Shown piece by piece: positions 1 through 64,000 of a stretch of DNA of 64,000 bases (within the stretch, counting starts at the first letter, position 1; every line of letters starts with the position of its first letter). This stretch comes from Crambe crambe. Taxonomy: Eukaryota; Porifera; Demospongiae; Poecilosclerida; Crambeidae. The notes beneath the pieces were generated by a model that worked only from the letters and a program-made list of their open reading frames with translations, made no database searches and had not been told where the DNA came from. The DNA lies in assembly GCA_963924555.1 (NCBI GenBank), contig OZ004589.1:2728001-2792000 (forward strand). The letters run 5' to 3'. The translations under genes and the position numbers were made by a program.

Positions 1-138
1 ACTTTTTAATCAAGTGATTAAGTGATTACATTATGTTCGGAATTCTATACCAATTACATTAGCTATTTTGTTTTGTTTATTGTTTGTTTGTTTGCTTGTT
101 TGTTTGTTCTGTTTGTTCTACCAATCATGCTGGCTTAC

Positions 139-683
139 TTTGCCATTTTCTTGAAATCTGCAGAGCATGACTATACACTTGCTTCTGAATTCATGGATCA
201 TCCTCCAGAAGTCATCGACTGTATTTTGCAGGGGACCCTGAGTTGCAATTAAGGCCTGTGTGTTTTTATATCCCTACAGAAGATAATTGTAGTGTAGTAG
301 AGATGACAACTAATGTGTGAACAAAAACATGCAGGCATGGTGACCTCACTTTTAAAAAAAGCTCAACAAAGGCTCTTCTTGCAGGTTCAATTAGCTACAT
401 GTAGCTATGTACTTTGTATAGCTAAAAGGTATCTAATTTTTGACTTACGTCAATAAAGCTTGCATTGATGTAATCTGAGCCATCCTCACCATTGGGCCTC
501 AATCTTACTCGAGTAAAATAATCTTTAAAAAATGTAATATAAATTAAAGTAGTGTGATAAACCGCTTAGTTATAGCTGATTACTTGGAATTCTGTGGGAA
601 TATCTGTTCTTCTTGGCATTATATGCAGCCTTAGCATGTCCGTACTTGGCATCAGGCAGTATATGTGTCATGTGATTCAAAAG
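139..683 (-). other. Gene A: start of phosphatase domain D2
   Basis: Exons 683-584 ([12 protein letters not shown]), 522-449 ([11 protein letters not shown]) and 273-139 ([21 protein letters not shown]) open a second PTP domain. The WPD loop and the cysteine loop lie beyond the left edge, so D2 activity cannot be judged. Confidence 0.85.
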
Positions 684-3600
684 CTACATTTGGAATTTAA
701 AAAGTATGAAATGGCTCTATTTAAGTACATATGCTATCTAGCAATGCTGGAATCATAAACTTTTACCTCGTACTGTTGCTCAAACCCAGTCTTTCCATCC
801 TCTGAGACCTTGCTCAATTTCTCAAATGCTTGCTCTAAGTTGGAGGCTTGAATCTCGGTTTCCCCACATATGATATACTCATTGAGGGCATCAAAGATGA
901 ACATGTACTGGGCCTGAAGTAATGACACATTATGCAACACTAAAGAGAGAGTTGGGTGGTTCTCAGTCAATTACATGATTATAGGTAACAAGGAGAGAGC
1001 CCCCCCCCCCCCCCCCCCCCCCAGTTTTTAGGAAAAGATGTTGAATAAAATAATAGCTACAAGAATGTACCTAGCACCCTACTATATATAACAAGTAGCT
1101 ACGTAGAACCAATTCCCTAAATAGGTCATGTGGTAAAGGGGCTTGTATGCAAAAACTTTATGGCCTGAGGCTAAGGTTATCACTTACATAGGGTTATATT
1201 GACAGTCTGAACTGTCAGTGCACATAAAGCAAATATTATTATGGCCTGGATTTTTGGACTTACGGCAGTCTGGACCATTAGAACTCTTTGTTTACGTATT
1301 TTGGAGACAAAGGGGAAAATATCGATCGTCTGCTCCTCTTTGATCCTCTCAAGCATGGAGTCCAGTGTGATGAAGGTCCCTGTCCTCCCCACACCAGCAC
1401 TGCAGTGCACCAGTAGTTGCATCTTGTTGGAATGGGGGTGGACCTTCCTGACACGCTTGATGAAATTGATCAGTGATAATGCATTCGTTGGCACACCGTG
1501 GTCTGGCCAGCCAAGAAAGTGAAACTGTGTCACCTCAAGAGGAGCAGTATCAGGTTCTGCAGCCTGTAGAGCACAAAAATACAACTAGTCAATTGTTATA
1601 ACCAAATTCATCATACCAGCGTTTTCTATGAGATTCTTAATGAGATATCCAGGTCATCTATGGCTTAATTATATTGATTATGGCATCCTTATTTTCAGTG
1701 GAAATTATTATGATTATACACAGCTTATAGGATAATTCACATTGATCAAGTATGCTTTAGCTAAATGGTAGTTGTTCCACAGTATTAATGTTGAGTGCTC
1801 ATGAGAAGTTGAATGCATGCAAGCTGCACTTGACTATAATCCGTGGATCTAGAGATAGCTACTTACACTTCTGACTGACATCTTCCGCATGATGTAGTTG
1901 GAGTAAGGTGTGACAGAGATGAGGGAGACAGTTAAACTTTGACCAGGAAGGAAGGGCTCCTCCATTTTTTCTGGCCAATACTGTACACACTTTTTCTACA
2001 AGGAAAAAAAAGCTGGCTATAATTCACATGTAATTTACAAGGTTATATAATCAGTGTGATTCTGAATACGAATGAAGGTCTAGTTACCTTTCCCCCTTCA
2101 TAGCATCGTGTGAGCATGACTAAGGTGGGCACTCTACATTCCCAAATCATCCTCCAAAAGTCAGAAAGAGATTCAGGATTGGGCCCTGCAATTCATGAAA
2201 ATAATAATTATTATAATTAACCAATCAATGGAGGACCTTATCTTCCCTATCTGTTGTCATTATTATTAATTTTATTATACCACTGCACTCAGCTAAGTCT
2301 CACCTTGGGCAGCAATGTATCCATTTTCCTGTTTATATTTCTGTATAAAATCTATGTGTAATATACTGTTTTCTATCAAAATGTCATTCTTACATCCACA
2401 TAGCTGGCATTGATGTAATCAGAGCCTTTCACTCCTGCAATTACCTTCAATTTGACCCTATTGTCGTCATCTGATACAGAATTATAATGAAAGTAAATTG
2501 CAATTTCCTGTTAGCTACACTCACATGGAAAGATGTTAGCAAATCGGTTCTTGTTCTTATTGTGGGTCATGCAAGAGACATCGTAGGAAGACTGTGGAGT
2601 CCTACTAATGAGCTGATGGATGACATACAATGAGAGTTAGTTATTATGATTAATGCATCCGTACAAAGTATAATTAGGCTTGAGGTCTAGAGGCCTTGCA
2701 CTGGTTGGTACTGTTTGGGATGAAGAATGCGTACACACATACCATGTATTCTGTCTCAAAATTCTTCCCAGAGTGCATGTGTTGAACATGTGATTCAAAC
2801 TTTGCAACTTCAATAGGCTCTTCCCTGTCTCGTGCTGTAGTTGATAAATCAATGTAGCAACTTCCCAAAAACAATAAAAAGGCATAATAAAATCAAAAAT
2901 CTGGTCCCTATAGGGACTCAGGGGGACATTGGTGGCACATGCCCCCCCCAACCTTCTTACACTCAACCATAATTATTTAAAGTTGGAAAAGACCGGGGTT
3001 TCTTGACCTGTGATATGTACTATAAACTTCACCTATGAAAGTTGTGTTGGCATAAAGAGCTTCTGGGTTGACCAATGTTCTCTGCGATTCTTCCAAATTA
3101 TCAGGTTCCTGTATCCTTTTCCACCCTTCTGTCATTCCCACTCCATTCTCATTCAGGGGCACTCCCAAATCAACAGCTGGTACTCCATTTATAGATCCAT
3201 CCGGATGTTCTTCAAATTCAGAATAATAACTGTCGCGAGCAGTAGTTCTGGTGTAGATTTCATTTGGATTATCGTAGTGTTCAGTGAATTTACGAGACCT
3301 TAATTGAAAATAATAATAATAACTAATGAGAGCATGATCCATTACATTATTACATTATTTTATTTAAAGTGCTTTGTTTTGGCCAATGGTGCATGATTCA
3401 TTAAAACTCAATGCATGTAATTAGAGCCCAATGGTATATCAATAGTACTCTGCAACAAAGCAAGGTCCCTTTCTCATATAGCATTATATCCTCTAAAGAA
3501 GGGACAGAAACTAATATCACGAATACACCAGACTGTAGCTGGAACCTTAACATTCTAATACAAAACCTTATTAACTTATAAACTAGGCAAGTTATAGGGC

Positions 3601-6600
3601 ATAAAGCTACCAGTTTGGCAAATAATAATGAGAACTTAGTTCAGATGTAGCTTGCTTAGTTTTAACACTAGATCAACACAACTGTTGTAATCATTAATTT
3701 CGGATAATAATAATATTCATCTGAAAATATTTTAACAACGAAAATAATAATATACAGTTCCTATTGACGCAGGTATAGCTAGCAAGCTACACTGTTGCCA
3801 AGAGGGAGATTCAGAGAGTGCAAAGCCAGCAACTCCGCTATTTGAAGCCATGTAGGATCATGACTGCATGAGGTAGCTAATGTACGTATCTGTAATAGTA
3901 GTAGTAGTATAGTATTACTCATTAGGTCAAACAGTCATGAGGTCATGAACTTTTGGGGGTACGCACAAGGAGTGGAGATCTATGCATTATAACATTTGAT
4001 GTGTGCGAGAATGACATCCAAACTAACTTTAATGCTATTCAAAGCCTAAGTGTGAACACATCAAGTAAAAATCAGGATTAAATCACTTTGAGTAATTGAT
4101 TCTTGAAGTACAAACTTTAAGAATCAATACTCAAGAATCAATACTTTAAAAATGTGATTTAATCCTGATTTCTACTTGATGTGTTCACATTAGTGTGTGT
4201 GAAGTTGACACTCTGGAGTGTTAAGGCTGCATGCAAGCAATCCATACAAGCAATAATATATATTACTGAGGGAAGGAAGCTTCTACTAATTAGCTAGCTG
4301 TACATAGAGAGTAGTAAACTTACCTCACACCTAAGCAGAAACAGCAGAGGAGAATGACAATCACAATCAATATCAAGAGAGCCACCACTCCCCCAACGAC
4401 ACCACCCACTATTGATAAATTTGGGTCTTGATCTATTACGATTGTGATGACTCTTGACTGGGTGCCAAATTGACTTCGAATCACACACGTAAATTGTGTA
4501 TCGTCTGCTGTCACTGATTCTCTTGTTAGGTTGAGTCGAGAATCAGATGTTGTTCTTGCTACAATTCTACTGTTTTGATCAAACCAGGTGATGTTCGAGA
4601 CAGAGAGATCAGTGAAGCAAGAGAGAGAAAGTGAGTTTCCGACTATATATCGTGGAAGTAGTCCAGTTATATCCATACCTGCGTATTAATATATGTGTGT
4701 GTTCCAATAGTACTTACGTATAATGTATCTTATCTATACGTAGTTGATATCTGTTATTTACCTCTCAGTTGAACCAAACGGATTTCAGATCCTCCTAAAT
4801 TAGTGACTGAACAGGTATAATTTCCAACAATATTATCTGGTTCTCTATTGAGGAACAGCCTGTTGATATAAGTTGCTGTCTGTGTGCTTCTCACGATTTG
4901 TGACTGAGGAAAGTTAGTTTCTAAACCATTCCTTTTCCATTCAACTGTGCTAGCTGGACCACCAGTGGAAATGCAAGTTAAATCACCTGAACTAACATCA
5001 AAGCTCAGATCCATAAGCTCTGGTGCTCCTGAAAAGAAAGAGTAACAGACACACTCAATTTTATGCTATGGCTTCATCTTGTGAGTTATATTGAACATCA
5101 AGAAATGGATTTAGTGATAGATTGAGATAGTATGTATGTATGTCTGATTACATAATTATATACTAGTGAATGTTCATGCATTATTGGGCGAGCGAGCAAA
5201 GCTTTCTGTTTTCTGTACTGTAGGTGCCAAAGTAGAGATCGAAGATTGATGATGGGTGTGGTCCTTTCCTTTTTGTTGCTTTAGAGCTCTCCATGTTTAT
5301 TGTTTCTAGTTGATACTTTCAGTGTCCTAGCAATGAGTTTGGAGCCTGTGCAATATTATTAACTATTGGAGCATGCACAGTAGCTATTGACATACCAAAT
5401 ATATAAATATACATATATTATCACGAATCTCAATTTGCATCACAAGTGTGTGGCTCACTCACTTCGCTCACTCGCCAATAATTAGTAAAGTCTATTAGCT
5501 AATTTTTAGAAGAGGATGATTCAATCATGATTATGGCAAGTACATACCTTCATTGGAGTCATTGTATACTCCCACATATACTGTTTGGTTGTTTCCTCCC
5601 ATATCAGTTATATCACACCGGAACAATCCACTTTGAACTCCCTCCTCACCCATTTGATTTTGATTCAAACTGATTATACTTAGTCCTCTGCTGATGGAGA
5701 TGTTTCCACTTGAAACTTCAGTTCCATCAGGAAAGGACCATCTCCCTAATTCACCCCCATTATCAGATCCACAGCAGTTTGTCTCACTGGTAAAGCAGAT
5801 GATAGAATTGAAGTCAAGTCCAAAATCATTTGCTGTCACTATGCTGTTGTTAGGGAGAAGTTGTCCTCTATGGAGAAGTCCAACCACTGTAGGAATGTGA
5901 TAAGGATTCCATATGAGACACATCTTAGCTCAATTAGCTGCATAATTATCTCAAAATACTAGAAAACTTACTCAACATCCAACTTTTCAACCTGATGCTC
6001 AGGCCTTATACAAAAACTAAACAATAACATGTGGTGAGGTGACTTATAAATTAAGGCTAGACTAGATGACGTAATGTTCTTGACCGGTTCTGACTGCTTC
6101 TGATTGGTTTGATGGTGGTAGACATGTATCACCCTGATGAAACCTTGAGCATCAAGTCGAAACGTTGGATATTGAGTAAGTTTTTTGAAGCTGGCATTTT
6201 GAGATAATTTGTTTCATTACTTAGTTATGTATGTACACTCGATTTCATGCAGTCTAACTCCTCATGTGGACTTGAATACATAAAAGAGCAGGGTAGGAAT
6301 TCTTATTGGGGGGCCAACTCTTTTGTACCCACATCACTTTTTACCATGAATCCTGAGTAGAAATTGAATATTAGCTACCCTTTTTTCACATGCTGGTAAA
6401 ATGGACTATCATCGCAACACCAGTTTTCCCAACTTACTTATACTTGCTGCATTACAAGGTGGTATGATTTAGAATGTATATAACAAATGACAAGTACATA
6501 TGTTGTAGCACCTCCAATTTGAGGACCAGAAAAAGTCCCTATGATAATGCAGATATGAGATTATGTCATACCTCTAGGTCCAGGTGTTGTTATGGTGATT

Positions 6601-9250
6601 TCTGCTGCAGGCCCAGTCCCACTATCATTATTCATTGCACTCACTGATAAACGGTAACTAATACGAGGTAACAGTCCATTGATCGTAAATGTTCGACTTC
6701 CAACGTCTGTTCCTGTGATATTAAAAGACCCTGTTCTTCCATCTAAAACTTGTCTAACTGATCTTCCTTGATTGATCAATCTATCAACCGTAACCAAGTA
6801 GCCAATTATCTGACTGTTGCGTTCCAGACAGTTCACTCGATCCCATGAAATAGTGATGCTCGAAATATTGGATGTGTTTGATAGTTGTGGCATCCCTTGA
6901 GGGGCTATAGGTAACATTATAGAGAATTTACAATACAATTTTTAGCACTCCTATTTTCAGTTTACCAGCACTTGGAGTCATTAGAGTCAATGGTAATGAT
7001 GAAGTATTTCCTGCTGAACTTGAAGCTATGAGAATGACTTCCACATCACTGAATTCCTCTAGATTCACACTTTGAAATCTCCTTGCACCTCCTTCTAGTT
7101 GTGTGACTGATACATTGACCACATTGCATTCAGAAGTTGTGGTATTCACTCTAACAAAGTAACGAATGATGTCATCAAGTTGTGACTGGCTCCACTCAAA
7201 GAATACTTGTCTGCTTTGTTCTCGAAGTTCAAATGACGTGATATTTGGAGGAGATGCTACAGTATACAATGTTGCATAACTGAGTGAGTGGGGGAAATGT
7301 AATAGCTAGATTAACTAACTAAAGAATTAAGATTATTAGCTGTGTAACAGTGAATTTACTGTCATAAAATATGCAACTACGTACACTGAAAATGCATTAT
7401 CGGATCACACTGTAATGAGACCATCATAATGCTACTCCTCCATCTTAGTCTACCTCCCCTTTAAGGCCATGATCATAAGCAGGTATATTGTAGTTACTGA
7501 AATGGAAATTTTAATCACATAATGTGTTGCCATTTAACCATAGTAGCCAGGCCATGCATCCTTCACATTTCAATCAACATACCTATTACATCTATGTTGA
7601 TAATGTCAGATGCAGCAGCACTATCCATGATGAAACCTTGCAACACATTGCTACTAATCGTAACTCTACATGTATAATTTCCTCTATCTCTTCGAGCAGC
7701 CGTGTCATTTAGTTGGAGGGTTGTGGAGAATAAAGATTGTGATGATGGGAATACCATTGGAGTAATCATAGAAGAGGCTTGACCGCCTGCTGGTCCTGTC
7801 AACTCGATATTCAAAGTAACTCCCACATTCACATCCTGATCGAGGTTTACAGTGCAAGTGAGGACAGGAGAGGACAGAAAGGGGACTGGAGACGAAGTGT
7901 TACTCATCAAATTAACTGAAGGAGTTGGAACTGTAATAATATAATCATATAAGTAATTTGACAATAATTTTACATCTTCATGCTCACTTACGTGTCAAAC
8001 GGACTTCTACCATGGATGTTCTTTCAATCATATTGATCAGATAAGGTGACGTGAGATTTATGGCACACTGATACTCTCCAGCATCACTATAAGTAAGAGG
8101 ACTAATCTCTCTACTTGGAGCTGTTGGAAAAGTAGATGCCACACCATTTATGATCAAAGCGTATGATATGTTGGCTCTAAGATCATTTGCAATGTTAAGT
8201 TGGCAGTCTAATCTATAGACCATTCCCACTACAGGTGAATCAGGAGTAATCAACCTCAATGTTATATCTGGAACTGAGATAATAGTGAAGAATAATCAAA
8301 TGTACACCAACTCCATGCAGTAGCTACTTACTGTTCACTTGCACTTCTATGACATTATTAATGCGACTATTATTGATATTGATTTGGCATGTATAATTTC
8401 CACTGTGGGACTCTTGTGGTGGGCGAAACTGTAGTGAGCTGTTTGAACCCTGCGATATAATATTTCGGGTATCGTTGGTGGGGACTGGACCTCCATTGGC
8501 TCCTAGCCATTCAATTGATGGTTGACTTGAAGGTGGTTGTAAGATGATAATGCAGTTGAGTGTAGAATCTTGGCCAACTATCACAGGCATAATAGGCTGG
8601 ACTAGAGTCGCCAGTATTCCAGCTATGTACATGGATAACAAGATTACGTACTCCTCAGTAAGTATATCATGCATGTATGTACGTAGCTAGAATCTGATTA
8701 TTTAGAACTTGTAAGATTATTTTAACTATGGTGTTACTCACATTCCACATCTATGACAAATGTCTCAGCTATCACTTGAGCCCCATTCACAAGTACTCTG
8801 CATGTGTATGTTCCTGAATCTGATGGTTGGAGTGAGCTGAAAAAAATAGCACGCTCAAATCTGGGGTTTCCCATACGATTAGTATCGGGTTGCATTCCTG
8901 CTCTATCATTAACAGTGCTGAATTGAATATCGACATCATTTACATTTGTTATTCCCGGGACTGTTCCAACACATGTTACAAGGAAAAATCCAGAGACCGG
9001 TCCAGATGACACTATTTCAATGCCTGCACCTATTATTATGAATTTAATCGTTGCTGAATTAATTGCTCCATGACTGCTGGTATACGTATACATGTAACTA
9101 CATAGATAGTATAATCCTTTTAACTATAACATAATTTTGTAATTTGTTGCAGTTAATTATGATCATGATGCACTTACTTTGTCCCTGAACCATCCAGCTC
9201 CACCCAGAAGTGAGCACAATCAACCAAACTAACACAGTCCTGGCCACCAT
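139..9250 (-). CDS. Gene A: receptor-type protein tyrosine phosphatase with Ig/FN3 ectodomain (3' end outside window)
   Basis: Membrane receptor whose cytoplasmic part should hydrolyse phosphotyrosine. I placed 22 exons by splice sites and phase (minus strand, listed from the 5' end): 9250-9178, 9023-8742, 8622-8332, 8273-7992, 7930-7583, 7256-6966, 6904-6572, 5886-5548, 5028-4762, 4678-4324, 3298-3008, 2824-2743, 2591-2525, 2470-2394, 2340-2304, 2185-2088, 1995-1867, 1563-1264, 913-767, 683-584, 522-449, 273-139. The first exon encodes a signal peptide starting [16 protein letters not shown]. Order: four Ig, two FN3, a Cys-Cys module, two Ig, membrane helix, juxtamembrane region, D1 with WPDHGVP and [12 protein letters not shown], and the first part of D2. 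All exon lengths keep one frame. The rest of D2 and the stop lie left of base 1. Family assignment is secure; the ligand is unknown. Confidence 0.9.
767..2824 (-). other. Gene A: phosphatase domain D1 (catalytic)
   Basis: Exons 2824-2743, 2591-2525, 2470-2394, 2340-2304, 2185-2088, 1995-1867, 1563-1264 and 913-767 assemble a complete PTP domain. Ordered motifs: [64 protein letters not shown] (general acid loop), [12 protein letters not shown] (catalytic P-loop, Cys and Arg present) and [13 protein letters not shown]. All catalytic residues are present, so an active enzyme is expected. Confidence 0.9.
1000..1022 (+). repeat. Poly-C tract in gene A intron
   Basis: 23 consecutive C between exons 1264 and 913 of gene A; on the transcript strand it is poly-G. 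Confidence 0.95.
3008..3298 (-). other. Gene A: juxtamembrane cytoplasmic exon
   Basis: Polar exon of about 97 residues between the membrane helix and D1, rich in tyrosine ([31 protein letters not shown]). It begins with the basic stop-transfer residues SRK. The tyrosines may be phosphorylation sites; this is inference. It has no counterpart in gene B. Confidence 0.75.
4051..4190. repeat. Foldback element in gene A intron
   Basis: About 40-bp arms (GTGAACACATCAAGT... and its reverse complement) flank a short centre that is itself repetitive (AAGAATCAATACT). The insert is absent from the gene B copy. No coding capacity. Confidence 0.75.
4324..5028 (-). other. Gene A: membrane-proximal Ig pair and transmembrane segment
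   Basis: Exon 5028-4762 encodes an Ig domain ([15 protein letters not shown]). Exon 4678-4324 encodes a second Ig-like domain ([17 protein letters not shown]), then a glycine-rich turn and a hydrophobic helix ([16 protein letters not shown]). The exon ends in phase 2 and joins the juxtamembrane exon at 3298 to give L-G-V-R-S-R-K. Confidence 0.85.
5184..5478. mobile_element. Miniature inverted-repeat element, TTGGCGAG family
   Basis: Ends resemble inverted copies of TTGGCGAGTGAGCGAAG. Similar ends bound 33304-33593 and 38079-38487, and a one-ended copy starts at 30324. About 295 bp, no ORF; lies in the intron between exons 8 and 9 of gene A. Confidence 0.6.
5548..5886 (-). other. Gene A: Cys-Cys (CC) extracellular module
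   Basis: One phase 1-1 exon of 339 bp. Visible pattern: NNSIV, then [10 protein letters not shown], then GRWSFPDG, then LFRCDI and VYVGVY. Gene B has the same module at 14102-14440, gene C has two (25693-26040 and 29159-29479) and a broken copy lies at 52232. It may be a divergent Ig fold with an extra vicinal Cys pair. I do not recognise a named family. Confidence 0.7.
5946..6207. mobile_element. Inverted-repeat element in gene A intron (copy shared with gene B)
   Basis: Arms TTATCTCAAAAT...ACTTACTCAA and inverse, about 260 bp. The same element sits in the equivalent gene B intron at 13781-14042, so it was present before the duplication. Confidence 0.65.
6572..7256 (-). other. Gene A: two FN3 domains
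   Basis: Exons 7256-6966 and 6904-6572 carry FN3-like domains. The second has the typical SSITISW strand and a [14 protein letters not shown] segment resembling the L-x-P-x-T-x-Y motif of FN3. A similar exon in gene C (26399-26100) shares the W-x-x-V-N-C pattern, so the cysteine in strand B/C is a family trait. Confidence 0.8.
7583..9023 (-). other. Gene A: four N-terminal Ig-like domains
   Basis: Four exons (9023-8742, 8622-8332, 8273-7992, 7930-7583), one domain each, all phase 1-1. Each shows the Ig strand-F pattern: DSGTYTC, HSGNYTC, DAGEYQC and DRGNYTC. Several N-x-S/T sites suggest an N-glycosylated outer surface. They are likely the ligand-binding end; the partner is unknown. Confidence 0.85.
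9178..9250 (-). other. Gene A exon 1: signal peptide
   Basis: ATG at 9250-9248 opens a hydrophobic leader ([16 protein letters not shown]...) that ends in a GTAAGT donor at 9177. The matching exon of gene B at 10478 has nearly the same leader, which supports this start. The exon ends in phase 1, matching the next Ig exon. Confidence 0.85.
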
Positions 9251-10477
9251 CCCACCAATAGCTACGTAGCTATGTATTATGAAATCCTCTAGCTATATAA
9301 TAGCTACACTTTGTACAAAAGCAAAAGCAAAGTTATAGCTAGCTACTTTCTTGAGGATTCAGTTTCTGTACTGTAGAGTACTTTTTTTCTTCTAAACTGA
9401 TAATATTACATAGAACTGTGAACTCCTGCTGCCCACCATACACTAGGAGATGGAGGAATGTGTGAAATGTGTTTTTCTGGCTTGATGTCACCACAGAAAG
9501 GAAATAGCATTGCTGCAGTGAAGCACTTAAAATGGTGTACCAGCTACATACAGTTACAACATTACATCTACAAAGACAACTTACATAGCACATAGCTATG
9601 CTATATCTTTTGAATTTATGGCTTCTATTATGGAGAAGCATTGTAGGCACATTATAGTTACATTCTTGGATTCATACTGAACTTAGAAGTTACTATTATC
9701 AGAGAAAATCAACATTTTGACTCATATTATAGAAATGGTCTTTGATTTTAGCTATAAAGGCTTCGTTCATAAAATACATATACCTGTAGTGCCAGCTATC
9801 AGTAGCTACGTAGGTGATGTATCCATATCAATCGCCCACATTCAACCACAGTCTTTTTTGCTCTTTTGTAGTGCATACCATTGGTTACAAGACAGGTGGG
9901 TTAAAATATTTAGGATACACCTTCGACATTCTGAAGGCTGGCAAGATCCAGCTAATAATAAGCTAGTATATGATCATAGTACCTTCAATTATTATTCAGA
10001 TAGCTAATTGACTATTGAGTCTGCATAGTTGTTTGTTTGTAGTTGCTAACATTATTTGATAGTGTCACAATGATGATGATAATGTGCTTCAAATTATATC
10101 TACTCATCAACTTTCATGAAAGAGACCAATTAGGAATAACTATAATTCTCATGATTATTATGCAACAGTATATATTATGAAGCCAACTATACATTCGTAT
10201 CAACTATCAGACCATTTTGTGGTCTATGGAATTACTCGTGCATACTTTCAGCACATACTTTCATCTTGTGTGAAAAGCCATAATGTATATAACTAATTGG
10301 ACTCATTAACCATACCTATACATTCACAATGCTGGTTATAAATACATGTAGCTCATAGCTGAATTCTCATAACTATAACTTTTGACTTTGTACAAAGTAT
10401 TCTTCATAGCTATAATATAGAGCAATACTTATCAGTTCATCTTATATAACTGGCTAATAGCTGTGTAGCTGCATGGG
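9251..10477. promoter_or_regulatory. Shared upstream region between divergent genes A and B
   Basis: 1.2 kb separates the two start codons and probably holds both promoters. A TATATAA box lies at 10443-10449, 29 bp before the gene B ATG. On the other strand a TTATATA-like box lies at 9294-9300, about 44 bp before the gene A ATG. No gene or convincing ORF is seen between them. Core-promoter calls from short boxes are weak; shared regulation is inference. Confidence 0.4.
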
Positions 10478-13400
10478 ATGGTGGCCAGGACTCTGTTAGT
10501 TTGGTTGGTTGTGCTCACTTCTGGGCAGAGCTGGATGGTTCAGGGACAGAGTAAGTGTATCATGTATGAATATTATGCTAGCATAATTATAATAGGTATT
10601 TAAGAGAATTGGAATAATAGGTGTTTTTTTTTTGTTTTTTTAAATTATTGTGTGTATTATGCAATTCTACTATGACATTATATTAGTGGTCATCAATCAG
10701 AGATCTAATGGCAACAGAAGGAGCAGCATAAGTAGTTTTAACTGACTATGAATGAGGGTCTGACCATAGTGAAAATTAAAAAAAAGCTGTTTTATAAGCA
10801 CTAATGCTGAGATTGTAATGTTGCAATATAATTCTCTATGAACATTTGCTGTATTAGAAAAGGGTCAGCATAATTCAATAAAAAGAATTTGAGAATAGAA
10901 TAATTAAAGCATAATCCATCAAGGCCTAATCATGATTCATGATCATAACTGCAACTATTATAGCCACAAGGATTATATATACCAGCAGTCATGGAGCAAT
11001 TTACGTTGCAATGATTATATTAACAAATTAATACAGGCATTGAAATAGTGACATCTGGACCTGTCTCTGGATTTTTCCTTGTAAGATGTATTGGAACAGT
11101 CCCGGGAATAACCAATGCAAATGATGTCGATATTCAATTCAGCACTGTTAATGATAGAGCAGGAATTGAACCCAATACTAATCGTGCCAGAAACCCCAGA
11201 TTTGAGCGTCTTATTTTTTTCGGCTCAGTCCAACCATCAGATTCAGGAACATACACATGCAGAGTACTTGTGAATGGGGCTCAAGTGATAGCTGAGACAT
11301 TTGTCATAGATGTGGAATGTGAGTAACACCATAGTTAAAAGATTCTAGTTATATTATGTACTGAGGTAAAATCTTGTTATCCATGTACGTAGCTGGAATA
11401 CTGGCGACTCTAGTCCAGCCTATTATGCCTGTGATAGTTGGCCAAGATTCTACACTCAACTGCATTATCATCCAGCAACCACCTTCAAGTCAACCATCAA
11501 TTGAATGGCTAGGACCCAATGGAGGTCCAGTCCCCACCAACGATACCCGAAATATTATATTGCAGGGTTCAAACAGCTCGCTACAATTTCGCCCACCACA
11601 AGAGTCCCACAGTGGAAATTATACATGCCAAATCAATATCAATAACAGTCGCATTAATAATGTCATAGAAGTGCAAGTGAACAGTAAGTAGCTGCATGGA
11701 GTTTGTGTAGATTTGATTATTCTTCACTATATTCTCTCAGTTCCAGATATAACATTGAGGTTGATAACTCCTGATTCACCTATAGTGGGAATGGTCTATA
11801 GATTAGACTGCCAACTTAACATTGCAAATGATCTTAGAGCGAACATATCATACGCTTTGATCATAAATGGTGTGGCATCTACTTTTCCAACAGCTCCAAG
11901 TAGAGAGATTAGTCCTCTTACTTATAGTGATGCTGGAGAGTATCAGTGTGCCATAAATCTCACATCACCTTATCTGATCAATACGATTGAAAGAACGTCC
12001 ATGGTAGAAGTCCGTTTGACACGTAAGTGAGCATGAAGATGTAAAATTATCGTCAAATTACTTATATGATTATATTATTACAGTTCCAACTCCTTCAGTT
12101 AATTTGATGAGTAACACTTCATCTCCAGTCCCCTTTCTGTCCTCTCCTGTCCTCACTTGCAGGGTAGACCTTGATCAGGACGTGAATGTGGGAGTTACTT
12201 TGAATATCGAGTTGACAGGACCAGCAGGCGGTCAAGTCTCTTCTATGATTAATCCAATGGTATTCCCATCATCACAACCTTCATTCTCCACAACCTTCCA
12301 ACTAAATGACACGGCTGCTCGAAGAGATAGGGGAGATTATACATGTAGAGTTACGATTAGTAGTAATGTGCTGCAAGGTTTCATCATGGATAGTGCTGCT
12401 GCATCTGACATTATCAACATAGATGTAATAGGTATGTTGATTGAAATGCAAAGAATGCATGGCCCGGCCACTATGGGGTTTGTTTTAGAATGATGGTTAA
12501 TTGGCAACACATCATGTGATTAAAATTTACCCTTCAGTAACTACAATGGTGTTCTCGTTACAGTGTGATCTGATTATGCAGTTTTCAGTGTAGTTGCATA
12601 TGTTATGACTGTTACACAGCTCTGCTAATTATATTTTAGAAAAAAATATAGCTAGCTAGATTAATGTGTTCAATCTATAGCTATTACATTTTCCCCCCAC
12701 TCACTCAGTTATGCAACATTGTATACTGTAGCATCTCCTCCAAATATCACGTCATTTGAACTTCGAGAACAAAGCAGACAAGTATTCTTTGAGTGGAGCC
12801 AGTCACAACTTGATGACATCATTCGTTACTTTGTTAGAGTGAATACCACAACTTCTGAATGCAATGTGGTCAATGTATCAGTCACACAACTAGAAGCAGG
12901 TGCAAGGAGATTTCAAAGTGTGGATCTAGAGGAATTCAGTGATGTGGAAGTCATCCTCATAGCTTCAAGTTCAGCAGGAAATACTTCATCATTACCATTG
13001 ACTCTAATGACTCCAAGTGCTGGTAAACTGAAAATAGGAGTGCTAAAAATTGTATTGTAAATTCTCTATAATGTTACCTATAGCCCCTCAAGGGATGCCA
13101 CAACTATCAAACACATCCAATATTTCGAGCATCACTATTTCATGGGATCGAGTGAACTGTCTGGAACGCAACAGTCAGATAATTGGCTACTCTGTTACGG
13201 TTGAAAGATTGATCAATCAAGGAAGATCAGTTAGACAAGTTTTAGATGGAAGAACAAGGTCTTTTAATATCACAGGAACAGACGTTGGAAGTCGAACATT
13301 TACGATCAATGGACTGTTACCTCGTATTGGTTACCGTTTATCAGTGAGTGCAATGAATAATGATAGTAGGACTGGGCCTCCAGCAGAAATCACCATAACA

Positions 13401-16400
13401 ACACCTGGACCTAGAGGTATGACATAATCTCATATCTGCATTATCATAGGGACTTTTTCTGGTCCTCAAATTGGAGGTACTACAGCATATGTACTTGTCA
13501 TTTGTTATATACATTCTAAATCATACCACCTTGTAATGCAGCAAGTATAAGTAAGTTGGGAAAACTGGTGTTGCGATGATAGTCCATTTTACCAGCATGT
13601 GAAAAAAGGGTAGCTAATATTCAATTTCTACTCAGGATTCATGGTAAAAAGTGATGTGGGTACAAAAGAGTTGGCCCCCCAATAAGAATTCCTACCCTGC
13701 TTTTTTATGTATTCAAGTCCACATGAGGAGTTAGACTGCATGCAATCGAGTGTACATACATAACTAAGTAATGAAACAAATTATCTCAAAATGCCAGCTT
13801 CAAAAAACTTACTCAATATCCAACGTTTCGACTTGATGCTCAAGGTTTCATCAGGGTGATACACGTCTACCACCATCAAACCAATCAGAAGCAGTCAGAA
13901 CCGGTCAAGAACATTACGTCATCTAGTCTAGCCTTAATTTATAAGTCACCTCACCACATGTTATTGTTTAGTTTTTGTATAAGGCCTGAGCATCAGGTTG
14001 AAAAGTTGGATGTTGAGTAAGTTTTCTAGTATTTTGAGATAATTATGCAGCTAATTGAGCTAAGATGTGTCTCATATGGAATCCTTATCACATTCCTACA
14101 GTGGTTGGACTTCTCCATAGAGGACAACTTCTCCCTAACAACAGCATAGTGACAGCAAATGATTTTGGACTTGACTTCAATTCTATCATCTGCTTTACCA
14201 GTGAGACAAACTGCTGTGGATCTGATAATGGGGGTGAATTAGGGAGATGGTCCTTTCCTGATGGAACTGAAGTTTCAAGTGGAAACATCTCCATCAGCAG
14301 AGGACTAAGTATCATCAGTTTGAACCAAAATCAAATGGGCGAGGAGGGAGTTCAAAGTGGATTGTTCCGGTGTGATATATCTGATATGGGAGGGAACAAC
14401 CAAACAGTATATGTGGGAGTATACAGTGACTCTAATGAAGGTAAGTACTTGCCGTAATCATGATTGAACCATCCTCTTCTTAAAATTAGCTATTATTATT
14501 CTGTGTGTATAATGAGACGTAGGTACTATCTCACTAAATCAAATGTCTAGATGAAGCCATAGCATAATAGAACACATTGAGCTAGACAGTTTAGTTGTGT
14601 CTGTTACTCTTTCTTTTCAGGAGTTCCAGAGCTTATGGATCTGAGCTTTGATGTTAGGTCAGGTGATTTAATTTGTGTTTCCACTGGTGGTCCAGCTAGC
14701 ACAGTTGAATGGAAAAGGAATGGTTTAGAGACTAGCTTTCCTCAGTCACAAATCGTGAGCAGCACACAGACAGCAACTTATATCAACAGGCTGTTCCTCA
14801 ATAGAGAACCAGATAATGTTGTTGGAAATTATTTCTGTTCAGTCACTAATTTAGGAGGCACATCCGAAATCCGTTTTGTTCAACTGAGAGGTAAATAACA
14901 GATATCAACTACGTATAGATAAGATACATTATACGTAAGTACTATTGGAACACACACATGTATTAATACGCAGGTATGGATATAACTGGACTACTTCCAC
15001 AATATATAGTCGGAAACTCACTTTCTCTCTCTTGCTTCACTGATCTCTCTGTCTCAAATATCACCTGGTTTGATCAAAGCAGTAGAATTGTAGCAAGAAC
15101 AACATCTGATTCTCGACTCAACCTAATTAGAGAATCAGTGACAGCAAATGATACACGATTTACGTGTGTGATTCGAAGTCAATTTGGCACCCAGTCAAGA
15201 GTCATCCCAATTAAAATAGTTGGAAACCCAATTGGAAACCCAATTGGAAACCCAATTTTATCAATAGTGGGTGGTGTCATTGGGGGAGTGGTGTTTCTCT
15301 TGATACTCCTTGCGATTATCCTCCTCTTCTGCTGTTTCTGCTTAGGTATGAGGTGAGTTTACTACTCTCTATGTAGCTAGCTAATTAGTCAAAGGTTCCT
15401 TTCCTCAGCAGTATACATCATTGTATTGGGTGTCAGGGGATGAATGTAGCCTTAGCTAACTCCAAAGTGTCAACTTCACACACACACTTTGGCCGAAGGC
15501 TGAATTAAAACATTTGTGGCCTTAGCGTAGATATTATGTAGCTAATAATTTTGTTTGAGTTCTATACTTTTATAAGCCAGCCAGCTGTGCACCCTCTTTT
15601 AATCTGTTGTTGTTGTTGTTGTTGTTGTTTTTCTTGTTGTTGTTGTTGTTGTTGTTTGGTCTATTAGTCAGGAACGGTGACTGGGCTAACCATAATATCC
15701 AACATGGAATCTGTAGTAAAAATCTGAAACTGAATGCTTTGAATGCCATAGAGAAAAGTCCATGGCTTCACTGAATGGCAGATGGATAACTCTATAATTG
15801 TTCTATAAAGATAGCTACATAGCAAACTACTGCATTCCCATGGAATCATGATATAGCTAAGCTACATGAAAGAATACGTATCATATGTCTGTTGAATTAT
15901 TTTCCCCCAGCCAAATCCACTCAGTAGCTAGCTGCAACTTCATTAATATGAACCCCAGTAATCCAAGCATGCCTCAATTATCTCTATAAATTTTTTCTGT
16001 GCATTAGTTAGGATAATAATGAATACTGGACGCTTCATTACAGGTGGTAATTACGTGTAGTGGATTAACATTTAGCTAATGTTCTTTACTCCATAGCTAC
16101 CCTATCAGTGGTGGATCTAGAAAAATGGAAAGGAGGGTTTCAATTGGAAAAATTTTAGCTTAGCCACGCCCACTTTACCTAACCACACCCTTTTGGTTAA
16201 ACTTTACCCACTATATAGGCTGTAGCCCGCTAGCTGTTGGCAGTGCTGTTGGCGCTTATAAACAACATGTAGCAGAACCCCAGGAACCACCCTAAATCCG
16301 CCACTGCCTATAATTAGTCTGGCGTCGCCAGCCCAGCTTTTCTTCTTTTTTGGGGGCCCGTCGCCAGCCCAGCTTTTCTTCTTTTTTGGGGGCCCGTCCC

Positions 16401-16724
16401 CCCCAAAAAAGAAGAAAAGCTGGGCTGGCGACGCCAGACTACCCTATAATATGGAATCAAATAGCGTTCTATACAAAAAAAGTGTGGTCAGTTATTTTCA
16501 ATTTCAGAGAACCAGACTGTGTATGGCTAGCTACAGATCATATGCAGTACAAATTGTACTGACACTATAATTTCATCTCCAAATTATTTTTTAGGTGTAA
16601 CAAGACTCCAGCTACAGCAGTGATGCATTCTGCAGCAGTCAATCCTAATTCCACAGAAGCCTTTACGATGACAACTTGTGATGCATATATTTCAACTAAT
16701 ACTAATACTTATGAAGCAGGATGA
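10478..16724 (+). CDS. Gene B: Ig/FN3 transmembrane receptor with short tyrosine-bearing tail, inverted paralogue of gene A
   Basis: Eleven exons: 10478-10550, 11037-11318, 11393-11683, 11741-12022, 12084-12431, 12732-13022, 13084-13416, 14102-14440, 14621-14890, 14974-15352, 16595-16724, total 3018 bp in one frame (1005 residues). Approximate domains: signal peptide 1-24, Ig 25-425 (four), FN3 426-633 (two), CC module 634-746, Ig 747-836, Ig 837-925, membrane helix 934-960, tail 963-1005. Exons 1-8 have exactly the same lengths as in gene A; exon 9 is 3 bp longer and exon 10 is 24 bp longer. The final exon encodes 42 residues after the Arg, ending TYEAG and TGA. No phosphatase domain follows. 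It could act as a docking, adhesion or decoy partner of gene A; that role is inference. Confidence 0.88.
13781..14042. mobile_element. Inverted-repeat element in gene B intron (partner of 5946-6207)
   Basis: Reverse-complement match of the gene A intron element at the equivalent position, with a few base changes. It accounts for most of the 685-bp intron before exon 8. Confidence 0.65.
15226..15261 (+). repeat. 12-bp triplication in gene B stalk
   Basis: GGAAACCCAATT occurs about three times in tandem in exon 10, encoding G-N-P-I repeats between the last Ig domain and the membrane helix. Gene A lacks the extra units; the 24-bp length difference between the two exons equals two units. Confidence 0.8.
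15605..15656 (+). repeat. TGT microsatellite
   Basis: Interrupted (TGT)n in the last gene B intron. The rest of this 1.24-kb intron (15353-16594) holds one palindrome and no recognisable exon. Confidence 0.9.
16316..16441. repeat. Palindrome with internal direct duplication
   Basis: Outer arms start TAGTCTGGCGTCGCCAGCCC and end with the reverse complement. The left arm's segment GTCGCCAGCCCAGCTTTTC is present twice in tandem, so the hairpin is asymmetric. Lies just upstream of the gene B terminal exon. Confidence 0.8.
16595..16724 (+). other. Gene B terminal exon: short cytoplasmic tail
   Basis: Acceptor TTTTTTAG at 16587-16594, then an exon completing the Arg codon split at 15352. It encodes a Ser/Thr-rich tail with two tyrosines in DAYIST and NTYEAG, then TGA at 16722-16724. 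The phase match and preceding pyrimidine tract support it. It is not similar to the gene A juxtamembrane exon. Confidence 0.7.
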
Positions 16725-17260
16725 TGGTCTTTATGAAACCATACAATAGCTTTTTGTGAAACTGAAAGAAAATATGGTTATGCATTCTTTAAAATTGCTT
16801 GAAGTTTTAGCTATATGATCCAAATTCGCAAACACTGATGTAATGTAGCTAATGGTTGTCGCTAGTGCTGTAAAATGTAATGTGATCGTATTATTATAGT
16901 AATAACCATGTACTATTGGAATGTAGTAAGTGGTCGTCGCAGTAAAAACCAGGCATTGGAATATGGTAAGTGGTTATCTTAGTAAAAACCAGGGGAAAAA
17001 GTTTCCCATCCCCCAACTCAAAAAGCAATTCAAAGATCCAGCGAAAGTGGCAATTCACCATTATACGTAAATCTCTAAAGGAAGAAAATAATATTCAGTT
17101 CGACAGTAGCTGCAGCTTAACTTTATCTGGCTAAATCACATTTTTATCAACATTGCGTAGCTATGACAAATAATACTATCTACAGACTCTTGTACATGTA
17201 GCTACATAAGCAATCATCATGCAGCAATCAATAATTAAGGAATCTTACCTATTTCAGGTA
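16725..17260. other. 3' flank of gene B, no gene seen
   Basis: AT-rich sequence containing several AATAAA-like words but no convincing ORF. It may include the gene B 3' UTR. Confidence 0.4.
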
Positions 17261-18214
17261 TAGGGTAAAACGGGGTAATTCCGGTCACTCTTTATGACTG
17301 CTACGTTCAGTCCCTCGAAACGCAGAGGTTAAGCAAGGATGAGCTTCGAAATTTTTTTCCCAGACAGCACCACATTAGTACAGTTTATGCTCCAAAAAGA
17401 TAGAGTGCAGGTTGAAATAATGTAGAATTAAAAATAATTTAAAGTGTGCAGCTAATAAATTGATAAAATCAAATTCATGGGGTAATTCCAGTCGGCTCAT
17501 CTATTTTACAGTTAAAGCTGTATAAAAGATTTATGAAGTTGTATTATAATTATTTGCACCTGTTTAGATGCAACATGGACCTGGAGACAGTTGTAACTAA
17601 GTTCTATCAACCATTTGCAGTGATTTAGATTGAAAAAGATGATGAATTCAATAATAATGTCTGGATACTGTAATAGCATGGTCAATTCCTCTCCTCCTTG
17701 CCCAGAACCTTGAGGGTTACTTCTCTGGCAGTTCCAGATAAAGGTTAAAACTTAATACTTACAAAATGTTTTTTCACACACAATCGGTAAGGGGTCTGGC
17801 TCGAGAATAGTCTATAGATACTAGGTCCTGTAAGCTGTAAACTAGTGGCGATATTTCCTCTGTGTCTGATCTTTAGTTGCAAACTAAAGTGTAGTCACTT
17901 TCAGTATAAATGTAGTTAATAGTCTCACAGTTATGAGCTGCCTGCTTACCTTATCTCAGTAGCTATATACAAAATTCTGAAGTTTTGACTAACAGGCCTA
18001 CCGTGATCATGTCAAACGTGACAGAATAACAAGTGCTCCTCTGCCAACAGGAAACAAGGTATATGCTAATCATTCTACCCAAATGTAGTCAAGTGAACTA
18101 GCTACCTGTAGCAGGAAAAAAAATTGATTTGGTGCAAAAACTCTGTAGATACTGACATTCTTTCTCCGCGTGACCGGAATTGCACCGCGACCGGAATTAC
18201 CCCGCTTTACCCTA
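17261..18214. mobile_element. Non-autonomous DNA transposon with GGGTAAA...GGGGTAATTCCGGTC ends
   Basis: Left end TAGGGTAAAACGGGGTAATT and right end (reverse complement) TAGGGTAAAGCGGGGTAATT form about 27-bp inverted repeats with one mismatch. TA at both edges could be the target duplication, as in Tc1/mariner/pogo-type elements. The 954-bp body has no long ORF. The second CGACCGGAATTACC box beside GTGACCGGAATT at the right end gives a repeated binding-site look. Confidence 0.75.
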
Positions 18215-18684
18215 CAATTATAGCTAATCACAATGACTTATTTCTCCTTTTCTTAGACAGAACCACACAAATTGCAAATTAGAATGACCATGCAGTATCA
18301 CACAAATGATTCAAGAACAGATGGCATCTCCTGCTGGAGTGGATGGATCAGTTGTACTGGAAAATTTAAATATCCTTTATATAATTGTGATGGGACAACT
18401 TAGCTATGTGTATGATTCAGCATGCTGGACACTAAGAGTTTTCATCTAGCATAATTTGACAGCAACAGGAAGCCATTAATAAAAATGTGATTCTAGGGCT
18501 AGGGCTAGGGCCAATAATGTTGATAGTGCATGGCATGCAACAGGTATAGAGTATCTATGAGGCTAGCTATAGCTACATATTCTTAATCTGATACAGCATA
18601 CATAATACAGCAATGTCACATAAGTTGAGTGTCAAATTTTTTTTCATGGTTTATTATTCACACACAGTACCCATCTAGATACAT

Positions 18685-20355
18685 CTAGACGATTTCCTTG
18701 AAGTTGGCATATGTTTCAAAACAATCCAGAAAGTCAGCCAGTACCTGATGACAGAACTCGTATTGTTCCTGCAATTGAGATCATCAGGTATAATCATTAA
18801 TAAAAAATATCACTCAGTACCTTAGTTGAGACCAGTCCTGCCCTCTGGATTCTGATGGCTTTGATGAACTGGAAGATATCAACCACGGCTTCAACTTTCA
18901 TACGTTCCATCTGAGCATGAATGGTGATAAAGGCCCCAGTCCGACCAACTCCATCACTATTCATAGTAAAAAGATAATGCCATTATAATGGCTACCATAG
19001 ATTTGTGTATGTGTGCAGTTCATGACTGATCATTATTGACTTAGCTAATTCATTCATTTCTTCTTTCTACATCTATAGCTACTAAATGGGTTGGGCCATA
19101 GAGCACACATAGCTAGCTACAGTAGCTATAATTATACAGTTTACCCAATGATTATGAAAACAACCATAACAACCTGTACCAAGTAACCTAGTACAGGTTA
19201 TTTTCATAATCATTGGGTAAACTGGAGTATGTGTGCTCAACCCATAGCTATACCAACTCAAAGGAAGGAATATAGGGTTCTGATAAAACAGATAACTTAC
19301 AACCCACCAACAGTAGAGCTATAGCTATAGATAACTTACGTACTTGCACATGACCACAATTGTCTTGTTTCCTGATCTCATCTGAACCTTCTGCACCAAG
19401 TTTGCTATCTCCAGTACAGGTGTGGTCACCTGGGGGACTCCATCTTCAGGCCATTTCACATACTGGAACTGGGTGACAGTAAAACCATTCTCTGATACAG
19501 ACATTCTTGACGGATTCTTTTCTGAAATTTCCAGTTTCCTGATCATATAATCACTTTCCACTTCTTGTGAAAGGAGTGTGACTGTATACTTGCCAAAAGT
19601 TTCATCATTCCCTTTACCCTTTGGCCAGTACTGGTGGCACACTTCCTGTAAAATAAACAATAACGAAGCTTATCCCTGTAGTTATAGCTAGCTAGTTACA
19701 TTCTCACCTCCCCTTTTTCTTTAGACCTGCACAACATGACAATGCATTTCACCTCCTGCTCCCAAACCATCCTCCAGAAGTCATTAACAGTGTGTGGGAG
19801 TGGTCCCTGAGTAGCAATGTATGCTCCCTTTTGTCTGTAACCCTTTACCAAAACAACAACAATAACAAAAACAACAACAACAAAAAAAATGAACTATTAT
19901 TACACAAACCTATTAAGCAGGTATTAATTTTGGGTATCATCTAATTTAAATTTTAAAAAAATGGACGAGGAATTTATAGTACATAGCATTATAGAGTGTA
20001 TAGACAAACCTCAACAAAGCTGGCATTGATATAATCAGATCCCTGCACTGCTGAAGGTTTGAGAAGCACTCGAGTGTGGTTATCTGGAATATTTATTCAG
20101 CTTAATCAATTTTTCTCTCTACAAAATAATAGCTAGCTAAATTCAAAGTGTCGAAATAAACAACAAAAGAAAACTAGATTCCATTAGCTAGCTATTGCTC
20201 TTTGGAGAAAAGTGCATGGGGATTAGCTACCCCCTCTTTCATTAGTACAGCTTACAGGGTATCTTATCTTGATAGCGATTCTTTGCAGCATAATGTTCAT
20301 CAGTGGCAGTGGAAATATCTGTGTTTTGAATCAAACTGGTCACTTCCTCCAGAGT
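18685..20355 (-). other. Gene C: phosphatase domain D2 (substituted active site)
   Basis: [49 protein letters not shown] and, across the 19344/18956 splice, [14 protein letters not shown]. Cys and Arg remain, but the preceding His is Met, Ser-Ala is Asn-Asp and the WPD Asp is Glu. WPE and altered loops are typical of regulatory D2 domains. The protein ends YANFKEIV. Confidence 0.85.
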
Positions 20356-23300
20356 CTGAAAAACATAAACAAAGAAGACCTAAAATAACATTTATTCTAT
20401 ATCTTTATATCTCATAATAAAAAATTTAGGACCCTACCATAGACTATGCATACTGTGTCTGCTATGGGGGGTGGATGAGCCATTATAGATACATATAGTT
20501 CATAGCTACGTACCTCATACTGTTTCTGGAAACCAGTCACAGTTCCTGACTGAACAGTCCTACTGAGTCTACCAATGGCAATCCTCATGTTGGCAGCCGT
20601 TATCTCTGTCTCACCACATGTGAGGAGTTCATTCAGAGCATTGTGGATGAAAATGTACTGGTTCTGCATTAATGAAAGGATTTTCCATGCATTGGAATAG
20701 TTAAGTAGCCTGGAAATTAGCTACCATCACACAATACATACTAGCTACACAGACACGCACACCATAGCTACGTACACAGAAATAGACAGACACGCACATG
20801 ATAATTGTGTTTAAAAAATTTTTTCCTAGAGTAATGGGAAAATATTAGCATATTCACATTATTATACAGTCCGGGATTTGCATGAACAGCTATAATGTTA
20901 CACTTATGAATAGCAATTATACAAAACCAAAACTAACCAGAGTCTGCACCATCAGCACCCTTTGCTTCCTCAGGCTGCACACAAACTCGTGAATGTTGAT
21001 GGTGTTCTCATTCTTGATCCTCTCCAGCATGTAGTCCAGTGTGATGAAGGTCCCTGTCCTCCCCACACCAGCACTGCAGTGCACCAGCACCAGGTCCTCC
21101 TTGGAGTAAGGATGGGTCTTTCTCACTCTCCTGATGAAGTTAATCATGGATACTGCATTGGCAGGGACACCATGATCAGGCCAATCAAGGTAGTGGAACA
21201 TGGTGACTTCAAGAGGAGAAGAAGACTCAGGCTCATTCTACATAATTTTAGACAATGAATTAGAACACCTTGAATTGGATTATCAAAGTATTCTAGCATT
21301 AAATTGGCATTTAAAAGTGTAGCTATGCTGCTAAATTAAAAAAAAAGACTGCATCCATGCTAGTCTGGTGTAGCTAACCCTTTCCCTAGCCCTTTCCTCC
21401 CATAGGGAAATATGGGTAAAGGGTCATATGATTCTAAAAGCTATAAGCTGTAGTCATAATGTGAGCCTCATGACATAGAGAGCTAGCTATATAGAATGAA
21501 ATGAAATTTGGATAATTTACATTCATCTCTCAACACTTCTCCTTAGTTTAATTGTCCTATAAATAATTATTTAGCTACAACCTTTGAAAGATGTGCTGTT
21601 ATGCTTAGCTCCTACGTATGTATACTTTAAAAGCCTAAAAACATGATCATACTTCTATAGCAATGTGCATGAACCAGATAAACATGTTTACTACTCATCT
21701 AATATTGTACAGTACACACAACACTTTTTTAAAGAGCAAATCCTTTGGAGTCATTAAGTATAAATGGAAGCTAACATGGAATAATTAATACTTATTGCAC
21801 ACTCCATCATTGAGGCCATAGGCTAAGTGAAATATGCCCAACTGAGTGTAGTAATAAAACAAAAGGAGTGTGCAATAAGCAGACCAATCAGATTGCTGGA
21901 ATCCACGTATAATATAGTTGTGAATACATGTTTACCATGTCACTTGCACTTAGACTATGTTTACATTTCAGCAAAGTCTAGAGAGATACATTTAAAAGTA
22001 ATAACTTGTAGCTACAAATAATCACAAGCTGCGTACATGTATTTTTAATGATGATCCATCACAGTAATGATAATTTTCTGGACAACAATATAAAGCTACT
22101 GCACAAGACTCACTGTGGTGACTGTCATCTTTCTGATAGCAAACTCAGCCAATGGGAGGGAGGACTCAAGTTTGATAGTGAGTGGACTCCCAGGTTGTGG
22201 AATAAAATCTTCATTTACACTTTTAGGCCAGTACTCCTCACACTTTTTCTGTAGAAGAAGAGATTAGCTATAGATAAATTCAATCCTCTGAGCATAACGA
22301 CCAAAAAAACTCGGTATAATAACTCACTTTTCCTTCAAAAGCCCTTGTTACCATGACAATGGTGGGGACACGTTGCTCCCATATCATCCGCCAAAAATCT
22401 TTAACTGAGTTCTCAGTTGGACCTGCACCATATACAAAATGTTTGTGGTAATTTTTTATACGTACATGTATGTAGGCTATTTTCCTCTAACCTTGAGCTC
22501 CAATGTAAACCTTTTTTCTCTTATATCCCTGTTTTAAAAAAGTCATTATCGATGAGTAAAAGAGGACCAGTAAATGTTAATTTCAGTAGCTATAGACACA
22601 CCATTGAGTATAATCGCACAACTTACATCAATGTAGCTGGCATTGATGTAATCAGAATTTTCTTCATTAGGCAGAGTGTTCAAAACCACTCGATTGAAAT
22701 CATCTGCATTGAAATCACTTCATAATAATTACATATATCATTAATCATTATAGCAAGCAGCTTACATGGGTAGATATTCCCAAATCGATTTCGAGCTATG
22801 TTTTCAGGGATCTTTGCTACATCGAACTTGTCTTGAGGAGAAGCATTAATGGCCTTGAAAAATACATCAGAATAAAGAAGCAAGTTGTACACTAATCTTG
22901 ACATGCTTACATTGTATTCCAGTTCAAACCACTTATCCCTATCAGCATGCATCTGCTGAACATGTTCTCCAAACAATTTGATTGGAATAGGCTTCAAATG
23001 ATCCGGAACTGAATTAATTAGGGAACATAATAAGTAAAGCCTGGGTGCCTGGGTACGAAATCGATAGAAATTGGATAGCTACGTATACACAATCAAACCT
23101 CACCCATTTTCTTAGTATTTTCATACACACCATCTGTCGTCATCTCTTTCACACTATCTGTCATCTCTTCTAGATTAATATCAAATTCTTTCTTCCTCTT
23201 CTCACGAGTGAAGTGCTCTTTCATTGGCGAAAATTTTCCTCCCTTCTTGCTTTGCATGCACCTGTAATATTTCATTTGATGCATGAGCCTAACTACGTAT

Positions 23301-26300
23301 TATTATTATAATTATTTATTTGGTGCTGCTAAAATTAATAGCTTAGTTAAACTATAAATTATGACCCACTTACTTGACACATATCACAGTTATGATAATG
23401 AGTAGAACTAGCACCAGTATGACTGCAAGTATTGCCCCGACTATTGCACCGATTGGTGGAATTCCTTCTGAATTAGTAATTGTATGCAGTCATAACAATA
23501 CTGCTAGCTAGAGCTAGTCTGCACCGTGGACATTTTAAAATCTATTAATGAGCGCATCATACTGAGCTTTGAAATAGACAGGGATCTTGTTTGGGGGTCC
23601 CCCAAGCTTGACCCTTAAATATACCTGGTTGTCCCACAAAGATCTCAGCAACTGATGGAGGACTTTGTGCTCCAAGTCCAGCACTAGTAGCAGCTGTCAC
23701 TTGCACATTGTACGTAAGACTTGGTTCCAATCCCGTAATTGTAGCACTAGTCAAGGCATTGCTCACATTAAGATAGATAGTCTCCAGGGATGCTTGTCGC
23801 TTTCTACCATTTGTATTGGGAGTGTAAGAGACACTGTAATATCTAATAAATCCTCGAGCTTCAATGAGAGTAAGAGGAGTCCATGTGACTGATATTGTCG
23901 TGGGGGAGGTCCGAACCGTTTCAACATTTCTTGGTGCAGTATTTGGCACTACATGTGATTATTACACTTTTATTACTGTATTGGAAGTTAATTGCTAGAG
24001 CAATCTCTTACCGAGTTCTTCAACAAAGTGAGTGGAAGATGTTACTGCTCCTTGACCAGCCAAATTATTACTCCAAATGGTCACATCATATGGAACACCA
24101 TGTGCTAAATATTATGATAATAAAAGCTATACTTTTACATGTAGTATAAATCTATTACTCACTGAGGTTGGTTGCACTAAACATAGTTGTGGTAGTCACT
24201 TCACTTCTTGTTTCCTCTTCATTCAGTGGAATGATTCGTACTGTGTAGTTGAGTATTGTTCCTCCTGGAAATGCTGGGGGTTGCCAGGTGAGATGCAGAG
24301 TACCATTTTCTCCACTTACACGCACACTTCTAACTACACTGGATTCTGTACAGATATACATAAAAAAACAGTCCATTTGAGTAAGGACTTTGAATCTATC
24401 TTTCATTTAATAGGACTTGACTTATTAATACACACTGGATTCTATTCATGATTGTATGTGTGATCGTGATGAGTGTGAAGGAGCAAACTTTCAAGGTGTA
24501 ATGTTGCAAATCTCGCAAATGGTGATCATGATCCAATACACATCAATACATCAGTTATGTTATTATAATCAGTCAGTCAGGAAATCCCATTTGATGAATC
24601 TCTCAGGATGACACAGCAGTGTAAATGAATATACTTACTCATATCCATGGTTTTTAAATCATTTATCACTGTTCTGGTGGCAAAAGCATTTCTTGACTGT
24701 ATTTCAATGTAGTACATTGTTCCAGGTTGTAGGGATCCTAACATTTGAGTATACTGTTGCATGTTGGGGTCACTGGATATTGAAGGAGTGGACATCACTA
24801 GTTGATCAAGAGAAGTTCCATACAGCACTGTGTAATTTTCAGGTCCTCCCTCACCAATGGAAGAAGAGAAAGACCACTGGATAGTGGCTGTGGACTCAGT
24901 AATGGACACAACCTCAATCATATAAGGTATACGAGGGAGATTGGCACCTACGTAGGATTATATTGATCAGATTTATTAGCTGGTAACTAAGTGAGATTTA
25001 GAACTGATTAATAAATTATAATAGACTGAAATTACCTCCCACTTGGATAGTGATTGAGGACGACTCTTGGAAGGATCGATCCACAACTGTGCAAGTGTAT
25101 TCAGTGTTATTCAAACTCATATTAGCAGTGAAGTTCAGTGTTAACTGTTGCACGCCTAACATCTGTGCCACCACATCACTACCTCTCAACCACTGGATCG
25201 TCACATTACCCACTACAGAGGAGCAAGTGATTCTAGCAATCTCTCCAATTTGAAAGATCCTGTTGCCAGTGATGGAAATAGCTGCACATAACATTATTAT
25301 AAATACCACATTTGACTCATGGCTAGGTGCACTTAGTATACCATTTATATCCAGTGACATTGGTAGGGAGCTTCCTCTAGTGTTGCTGACTGTGCAGGTG
25401 AAGGATCCACTGTAGTCACTGATGTTAGAGCTGATGATGGAGAGGAGGTTGTGGTAAGTGGCAGTAGATCCATCAAAGAGATTCTGGTTCCATTGGTAGG
25501 AGGGGCTAGAGGGAGAAATGACATTGCCATTTTTACTCCAAATGACATCGACAACTGGACCACCAGTAGAGGTGCAGTTCAGGGTATGAGATGAACGAGA
25601 ATAGGACAAGTGAGATACTGACAGTGAACCTGTATGCATGTTATCATTACAAGCTTCACGAATATAATAATATTTTACAAGTATTGTATGACCTCCATTG
25701 ATGGGATATAATCCAACATAAATCGACTGGTTTACATTCCTTGCATCCAACACTTCACAGCGATAGAGTCCAATTGGTCCCATGGCATTATTCCTCTGAT
25801 TCAAGAGAACTGCACTGGGTCCTCGGTTTCTACTGAAGTCAAGAGTTGAGACTCTACCATTTCCTTCCACCACACTTCTATCAGGAAAGAACCATTCACC
25901 ATTGGCATCTCCATCCCTTTTTCTACAGCAGCCACTTCTATTGGTGAAGCAGTACAGAGCATTAGTACCATTTCCAATGTCTGTTATATTCACAATACTG
26001 TTATTGGAGTACAACTCTCCTTTAAGGTTGAATCCAAGACCTGCAGTATTACAACTATAGATGAAGGAATAGATCACAGCTAGACCAATACTAATTTACC
26101 AGTAGGTACTGATGTGTTGACTTCAAGGATAGAGCTGTAGGGTCCAGTACGACCACCAGCAACAGCTGCCACCTCAAAGGAGTAGGTGGAACGAATTAGC
26201 AATCCGTTGATAGTGAATATTCTTCTATTAGGGTTGGTAATTGTAACAGTTCCAGATGTAGTTGAAGAGAGTCCATGTCGAACTTTGTACACTGTTATGG

Positions 26301-28879
26301 GACCATTACGATCAGCACAGTTCACTTCACTCCACTGGATGGTGATATTTACCATTCCCATAGTACCATGTGTGACTGAAGTGGGACCAGCACTGGGAGC
26401 TGTGGTTGTTGATACATAATTATTACGGTGCTAATTAAGTTCATGTGGCTACCTGATGTATCAGTGGTACCTCTAGTTGTACTGTTCATACTTGATCCTA
26501 CATCATTGAAGGTTCTTACAGTGATGGTGTAGTCACTGTCCTCATTCAGACCATTCAGAATGTGTGACCTCCTTGTACCATCAGAGATGGGATCTGTACG
26601 ACTTGCACCTGGAGGAGCTGAACATCTCCTGACTGTGTAACTGTATGTGACCTCAAAGCCAGTGATGGGGATAACTGTTGTAGATGACACACTCCAAGTG
26701 ATGGTGATTGATGTGGCAGTTTGAGTAGTGACTGTTAAACTGATTACAGGGTCTGGTCTTGAACCTGATGATAAACAAAGCATGTATTATAAAAAACAAT
26801 TAATACCAATGAGTTGACCTACGAGTGACTGTAACGGTCCTTGTATTGATTGCATTGCGAGTGTTTGTCAAGTATTGAGAAGATATCGTTGCTGTGCATC
26901 TGTACCGGCTACCATCGCTGCGCCTCAGTGGGTTAAAAGTGAGCTCTCGTGAAGTGGATATGCCAGAACTACCTCTAACTCTGTCCCATTGGTAAGTGAA
27001 GGAAGCTGATAGAGACCCTGCTCCATTGACATTACATGTTAGCACATAGCGCTGTCCTTCCATGGATCGTCCACTACTTGAGATGGTGACTGAGAAGGTT
27101 GGTACTAAAAGATATGATTGAATCATCACTGAATCACGATTTGACAATACTGTAACTCACCATTGACAGTGATGACCACACTATTACTTGTACTAGTGGA
27201 AGGACCCCTTGTCCCTCGACAGTTGTATCGTCCAGTGTCAGTATCCCTCAGAGGTGAGAAGGATAAAGTGGATGATGTCTGACCATTTATAACTTGATCA
27301 TTCTTCAGCCACTGGTAACTGGTACTCATGGTGGTGGTGGTGTCTCCTCCAGAGACTTGGCAGGTGAGTGTGTGACTCTGAGTCCGTCCAGCTGTGAAGG
27401 TATCACCACCCGTGATTGTGACCACTAGTGGGGGGGGTGGAAGTGCAGTTGGGGCCATCGTCATGGTAACAGTAGTTGGAGTGCTGGAAGTCATTGGCCC
27501 ACATTCACTTGAACTCATTGAATTCACTATGCATGTAGTCCATCAATGAAATATATAATTAAAAAGGCATACATGCTATAGCTACGTATGTACATGAACA
27601 CAAAAAATTTCTTCTAAATGAAAAGTGAAGTAGGGATAGCCATAAAATTTAGCTGCATTATTACTATTCTTATCACTCTTAGCCCTCCTAATTTCAATAA
27701 CCACACTACTTCACTCCCCCTTCAGCAACAACAAGTGAGTCAAGTAACCCCTTACCCGTACCATCACCAAACTCAAGAACCACAGCAATAATACGTATTA
27801 CAAAACTACTAGCTAATCTTTGCTACAAAAGAGGAAAATGATAGATTAAAAAGGTTGTTGTGAATTTCTATATCTAATTATAAAGAAAAAGAAGTGAGTG
27901 CAAAAAATTCCTTCTAAATAAAAAATGAAGTAGGGATAGCCTAAAGTTTAACTGCATTATTACTATTCCTATCACTCCTAGCCCTCCTAATTTCAATACT
28001 ACTTCACTCCCTGAGTCAAGTAACCCCTTACACGTACCATCACCAAACTCAAGAACCACATCAATATTTGCAAAATTATTATTCCTACTTCACTCCTAGG
28101 CCTCCTAAATGGGTGTGGTTATTGAAATTAGGAGGCCTAGGAGTGAAGTAGGAATATTAACAAAATTTGTGTATTATTCCATATCAAACTTTACAGCAAC
28201 AGCAATGTAGTTAAATAAAATGTGCATGCAACCATACTGATCCTCAATATTTTTGTCCAAAGAATTTTCAAGAAATTTACATTTTATATAGCATATACTA
28301 ACAGAAGAGCTGAAATTCATGGGAGCATTTATACTGAAATCAAAGTTCACAGGTTGGAGGCGCACACACTGAGTGAGCAGACTACATACAGCCATGTAGG
28401 ATGAGCATCTATACTGAGGAGTGGCTGGAACACCATCTGACCGGAATATATAGCTTAGCTAAATGATTAAACTGAATTTAGCTAGCAAAAATGGGAGCCT
28501 GAAAGTTCACTCTTCACAGGTTGAAGGCACTGGCATGGTGAAGAATCTGGACTTAGGAATGACTGAAACACCATCTAACCAGAACAAATAGCTGCTAAAT
28601 GAAGCTAAACATGCAGCTAGCTCTAGCAGGTGGCTCTAGCTCGTGCGCACCTGACTTCTAAGTGGCCCTGCCCCTTAGAGCACGTGCATGGCTTCAAAAA
28701 ATGGCGAAGAAAGGTTAGCTAATGTTCTGAGTGCTGCCGACATCACTGAATTGTGAAATTGAACTGTAGTCGAAACTAATAGTAAAAGATCAGCCTCTAG
28801 GTGCCGCTCTAATGTATGGCCCGAACAGAATTTTGATAACTATAGCTAGTAAGTCAGGGTGTCGATCTTATTATTATTC

Positions 28880-28935
<56 letters not shown>

Positions 28936-29479
28936 TAACTGCATGTATTTTAGAAAATCTTATAGTGCCCACCAGATCCATGTACATAATACAACCATGG
29001 CAGAATTCAAAAGCTTTAGCTTTCAACAAACTATGTACTGATATTCATGCATTGTAGTATATTAAACAATTTGGGAGAAAACAAGCTGGATAGTCATACT
29101 GAATTCTTAGTGTGCATGACTCAACTAGCATATCAGCTGATCTGGTTAATACTCTTACTTGATAGTGTGATACATATTCTTTCTGTTGGATTGTCAAGCT
29201 CACAGCAGAAACATCCTGTTGGACTCATAGCATTATTTCTTCTGTTCAAAATAACCTGTTGGGTCCCTAGAGTCCTATAGAAATCTTCATTACCCATAGT
29301 ATTAGGGACAATACTACCATTAGGATAGTACCACTTCCCATTTCGTTTTCCTTGTCCTTTACAACAGTTAGTCCTTGTTGTCATGCAGATCACACCACTT
29401 GCAGTATTCACACCAACAGAAGTTAGAGGTATGATCTCATTGTTGTTGTAAGTCATACCTTTGAATACGATACTGAGAC
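18685..29479 (-). CDS. Gene C: receptor-type protein tyrosine phosphatase with CC, Ig and FN3 modules (signal-peptide exon not found)
   Basis: Minus-strand receptor phosphatase. Exons from the 5' side: 29479-29159, 27526-27161, 27104-26823, 26764-26453, 26399-26100, 26040-25693, 25629-25342, 25281-25036, 24947-24639, 24345-24163, 24104-24012, 23948-23625, 23467-23374, 23261-23104, 23008-22911, 22853-22766, 22703-22627, 22528-22492, 22422-22328, 22248-22114, 21237-20938, 20663-20514, 20355-20256, 20083-20010, 19842-19708, 19645-19344, 18956-18821, 18768-18685 (TAG stop). Order: CC module, Thr/Pro linker plus Ig, Ig, FN3, FN3, CC module, Ig, Ig, three FN3 (the middle one split over two exons), membrane helix, D1, D2. 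All splice phases agree. The first exon is joined across a 1.6-kb repeat-filled intron and is the least certain; no leader exon was recognised upstream. Confidence 0.88.
19087..19244. repeat. Foldback element in gene C D2 intron
   Basis: Inverted arms TGGGTTG...GCACACATA and a long inner arm ACAGTTTACCCAATGATTAT with its reverse complement around a 12-base centre. No ORF. Confidence 0.75.
20514..23008 (-). other. Gene C: phosphatase domain D1 (catalytic)
   Basis: Complete PTP motifs: [77 protein letters not shown]. The catalytic Cys, Arg and WPD Asp are intact. Exon boundaries match those of gene A D1, including the 300-bp catalytic exon (21237-20938). Confidence 0.9.
21791..21879. repeat. 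Short inverted-repeat element in gene C intron
   Basis: CTTATTGCACACTCC and GGAGTGTGCAATAAG flank about 59 bp. The 875-bp intron 21238-22113 holds this and nothing else I can name. Confidence 0.65.
23104..23467 (-). other. Gene C: transmembrane and juxtamembrane exons
   Basis: Exon 23467-23374 encodes [18 protein letters not shown], a clear membrane helix. Exon 23261-23104 encodes a highly charged stretch ([18 protein letters not shown]) linking to D1. Confidence 0.85.
23625..24947 (-). other. Gene C: three membrane-proximal FN3 domains
   Basis: Exon 24947-24639 ([24 protein letters not shown]); exons 24345-24163 plus 24104-24012, one FN3 split by an intron ([20 protein letters not shown]); exon 23948-23625 ([25 protein letters not shown]). 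The last contains GRKRQAS, a basic patch that might be a protease site but lacks the Arg at P4. Genes A and B lack this trio; gene D shares at least the last two. Confidence 0.85.
25036..25629 (-). other. Gene C: membrane-side Ig pair
   Basis: Exons 25629-25342 ([25 protein letters not shown]) and 25281-25036 (ARITCSS, IQWLRG, EYTCTV). Both phase 1-1. They correspond to the Ig pair of gene A at 5028-4324. Confidence 0.8.
25693..26040 (-). other. Gene C: second CC module
   Basis: [56 protein letters not shown]: the same spacing as the gene A/B module. Followed by two Ig exons, as in gene A. Confidence 0.7.
26100..27526 (-). other. Gene C: two Ig and two FN3 domains
   Basis: Exon 27526-27161 starts with a Ser/Thr/Pro-rich linker (ALPPPPLVV) and continues into an Ig domain ([24 protein letters not shown]). 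Exon 27104-26823 is Ig ([21 protein letters not shown]). Exons 26764-26453 and 26399-26100 are FN3 ([47 protein letters not shown]). Confidence 0.8.
27600..28157. repeat. Hairpin-headed elements (two related copies) in gene C intron
   Basis: Two heads reading AAAAATT(T/C)CTTCTAAAT...GAAGTAGGGATAGCC at about 27603 and 27900, with bodies sharing TCAAGTAACCCCTTAC. The second ends in a palindrome (28080-28157) of CCTACTTCACTCCTAGGCC and its inverse. Related to the head motif of the 38.8-51.7 kb array. Confidence 0.65.
28690..28935 (+). repeat. Fragment of array unit 1 ending in (TTA)n
   Basis: AAAAGATCAGCCTCTAGGTG...GTAAGTCAGGGTGTCGATC followed by a (TTA)n tract (28868-28935). It is the reverse complement of the start of the units at 42058, 44073 and 46449. 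Confidence 0.75.
29159..29479 (-). other. Gene C: N-terminal CC module exon
   Basis: 321 bp, phase 1-1, CAG acceptor and TCAA/GTAAGA donor. Pattern: [33 protein letters not shown] truncated near-copy lies at 52232-52470. It could belong to a separate lost gene, but phase fits the exon at 27526. Confidence 0.65.
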
Positions 29480-29631
29480 CTGTAATAATAGACCAGTAGC
29501 TATATGTATCATAATGACAACAGCTATGTACATATCACAGATCCCTCTGATTTTTGAATATTTATTATCATTGCAAAGGAAGTTGCCTAACTAGTGAGTT
29601 CAATGACCACTGACAGGATTATGGCCATGCA

Positions 29632-29790
29632 CATGATAATATAGTAGAAAGTAGGCTGCAGGGGCGACATTTCTACTTCACCAGAACAGCTCGTCTCTGG
29701 AATGCCCTACCTGAAATCGATCTGGAGGTTAACTATGCCAGCATAAAGATGATATTTGAGAAAGTTTTCTGGGACCAGTTTATCAATTGA
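29632..29790 (+). pseudogene. LINE reverse-transcriptase 3' end fragment
   Basis: Frame reading HFYFTRTARLWNALPEID...FEKVFWDQFIN then TGA, the usual C-terminal pattern of LINE polymerases (R-x-x-x-L-W-N-x-L-P). Only the tail remains. A GCACCAAAGTGCCAAGGCAC hairpin lies downstream at about 29858. Confidence 0.6.
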
Positions 29791-29799
29791 CAACCACTG

Positions 29800-30750
29800 C
29801 TCCTATCACTTGCGCTGCCCATGTGTCTTTAATTTTATCTACTAGTTTTTGCCTTGGCACCAAAGTGCCAAGGCACAGTGCTGGAGGCGACTATGATTGA
29901 TGGTGGTACGTTTGTCCATATCTACGCGTGGGCTGCAAGAGACAAGGTAAGAGAGAAAGCGTCTGAGAAAGCACAGGGGGCAAGAAAAGTAACATGATAA
30001 CATGTGTAGCTTTAGAGTGCTTGATATTGCTGTCAGAGATAAGAGTCATGAAAGTGGTGGTTCCAACCAGGAAGCTCCACACATAAAAAGCTGTAAATAC
30101 TTACCACAAGCACTTAGATAAGCCAAGCACCTACAATACACTTTGATAAGCCAAGCGCCAACAATTCACTTAGATAAACCTAGCCTCTATGATAAAAGGC
30201 TGTAGAAAATAATCTAGCTCCAATTACAATTATTGTAGCATGCACATCATGCACGTGCAGGCACTATTATACACGCAGGACACACATACAACTAGGGTAT
30301 GTTCGTTTGTGTAACATATTCAATTGGCGAGTGAAGCAGTTGGTTAAAATCACGAAAATCATTTGTACTTTAACTTCTTAGGCAATTAAAGATTGCTGTC
30401 AGGATGAACAGCTGCATACACAGGAGGTTGTATAATGCTTACCACAAGCACTTAGAAAGCAAGCACCTACAATTCACTAGTTCCTCTATAACAATATGCT
30501 GTAGAAAGCAATAAGCTCTAGCTGTTTGTTGTGGCATATTTCATTTGTGGGGTCAAAAGTCAAACAAACATATGTGCATGTGTATTATGTGACGTACGTA
30601 TATATCGAAATCTCAATTTGGGTACTCCAGTTTTCGGGAATCTTGCAAAAATCGTCGATGATACGTAATAATGAAACATTATAGCAATAAGTGAGAGTAA
30701 TGATGAGCTGTCCATGTCTGACTCCGTCATCACCAAATCCACTGGCGAGC
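29800..30750. other. Gene-free repeat-rich stretch
   Basis: Repeated short blocks (CTTACCACAAGCACTTAGA at about 30101 and 30438; CACTTTGATAAGCCAAGCGC) and a left-end copy of the TTGGCGAG element from 30324. No supported gene. Confidence 0.5.
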
Positions 30751-30754
30751 ATTT

Positions 30755-32700
30755 GAATGCATGACCTTTGGAGAGCGGGCACCTCTAATACACTGGATGG
30801 CTGATCAAATGAGATTGTGCATTGTAGCCAGTTCATTGTCTGGCTGTATTGTTGGTCCCACTTGATGGATAGTTTAGAAGCCAGTGTTTTGTAGAAATTT
30901 GTGGCCTCCCTCGCAAAACCTCCACTAGCAGACAACACAAGAGGGGTGAAAGAGCCATGCTCGATTTCCCATACACGTTGTTCATTATGCTCTTTTCTTT
31001 TCCCTTTCATGCTTCATGTAGCATTTTTGTAGTGTGGTGTTTCTGTTTGATACGGCGTGTGGGTTAAATATAGCTACTGACGTCGAAGAAAGTCCGCTCA
31101 AATCTTCCACCCCAGAATCCATTTGTGGCTATATCCAACCTTGCACTGTCTGTGGTGATAGCTGTTCTTCCTTGCATCTCTTCCAAGGTTACCTCTTGTA
31201 GGTTAGGTTCAACTCTTACATCGTTACAAGCAAGGTAGCAGTAATGTCCCACATTTCATCATGACACATCATGGGGAATCCCCCTCGGACAAGACAACAC
31301 ATGTTCTACTGTGAATATAGATCCACAGACACAGCTGTTTGGAATGTTTGATGGGGTCCAGCCATATCTCAGTGCCAAAGAATCAACAAAGGCTCTCTTG
31401 TGCGAGTAAACTCAAATTTTTCTAGTGGCAGTGTTGTCAGCCACCTTGAAGACCCTCTCTCACTTGCAAGTTCTATGGCAGGAGCCAAGTCTTTCTTCAG
31501 GCTGTTAGCCTCCTCCAATGCTTGCTTTCTTCTCTTCCATCGTACTTCTGTCTTGGCAATCATCTGATCAGTAAGGGCCTGGTGGTCTCATTGGACTCTA
31601 TCAACTGCCATAAAGGTGTGGTGAGGCATCGAAGTTGTCATCACTGTTCTTTGAAGGCTTGCTGATCCCAAGGCCACCCAGCCTTGCTGGTAGTGCCATC
31701 AGTCTCCTCTCAGTATCATTTGGTGGTGGACAGCCTGTTAATTATGAAATTAGATCCCTTCTCACAATATCCTCAAGCACTTCTAGATAGCTACCAATTG
31801 ATGGAATAGTTCAGGCATTTTATTTGTCAAGGGCTATCAGCCTGCAAGCTAGAAAAGGGACAAGTCCCACAGGATTAAGTAGAGAGGTGCAGAGACACTT
31901 TGTAACCCCTGATAAAGCTTGACACAGGTCATTTAATGCAGACTTGAATGTTGTACATAGTCTTCACCAGGCAGCCCAGATGGTCCAGCAGCACCACTGA
32001 CTTTCAGCGAAATAGAACGAATCAACCAGCCATCAATGTTTTCATAGATTATCGGATGGGGCTCTTCTGGTGATCCTTTCAAGGATGGACTCAGGTAATG
32101 CAGGCTGACCAGTGGGATGCTTACTCATGAGTATTTCCCTTACCTGGAATTTGGATCATTTAGATTTTCTCTAAAGAGAGCATCCAAATCCCCATCCATC
32201 CAAAATTTCAGGCATCTCTCCAAACAGTTAGCATGTTCCTTGGGATTTGATCTTTTATGAGGTCTCTGTAGAAGCAGAATTGGTAGAATAATGGATTCCA
32301 TGGCTGAACCCATGGCAAAGGCTTCATACATTCTAGCAAGTTCAGTTACAAACAATTTACCAGCTTTGCCAAGGGGCACTTGGTATACGTGGTTCTTTTT
32401 CCAATGGATAGCTTCATCATATAGCTACCTCTTTTAACTGTCTACAGAATGTTGTTGAGTTGAATGTTCCCCAAGAAAAGTTGGGTTCAGCAAGTGGCTT
32501 AAAAGGTGGTAGCTTGGTTGTTGTGTCTGGAGGTTGAGTTGATTGGTTTGTTGTTGTTGTTGTTGTAGTTGGCTCAGTCTCAGTCTCATTCTTCTCAGTA
32601 TTCTCTTCACTGTTACTGTCACAAATTTGCAGAGTTTGGGTTGAGAGGTTTGATTGTGATTGGGATATATCGATGAGGTTGGCAGCACAAAGCAATCAAT
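30755..32700 (-). pseudogene. Degenerate retroelement polymerase region
   Basis: Minus-strand segments in collinear order: PPFKPLAEPNFSWGTF, DEAIHWKKNHVYQVPLG, FVTELARMYEAF...LLLQRPHK, KVSGAAGPSGLP, LCQALSGVTKCLC, FLACRLIALDK, PNDTERRLMALPARLGGLG, SRWLTTLPL, LALRYGWTPSNIPNSCVCGS, DSARLDIATNGFWGGR, EHGSFTPLVLSASGG, AIQCIRGARSPK. I recall this order from polymerase-like proteins of aquatic-invertebrate retroelements; the class is uncertain. Frame changes and missing core RT motifs show it is dead. Confidence 0.65.
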
Positions 32701-33303
32701 TTTGGCGTAAAAAACAACTTCCCAGCCAGCTTGGTAGACAGTAGGAGCATTTTCTCCCAGCCTTTGCGCAGGCACACCCTCTACATCAGCCAGTTTTATT
32801 TCATCTACAACACGCAACCATCATCTTGCTCAAATTTCAAATTTCAAAATCTTGCAAAAATCAGTGGTCAGGCATTATCCATAAACCAACTTCTATGCAT
32901 GCGTACTGTTTGAATTTTTGAAATTGCGCTCGAATTTGGAGAGAAGTAACTTCATATAAGCCTTGAAGAGCTAGCTGGCGACCTTTGGTGTACAATTGTG
33001 AGATTTTTTGAGGCTCAAAGATGAGCATGCGCGAGAATGCACACTCACCATCTTGCAAGATTCCCCAAATCAGAGTATGTTCATGTAAGATCATGGCCGG
33101 AGGCACTGCTATGGCTGGTACGGCCATGGCCGTACCACCATTGTTTTGTTTTGTGTGTGTGTAGCTATATGTAGCTAATTTGACAATGACTTATAGATCA
33201 TACCAGATTGAAATTGAATCTGGAGGGCATCCCCCAGACCCCTCCAGATGGTAGCTATGGCTGTACCACTACAAATGAGCTGGCTCTGGCTCTGAACATT
33301 CAA

Positions 33304-33593
33304 TTGGCGAGTGAAGCAGTTGAAACTTCTTAGGCTAAGATAATGCTGTCCGGATGAACAGCTACATACACAGGAGGCTGTATAATAATTACCAAAGCGC
33401 CTACAATCCACTTATATAAGCATAAGCCTCTATGACAAAATGCTGTAGAGTACTAGCTGTTTGTTGCTAAGTATTGTGGGCATAATTATGTTTCATTTGT
33501 GGGGTTAAAGGTCAAACTAACGTATGTGCCTGTGTATTAAATGTGACATACATATTGAAATCTCAATTTGCATAAGCTCACTTCGCTCGCCAA
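33304..33593. mobile_element. Miniature inverted-repeat element, TTGGCGAG family
   Basis: Begins TTGGCGAGTGAAGCAG and ends CTTCGCTCGCCAA. Internal ATACATATTGAAATCTCAATTT is shared with the incomplete copy ending near 30617. No ORF. Confidence 0.65.
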
Positions 33594-33599
33594 TATGTA

Positions 33600-35120
33600 C
33601 GCCTGGGGGATTTTGGAGTGTAGACCTAGATATATATATAGCTATAATAATTACAATCTCAATGAGTCATGACCTGAGAGTCAGCTCGCTCGCTCCGCTC
33701 ACTCGCTTAAATAGCTACAAGCTGCACCAGTTCGTGGTTTTGCTCAATTTTAGAAGTTAAAAAGAAAAACAGATAACAATAACCGTTCTTAAGTGTTTTG
33801 TCGTCTGTTGTTGTTATTATTAAGCAAGCAGTTCTTGCAGTGCAGTCTAAAGGACAACACAGAATGTTGGAAGCCATCATGTTTGTATGATAAGAATACA
33901 GCTGGGGTTGGGTCTATGAGTATGAAATATATGCTGTACCAGTGCAAACAGCTATAGCAATACGACAAGCACTTTTATTACAGCATGAAAAACAAACCCA
34001 TTCAACTGGCATAATCAGCAGCAGGAACTTCCTAGAGTGTAAACTACTTTCTATACCCTTAGAAAACTTGCCTATGCAGGTCTATTCCGCTAAACACCAG
34101 AGGCTGAATTGTAAAATCTAACCAGCCCCTATAGGTATCAACCTGCAGATCACACCTAAGCTTATGCAACTAATAGTATGAGCCAAAATATACACTTTGT
34201 AAGGTAATTTCTGGATAATTATTATGAATACCCCTACTAACTCCATGGAGCTGCAGCATAACCAAACTTTTATAGATACAGTTAGGACCTCACCTGCATT
34301 TGAAGTTTGGTTATGTAGCTTCAAAGTTATGAGGAGCTATAGCTATTCATAATGACAGAATTACTTACCTACCAAGCAAATCCTAACTCTGCTAGCTATT
34401 ATTATTACTTACTTTGTCCTTCCACACATTTAAGTATTAGGAATAGGCTGCAAATAATATGCACAAGCACATACATTTCCAAATGCCGCTGTACCTCTTG
34501 CGTGAGTTGCGTGAGTTAACTGGACAAGCTAGACCACACAAAAGTGGACCCCCTAGTCTCGTGAACCAGACCTTTGGGGGTCAAAGGTCTGCTTCATCAT
34601 GTTCACGAGACTAGTGGATCCCCTTGCTTGATCCGGGCATGTGCGCATACTCCAGCTCTGTAATTAAGCTACAGAAGAAAATGGACCTGGTTGACGCAGC
34701 TGAGCACCGCTACCCTCCAGATTGCAGTGAAGACAAAAAAAAAAAGAAAAAAAAAAGAGCCAGCTAGCCACAAAAGGAGTTCTTTTCTTCAAGAAGAAAA
34801 AGAAGCAAGAGCGGGGTAAGACTTGATTTTTCATATGCTTGTAGCTAGCTAGCTACACATGAAGCTGAGTCTAGATGCATTATACTTAATTATGGCCTTA
34901 CTACCAGATGCCAGATTTTTGGCCTGTGTAAAAGATACTCTTGAAGAAGTCACCTTATGGACTGCATCAAAAATAGGTGTAGCTATTAGCTAGCTACATC
35001 ATTCCCATGCACCAAGCAAAAAAAGAAATGATACCAAACCATTCCTCCTCGGGTTATCGCTCTATTCTGCTATGCTGCTTCTGCTATGCTGCAGACAATG
35101 AGAAGATGGGAAGATGATGT
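33600..35120. other. Gene-free stretch
   Basis: AT-rich sequence with a small inverted repeat at 34553-34613 and an A-rich tract near 34737-34757. No exon or ORF with recognisable content. Confidence 0.5.
34553..34613. repeat. Nested inverted repeat
   Basis: AGTCTCGTGAAC...GTTCACGAGACT encloses AGACCTTT...AAAGGTCT: two stems sharing one axis region. No coding capacity. Confidence 0.6.
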
Positions 35121-35122
35121 AG

Positions 35123-35230
35123 TGTGATGGATGTGATCAGTGGTTCCATGAAGAGTGTGTTAATAATATTCCTGTGTCACTCCTACTGTTAAGAGGAGCC
35201 TCTGCTAATTATTGCCTACATGTGGGAGTG
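35123..35230 (+). pseudogene. PHD-finger relic
   Basis: Translation gives CDGCDQWFHEECVNNIPVS, the C-x2-C-x3-W-x-H-x2-C core of a PHD zinc finger, then YCLHVG where the final Cys is displaced by one base. An upstream stop closes the frame. Probably the remnant of a chromatin-reader gene or a retroelement-carried finger. Confidence 0.5.
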
Positions 35231-35373
35231 TTGATTCGAGCACCTCAGGCTATGCACTGGCCTGGCGCGAGGCTAGCTATGCACAAACAAAATAACATAT
35301 CTGATATAGAGTGGTCTTGTATATATCTTAGAAACAACAACATGGAGAACTAAGTTTAAACTATCACAATGGA

Positions 35374-35600
35374 AAACAAACCTTCCTTGTTCTCTCACCA
35401 AAAATTGTTATTGTACCTGCAATGTTGTTATTTCAAAGCAATAGCTAGAAATGTAGCTTCACTCAAACCCATCTATATCTGGACAAAAAATTCTATTTAT
35501 GGACACCCACAAGAAATCAAAGCAGTATTAAAGCAATTTTCCCGAAGTGGTACACACCCTTGAAGATATAACAGTGTAATTCTTCCAACAATGACCTGAT
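35374..35600. repeat. Repeat copy 1, inverted relative to 36640-36870
   Basis: Contains CCCATCTATATCTGGAC, GGACACCCACAA and GAAGATATAACAGTG, which return in reverse complement at 36640-36870. The pair is about 1 kb apart and may be termini of one larger element. Between them (35600-36477) I see no supported gene. Confidence 0.6.
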
Positions 35601-36477
35601 TCTGAGGTTGATTTTTAATATGCGCACATGCATAATGATGTCAGTGGGGGAAAGTGAGTTTATTTATAGCATCGGCATGCAGGCTTGGTTAGGCTATGGG
35701 TGCTCATTTAGACTATCCAGTTCCAAGTTTATCAGTAGCACTTACTGATTTCACTAGGTAGCTTTTGATATAGACCATTCCAAAGTCATGATCAAAAAAT
35801 AGGGAAAAAAATTAATTTTAGAAGTCTTTGTCAATGATAAGATATAGCTAAATAAAGAAATAAATTTTTCATCAGTTTTTCTCTACTGCTTTTTCAGGGT
35901 AGAGCTTTGGGAATAGCTAACTAGTGGCCACTGAACCCATGTGGACTGCACTCGAGTCTTCACTGACTGATCTCTTCTTGGCCAGGTCCTTGCCTGACTC
36001 CATTAAGTGGATTTATATATACTCCTCAGCTGCCTTGCACACGTTCGTACCTCTGGTTACTGCTTCAAGAGTACTGCTCATACTTTCCTTTGGCCAGTTA
36101 TGAATAATTATGCTGAATGTTCTGAAGAAGTGGTATACATAAACAAAGTTTTATGGAAGATGAGGATACCTTCAAAATCCTCTCTTTTAAAGGACAGTAT
36201 GACAGCATTATTGAACTTGCTGGAGACAACCTTGACCTATTTAATTCATGACAATTCTATTTGAGATCAGTTTAACTGCAGTGGAAATAGTCTACAGAGC
36301 TAGCTAGAAGGCTAGTCAAGGAACTGTTTTACGTACAGATATCTTCAACAAGTAGAGATATAGACTCCACCTTGCTGGTTTAGCCTTATAAAGCTATAAC
36401 TATACCTTATAAAGCTATAACTATATCAAAAATTAAAACTTACACTTAGCCTAGATCCTCACTTGTTTCGATACAGT

Positions 36478-36655
36478 TCCTTGACTAGCCTTCTAGTCAG
36501 CTGGGTCCTAGTAATTACGCATGCGTGTACCCGGACACGACCTCTGAATCAGCCACACCTAGGAACAGTTCCTTGACTAGCCTTCTAGTCAGCTGGGTCC
36601 AGTAATTACGCATGCGCGTACCCGGACACGACCTCTGAATCAGGTCATTGGAAGA
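36478..36655. repeat. Tandem duplication of about 90 bp
   Basis: CAGTTCCTTGACTAGCCTTC...CGACCTCTGAATCAG occurs twice in tandem with a few changes. Part of it (CTAGAAGGCTAGTCAAGGAA) also occurs inverted at about 36305. Confidence 0.7.
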
Positions 36656-36809
36656 ATTACACTGTTATATCTTCAAGGGTGTTCTAGACCAGTGTACCAC
36701 TTCGCTTAGTAACTTACTGCTTTGATTTCAGAAGTCTTTTTTGTGGGTGTCCACAAATAGAACTTTTCGTCCAGATATGGATGGGTTTGAGTGAAGCTTT
36801 GCTAACAAC

Positions 36810-37210
36810 AGGTACAAAAACAATTTTTTGGTGACCTGCTGAGAGTTTGGCAGTGAAACTGGACTGGATCCACTTCTTTTCCTTGCCAAAAGTGGACCTG
36901 TCAAGTTCATGGCAGTGAAACTGGACCAAGTCCACTTCAGATAATTCACTTACATTATTACTATTGGGAGGAGGGTGGGGTAATACATGCAGTTAGACCA
37001 GGTCCACTTTATCCTTGCCAAAAATGGACCTGCTGAGATTTTGGCAGTGAAACTCTAGACTGGGTCCACTTTTTTCCCTTACCTGTCGAGTTCATGGCAG
37101 TGAAACTGGACCAGGTCCACTTTTTTTCTAGATAAATTGGACCAGGTTCACTTTTGGCAGAAAATCCTGCCAAAGTTGGACCAGGGGTCCACTTTTGGCA
37201 TGACAGTTCC
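36810..37210. repeat. Diverged minisatellite-like repeat plus inverted repeat end
   Basis: Recurrent GGCAGTGAAACTGGACCA and AGTGGACCTG words at irregular spacing of about 60-80 bp. ORFs here change peptide between copies and show no known domain, so I treat them as chance. Confidence 0.6.
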
Positions 37211-37407
37211 ACTCCCCAAAAAGGAGGCGTGTCTAATATCTGCAGTTGTATATCGACCTTTACCAAGCGAACGATTTTAAAGTCGTTCTGAACCCCATGC
37301 CCAGTTAGTACATTTGAAAAGTTGATTATTATTAGTCAAGCATGCTTTAGACAAGAACTATTGCTGTGGCTATTCATTATAATGTGATAGCTATAGCTAA
37401 AACCTGC

Positions 37408-37474
37408 AATGTTTTAATTCAAATTGTCATCTAGCTGCAGGCTGCAGCTAGATGACAATTTGAATTAAAGCATT
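37408..37474. repeat. Near-perfect palindrome
   Basis: Arms of about 30 bp (TTTAATTCAAATTGTCATCT and AGCTGCAG) meet at GCAG/GCTGC with essentially no loop. Confidence 0.85.
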
Positions 37475-37507
37475 CTCTTTGTTGGCTTGTTTACACTGTA
37501 GCTAGCT

Positions 37508-37860
37508 AATAATTAGTACATAGTGCTGTCCTTCAATGGGTTTGAGATGGTGACTGAGAAGTTCGGTGCTTAAGATATGGATATTTGAATCCACAATTAA
37601 ATATGCTGATTTACCCACGACAGAAATCTCCACATTGTCGCTTTTAATAGTGAGTCCCTTTGTTGCTTGGCAACTGTACTGACCCGAATCAGATTCGATT
37701 AATGGTGAAAAGGATATATTTCTTGATTCTTCAGCCACTGGTATGTAGCTAGCCATCATGCTAGCACTTCCTCCAGAGACTTGGCAGGTGAGTGTGTGAT
37801 TCCGTCCAGGTGCTGCCACCACCAGTGATTCGAATTACCATTGTTACCACATCAGAGTTG
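37508..37860 (-). pseudogene. Broken Ig exons copied from a gene C relative
   Basis: Minus strand reads [26 protein letters not shown] and, after a short intron, FSVTISNP, matching gene C exons 27526-27161 and 27104-26823 in order. Frameshifts fall before HTLTC and at the Y-Q-W-L-K position; the second exon breaks off early. A dead fragment in the same orientation as gene C. Confidence 0.7.
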
Positions 37861-38078
37861 CTTGTTGCACCAGCTGTTTCATAGGCTCCAACTTTTCCAA
37901 AAATGCTGTAAGACACAAACCACACCCATCTATAATTAATCACCACGCCCCTAATTAACATAACCACGCCCCAACCACACCCACATTAATGAAATAAATG
38001 AATTTTTGTGCAATACAGTTGCCCAGCAGAGCATGCATTGCATATTTGCCATAATAACTAGTGAATGCTCATGCATTG

Positions 38079-38487
38079 TTGGGCGAGCGAATTTTTGTGC
38101 TAAGCCTATGTCTTTTCAGTGAGACTTTTCCTATGCAGTTTTCTGGCATCTTGCTTGCTATCTAGGCTTGCTGCAGCCACACTCATGGCAACATGCAAAT
38201 TAAAAGCAAGGAGGAAGGGCGGGATCGAGCTATGAATTTTTAACAATGAATCTTGACGCTCTAAGAGTCCAACGTTATAAAGCTAAAGAGGTGAGGGAAG
38301 AAAGAAAGAAGAGAGAAATAAGGTTCTAAGGTCAATAGCTACTGTGACTGTAGGCATAGAAACAAGGAGACTGCAGCGAAGAATGCATGCACACATGCAC
38401 AATGCGCGCTAGCTATTGACATACCAAATATACAAATCTCAATTTGCATCACAAGTGTGTGGCTCGCTTGCTTCGCTCGCTCGCCAA
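38079..38487. mobile_element. Miniature inverted-repeat element, TTGGCGAG family (long form)
   Basis: TTGGGCGAGCGAA at the left and TTCGCTCGCTCGCCAA at the right; right third matches 5184-5478 (CACAAGTGTGTGGCTC). Contains an uninterpreted middle with no ORF support. Confidence 0.6.
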
Positions 38488-39103
38488 TTATAATGTGCTG
38501 TAACTATAACTGCAAGCTTGCATAATTTTGATATGTAGCTTAAGGACAAACAATAGGGCAGTAGCAAGCCATTGAAGGACGAAGGACAAAGTCTAAAAAT
38601 TAAGGACTGTCCTTCACAGTTGGAGCCTATGCTGTTTACATGGCAGAACTTGACAAATCCATACATACGTACTCATTATTAGGGATAACTATAGCTCTGC
38701 ATCTATGAGAGACCCCTATAATAACAGCTAATAAAGTTACCACAGCTACGTAGTTACGTAATTATAGACAAAGAAATGTTATTATAGATAACAGGCTTAT
38801 ACCTGATCCAACGCTTGATAGAAACAAGCTACAGCAGTACACTCCTAGCTAGCTAGCTCTAGATAATGATGATAGACTACTGTATCGGCTCGGGGATTTA
38901 CGGTAGACTCTATTTCAGCATCTTCCTTCGACCTCCAAGTATAGCTCAACAATAACACAACACCTTGACTCGTTGATAATGATTGGGCTGGTGTGCTGAG
39001 AACTATTGGAGAACTATTCTTCTTTCATCTGTCCCTGCATACACATAGAAGAATGAACTCTATACATAGCTAAAACCATAAAAGAGAGGAAAAAAGACCA
39101 GGA

Positions 39104-39394
39104 ACAAGTAAGGGAAAAAGCATTTCATGAAATGAAAAAAGATGTAGGGATGACCACTGCTCAAAAAAGTAAGGAAACAAGAAGGATGGAATCTTTGTTC
39201 TGTATATCCAGCCAACAATCCCTACATATACGTACATTACTACACTATGATCTGAAGCTACCCGACGTATATGTAGGGATTGTTGGCTGGATATACAGAA
39301 CAAAGATTCCATCCTTCTTGTTTCCTTACTTTTTTGAGCAGTGGTCATCCCTACATCTTTTTTCATTTCACGAAATGCTTTTTCCCTTACTTGT
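39104..39394. repeat. Array palindrome type A, copy 1
   Basis: ACAAGTAAGGGAAAAAGCA head, a GCATTTC/GAAATG small stem, GTAGGGAT, then arms of about 135 bp around a loop of about 40 bp, ending CCCTTACTTGT. The two strands encode the same meaningless peptide because the DNA is palindromic. Preceded by unit-2 body sequence from about 38860. Confidence 0.85.
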
Positions 39395-39398
39395 TATC

Positions 39399-39638
39399 AG
39401 AGAGTGCGGTAGCACTCTCTATGTAGGGATGACTCGGACGGCCGCGCGCGCCGCCTATAGACTAATACTAAAGTGAAATTCTAGTTCTCCCACTTAGACC
39501 TAACAAAAGCTACTGTGAATGATTATCCAGCCTACTAGAGCCTACTACAATGTGCAGACCAAGTTTCAGGACCAGGGAGCTTACCGTTTCAGAAATACGG
39601 CAAGCAGGTAAATCGCTATATTCTTCTTCTTCTCTATC
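39399..39638 (+). repeat. Hairpin-headed monomer alpha, copy 1
   Basis: Starts with a 22-base hairpin (9-bp stem AGAGAGTGC, loop GGTA) then ATGTAGGGATGAC, a GC-rich GGCCGCGCGCGCC block and an AAATCGCTATATTCTTCTTC end. Begins 5 bases after palindrome A ends (ACTTG/TTATC). Confidence 0.85.
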
Positions 39639-39881
39639 AGAGAGTGCGGTAGCACTCTCTAAGTAGGGATGGCAGGTCAAAGTCCATAGGACAGTATAAA
39701 CTAAAAACTCTTCTTTCTCTTCTACCCTTACTCTACAGGTTCTCAGAAGGCTACAGTGAATTATTATATCTACAAAGAAGAGAGGAGAATGTTCAAAAGC
39801 CAAAAATTCATTCGCCAACATAAGAAAAAAACGAGTTCTAAAATTGACTTTTCGTTCTTTTTCTTTATAATAATAATAATC
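39639..39881 (+). repeat. Hairpin-headed monomer beta, copy 1
   Basis: Same 22-base hairpin then AAGTAGGGATGGCAGGTC and a different body (CTTCTTTCTCTTCTACCC, ACTTTTCGTTC). Joined directly to alpha monomers on both sides. Confidence 0.85.
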
Positions 39882-40121
39882 AGAGAGTGCGGTAGCACTC
39901 TCTATGTAGGGATGACTCGGACGGCCGCGCGCGCCGCCTATAGACTAATACTAAAGTGAAATTCTAGTTCTCCCACTTAGACCTAACAAACGCTACTGTG
40001 AATGATTATCCAGCCTACTAGAGCCTACTACAATGTGCAGACCAAGTTTCAGGACCAGGGAGCTTACCGTTTCAGAAATACGGCAAGCAGGTAAATCGCT
40101 ATATTCTTCTTCTTCTCTATC
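39882..40121 (+). repeat. Hairpin-headed monomer alpha, copy 2
   Basis: Nearly identical to 39399-39638; preceded by TAATAATAATAATC. Confidence 0.85.
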
Positions 40122-40361
40122 AGAGAGTGCGGTAGCACTCTCTATGTAGGGATGACTCGGACGGCCGCGCGCGCCGCCTATAGACTAATACTAAAGTGAA
40201 ATTCTAGTTCTCCCACTTAGACCTAACAAAAGCTACTGTGAATGATTATCCAGCCTACTAGAGCCTACTACAATGTGCAGACCAAGTTTCAGGACCAGGG
40301 AGCTTACCGTTTCAGAAATACGGCAAGCACGTAAATCGCTATATTCTTCTTCTTCTCTATT
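40122..40361 (+). repeat. Hairpin-headed monomer alpha, copy 3
   Basis: Directly follows copy 2 head to tail; ends at a TTATTATT/CTTCTT tract that leads into a unit-2 body. Confidence 0.85.
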
Positions 40362-40395
40362 ATTATTATTATTATTCTTCTTCTTATTATTATTC

Positions 40396-41201
40396 TTCTT
40401 AGACAACCATATCTCTCGAATCACTCAAGCTACAGCTATGATTTCTGGACAAATCCACTCCAAATTCTACGAACTACGATCTTTTCTACTCGTTGATCCT
40501 CGAAAGAGTCGATGAAAAAGGAGACACTAAGGAGCACAGCACTCGACTAATTCAATTAGGAAGCCATCTTTTCTATAATACGCATGCGCATGTATTTGAT
40601 ATCCAATTATTCGAAATTATAATATTACTCAGCTGCCTCTAGCTAGCTAGCTAGCTAGCTAGGTCCTAGGTATAGGTATATGTAGCTAGAATAATGGTGA
40701 TGATGATAGACTACTGTATCGACTCGGGGATTTAGATTCAACAAGGTAGACTCTATTTCAGCATCTTCTACCTCCACCTTGACTCGTTGATAATGATTGG
40801 GCTGGTATGCTATTGGAGAACTATTCTTCTTTCATCTGTCCCTGCATACACATAGAAGAATGAACTCTATACATAGCTAAAACCATAAAAGAGAGGAAAA
40901 AAGACCAGGAACAAGTAAGGGAAAAAGCATTTCGTGAAATGAAAAAAGATGTAGGGATGACCACTGCTCAAAAAAGTAAGGAAACAAGAAGGATGGAATC
41001 TTTGTTCTGTATATCCAGCCAACAATCCCTACATATGCGTACATTACTACACTATAATCTGAAGCTACCCGACGTATATGTAGGGATTGTTGGCTGGATA
41101 TACAGAACAAAGATTCCATCCTTCTTGTTTCCTTACTTTTTTGAGCAGTGGTCATCCCTACATCTTTTTTCATTTCACGAAATGCTTTTTCCCTTACTTG
41201 T
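40396..41201 (+). repeat. Array unit 2 with palindrome A tail
   Basis: Body begins TTAGACAACCATATCTCTCG after a TTA tract, passes a GCATGCGCATG segment and TAGC repeats, and ends in palindrome A (40911-41201) with CTTACTTGT. Confidence 0.8.
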
Positions 41202-41230
41202 TATTATTATTATTATTATTATTCTTCTTC

Positions 41231-42027
41231 TTAGACAACCATATCTCTCGAACCACTCAAGCTACAGCCATGATTTCTGGACAAATCCACTCCAAATTCT
41301 ACCAACTACGATCTTTTCTACTCGTTGATCCTCGAAAGAGTCGATGAAAAAGGAGACACTATGGAGCACAGCACTCGACTAATTCAATTAGGAAGCCATC
41401 TTTTCTATAATACGCATGCGCATGTATTTGAATATCTAATTATTCGAAATCATAATATTACTCAGCTGTCTCTAGCTAGCTAGCTAGCTCTAGCTGATGA
41501 TAGACTACTGTATCGATTCGGGGATTTAGATTCACCACGGTAGACTCTATTTCAGCATCTTCGACCTCCAAGTATGGCTCAACAACACAACACCTTGACT
41601 CGATAAATGATTGGGCTGGTATGCTATTGGAGAACTTCTTTCATCTGTCCCTGCATACACATAGAAGAATGAACTCTAATCATAGCTAAAACCATAAAAG
41701 AGAGGAAAAAAGACCAGGAACAAGTAAGGGAAAAAGCATTTCGTGAAATGAAAAAAAGATGTAGGGATGACCACTGCTCAAAAAAGTAAGGAAACAAGAA
41801 GGATGGAAATGGGATCAATCTTTGTTCTGTATATCCAGCCAACAATCCCTGCATATACGTCAGGTAACTTCAGATTATAGTGTAGTAATGTGTGTATATG
41901 TAGGGATTGTTGGCTGGATATACAGAACAAAGATTGATCCCATTTCCATCCTTCTTGTTTCCTTACTTTTTTGAGCAGTGGTCATCCCTACATCTTTTTT
42001 TCATTTCACGAAATGCTTTTTCCCTTA
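41231..42027 (+). repeat. Array unit 2, second copy
   Basis: Same body and palindrome (41720-42027). The last bases CTTG are missing; the right arm stops at CCCTTA and runs into TAATAAGGATAATAA before unit 1. Confidence 0.8.
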
Positions 42028-42057
42028 TAATAATAAGGATAATAATAATAATAATAA

Positions 42058-43284
42058 GATCGACGTACCGACTTACTGGCTATAGTCATCAAAATTCTGC
42101 TTTGGCCATCTGTTAGAGCGGCACCTAGAGGCTGATCTTTTGCTATTAGTTTTGACTAAGGCTCTACTTCACTATTCGATAGCACTCGGAACACAGCTGC
42201 TAATCTTTCTACGCCATTTTGAAGGGGGCGGGGGTTATGGGCGGAGCCACGTAAGCTTAAGTTTAGCTATAGCCAAGGTCTTCATTCATTATCTGATGAT
42301 GTTTCAGTCACTCCTTGCTGAATTACAGTACAGATGCTCATCCTATAGTAGCATTATAGCCAGTACTTGGCTGTAGTGTGGTCAGCTCACTTCACCATGC
42401 CGTGTACATGTCATTTACATAGCTGTTGCTGTAAAGTTTTATATCAACAAAACTTAAATAGCTAAACAAATTCTTCAACCAGAGACACTGTATGTACCTA
42501 CAAAAGAGGTTTATGTAGAGCTGGCTTTGTATAGTACTGTACTGTAGCCTCCCTCATTCAACTTCAAGCACTAAGAAAAAGGATAGAAACAAGTGAGCGT
42601 AAAAGGTTAAGTAGGGATAGCCTAAAATCTAGCTGGGCTATCTATAATGTGCTGCAGCCTCGTATGAAAAAAATCTTCGCGATATTACCTCATAAAAGGG
42701 GTGGGGCAATTAATAGCAGTTCTCCTCATATAACACCTGCACAGGATGTGGCCATTTGATGGCATCCACTATTATGATCACTACACCAAATGCATAAACT
42801 CCCCATACTCCTCCCTCAAGCAAGACATACGTACCATCTCAATAATTATTTCAGTGATCACATATGTAACAATTAGCTAATGCTGTTCACTTTTTAAAAT
42901 GTTCACTCCTTTCAGTACTCCATTACACTGCAGATGATCATCCTTCAAACTCTCCTCCCTGAACAGAATGAAATACTGATCATTAAATAAATTTAGTTCA
43001 ATCAAGGAAGCCTTTAGTGTCTATCAATTTTCATAATCACAAAGAAAAAGAATGCAAACAAGTGAATGCAAAAAATTTCTTCGAAATAAAAATGTGAAGT
43101 AGGGATGCTATTATAACTGCAGCTTCATTATGAAAACCAAGTACTGCAGCATCGAAGCAGTATGGCCCAAAAATCGAGCTGGAATATGTATTATAACTGC
43201 ATGCAAGAGAGTGAACTTAGTGAAGTGACCCTTACCCATCATCAAGTACGAGATACTATTCCTACTTCACTCCCATGGCTCTGG
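42058..43284 (+). repeat. Array unit 1, copy 1 (one-armed tail)
   Basis: Begins GATCGACGTACCGACTTAC after (TAA)n. Contains one arm of palindrome C near 42590 and one arm of palindrome B from 43058, stopping exactly near its axis (CTTCACTCCCATGG). Carries a 78-codon ORF (42140-42376) also present in the other copies. Confidence 0.8.
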
Positions 43285-43382
43285 CACGCAGTTATTAATA
43301 TAGACTCTATATAGTGAGCCATTCTGGCATACAGTTATTATTATAGACTCTATACAGCGAGCCATTCTGGCACGCAGTTATC

Positions 43383-43612
43383 AGAGAGTGCGGTAGCACT
43401 CTCTAAGTAGGGATGGCAGGTCAAAGTCCATAGGACAGTATAAACTAAAAACTCTTCTTTCTCTTCTACCCTTACTCTACAGGTTCTCAGAAGGCTACAG
43501 TGAATTATTATATCTACAAAGAAGAGAGGAGAATGTTCAAAAGCCAAAAATTCATTCGCCAACATAAGAAAAAAACGAGTTCTAAAATTGACTTTTCGTT
43601 CTTTTTCTTTAT
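43383..43612 (+). repeat. Hairpin-headed monomer beta, copy 2
   Basis: Follows CGCAGTTAT; GGTA loop. Head-to-tail with the next two monomers. Confidence 0.85.
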
Positions 43613-43843
43613 CAGAGAGTGCGCTAGCACTCTCTAAGTAGGGATGGCGGGTCAAAGGTCATAAGACTGTATGAACTAAAAACTCTTCTTTCTCTTCTAC
43701 CCTTACTCTACAGGTTCTCAGAAGGCTACAGTGAATTATTACATCTACAAAGAAGAGAGGAGAATGTTCAAAAGCCAAAAATTCATTCGCTAACATAAGA
43801 AAAAAATGAGTTCTAAAATTGACTTTTGTTCATTTTCTTTATC
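43613..43843 (+). repeat. Hairpin-headed monomer beta, copy 3
   Basis: The loop is GCTA instead of GGTA while the 9-bp stem is unchanged. Body slightly diverged (GGCGGGTCAAAGGTC). Confidence 0.85.
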
Positions 43844-44072
43844 AGAGAGTGCGGTAGCACTCTCTAAGTAGGGATGGCAGGTCAAAGTCCATAGGACAGT
43901 ATAAACTAAAAACTCTTCTTTCTCTTCTACCCTTACTCTACAGGTTCTCAGAAGGCTACAGTGAATTATTATATCTACAAAGAAGAGAGGAGAATGTTCA
44001 AAAGCCAAAAATTCATTCGCCAACATAAGAAAAAAACGAGTTCTAAAATTGACTTTTCGTTCTTTTTCTTAA
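43844..44072 (+). repeat. Hairpin-headed monomer beta, copy 4
   Basis: Same as copy 2; its end TTTTTCTTAA abuts the GATCGACG start of the next unit 1. Confidence 0.85.
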
Positions 44073-45526
44073 GATCGACGTACCGACTTACTGGCTATAG
44101 TCATCAAAATTCTGCTTTGGCCATCTGGTAGAGCGGCACCTAGAGGCTGATCTTTTGCTATTAGTTTTGACTAAGGCTCTACTTCACTATTCGATAGCAC
44201 TCGGAACACAGCTGCTAATCTTTCTACGCCATTTTGAAGGGGGCGGGGCTTATGGGCGGAGCCACGTAAGCTTAAGTTTAGCTATAGCCAAGGTCTTCAT
44301 TCATTATCTGATGATGTTCCAGTCACTCCTTGCTGAATTACAGTACAGATGCTCATCCTATAGTAGCATTATAGCCAGTACTTGGCTGTAGTGTAGTCAG
44401 CTCACTTCACCATGCCGTGTACATGTCATTTACATTGCTGTTGCTGTAAAGTTTTATATCAACAAAACTTAAATAGCTAAACAAATTCTTCAACCAGAGA
44501 CACTGTATGTACCTACAAAAGAGGTTTATGTAGAGCTGGCTTTGTATAGTACTGTACTGTAGCCTCCCTCATTCAACTTCAAGCACTAAGAAAAAGGATA
44601 GAAACAAGTGAGCGTAAGAAATTTCTTCAAATAAAAAGGTTAAGTAGGGATAGCCTAAAAAATCTAGCTGGGCTATCAATAATGTGCTGCAGCCTCGTAT
44701 AAAAAAAAATTTCGCGATATTACCTCATAAAAGGGGTGGGGCAATTAATAGCAGTTCTCCTCATATAACACCTGCACAGGATGTGGCCATTTGATGGCAT
44801 CCACTATTATGATCACTACACCAAATGCATAAACTCCCCATACTCCTCCCTCAAGCAAGACATACGTACCATCTCAATAATTATTTCAGTGATCACATAT
44901 GTAACAATTAGCTAATGCTGTTCACTTTTTAAAATGTTCACTCCTTTCAGTACTCCATTACACTGCAGATGATCATCCTTCAAACTCTCCTCCCTGAACA
45001 GAATGAAATACTGATCATTAGTTCAATCAAGGAAGCCTTTAGTGTCTATCAATTTTCATAATCACAAAGAAAAAGAATGCAAACAAGTGAATGCAAAAAA
45101 TTTCTTCGAAATAAAAATGTGAAGTAGGGATGCTATTATAACTGCAGCTTCATTATAAAAACCAAGTACTGCAGCATCGAAGCAGTATGGCCCAAAAATC
45201 GAGCTGGAATATGTATTATAACTGCATGCAAGAGAGTGAACTTAGTGAAGTGACCCTTACCCATCATCAAGTACAAGATACTATTCCTACTTCACTCCCA
45301 TGATCAGCCAAGGGAGTGAAGTAGGAATAGTATCTCGTACTTGATGATGGGTAAGGGTCACTTCACTAAGTTCACTCTCTTGCATGCAGTTATAATACAT
45401 ATTCCAGCTAGATTTTTGGGCCATACTGCTTCGATGCTGCAGTACTTGGTTTTTATAATGAAGCTGCAGTTATAATAGCATCCCTACTTCACATTTTTAT
45501 TTCGAAGAAATTTTTTGCATTCACTT

Positions 45527-45528
<2 letters not shown>
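44073..45528 (+). repeat. Array unit 1, copy 2, with palindrome B tail
   Basis: Full-length about 1.46 kb unit. Its tail (45083-45528) is a near-perfect palindrome of about 220-bp arms: ACAAGTGAATGC, ATTTCTTCGAAAT small stem, GTGAAGTAGGGATGC, axis near 45300, inverse arm ending GCATTCACTTGT. Confidence 0.85.
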
Positions 45529-45557
<29 letters not shown>

Positions 45558-45566
45558 GGATAATAA

Positions 45567-46422
45567 GATCAACGCCCCGACTTACTGGCTACAGTCATCA
45601 AAATTCTGCTTTGGCCATCTGTTAGAGCGGCACCTAGAGGCTGATCTTATGCTATTAGTTTTGACTAAGGCTCTATTTTACTATTCGATAGCACTCGGCA
45701 CTAGCTAATCTTTCTACGCCATTTTGAAGCGCACGTCGGTAGGGGGCGGGGCCTATGGGCGGAGCCACGAAAACTTCAAACCGTTCAGTAGCTCTTAAGT
45801 TTAGCTAGGTGGGCTTAGGTCTTCAGTTTAATCGTTTAGCTAGCTATTTATTCTTATCTGATGATGTTCCAGTCACTCCTTACTGAATTGCAGTACTGAT
45901 GCTCATCCTATAGTAGTATTATAGCCAGTACTTGGCTGTAGTGTAGTCACCATGCTCATTTACATTGTTATTGCTGATATTAAATAGCTAATAGACAAAA
46001 CTGAATAGCTAAACAAATTCTTCAACCAGTGACCATACAAAAGAAAAAGATAAGGTTTATAAAGAGCTGGCTTTGTACTGTACTGTAGCTTCATCACTGC
46101 ATACTCTCAGTTGAAGTGACGGTCAATGCAAGCACTAAGAAAAAGGATGGAAACAAGTGAGCATAAAAAATTTCTTCTAAATAAAAAGGTTAAGTAGGGA
46201 TAGCCTAAAATCTAGCTGGACTATATAATGTACTGCAGCCTAGCTCGTATGAAAACAATCCCTACTTTTACAACTGCCGTAACTAGCTATAGGTAGTGGA
46301 TGTAAATGTAGGGATTGTTTTCATATACGAGCTAGGCTGCAGTACATTATATAGTCCAGCTAGATTTTAGGCTATCCCTACTTAACCTTTTTATTTAGAA
46401 GAAATTTTTTATGCTCACTTGT
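45567..46422 (+). repeat. Short unit 1 variant with palindrome C tail
   Basis: Diverged unit-1 start (GATCAACGCCCCGACTTAC) with a tail palindrome (46153-46422): ACAAGTGAGC, ATTTCTTCTAAAT, AAGTAGGGATAGCC, inner AACAATCCCTAC, inverse arm ending GCTCACTTGT. Confidence 0.8.
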
Positions 46423-46448
46423 AATAATAAGGATAATAATAATAATAA

Positions 46449-47907
46449 GATCGACGTACCGACTTACTGGCTATAGTCATCAAAATTCTGCTTTGGCCAT
46501 CTGTTAGAGCGGCACCTAGAGGCTGATCTTTTGCTATTAGTTTTGACTAAGGCTCTACTTCACTATTCGATAGCACTCGGAACACAGCTGCTAATCTTTC
46601 TACGCCATTTTGAAGGGGGCGGGGCTTATGGGCGGAGCCACGTAAGCTTAAGTTTAGCTATAGCCAAGGTCTTCATTCATTATCTGATGATGTTCCAGTC
46701 ACTCCTTGCTGAATTACAGTACAGATGCTCATCCTATAGTAGCATTATAGCCAGTACTTGGCTGTAGTGTAGTCAGCTCACTTCACCATGCCGTGTACAT
46801 GTCATTTACATTGCTGTTGCTGTAAAGTTTTATATCAACAAAACTTAAATAGCTAAACAAATTCTTCAACCAGAGACACTGTATGTACCTACAAAAGAGG
46901 TTTATGTAGAGCTGGCTTTGTATAGTACTGTACTGTAGCCTCCCTCATTCAACTTCAAGCACTAAGAAAAAGGATAGAAACAAGTGAGCGTAAAAAATAA
47001 AAAGGTTAAGTAGGGATAGCCTAAAATCTAGCTGGGCTATCTATAATGTGCTGCAGCCTCGTATGAAAAAAATCTTCGCGATATTACCTCATAAAAGGGG
47101 TGGGGCAATTAATAGCAGTTCTCCTCATATAACACCTGCACAGGATGTGGCCATTTGATGGCATCCACTATTATGATCACTACACCAAATGCATAAACTC
47201 CCCATACTCCTCCCTCAAGCAAGACATACGTACCATCTCAATAATTATTTCAGTGATCACATATGTAACAATTAGCTAATGCTGTTCACTTTTTAAAATG
47301 TTCACTCCTTTCAGTACTCCATTACACTGCAGATGATCATCCTTCAAACTCTCCTCCCTGAACAGAATGAAATACTGATCATTAAATAAATTTAGTTCAA
47401 TCAAGGAAGCCTTTAGTGTCTATCAATTTTCATAATCACCGACACAAAGAAAAAGAATGCAAACAAGTGAATGCAAAAAATTTCTTCGAAATAAAAATGT
47501 GAAGTAGGGATGCTATTATAACTGCAGCTTCATTATGAAAACCAAGTACTGCAGCATCGAAGCAGTATGGCCCAAAAATCGAGCTGGAATATGTATTATA
47601 ACTGCATGCAAGAGAGTGAACTTAGTGAAGTGACCCTTACCCATCATCAAGTACAAGATACTATTCCTACTTCACTCCCATGATCAAGGGCCAAGGGAGT
47701 GAAGTAGGAATAGTATCTCGTACTTGATGATGGGTAAGGGTCACTTCACTAAGTTCACTCTCTTGCATGCAGTTATAATACATATTCCAGCTCGATTTTT
47801 GGGCCATACTGCTTCGATGCTGCAGTACTTGGTTTTCATAATGAAGCTGCAGTTATAATAGCATCCCTACTTCACATTTTTATTTCGAAGAAATTTTTTG
47901 CATTCAC

Positions 47908-47911
<4 letters not shown>
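46449..47911 (+). repeat. Array unit 1, copy 3, with palindrome B tail
   Basis: Same as the unit at 44073; tail palindrome 47463-47911. Followed by (TTA)n and a unit 2. Confidence 0.85.
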
Positions 47912-47939
<28 letters not shown>

Positions 47940-47940
47940 C

Positions 47941-48730
47941 TTAGACAACCATATCTCTCGAACCACTCAAGCTACAGCCATGATTTCTGGACAAATCCAC
48001 TCCAAATTCTACCAACTACGATCTTTTCTACTCGTTGATCCTCGAAAGAGTAGATGAAAAAGGAGACACTATGGAGCACAGCACTCGACTAATTCAATTA
48101 GGAAGCCATCTTTTCTATAATACGCATGCGCATGTATTTGATATCCAATTATTCGAAATTATAATATTACTCAGCTGTCTCTAGTTAAGTTAAGTTAGCT
48201 AGCTAGCTCTAGCTAGATAGACTACTGTATCGACTCGAGGATTTAGATTCACGACGGTAGACTCTATTTCAGCATCTTCCTTCGACCTCCAAGTATAGCT
48301 CAACAATAACACAACACCTTGACTCGTTGATAATGATGCTGGAGAACTATTGGAGAACCCTGCATACACATAGAAGAATGAACTCTATACATAGCTAAAA
48401 CTATAAAAGAGAGGGAAAAAGACCAGGAACAAGTAAGGGAAAAATCATTTCTTGAAATGAAAAAAAGATGTAGGGATGACCACTGCTCAAAAAAGTAAGG
48501 AAACAAGAAGGATGGAAATGGGATCAATCTTTGTTCTGTATATCCAGCCAACAATCCCTACATATACATCGGGTAGCTTCAGGTAATGTACGTATATGTA
48601 GGGATTGTTGGCTGGATATACAGAACAAAGATTGATCCCATTTCCATCCTTCTTGTTTCCTTACTTTTTTGAGCAGTGGTCATCCCTACATCTTTTTTTC
48701 ATTTCAAGAAATGATTTTTCCCTTACTTGT
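47941..48730 (+). repeat. Array unit 2, copy 3
   Basis: Body from TTAGACAACC, tail palindrome 48429-48730 ending CTTACTTGT, then TTATTATTA. Confidence 0.8.
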
Positions 48731-48739
48731 TATTATTAT

Positions 48740-49545
48740 AAGGGAAAAAGCATTTCGTGAAATGAAAAAAAGATGTAGGGATGACCACTGCTCAAAAAAG
48801 TAAGGAAACAAGAAGGATGGAAATGGGATCAATCTTTGTTCTGTATATCCAGCCAACAATCCCTACATATACGTACATTACTACACTATAATCTGAAGTT
48901 ACCTGACATATATGTAGGGATTGTTGGCTGGATATACAGAACAAAGATTGATCCCATTTCCATCCTTCTTGTTTCCTTACTTTTTTGAGCAGTGGTCATC
49001 CCTACATCTTTTTTTCATTTCACGAAATGCTTTTTCCCTTACTTGTTCCTGGTCTTTTTTCCTCTCTTTTATGGTTTTAGCTATGATTAGAGTTCATTCT
49101 TCTATGTGTATGCAGGGACAGATGAAAGAAGTTCTCCAATAATTCTCCAATAGCATACCAGCCCAATCATTATCGAGTCAAGGTGTTGTGTTGCTGAGCC
49201 ATACTTGGAGGTCGAAGATGCTGAAATAGAGTCTACCGTGGTGAATCTAAATCCCCGAATCGATACAGTAGTCTATCATCAGCTAGAGCTAGCTAGCTAG
49301 CTAGAGACAGCTGAGTAATATTATGATTTCGAATAATTGGATATTCAAATACATGCGCATGCGTATTATAGAAAAGATGGCTTCCTAATAGAATTAGTCG
49401 AGTGCTGTGCTCCATAGTGTCTCCTTTTTCATCGACTCTTTCGAGGATCAACGAGTAGAAAAGATCGTAGTTGGTAGAATTTGGAGTGGATTTGTCCAGA
49501 AATCATGGCTGTAGCTTGAGTGGTTCGAGAGATATGGTTGTCTAA

Positions 49546-49547
<2 letters not shown>
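48740..49547 (-). repeat. Array unit 2, inverted copy
   Basis: Palindrome A (48740-49046) followed by the body in reverse complement, ending GGTTGTCTAA and a long (TAA)n. Tail-to-tail with the preceding unit. Confidence 0.8.
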
Positions 49548-49595
<48 letters not shown>

Positions 49596-49598
<3 letters not shown>

Positions 49599-49834
49599 GA
49601 GAAGAAGAAGAATATAGCGATTTACCTGCTTGCCGTATTTCTGAAACGGTAAGCTCCCTGGTCCTGAAACTTGGTCTGCACATTGTAGTAGGCTCTAGTA
49701 GGCTGGATAATCATTCACAGTAGCTTTTGTTAGGTCTAAGTGGGAGAACTAGAATTTCACTTTAGTATTAGTCTATAGGCGGCGCGCGCGGCCGTCCGAG
49801 TCATCCCTACATAGAGAGTGCTACCGCACTCTCT
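49596..49834 (-). repeat. Hairpin-headed monomer alpha, inverted copy
   Basis: Reverse complement of the 39.4-kb alpha monomers; hairpin at 49813-49834, flanked by (TAA)n and (TTA)n tracts. Confidence 0.85.
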
Positions 49835-49857
49835 GATTATTATTATTATTATTATTC

Positions 49858-50659
49858 TTAGACAACCATATCTCTCGAACCACTCAAGCTACAGCCATGA
49901 TTTCTGGACAAATCCACTCCAAATTCTACCAACTACGATCTTTTCTACTCGTTGATCCTCGAAAGAGTCGATGAAAAAGGAGACACTATGGAGCACAGCA
50001 CTCGACTAATTCAATTAGGAAGCCATCTATTCTATAATACGCATGCACATGTATTTGAATATCCAATTATTCGAAATCATAATATTACTCAGCTGTCTCT
50101 AGCTAGCTAGCTAGCTCTAGCTGATGATAGACTACTGTATCGATTCGGGGATTTAGATTCACCACGGTAGACTCTATTTCAGCATCTTCGACCTCCAAGT
50201 ATGGCTCAACAACACAACACCTTGACTCGATAAATGATTGGGCTGGTATGCTATTGGAGAACTTCTTTCATCTGTCCCTGCATACACATAGAAGAATGAA
50301 CTCTAATCATAGCTAAAACCATAAAAGAGAGGAAAAAAGACCAGGAACAAGTAAGGGAAAAAGCATTTCGTGAAATGAAAAAAAGATGTAGGGATGACCA
50401 CTGCTCAAAAGAGTAAGGAAACAAGAAGGATGGAAATGGGATAAATCTTTATTCTGTATATCCAGCCAACAATCCCTACATATACGTCAGGTAACTTCAG
50501 ATTATAGTGTAGTAATGTGTGTATATGTAGGGATTGTTGGCTGGATATACAGAACAAAGATTGATCCCATTTCCATCCTTCTTGTTTCCTTACTTTTTTG
50601 AGCAGTGGTCATCCCTACATCTTTTTTTCATTTCACGAAATGCTTTTTCCCTTACTTGT
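49858..50659 (+). repeat. Array unit 2, copy 4
   Basis: Body then palindrome A (50347-50659) ending CTTACTTGT. Confidence 0.8.
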
Positions 50660-50660
50660 T

Positions 50661-51420
50661 ATGATTTCGAATAATTGGATATTCAAATACATGCGCATGC
50701 GTATTATAGAAAAGATGGCTTCCTAATTGAATTAGTCGAGTGCTGTGCTCCATAGTGTCTCCTTTTTCATCGACTCTTTCGAGGATCAACGAGTAGAAAA
50801 GATCGTAGTTGGTAGAATTTGGAGTGAATTTGTCCAGAAATCATGGCTGTAGCTTGAGTGGTTCGAGAGATATGGTTGTCTAAGAAGAAGAATAAGAATA
50901 ATAATAATAAGGGAAAAAGCATTTCGTGAAATGAAAAAAGATGTAGGGATGACCACTGCACAAAAAAGTAAGGAAACAAGAAGGATGGAATCTTTGTTCT
51001 GTATATCCAGCCAACAATCCCTACATATACGTCGGGTAGCTTCAGATTATAGTGTAGTAATGTACGTACATGTAGGGATTGTTGGCTGGATATACAGAAC
51101 AAAGATTCCATCCTTCTTGTTTCCTTACTTTTTTGTGCAGTGGTCATCCCTACATCTTTTTTCATTTCATGAAATGCTTTTTCCCTTACTTGTTCCTGGT
51201 CTTTTTTCCTCTCTTTTATGGGTATAGAGTTCATTCTTCTATGTGTATGCAGGGACAGATGAAAGAAGAATAGTTCTCCAATAGCATACCAGCCCAATCA
51301 CTATCAACGAGTCAAGGTGGAGGTAGAAGATGCTGAAATAGAGTCTACCTTGTTGAATCTAAATCCCCTAGTAGATACAGTAGTCTATCATCATCAATCT
51401 ACATATACCTATACTTAAGA
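50661..51420 (-). repeat. Array unit 2 pieces, inverted
   Basis: 50661-50883 is the reverse complement of the unit-2 body start; 50909-51193 is palindrome A; 51194-51420 is more body in reverse. The piece order is shuffled relative to a normal unit. Confidence 0.7.
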
Positions 51421-51649
51421 AACACATTTCACATCCCTGGAACATACTCTGTAAAGTAGCCCTTTATTTGATGCTAAAACTCACCAGTTTATTCTCCTTT
51501 CATGAAAAGTATACTCGAGAAACAAGGAATAAATTTCCAATTTTCCTTCGCGCATAGCAACACGGATCGTCCGCGACGATTTGTATTAGCATAATGGGCG
51601 CACGTGAGCTGTTTCCAATCCTGTGTACGTAGTCTAATTATCTAAGGTA

Positions 51650-51716
51650 TTAGTCTATAGGCGGCGCGCGCGGCCGTCCGAGTCATCCCTACATAGAGAG
51701 TGCTACGGCACTCTCT
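51650..51716 (-). repeat. Partial inverted alpha monomer
   Basis: Hairpin at 51695-51716 with the loop changed but the 9-bp stem kept, then GTAGGGATGACTCGG and the GGCCGCGCGCGCC block in reverse; the rest is lost. Confidence 0.75.
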
Positions 51717-51867
51717 GATGACATCATTTGCGCATGCGTCTGTCACAATCACATGCGTGTGCAAGTCATATCAATACCCAGTGAGCTATTAGCTAAAACA
51801 ATACAGTAAGTAAACTAAAGATCATAAAAAAAAACATGAGTTGATACAGTCATATAAAAAAGTAAAC

Positions 51868-52163
51868 AATCAAGTGAAGGGAAAAAATTTATGCTAAATA
51901 AAAAGGCCGTGTAGGGTTAGTCTGTATAGCAGTTCCTGTGAACAAACATCAAAATTATGCTGCCTTATATAATAATCCCTACATCACTGCCTAAACCAAC
52001 CAGAATACTTTTACACTGACATGAACAATTAAAGCAGCTTTGTGGGAGGCCGTGATGTAGGGATTATTATTGAAGGCAGCATAATTTTGATGGTTGTTCA
52101 CAGAAATTGCTATACAGACTAACACTACATGGCCTTTTTATTTAGCATAATTTTCCCCCCATC
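51868..52163. repeat. Foldback element with head motif, type D
   Basis: CAAGTGAAGGGAAAAAATTT, ATTTATGCTAAAT small stem, GTGTAGGGTTAGTC, arms of about 120 bp with inner AATAATCCCTAC, then the inverse arm. Confidence 0.75.
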
Positions 52164-52231
52164 ATGTATGTATGTATCACATGACATTATAGTGTGTGCA
52201 TGGAACTACTTTGCTTACCCAATAATCTTAC

Positions 52232-52470
52232 TTGATAGTGTAATACATATTCTTTCTGTTGGATTGACAATTTCACAGCAGAAACATCCTGTTGGACTCG
52301 TAGCATTATTTCTTCTGTTCAAAATAACCTGTTGGGTCCCTCGATTCCTATAGAGATCTTGATTCATCCCCTTTGTGGTAACATTACTACCATTAGGATA
52401 GTACCACTCCCCATTTCGTGTTTGACCCGCTGCATTTGCACAGCAGTCAGTCCTTGTCGTCATGCAGATC
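52232..52470 (-). pseudogene. 5'-truncated CC-module exon
   Basis: [36 protein letters not shown] and the same TCAA/GTAAGA donor as the gene C exon at 29159. The first third of the module is missing and no receptor exon follows downstream, so it is a stranded fragment. Confidence 0.7.
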
Positions 52471-52479
52471 ACGTCAAAC

Positions 52480-53930
52480 ATTACCCTATATCTCTGAATG
52501 CTTCCTTATACAGATAGAAAAGCAAGATAGCTACTGCACAATTCTGCATAATTATGCTGATCTGCATATGAATGCATGCCATAAGAGCTGACTGATGTGC
52601 TTCACTCAGCTGAAATATGTATTATGCATGGCTTCTGGGCTCTTTTTTTGTCATAAAGTTGCATGTTATTTCTTTCTGATGTGCTGCTAGCCATGCAAAA
52701 ACTACTAGTGTAGCATAAGCTGGCGTCTTCACTTTACATCTCCCACAGTGTTTCTTACATAGAGTATAATTTTATCATGTGCTCTCATGATCATAAAAGA
52801 TCCAGGCATGTCTTGCTAGCTGCCTATTTTTAATATAATATTTGGGCCTGAAAGTTTGAGGCAACAAGAGGCCTGTAATGCCCTAGGCCACACACTGACA
52901 AAGTTAGTGAGCATGACTGTCCTAATTAAGCCATGAAGGTTGTAAATAACTGCATGGAGGGATCAGGCATGCATGTATCCTTCTGCACACTAGATAGTTC
53001 TCCATTTCAATAGTCTCAAGAGCCAGCCTATTTACCTGATCGACTATAATTATACCAGGTTTTTGAAGGTTGGGTCTATGAGTAACTGCCATATTACAAG
53101 CTTGCTTTCTCCTACTCAAATCATTTGTTGTTATAGCATGATGAAAAAGCAACTAACCATAGCTTTGGAATCCGTGAATAGTACATTCCGTACATACAGC
53201 TGTGCTCCCTTGCAGGAGCTAGGGCCGTTCATCCATATTGATCCCAATAATCTACTAATTCAGAGGTGTTGGAAGCAAGATTCGATTGGTCAAGCCCAAA
53301 ATCGAAATGTAAACCACTGAAGTTCTACAATTTGCTATTATTCAGGCATCATACGTAGGACACTTTCTTAAGTTATTGATTGATAGCCACATAATAATTA
53401 ACCTTTTTTCCCCAAAATATTAGTCAGGCCTGGGCCTGACTGGCCTTACCTGTTCCACCGCCTATGAATTAGTGTAGCTACAGTGCAGAGAGTATGGGAC
53501 TAAATTTACACCTTGGTGCAACTCAAGCTGTGAGAAGGTCTACAGTTAGTTATGAATCAAGGAAAGCAAGCCCAAAATTATAAGCCAGTCAATCATTGAA
53601 CAGTTCATAGCTATATGATAGCTACTGTATTATGGCATGCATCTGGGGAATATACACCTGGTTACATATCTACCTACAGAGTACTAGCACATTGTTAGCT
53701 ATCTGGATACCTTGTCCTTCAACAGATTTCAGCAACAGCGCTGACAAGAAACAAATCGGCACAACTGCGTTCATTTTATCACGCAGATTAGCTAGATGTA
53801 GCTCAGATGGTTATGTGCATGCGCACAAAAGGTACGGTGATATTACGCGGGTTTTTTTTATTTCACTCCTTATTTTTATTTCACTCCCACCCCTGAGGCT
53901 TATTCAAACATGAATTGAATTCATGAATTC
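52480..53930. other. Gene-free stretch
   Basis: AT-rich sequence without recognised exons or repeats beyond TAGCTA-type words. The 60-90-codon ORFs look random. Confidence 0.5.
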
Positions 53931-53939
53931 AAAGTCAAA

Positions 53940-55530
53940 GTTCATTGCAACGACCCAAGTGGGCATAACAAAATAAGAAAAATACAGGGTTCAATTTTGA
54001 AACAGTTTATTGAAGAAGACTGAGTCAGCGTCTGTGACAGATGAAAGCTCTCGGAGGAGTTCTTGGCTGCTGAGGTGGCAGTTGGTGCGAGTGTTGAGGA
54101 CGTGGCTGAGCAGGGAGTTTCTGCAGATGTCTTCTCTCTCACATAGGGGGCAAGCATGCATGGCATTGGGTGGGAATGTAATCACCCGTAAGAGATTCCT
54201 CAGCCCTTTGATGCACCTGGCACCATTATCTAGTGTGAGGTCCCATAATCGTGGCCATCCAATTTCACTCTCCACCTCCACCACGATGGACATGTCAGCC
54301 CTTCCTTCATGCTTGGCTAACAGCAAATCACGATCCTTTGAGCTTATGTCCTCCTTAATTTTGCGTGGGTGGGGACAGGAATCAGTTCCTTCTTGAAGGA
54401 TAGCTGATGTGAAATCTGTTCCAAAGTAGTGCTCCAGGTCCGAACTAGGCAGGTAGAGTTGATGTCGTCTGAGAGTGATGTTAAAGTCTGGGCACTCACA
54501 GCCTCGTTGGTGTCTTTTGCCGAGATTTTCTGAAGGAAGTTCAATTTCTTTGTGAGGCACAGTGCTCTGGCAGATCTCTGTCCAGCTGCTATGCATGCTG
54601 GGGTGTTTGAATACCATTGTGGGAGCTTCAGGAGTCTCTTGCTGAGTTCTCCGAGGAAGGAGTCTAGTACTTGTATCAAGTTCTGTGAGAGGCACCAATT
54701 CTCTGCACCATACAGTAGGATGGGTAGGATGCATGTGTCCACCATTGACCTTCCAGATAAAGGTGACAGGTCTCCCTGGAAGAGGCCCATACTGCCATAC
54801 GCAAAGAAGGACTTCCTTGCCTTTGAGACATTATATTCCACTGATGGCTTAGCAGAGAGGTCGTGGTTCCATTGGTAGCCAAGGCACTTGGCGGTTCCAC
54901 TTGCCTGGAGGACTTCCCCCTCAATTTTGCAAGAAGGGTGTTGGATGTTGTTGTTCTGACTGAAAGATACAATCTCGCATTTGCTCGGATTGAGCTGCAG
55001 AAAGTTCTCCCTGGCAAAGCTGAGTACAAGATTGATCTGGGCCTGGAGGGAGGACACTGAGGCAGACAAGGTTCTAACATCATCTGCGTGAAGGTAGGCA
55101 CCGCCATATAAGCCATTCACACACAGCCCCAAGCCCGAGGACTCCAGCGACTTCAGAAGGGGGTCCATGATGATGTTGAAGAGGGTTGGGGACAGTACTG
55201 ACCCTTGGCGGACACCTCTCTCAATGGAGAATGGTTTTGAAACTGCACCATCGACTTGGACACTGCACGTTCCTCCTTCATACCAGTTCCTGATGAGTCT
55301 CCAGGTCTTGCCATTGATGCCAATGGAAAATAGACGGTCTAGAAGCACCGGGAACTCCACGCTATCGAAAGCTTTTTGGAGGTCCAGGAGGCACATGTGC
55401 TCATTTCTTGGGATGCAAAGATGGCATCAGCACATCCAACATGCCTGCGAAAGGCAGATTGGTTAAGGTGTGGAAAACCAGCCTCAGCAAGACACCCCTC
55501 CATTCTTGACAGGACCATAATCTCGAGAAC
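53940..55530 (-). pseudogene. LINE reverse transcriptase, 5'-truncated and frameshifted
   Basis: Minus strand: GCADAIFASQE, then LDLQKAFDSVEFP (motif A), RGVRQGSVLSPTLFN (motif B), AYLHADDVRTL (motif C, H-A-D-D), QLNPSKCEI, ILLYGAENW and a C-terminal DLEHYFGTDFTSAIL with HACPLCERED Cys pair. The reading frame changes near 55390 and again near 54440. No endonuclease region is present. Copies RNA into DNA in living relatives; this copy is dead. Confidence 0.8.
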
Positions 55531-55559
55531 GGTCTGCGCGTGCGCATAGCTACTGCATA

Positions 55560-55700
55560 GGAAACTAGGTTCAACGCACCCCCACTTGAAAGGAATATAT
55601 CAGATACATCATCAATATAGTTGTCCCAAACTGAGCCCCGAGGAACTCCAGATTGTACTGGCAATGCTGTGGATGACTCGACCTCACCACCAATAACTAT
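55560..55700 (-). pseudogene. Second LINE fragment
   Basis: PVQSGVPRGSVWDNYIDDVS resembles the Q-S-G-V-P-Q-G-S motif of another LINE polymerase with an internal deletion. Not continuous with the neighbour at 55530. Confidence 0.5.
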
Positions 55701-56528
55701 ACCTGTTGCCTCCTGCCTAGCTATTAAAGTGTAAGATGTATACTATCTAGTCCACGATTGGCTAATTATTTATCCAGTAGAGGTTGAGTGGAACTGAGTC
55801 AAAGTCAAATGCCTTCTTGAGATGGAAGAAAATGGAACATATGTATCTAGCTACCTCATCACCAACCTAAACCATTCTTGTAGCTATAACAGCTAGAGAG
55901 AAGTCCGGCCAGTGAGACACTCTACCTCTACTCACTATTCCATGATATACATGTACCCACATCCGTCTCCATCATATAGTATACTACAGTCTTTCAAGGG
56001 AGGGGTGCCTGTAGTCAGAATATATAACTCATATCTGCCAATGACCCAACTGTAGCTGCCAGATTTTTGATGTCTTCTCATGAATTATATGGTTATAAAT
56101 TGTAATACGTACACTTCTAGCTATAGCTACTTAGCTAGCTTGAACTGTTGTCATTCACTACAATAACACCAAAAAGACAGCTCATACAGTAGCTATATCT
56201 ATGATACATCGATGCATTCGATTAGATCAAGCACGGTCATGACTCATGTGTATGTACATGTGTACTTACAGCATGTGCACTGTACGTAGCTTTACGTGAT
56301 ATGTCCAATAATTGAGAAAGCTTTCGCTGATTGCTGCAAACCAGCGAAAGTATTCTCCCTCGGAAGTTTCTCACCATCACATGATTGCCAAGTGCCAGTG
56401 AACTGAAGTCCCTCATAGAATCTAGTAACTTAGTAAAAAATGACTATATAGCTATTATAAGACCACTCCTCCATGTCCCTATAGCTAGTCCACCAATGCA
56501 ACCTCAAGAGACCACCTTATCAATACCA
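55700..56528. other. Gene-free stretch left of the DNA transposon
   Basis: No supported exon. Contains ordinary AT-rich sequence and degraded LINE-like pieces (TGGTGATGAGGTAGC). Confidence 0.45.
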
Positions 56529-56535
56529 CTTGTAG

Positions 56536-56548
56536 TAGCGATTCCGGA
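56536..56548 (+). repeat. Left terminal inverted repeat
   Basis: TAGCGATTCCGGA; subterminal sequence (CGCGACGTGGGTGTGG) differs from the right end. Confidence 0.85.
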
Positions 56549-57056
56549 CGCGACGTGGGTGTGGCCAATTTTTCCCTGCCGGAAATCAATGTAAAAAATG
56601 GCTCCAAAAATCAGGGAGATAAACTGTTACCGCGCAAGATAGGAAGAATAATAATACCAGCACTATGCATATCACCATGTTCCCCTTGTATCATAGAATG
56701 TGATTTTCATGGTTAATAGTATTTTAGTTGGAATTATAATACAGTTTGCTTCGCTATAATATTTAAATCTCGTTTTACTATTTAAAAATTTACTAATTTT
56801 TTTCCGTAACCTACATATTTAAAATTAGTGAGAAAAATTGACCAAGAAAATCTTCATAAAAATCTACTGTAACTAACCTGGCGCCAGCGCACAAGCTCTG
56901 AGTAAGCTAGACAACAATAACCCACAAATTAACTATAATTTAAAAAGCGCGCATGCGTATTTCTCCTTTCACCCGCGAAATTCGAAATCTGCTTCGAGCT
57001 TCTGCTCTAAGTAAGTCTCTCAATAATACTAGATATTTAGTGAATCAATTTGTAGG

Positions 57057-60000
57057 ATGGATATATCTGATTCATATAAATATTGCAAAGAGAGTGACAT
57101 TACTTCAAGTATGCTCCTTGGAGGAGAACCACTGCAAATAATACCCGACATTAAAAATGGTCTCGTTCTAGAGCTATTTGCCATAAAGAAAATTAAAAAA
57201 GAATCAGTGTCCTGGTCTGATTTTATAAAATGGATAAAAACAATATCTGGGAATGAGGATCCAATATCTATCGCTGCAATTCAAAAATCAGTTACTAAAT
57301 TGCAATCTAAAAAAACCCAACTACAAAAGAGTAAGTCAAAAAATGGGTGTCTTGTAATTAATTCGTTTCTGGAGTCACCTTATAAAATCCCTGGGAATGA
57401 ACCAAGAAGATCTAGATCATCAACAGTTAATTATAAAGTACCCTGGCAATCTTTTTTCATGAAAGAGGTGATAGCCACTGTCAATAAAAGTCTAGCAGCA
57501 GAAAATGCTGCACTTAAAGAAAAGTGTACCGCTAAAGAGAACGAAATTGAGAAGTTTAAAAGGAAGCTTAGGAAACGTTATAATGCCTGTAGAAAAATAA
57601 AAAGAAAATATTCAACTGTTAATCATTTCAAAGATGATTTCTCCAAGCCAGATCGAATGAAACGACTAAGAGAACAAATAAGGTATTATAAAACTAAGTG
57701 TGACTCTTTAACAATTCAATTAAAAGAACTTGAGTGTGAGGAATGTCAAACACTACAAACAAGCATTGAGCAGTTAAAAAGTGAAAAAAGAGAGCTGTTA
57801 CACCTTAATTCTGAATATAGAGACACAATAAAAGAATTAAAATCAAGAAAAATTCAATTCTATAAAGATAATAAATACACTGATACTTTACGAATTTGCA
57901 TCATGGAGTTACTTTCATATAATGTAGGAATACTTAATGTTTCACCAATTATACAATCAGTCTTACACTTAGCAGGACTAGATTATGACAAATTTCCTGA
58001 ACGGACAACTATTAACGAAATTCTTATTGAAAGTCGTTCACTAGCACATATGCAGTTAGCTGAAACTCTCACACATGCATCCAACAGCACACTACATTCT
58101 GATGGCACCACCAAATTTGGTCATAAATACACAAGTTATCAAATGTCAACTACAGAAGGAGCACTAACCCTTGGTCTACAGGTGAGTCAAAACATTCCAT
58201 TGTGTGCTTATGTTACAGTAATAACTTTGTAGGAAGTGACATCTGGAGCTGCTGAAACCACACTCCAGACGCTGCAGGATATACTTCATGAAATTGCAGA
58301 GTCAGCTGAGAAACAAGGCATCAGCACCAGTGTAGATAAGATCATTTCAAATGTAAAAAGTACGATGTCTGATCGAGCATCAACTCAGAAATCATTCAAT
58401 ACTTTACTGTCTGAATACAGAGCAGGCATATTACCAATAGTAATACAGGATTGGGATGATTTTATACCAGAAGAAAAACAGTCTATGTCCCAGATGCACA
58501 ATTTTTTTTGTGGTATGCACCTAGTGGTTAATATGGCAGAGCATGCATCAGAATGTTTGAAATTGATTGAGAGGAATTACCCTAATAATCCAAAATTTGC
58601 TTTCAATAATGATAGTGAATCTGGGACTCTTCGCTTAATTAGGACAACTTGTAAAGCATTTGAGAAAAGAGGAAATGAAAAGAGTGGTTGTCCTTTGCAG
58701 TTCACTTCATACCTCAAGAGAAACGGGATAGCAAAAAATCCACTGATTCATTTCAGAGGTAACAGATTTAACATTATATTTGCAAATGGTGCTCGTGTTT
58801 ATAGTTTACATAATCACATCACCGATTTTCTCAAGAATGTGTGGGGGACACCTAATCACCTATTAAAAGCTGTACTGGAAGATGCAACCAATGATAATTA
58901 TATTGCTGGATGCAAAGCTTTGGGTTTAATTGACAAATTAATCACTGGTCCTCTTTGGAGAATTTTAGAGTCGGATATTCATATACTGGACATCCCAGAG
59001 TACTACACTAAATTGAGAATCTTCTTCAAAGAGACCACAGCACAAAACATCAACAGTGTCATGATAGGAGAAAGAATACCCTTCACTCCCGACTTAATAA
59101 AGCGTGACGAAATTTGGGAAACACTCAGTTCTCAGTCACACCATGATTCTTCAGTTGAATATATCCTCCTCTCTCTTTTCAAATCTTTTGAATTGCTATT
59201 GGAGCGAGTGTTAGCAGATCATCAACCAGTTATGAGTGCAGCTGCTGAAAATAAAGAAAAAGTAAAATCTGAAACAACAACTGTGAAAACAACCAATACA
59301 ATCAGTGAAAGAGATTTTGGAAAATTGGATAGGCTTATCAGAGAAAAACCAAATGCTTCCATACTAGCTCTGGAGGCACACATTTTATTTACTAATAATA
59401 AGACAACTAAATGGCTAGCTACGAAATCCTCTGATGAAAGGAGGATTATGTTTGAAGAGGCAAGAAAAAATGCCCCCCAACATCGCCAGCGATATCACGA
59501 ACACCTCTCAAATATTGAAAAAGAACGAATCAAAGTCCAGAATAAAAAACAAAAAGAAAAAGAAGCGTCTGAGAGAAAACGGGTCCAAATGAAAGAAAAG
59601 ATTACATCCGAGTTAACTGATTATGGACTTTGGATATCTCCAGCACAAGTGAAGTCCAAATTAAGTGCTATGAGGTCTGAGAAGCAAAAATGTACAGCAC
59701 TTAAAGCCCAATTAAGGTTCAGGAAAACTGTATTGCAACAGCAGCCCACAGACGATTCTGTTTACAAGTTTTCAAGTAAAGAAAAAGGTCACTTTGATTC
59801 CCAATTACTTTGTGAAAATCTTTTGAAGTTAATAGAATATTCTCGATCAATTGAAGCTTCTGAATCAGCTACACCCGAGTCTATTCCCTCACTAAGTGGG
59901 AAATATATTGAACATAACTTTACGGAACCAGATGGAACCATTAAGCCATACAAAGGCAAAGTCATCTCCCAGGTACCTGGTTTTCTTGACTGGTACAATG

Positions 60001-60083
60001 TAGTGTACACAGAAGAGCCTGGTATAGTATACACATTCAAGCTAAAAGAAGATTTTGATAATGGAGACTTGAAAATTTTGTAG
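57057..60083 (+). CDS. Transposase-like protein, two exons, 991 residues
   Basis: Exon 1 57057-58181 and exon 2 58233-60083 joined across a 51-bp GT-AG intron (GGTCTACAG/GTGAGT ... TTGTAG/GAAGTG). Without splicing the frame stops at 58232. Residues about 140-280 are a basic coiled coil (KFKRKLRKRYNACRKIKRK). Candidate catalytic acids fall in LHSDGTTKFG, STMSDRAS and later segments; FFCGMHLVVN, RGNRFNIIFANGARVY and YIAGCKALGLIDKLITGPLW are conserved-looking blocks I recall from uncharacterised multi-copy proteins of aquatic invertebrates. An acidic-basic coiled coil near residues 790-830 precedes a C-terminal domain (PYKGKVISQVPGFLDW). The start is the first in-frame ATG; a GT-AG pair at 57011-57055 might be a 5' UTR intron. 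The superfamily is not assigned. Confidence 0.8.
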
Positions 60084-60454
60084 TTTAAGCCTTTTTAACT
60101 TTCTTTTTTATCGCACAACTCCACTTGTTTACATACTAATTTTTTATTTACTGTTTACCTGAACTCTTTACTCTTTCCTCTCCACAACAATCTTTGTTCG
60201 AAAGAAAAGCATTCAGTAGAAGCGAAGATAATGGGAATCAAAAAGGTCCAATCTAAATTGACCTTCGCACCCTATTAGCCACATTTCCAATTATAAGAAC
60301 GCAGAAATTTTTCCATTGATTGCATTCGGAAAATTCGATGTAAGATGAGTTAGAATGCATGAATTTTCACCGGAAAAAGACCATTCTGCTCAGAAAAAAA
60401 AGCTTAATTCAATAAGTAAGTGAGAAACGTCCAATAGTGAATTATAAAAAATGA

Positions 60455-60467
60455 TCCGGAATCGCTA
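60455..60467 (-). repeat. Right terminal inverted repeat
   Basis: TCCGGAATCGCTA, exact inverse of the left end, followed by the CTTGTAG duplication. Confidence 0.85.
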
Positions 60468-60474
60468 CTTGTAG

Positions 60475-60638
60475 AATCAATACAATATAGCAAATAATGT
60501 GAACTACTTAGTAAAAATGACTAATATCTACATGTAAAAGCAATAAACAGCTATTATTCTTTTTGTCAATAGCTAATTAGCTAAGATAGCTAGCTATGAT
60601 CGCCATCAGTCAATACGATAAGTTAACAACTCATTTGG
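60475..60638. other. 3' flank of gene D
   Basis: AT-rich, with TTTATTG at about 60543-60549 (AATAAA-type signal on the minus strand), compatible with the gene D 3' UTR. Confidence 0.35.
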
Positions 60639-60858
60639 TTAAACTGTTTCACTTTGTGAGGTAACTGGTACATATACAGGACACGGGTGCAAGTTGAATT
60701 TTTCCTCAGAGGTGGTGCTTGATGGTGGTAACTGCATCTTTCCTGTTGTCTTTCGGGTGTATATATCAGCATCTTTTATTACTTCATATTCGGGATCTTG
60801 GTCAATAGTGTCATACAAGGGAGGTTCCTTGCTTTTGAGTGCAATGGAATTGTCATTT
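60639..60858 (-). other. Gene D cytoplasmic tail with ITAM-like motif
   Basis: YDTI and YEVI are separated by five residues (DQDPE); a classical ITAM is YxxL/I-x(6-8)-YxxL/I, so this is one residue short. A third and a fourth tyrosine (IYTR, VYVPV) follow, with acidic residues before each of the first three. Confidence 0.7.
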
Positions 60859-63800
60859 CTGAATAAGGGGAATTACATAACTGCAACTAGCTAGTTGTAT
60901 TTTTTATACCTATTTAGTAATTAGTCGGGTGCCGGTGGCATGCTCATTCTGGGTATGGGTTGGAGAATGAAGTATTTGTACCCCATGCCTATTTTTTAAG
61001 GCAGCAACACAAGTGATCTTGTCTTCTGAAGAAATTGCATAGCTACATACATGTACTTGTTAAAAAATAGCTTATGTTATCATAATTACACAGCTACTCT
61101 GTTTCATAGAGATCGATGCCAGCTAGTACTACCATAGCGTGTAGGCTAGGATAAGTTAACATAACATACTTATTCTGTGTTGATCCACTTCTTTGAGCTC
61201 TCACCACCACTACTATGATGACGACTGCAATGATAATAACAGCCACTATGAACACTATAGCCACCACACCACCTATAATGGTTCCTGTATCTGCATGGTG
61301 ATAAGTGCACCAAAGAATCTGTAATTGTATGACATCATGAGTGGATGCATGAACTTCCACCCATTATTTTTAAAAAAGTGGAATCAGGAAGATTTCAGCA
61401 TGCATATAGTATCTACCATAATAAAACTGCCTGTGTTGCATTGTCTCTCAGATGCAAGAAGATAAAAGTATAAACTACTCCATTATACCAATTTGTTCAA
61501 AAGGTTTCATAGCTCTCTCTCTAATGCTACAAGTGACAACCATTACCTAATGAGTAAAAAAGTCAACAGCACTCAATATCTTGGCTCCAGCAGCACTTCA
61601 TACGCCAAAGTGCTATTTATGATATTGTACTTATGTATTGTGTGCATGTGGCAGGAGTTTCATGAATTTAATATCTCATTCTGCCATATGCTAAAATGTC
61701 CACTGGCTTCACCTTGTGGATTAGAAGGAATGAACAGCCCTTGCTTGAGCTACATAGTCCTGTTACTTTATTATTAGCTATGGCACATTACAATTACAAA
61801 TGATTTTTTGTAGTGCACCTAAAAAATTAATCACTGGCCATGCATGCATATCATAGGAATTTGAGCACTGTTATAATTATGCAGACAAAATCTGAAAAAA
61901 TGTGCCATTATCACAACTGAGAGTACAGTGGAATTGAGAATTCTTTCTAACACATTAAATACCTGCTGATGGTCTAAAGGTCTCAGCAACTGATGGAGGA
62001 CTTTGTGCTCCAACTCCAGCACTAGTGGCAGCTGCCACTTGCACATTGTACATAGAACTTGGTTCCAATCCTGTAATGGTAGCTCTAGTCGAGGTATTGC
62101 TCACATTCACATACATAGTCTCCAGGGATGCTTGTCGCTTTCTACCTTTAGGAGTGTAAGAGACACTGTAATATCTAATAAATCCTCGAGCTTCAATGAG
62201 AGTGAGAGGAGTCCATGTGACTGATATTGTTGTGGGGGAGGTCCGATCCATTTCAACATTTGTTGGTGCAATACTTGGCACTACAGTGATTATTCATCAT
62301 AGGAAAAGCTAACTATTACTGTCAGTCACATACCAAGTTCTTCAATGAAGTAAGTAGAAGATACTACTGCTCCTTGGCCAGCCAAATTATTAGCCCAAAT
62401 GATCACATCATATGGAACACCACGTGCTGAATGATAGAATCAATGTATCATTCTCCTTGTTCCCCAGGCCTTGCTCCCTGGGAACAAGGCTGCCGGGTAA
62501 TGTAAATTGTAAAACTGGTGATAGAAAACTACTGGTTTTGCCATGAACCCATGAACCATTTTCTGTTCAATTTTAATTAACAAGAAATTAGCCTCATACC
62601 TAGGCCAGCTCCAGACCTGATTCGCATCAGCTTCTGAGAGTGAGGTGAGTTGAATCTAGCGCAGAAAGAGCAAAAGCAACCGAACAGTCTCTCCTGACTC
62701 AGCTCTCAAAATTATGATGATGTAATGTTTATTACGATTTGTGTAACGGACGTGCCCAAAAGTATAGCGAATCCCTTTAATTGAAGGGCTGGAGCGCATG
62801 CACATGTAATGGATACCAGACTCTTTGCTTTTCTATCGCCCCGCAAAAAAAGCGGGCCTGGGTACGAGGCTATTATCTTGTTCAAAGCTATATCAGAGAG
62901 TACAATAATACTCTCTGATTAGGGATGGCACAAACTAATACTCTTTCATAACTCCAGAATACTTCCCTCCTACAGTCAGCAACTCCTAACTTGAAGACAG
63001 AACACCTTCAATGTGTTAGACTCAAGTATGAAGAGCAGAGGACAAAGCAGTATCATTTTACAGCAACTTCTAAAATCACCGTTTTCATCTGGTCATTTAT
63101 CATCATCATCATCAACTTATTTCAGAAATGGTTATTTCAAATGCTATAATTTTCATTTCACACTACTCAGAATTGACTGCACTATATCCTTTAATTACCT
63201 TTAACTCGACATGTTCAAAAATAGCACGTCATTTTCCAACTTGCTAGCTTTCAACCTACAATGTGGCAGACATTTTATGCCCCACCCTGTACACGTGATT
63301 CTCGGACTTTGACCTCACAACTCTAGATTAAGTTTCTCTGTTGATGTTGGTCTCTCGATGCTCAGAGCGTAAACTCTAAGCACTAGTCTGGTTATGAATC
63401 AAGCCTTGATGCAACAATATCAGGTACATATGAGTAAAAATTATACACAAAATATGTCTATGGCAATCTTATTATAAACTGTATAGATAGCATTAGTCCT
63501 TCCAGATCAGATTCATTTCAGCTCATACAATAATATTATGATGAAACCTCCAATGAGCTACATAGCTACTATACGTGAACTTTGATAGCAGGATAATAGA
63601 GCATTACATCAATGATGAACAAGTAAAGAAAAAATAATTTATTCTGGATATGTGTAGTTAAAAAAAGTTCAGCAACAAGAGAGTGAATTTCAGTCAAGTA
63701 ACCCCTTACCCATCACCAATTATTACCAAGCTACGAGCTACTTCACTCCCTTTATTATCTCATCTTGGCCTGTCATGGGAGTGAAGTAGGAATAGTTAGC

Positions 63801-64000
63801 TCATAGTTTGGTAATATTGGTGATGGGTAGGGGGTTACTTGACTGAAGTTCATTCTCTTGTTGCTGAACTGCACATAGCCATCCCTATTTTTCTTTTTTA
63901 TTTAGAATAATTTTTTTTCCCTTCATAGTATTACTCACTGAGGTTGGTTGCACTGAATATAGTCATGGTAATCACTTTACTTCTCGTTTCCTCATCATTG
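60639..64000 (-). CDS. Gene D: FN3 transmembrane receptor with YxxI-rich tail (5' part outside window)
   Basis: Exons from the 5' side: to 63939 (enters from the right edge), 62426-62334, 62280-61963, 61290-61170, 60858-60639. The first two form one FN3 split as in gene C; the third is an FN3 nearly identical to gene C 23948-23625 ([18 protein letters not shown]). Exon 61290-61170 encodes the membrane helix (IIGGVVAIVFIVAVIII) and basic RAQR. The last exon encodes 72 residues with KEPPLYDTIDQDPEYEVI, DADIYTRK and CPVYVPV, then TAA at 60641-60639. All phases agree. It has no phosphatase domain. It probably signals through phosphotyrosine-binding partners; this is inference. Confidence 0.82.
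62895..62945 (+). repeat. Isolated hairpin-headed element
   Basis: Hairpin AGAGAGTA/TACTCTCT at 62895-62916 followed by GATTAGGGATGGCAC. Same layout as the alpha/beta monomers but with a paired change in the stem. Lies in the 1.5-kb gene D intron 62427-63938. Confidence 0.7.
63640..63930. repeat. Foldback element with head motif, type E
   Basis: Arms GTTCAGCAACAAGAGAGTGA and TCAAGTAACCCCTTACCCAT with inverse copies; the right side reads inward GAAGGGAAAAAA...AATAGGGATGGC. Sits against the gene D exon donor at 63938. Confidence 0.7.

Follow-up and report, generated by a model that had tools for sequence, protein, structure and literature searches.

A clustered receptor family in the sponge Crambe crambe in which Ig/FN3 heads are shared between tandem phosphatase domains and short tails

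Background

Paired activating and inhibitory receptors are best known from vertebrate immunity, in which inhibition is exerted through a recruited soluble phosphatase. The SIRP, PIR, LILR and PILR receptors combine near-identical Ig heads with opposite tails, their genes are clustered and their heads are shared through gene conversion, and the sponge locus that we describe here is alike in these respects. It differs in that the inhibitory vertebrate member recruits its phosphatase via ITIMs and tyrosines are provided through an adaptor, whereas in the sponge cluster one kind of member is its own phosphatase, with tandem domains, and the other kind bears its tyrosines directly in a short tail. 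In its working, the locus appears to be most like the vertebrate paired receptors, with an enzyme in the receptor putatively taking the place of the ITIM. Two-domain receptor phosphatases of the LAR, alpha, epsilon and sigma kinds are like one of the sponge genes, gene A, in having an Ig/FN3 head, a membrane helix, a first phosphatase domain (D1) and a degenerate second one (D2), but the sponge family differs from these kinds in being clustered, and in being clustered with phosphatase-less genes that share its heads.

Among invertebrates, the Hydractinia and Botryllus FcoR allorecognition candidates are likewise IgSF receptors with tyrosine motifs, ITAM/ITIM in the case of Hydractinia, and CD45-like phosphatases are expressed in Botryllus ampullae; in the parts of that source consulted, unlike in the sponge cluster, the phosphatase is not described as a member of a head-sharing cluster (PMC12065747). 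The oyster receptor CgIgIT2 likewise consists of an Ig ectodomain, a helix and an ITAM tail, and the part of the paper drawn on here describes no phosphatase-tailed partner for it (PMC11999971). For sponges, the available excerpts report an R3 receptor phosphatase (PMC5336234) as well as Ig receptors and early ITAM/ITIM (PMC2248247). A description of phosphatase tails and tyrosine tails on shared heads was not found in the portion of the open-licence literature that was covered.

The window analyzed here is a stretch of 64,000 nucleotides of C. crambe (contig OZ004589.1, positions 2,728,001 to 2,792,000), whose features are listed in Table 1. Its exons were used to scan C12:2.50-2.61, 2.69-2.73 and 2.79-2.88 Mb, and 12 genes were delimited by hand in C12:2.724-2.880 Mb, six with a phosphatase (A, C, E, F, K and M) and six without one (B, D, G, H, J and L); gene M is cut at the end of the scanned stretch, and a tail remnant at 2845631 falls outside every delimited gene. 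We give an even chance to the reading that paired receptors make up this cluster and that a built-in phosphatase supplies their counter-signal.

Table 1. Receptor gene features in the window (positions and strand of the window; a tilde marks approximate positions)
Feature	Positions	Strand	Basis
Gene A exons 19-22, start of D2	139..913	-	gene model
Gene A exons 12-18, phosphatase D1; catalytic exon 1264-1563 with WPD loop and intact signature	1264..2834	-	gene model, PDB matches
Gene A exon 11, juxtamembrane	3033..3298	-	gene model
Gene A exons 1-10: signal peptide, Ig and FN3, X domain (exon 8), two further Ig-like domains, membrane helix	4324..9250	-	gene model, Pfam Ig/fn3
Most similar A/B stretch, A side: exons 6-8 with introns 6-7; faces ~12680-14310 in B	5676..7308	-	exon/intron comparison, permutation
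Spacer separating the start codons of A and B (head-to-head)	9251..10477	.	blastn, gene model
Gene B exons 1-10: inverted copy of gene A ectodomain and membrane-helix exons, open frame	10478..15352	+	blastn, gene model, exon comparison
Gene B predicted terminal exon (short tail), candidate	16595..16724	+	prediction
Gene C phosphatase D1 and D2 exons (borders approximate, last small exon left out)	18797..23009	-	exon matches
Gene C ectodomain (X, Ig, Ig, FN, FN, X, Ig, Ig, FN, FN, FN), then helix and juxtamembrane part; additional 5' exons left out	23093..29486	-	exon matches
Block common to C and D: C upstream region and distal ectodomain	25600..34900	-	identity per 300-base step
Gene D tail exon with YDTIDQDPEYEVI (YxxI-x5-YxxI)	60639..60858	-	tail search, alignment
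Open frame containing the gene D membrane-helix exon	61097..61363	-	exon matches
Gene D membrane-proximal FN5 exon	61976..62269	-	exon matches

Gene A and its inverted copy, gene B

Gene A runs on the minus strand from 9250 past the start of the window and ends ~3.5 kb to the left of it. According to the gene model (in which exon 2 is taken at 282 nt, with the inner acceptor), it encodes a complete receptor tyrosine phosphatase of 1639 aa in 25 coding exons, 10 for the ectodomain and helix, one for the juxtamembrane part and 14 for the phosphatase, arranged as Ig/FN3 ectodomain, membrane helix, D1 and degenerate D2. The gene does run on into D1 and D2, as had been claimed in a preliminary description of the window, with 14 more coding exons beyond exon 11, the last three of which (D2) lie to the left of the window, to about -3484. 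The D1 catalytic exon finds its best PDB matches in RPTP epsilon and alpha, with sigma and LAR also among the best, and the signature of D2 (MCNNGVGRTG) is degenerate with the cysteine retained. Gene A thus has all the parts that define a two-domain receptor tyrosine phosphatase, namely an ectodomain, a helix, a D1 with HCxxGxxR and a WPD loop, and a D2; gene B does not.

Blastn aligns 4193-9254 in inverse orientation with 10474-15485, in four blocks (89-96%). The gene models bear out the equal lengths of exons 1-8 in A and B (73, 282, 291, 282, 348, 291, 333 and 339 nt), with length differences of 3 nt in exon 9 (267/270) and 24 nt in exon 10 (355/379), and the near-identity of the coding sequence and some introns in inverse orientation, with both frames open, is also upheld: the ten ectodomain and helix exons are 91.5-99.0% identical and have AG/GT borders. 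Coding gaps total 3 and 24 columns and are in frame; the introns carry large gaps. Introns 4, 6 and 9 are 98.4, 100 and 98.8% identical, whereas intron 3 (87%), intron 5 (80%) and introns 1, 2 and 8 (61-68%) are less alike. In the genome, exon 10 of gene A closely matches only itself and its counterpart in B, and the next match is 27% identical. Misassembly can produce head-to-head copies, and copies set 1.2 kb apart could have such an origin, either from two haplotypes, as the preliminary description had warned, or from a misjoin. We regard an artefact of this sort as highly improbable, given the uneven divergence (0 to ~39% in introns), the unlike 3' ends of A and B and the lack of a third close copy of exon 10; moreover, the repeat that joins genes C and D (see below) is a direct one, with its copies 40 kb apart, and needs no inversion. 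Short self-inverted elements occur at 4046-4193 and 16315-16441, the first of which starts where the A/B homology ends in gene A.

The stretch of exons 6-8 is much more similar between the two genes than the remainder and reads as a conversion tract. The best 1500-column window of the A/B alignment has 15 mismatches, as few as which were seen in 0 of 1000 permutations (mean 102) that treat exons and introns alike despite their differing constraint; intron 7 by itself, 99.3% identical over 685 gap-free columns, leads to the same conclusion. High identity, of C and D as well as of A and B, is also expected from recent duplication alone. The overall A/B dN/dS is 0.62, with values of 0.10-0.18 in exons 3, 4 and 8 and values above 1, based on few changes, in exons 1, 2, 7 and 10. 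For exon 7, one of ten exons and picked after the data had been seen, the rounded counts are ~7 non-synonymous changes in 249 sites versus ~5 silent changes in 826 (Fisher P 0.009). Exon 10 of gene B, 24 bases longer than that of A, contains at 15220-15257 a 12-base repeat (3.2 copies), an in-frame gain just outside the membrane.

The end of gene B is less certain. Its predicted tail has 43 codons, the joining codon included, and the acceptor of the tail exon scores 5.1, as compared to 4.5-10.7 for the nine other acceptors of B and 4.6 for the lowest of the 24 in gene A; it ranks 30 among 217 AG sites and is the top scorer among those that open a frame of at least 40 codons, of which the next, at 16273, scores 4.7 and would give 99 codons. 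When exon 10 is read past its donor a stop follows immediately, so that B could have almost no tail. The preliminary description had B ending 42 residues past the helix, a claim weakened by the predicted status of this exon, its mediocre acceptor, the lack of a relative and the existence of other possible sites. Genome-wide searches with the protein and the DNA of the tail returned the self-match only, comparison with the neighboring stretches of the C12 cluster gave only weak chance matches, and no match to the tails of D and H was reported. The tail contains two tyrosines, neither in a nameable motif, and the ITAM-like pattern is absent, which leaves little for the proposal that B itself carries phosphotyrosine signals. 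The other outcome that had been raised against that proposal, a joining of B to a downstream phosphatase, finds nothing to join: on the strand of B there is no phosphatase match, at the thresholds used, between B and the convergent gene C.

These properties of B bear on the view that genes of its type are incomplete duplicates, left without the phosphatase half, which are in decay or serve solely as decoys, and that their likeness to paired receptors is incidental to duplication. A tail exon that is only predicted and has no relative is what this view would lead one to expect, and the A/B dN/dS, at its overall value and in the four exons that exceed 1, points the same way, but the ten exons of B are still open and in frame despite several percent of divergence. 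We consider decay of this kind possible, though rather unlikely, also in view of the tails described below.

Genes C and D

Gene C is convergent with gene B and approaches it from the right. The rest of the gene D ectodomain is located to the right of the window, from 64.1 to ~69.6 kb, and so is the D copy of the block that the two genes have in common (~65.7-74.85 kb in window coordinates). Over the ~9 kb of this block identity is 97.0-100% per 300-base step (~99% overall), and it falls to 92, 88 and 81% in the next three steps. At the protein level C and D are 100% identical in Ig1, 98.9% in Ig2, 100% in FN1, 99.0% in FN2, 99.1% in X and 96.4% in the outer X copy; the drop begins at the Ig exon after X, and the helices and tails are unlike. 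In the membrane-proximal domains FN3, FN4 and FN5, C resembles the phosphatase gene E more closely than it does D. The counterpart of D in this part is a short-tail gene at C12:3.369 Mb, 0.58 Mb away, to which D is 93.6-97.5% identical from FN5 to the tail (FN5 ~97.4%, helix 96.5%, tail 93.6%), as compared to 86% for C in the FN5 part. Since D joins a C-type distal head to a base and tail of the short-tail lineage, these comparisons identify it as a chimera of a phosphatase-gene head and a short-tail base, a make-up that implies that heads move between phosphatase and tyrosine tails. Gene D thus presents a foreign tail joined to a head so recently that both parents can be recognized. Between C and D, 38845-51723 is occupied by intertwined repeats, inverted as well as in tandem, that are nested in one another.

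Both A/B and C/D show the closely similar ectodomains, differing tails and linked genes by which paired receptors are known. The idea of the preliminary description that A and B are such a pair therefore stands as regards the shared head and differing tail, and is carried better by C/D and the cluster; it is weak as regards a signalling tail on B.

Tails and gene order in the cluster

The heads of A and B are distant relatives (about 23-42%) of those of the other ten genes. At least 14 D1 catalytic exons are found in C12:2.72-3.39 Mb, a number that is a lower bound because the best 150 of 328 candidates were scored. Kinase tails were absent from C12:2.72-3.39 Mb among the matches listed (best 121 of 1944 candidates), the nearest being at 2.63 Mb. 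Further large clusters of phosphatase exons occur at C9:2.62-3.41 Mb and C13:3.59-3.87 Mb.

Searches with the H tail found 11 places and those with the D tail 12, three of them common to both and all on C12. With the two weakest single places (428536 and 3522214) dropped, tail exons of this second class number 18 in C12:2.73-3.38 Mb, or 19 with the tail of B itself. The tail alignment omits 3147660 (score equal to that of 2994909), three places with stops (2882449, 2845631 and 3260717) and the partial 3345608. Both tyrosines, with I or V at +3, are kept in all 13 aligned tails, which form two related groups and are therefore not independent, and the resulting pattern, YxxI/V-x5(6)-YxxI/V, is ITAM-like. 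The ITAM consensus of cytoplasmic tails is YxxI/L-x6-8-YxxI/L; the sponge tails have five residues between the two sites, a shorter spacing than in that consensus, in 12 cases and six in one (J), and in 8 of the 13 one site has V at +3. Of 36 pairs of tails, 33 have a dN/dS of 0.25-0.71, two exceed 1 (1.34 and 1.42) and for one the value is undefined. D, H and J each possess a helix exon as well as a tail exon, and the splice sites of these fit.

Five of the 18 tail places look damaged, the three with stops and those of G, which has no tail acceptor AG, and L, which has no helix donor GT; both of these genes also have split domains. Such damage is as expected if phosphatase-less genes are decaying duplicates. 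On the other hand, the D/H class has helix and tail exons of its own, it keeps the tail tyrosines, and dN/dS is below 1 in nearly all pairs, and for these reasons it is no mere truncation.

It is also conceivable that the cluster is an ordinary birth-and-death expansion of adhesion receptors, in which neighbors convert at random and the two tail types serve unrelated ligands and tissues. Two patterns that might have been expected of pairs were rejected. The two gene types do not alternate, their order being random-like (15 runs, mean 13.3, with B counted and the tail remnant at 2845631 omitted), and heads do not preferentially match across tail types, since 62 of 120 best domain matches cross them, where shuffling of the gene labels leads to a mean of 66.6 (A and B excluded, leaving ten genes; 1 of 141 domains without a match). 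These matches indicate a free mixing of heads in which crossing between tail types is not favored, and domains are common at up to 100% to K and M, which are both phosphatase genes. Random order and indifferent crossing fit the birth-and-death account, as do the large arrays of X-domain genes. The X domain has at least 150 matches in the genome (150 of 290 candidates scored), many of them in arrays at C12 484-600 kb and 868-1073 kb with no phosphatase among the matches listed. Against this account, each of the two closest head-sharing pairs that involve genes of the window (A/B and C/D) unites a phosphatase gene with a phosphatase-less one, although a test would need more than two cases and K/M is contrary, and the C/D block stops at the Ig exon after X, beyond which helix and tail are unlike. 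Overall, we hold this account to be unlikely. Copies of the X domain in the window are at 5548-5886, 14102-14440, 25697-26047 and 29154-29486; two of them, scanned alone, had no match in Pfam, and the domain may be an Ig-like variant.

A possible working of the locus

If the genes are indeed paired receptors with a built-in phosphatase, the members would carry a common Ig/FN3 head in two forms, one attached through the membrane to a tandem phosphatase and the other ending in a short tail. Membrane phosphatases with a WPD loop and an intact signature erase phosphotyrosine, and tandem SH2 domains can be bound by two successive YxxI/V sites. The phosphatase form would thus be the eraser of phosphotyrosine, and the tyrosine pair of the short tail would be a substrate, to be phosphorylated, and a site at which tandem SH2 proteins dock. 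Heads would be copied between the tail types by duplication and gene conversion, as for C/D and A/B, and when heads of both forms bind the same ligand at a contact, the balance of their opposing signals would set the level of phosphotyrosine. A and B would be the inverted case, in which B, because its tail is uncertain, may either signal or compete with A as a phosphatase-less form.

Partners for the tails are conceivable, since SH2 pairs are present in the genome, one of them (SH2-SH2) next to a phosphatase match on C18 and many others on C5; no kinase of the Syk type was found. At C18:6539084-6540942 the two SH2 matches adjoin the best phosphatase match of the genome in the order SH2-SH2-phosphatase. 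The array on C5 (1417826-1656255, minus strand), in which many pairs are ~410-450 bases apart, possibly consists of clustered tandem-SH2 genes.

A more far-reaching and doubtful interpretation is that of a two-tailed recognition locus, with one head on an eraser and on an ITAM-like tail and re-paired by conversion, which might have an immune or self/non-self role and in which the inhibitory arm would be an enzyme with no recruitment by ITIMs. Fusion of a phosphatase to the common head would be more direct as a design than the recruitment of a soluble one, and the cluster offers definite genes, C and D first, for asking how an animal weighs contact signals.
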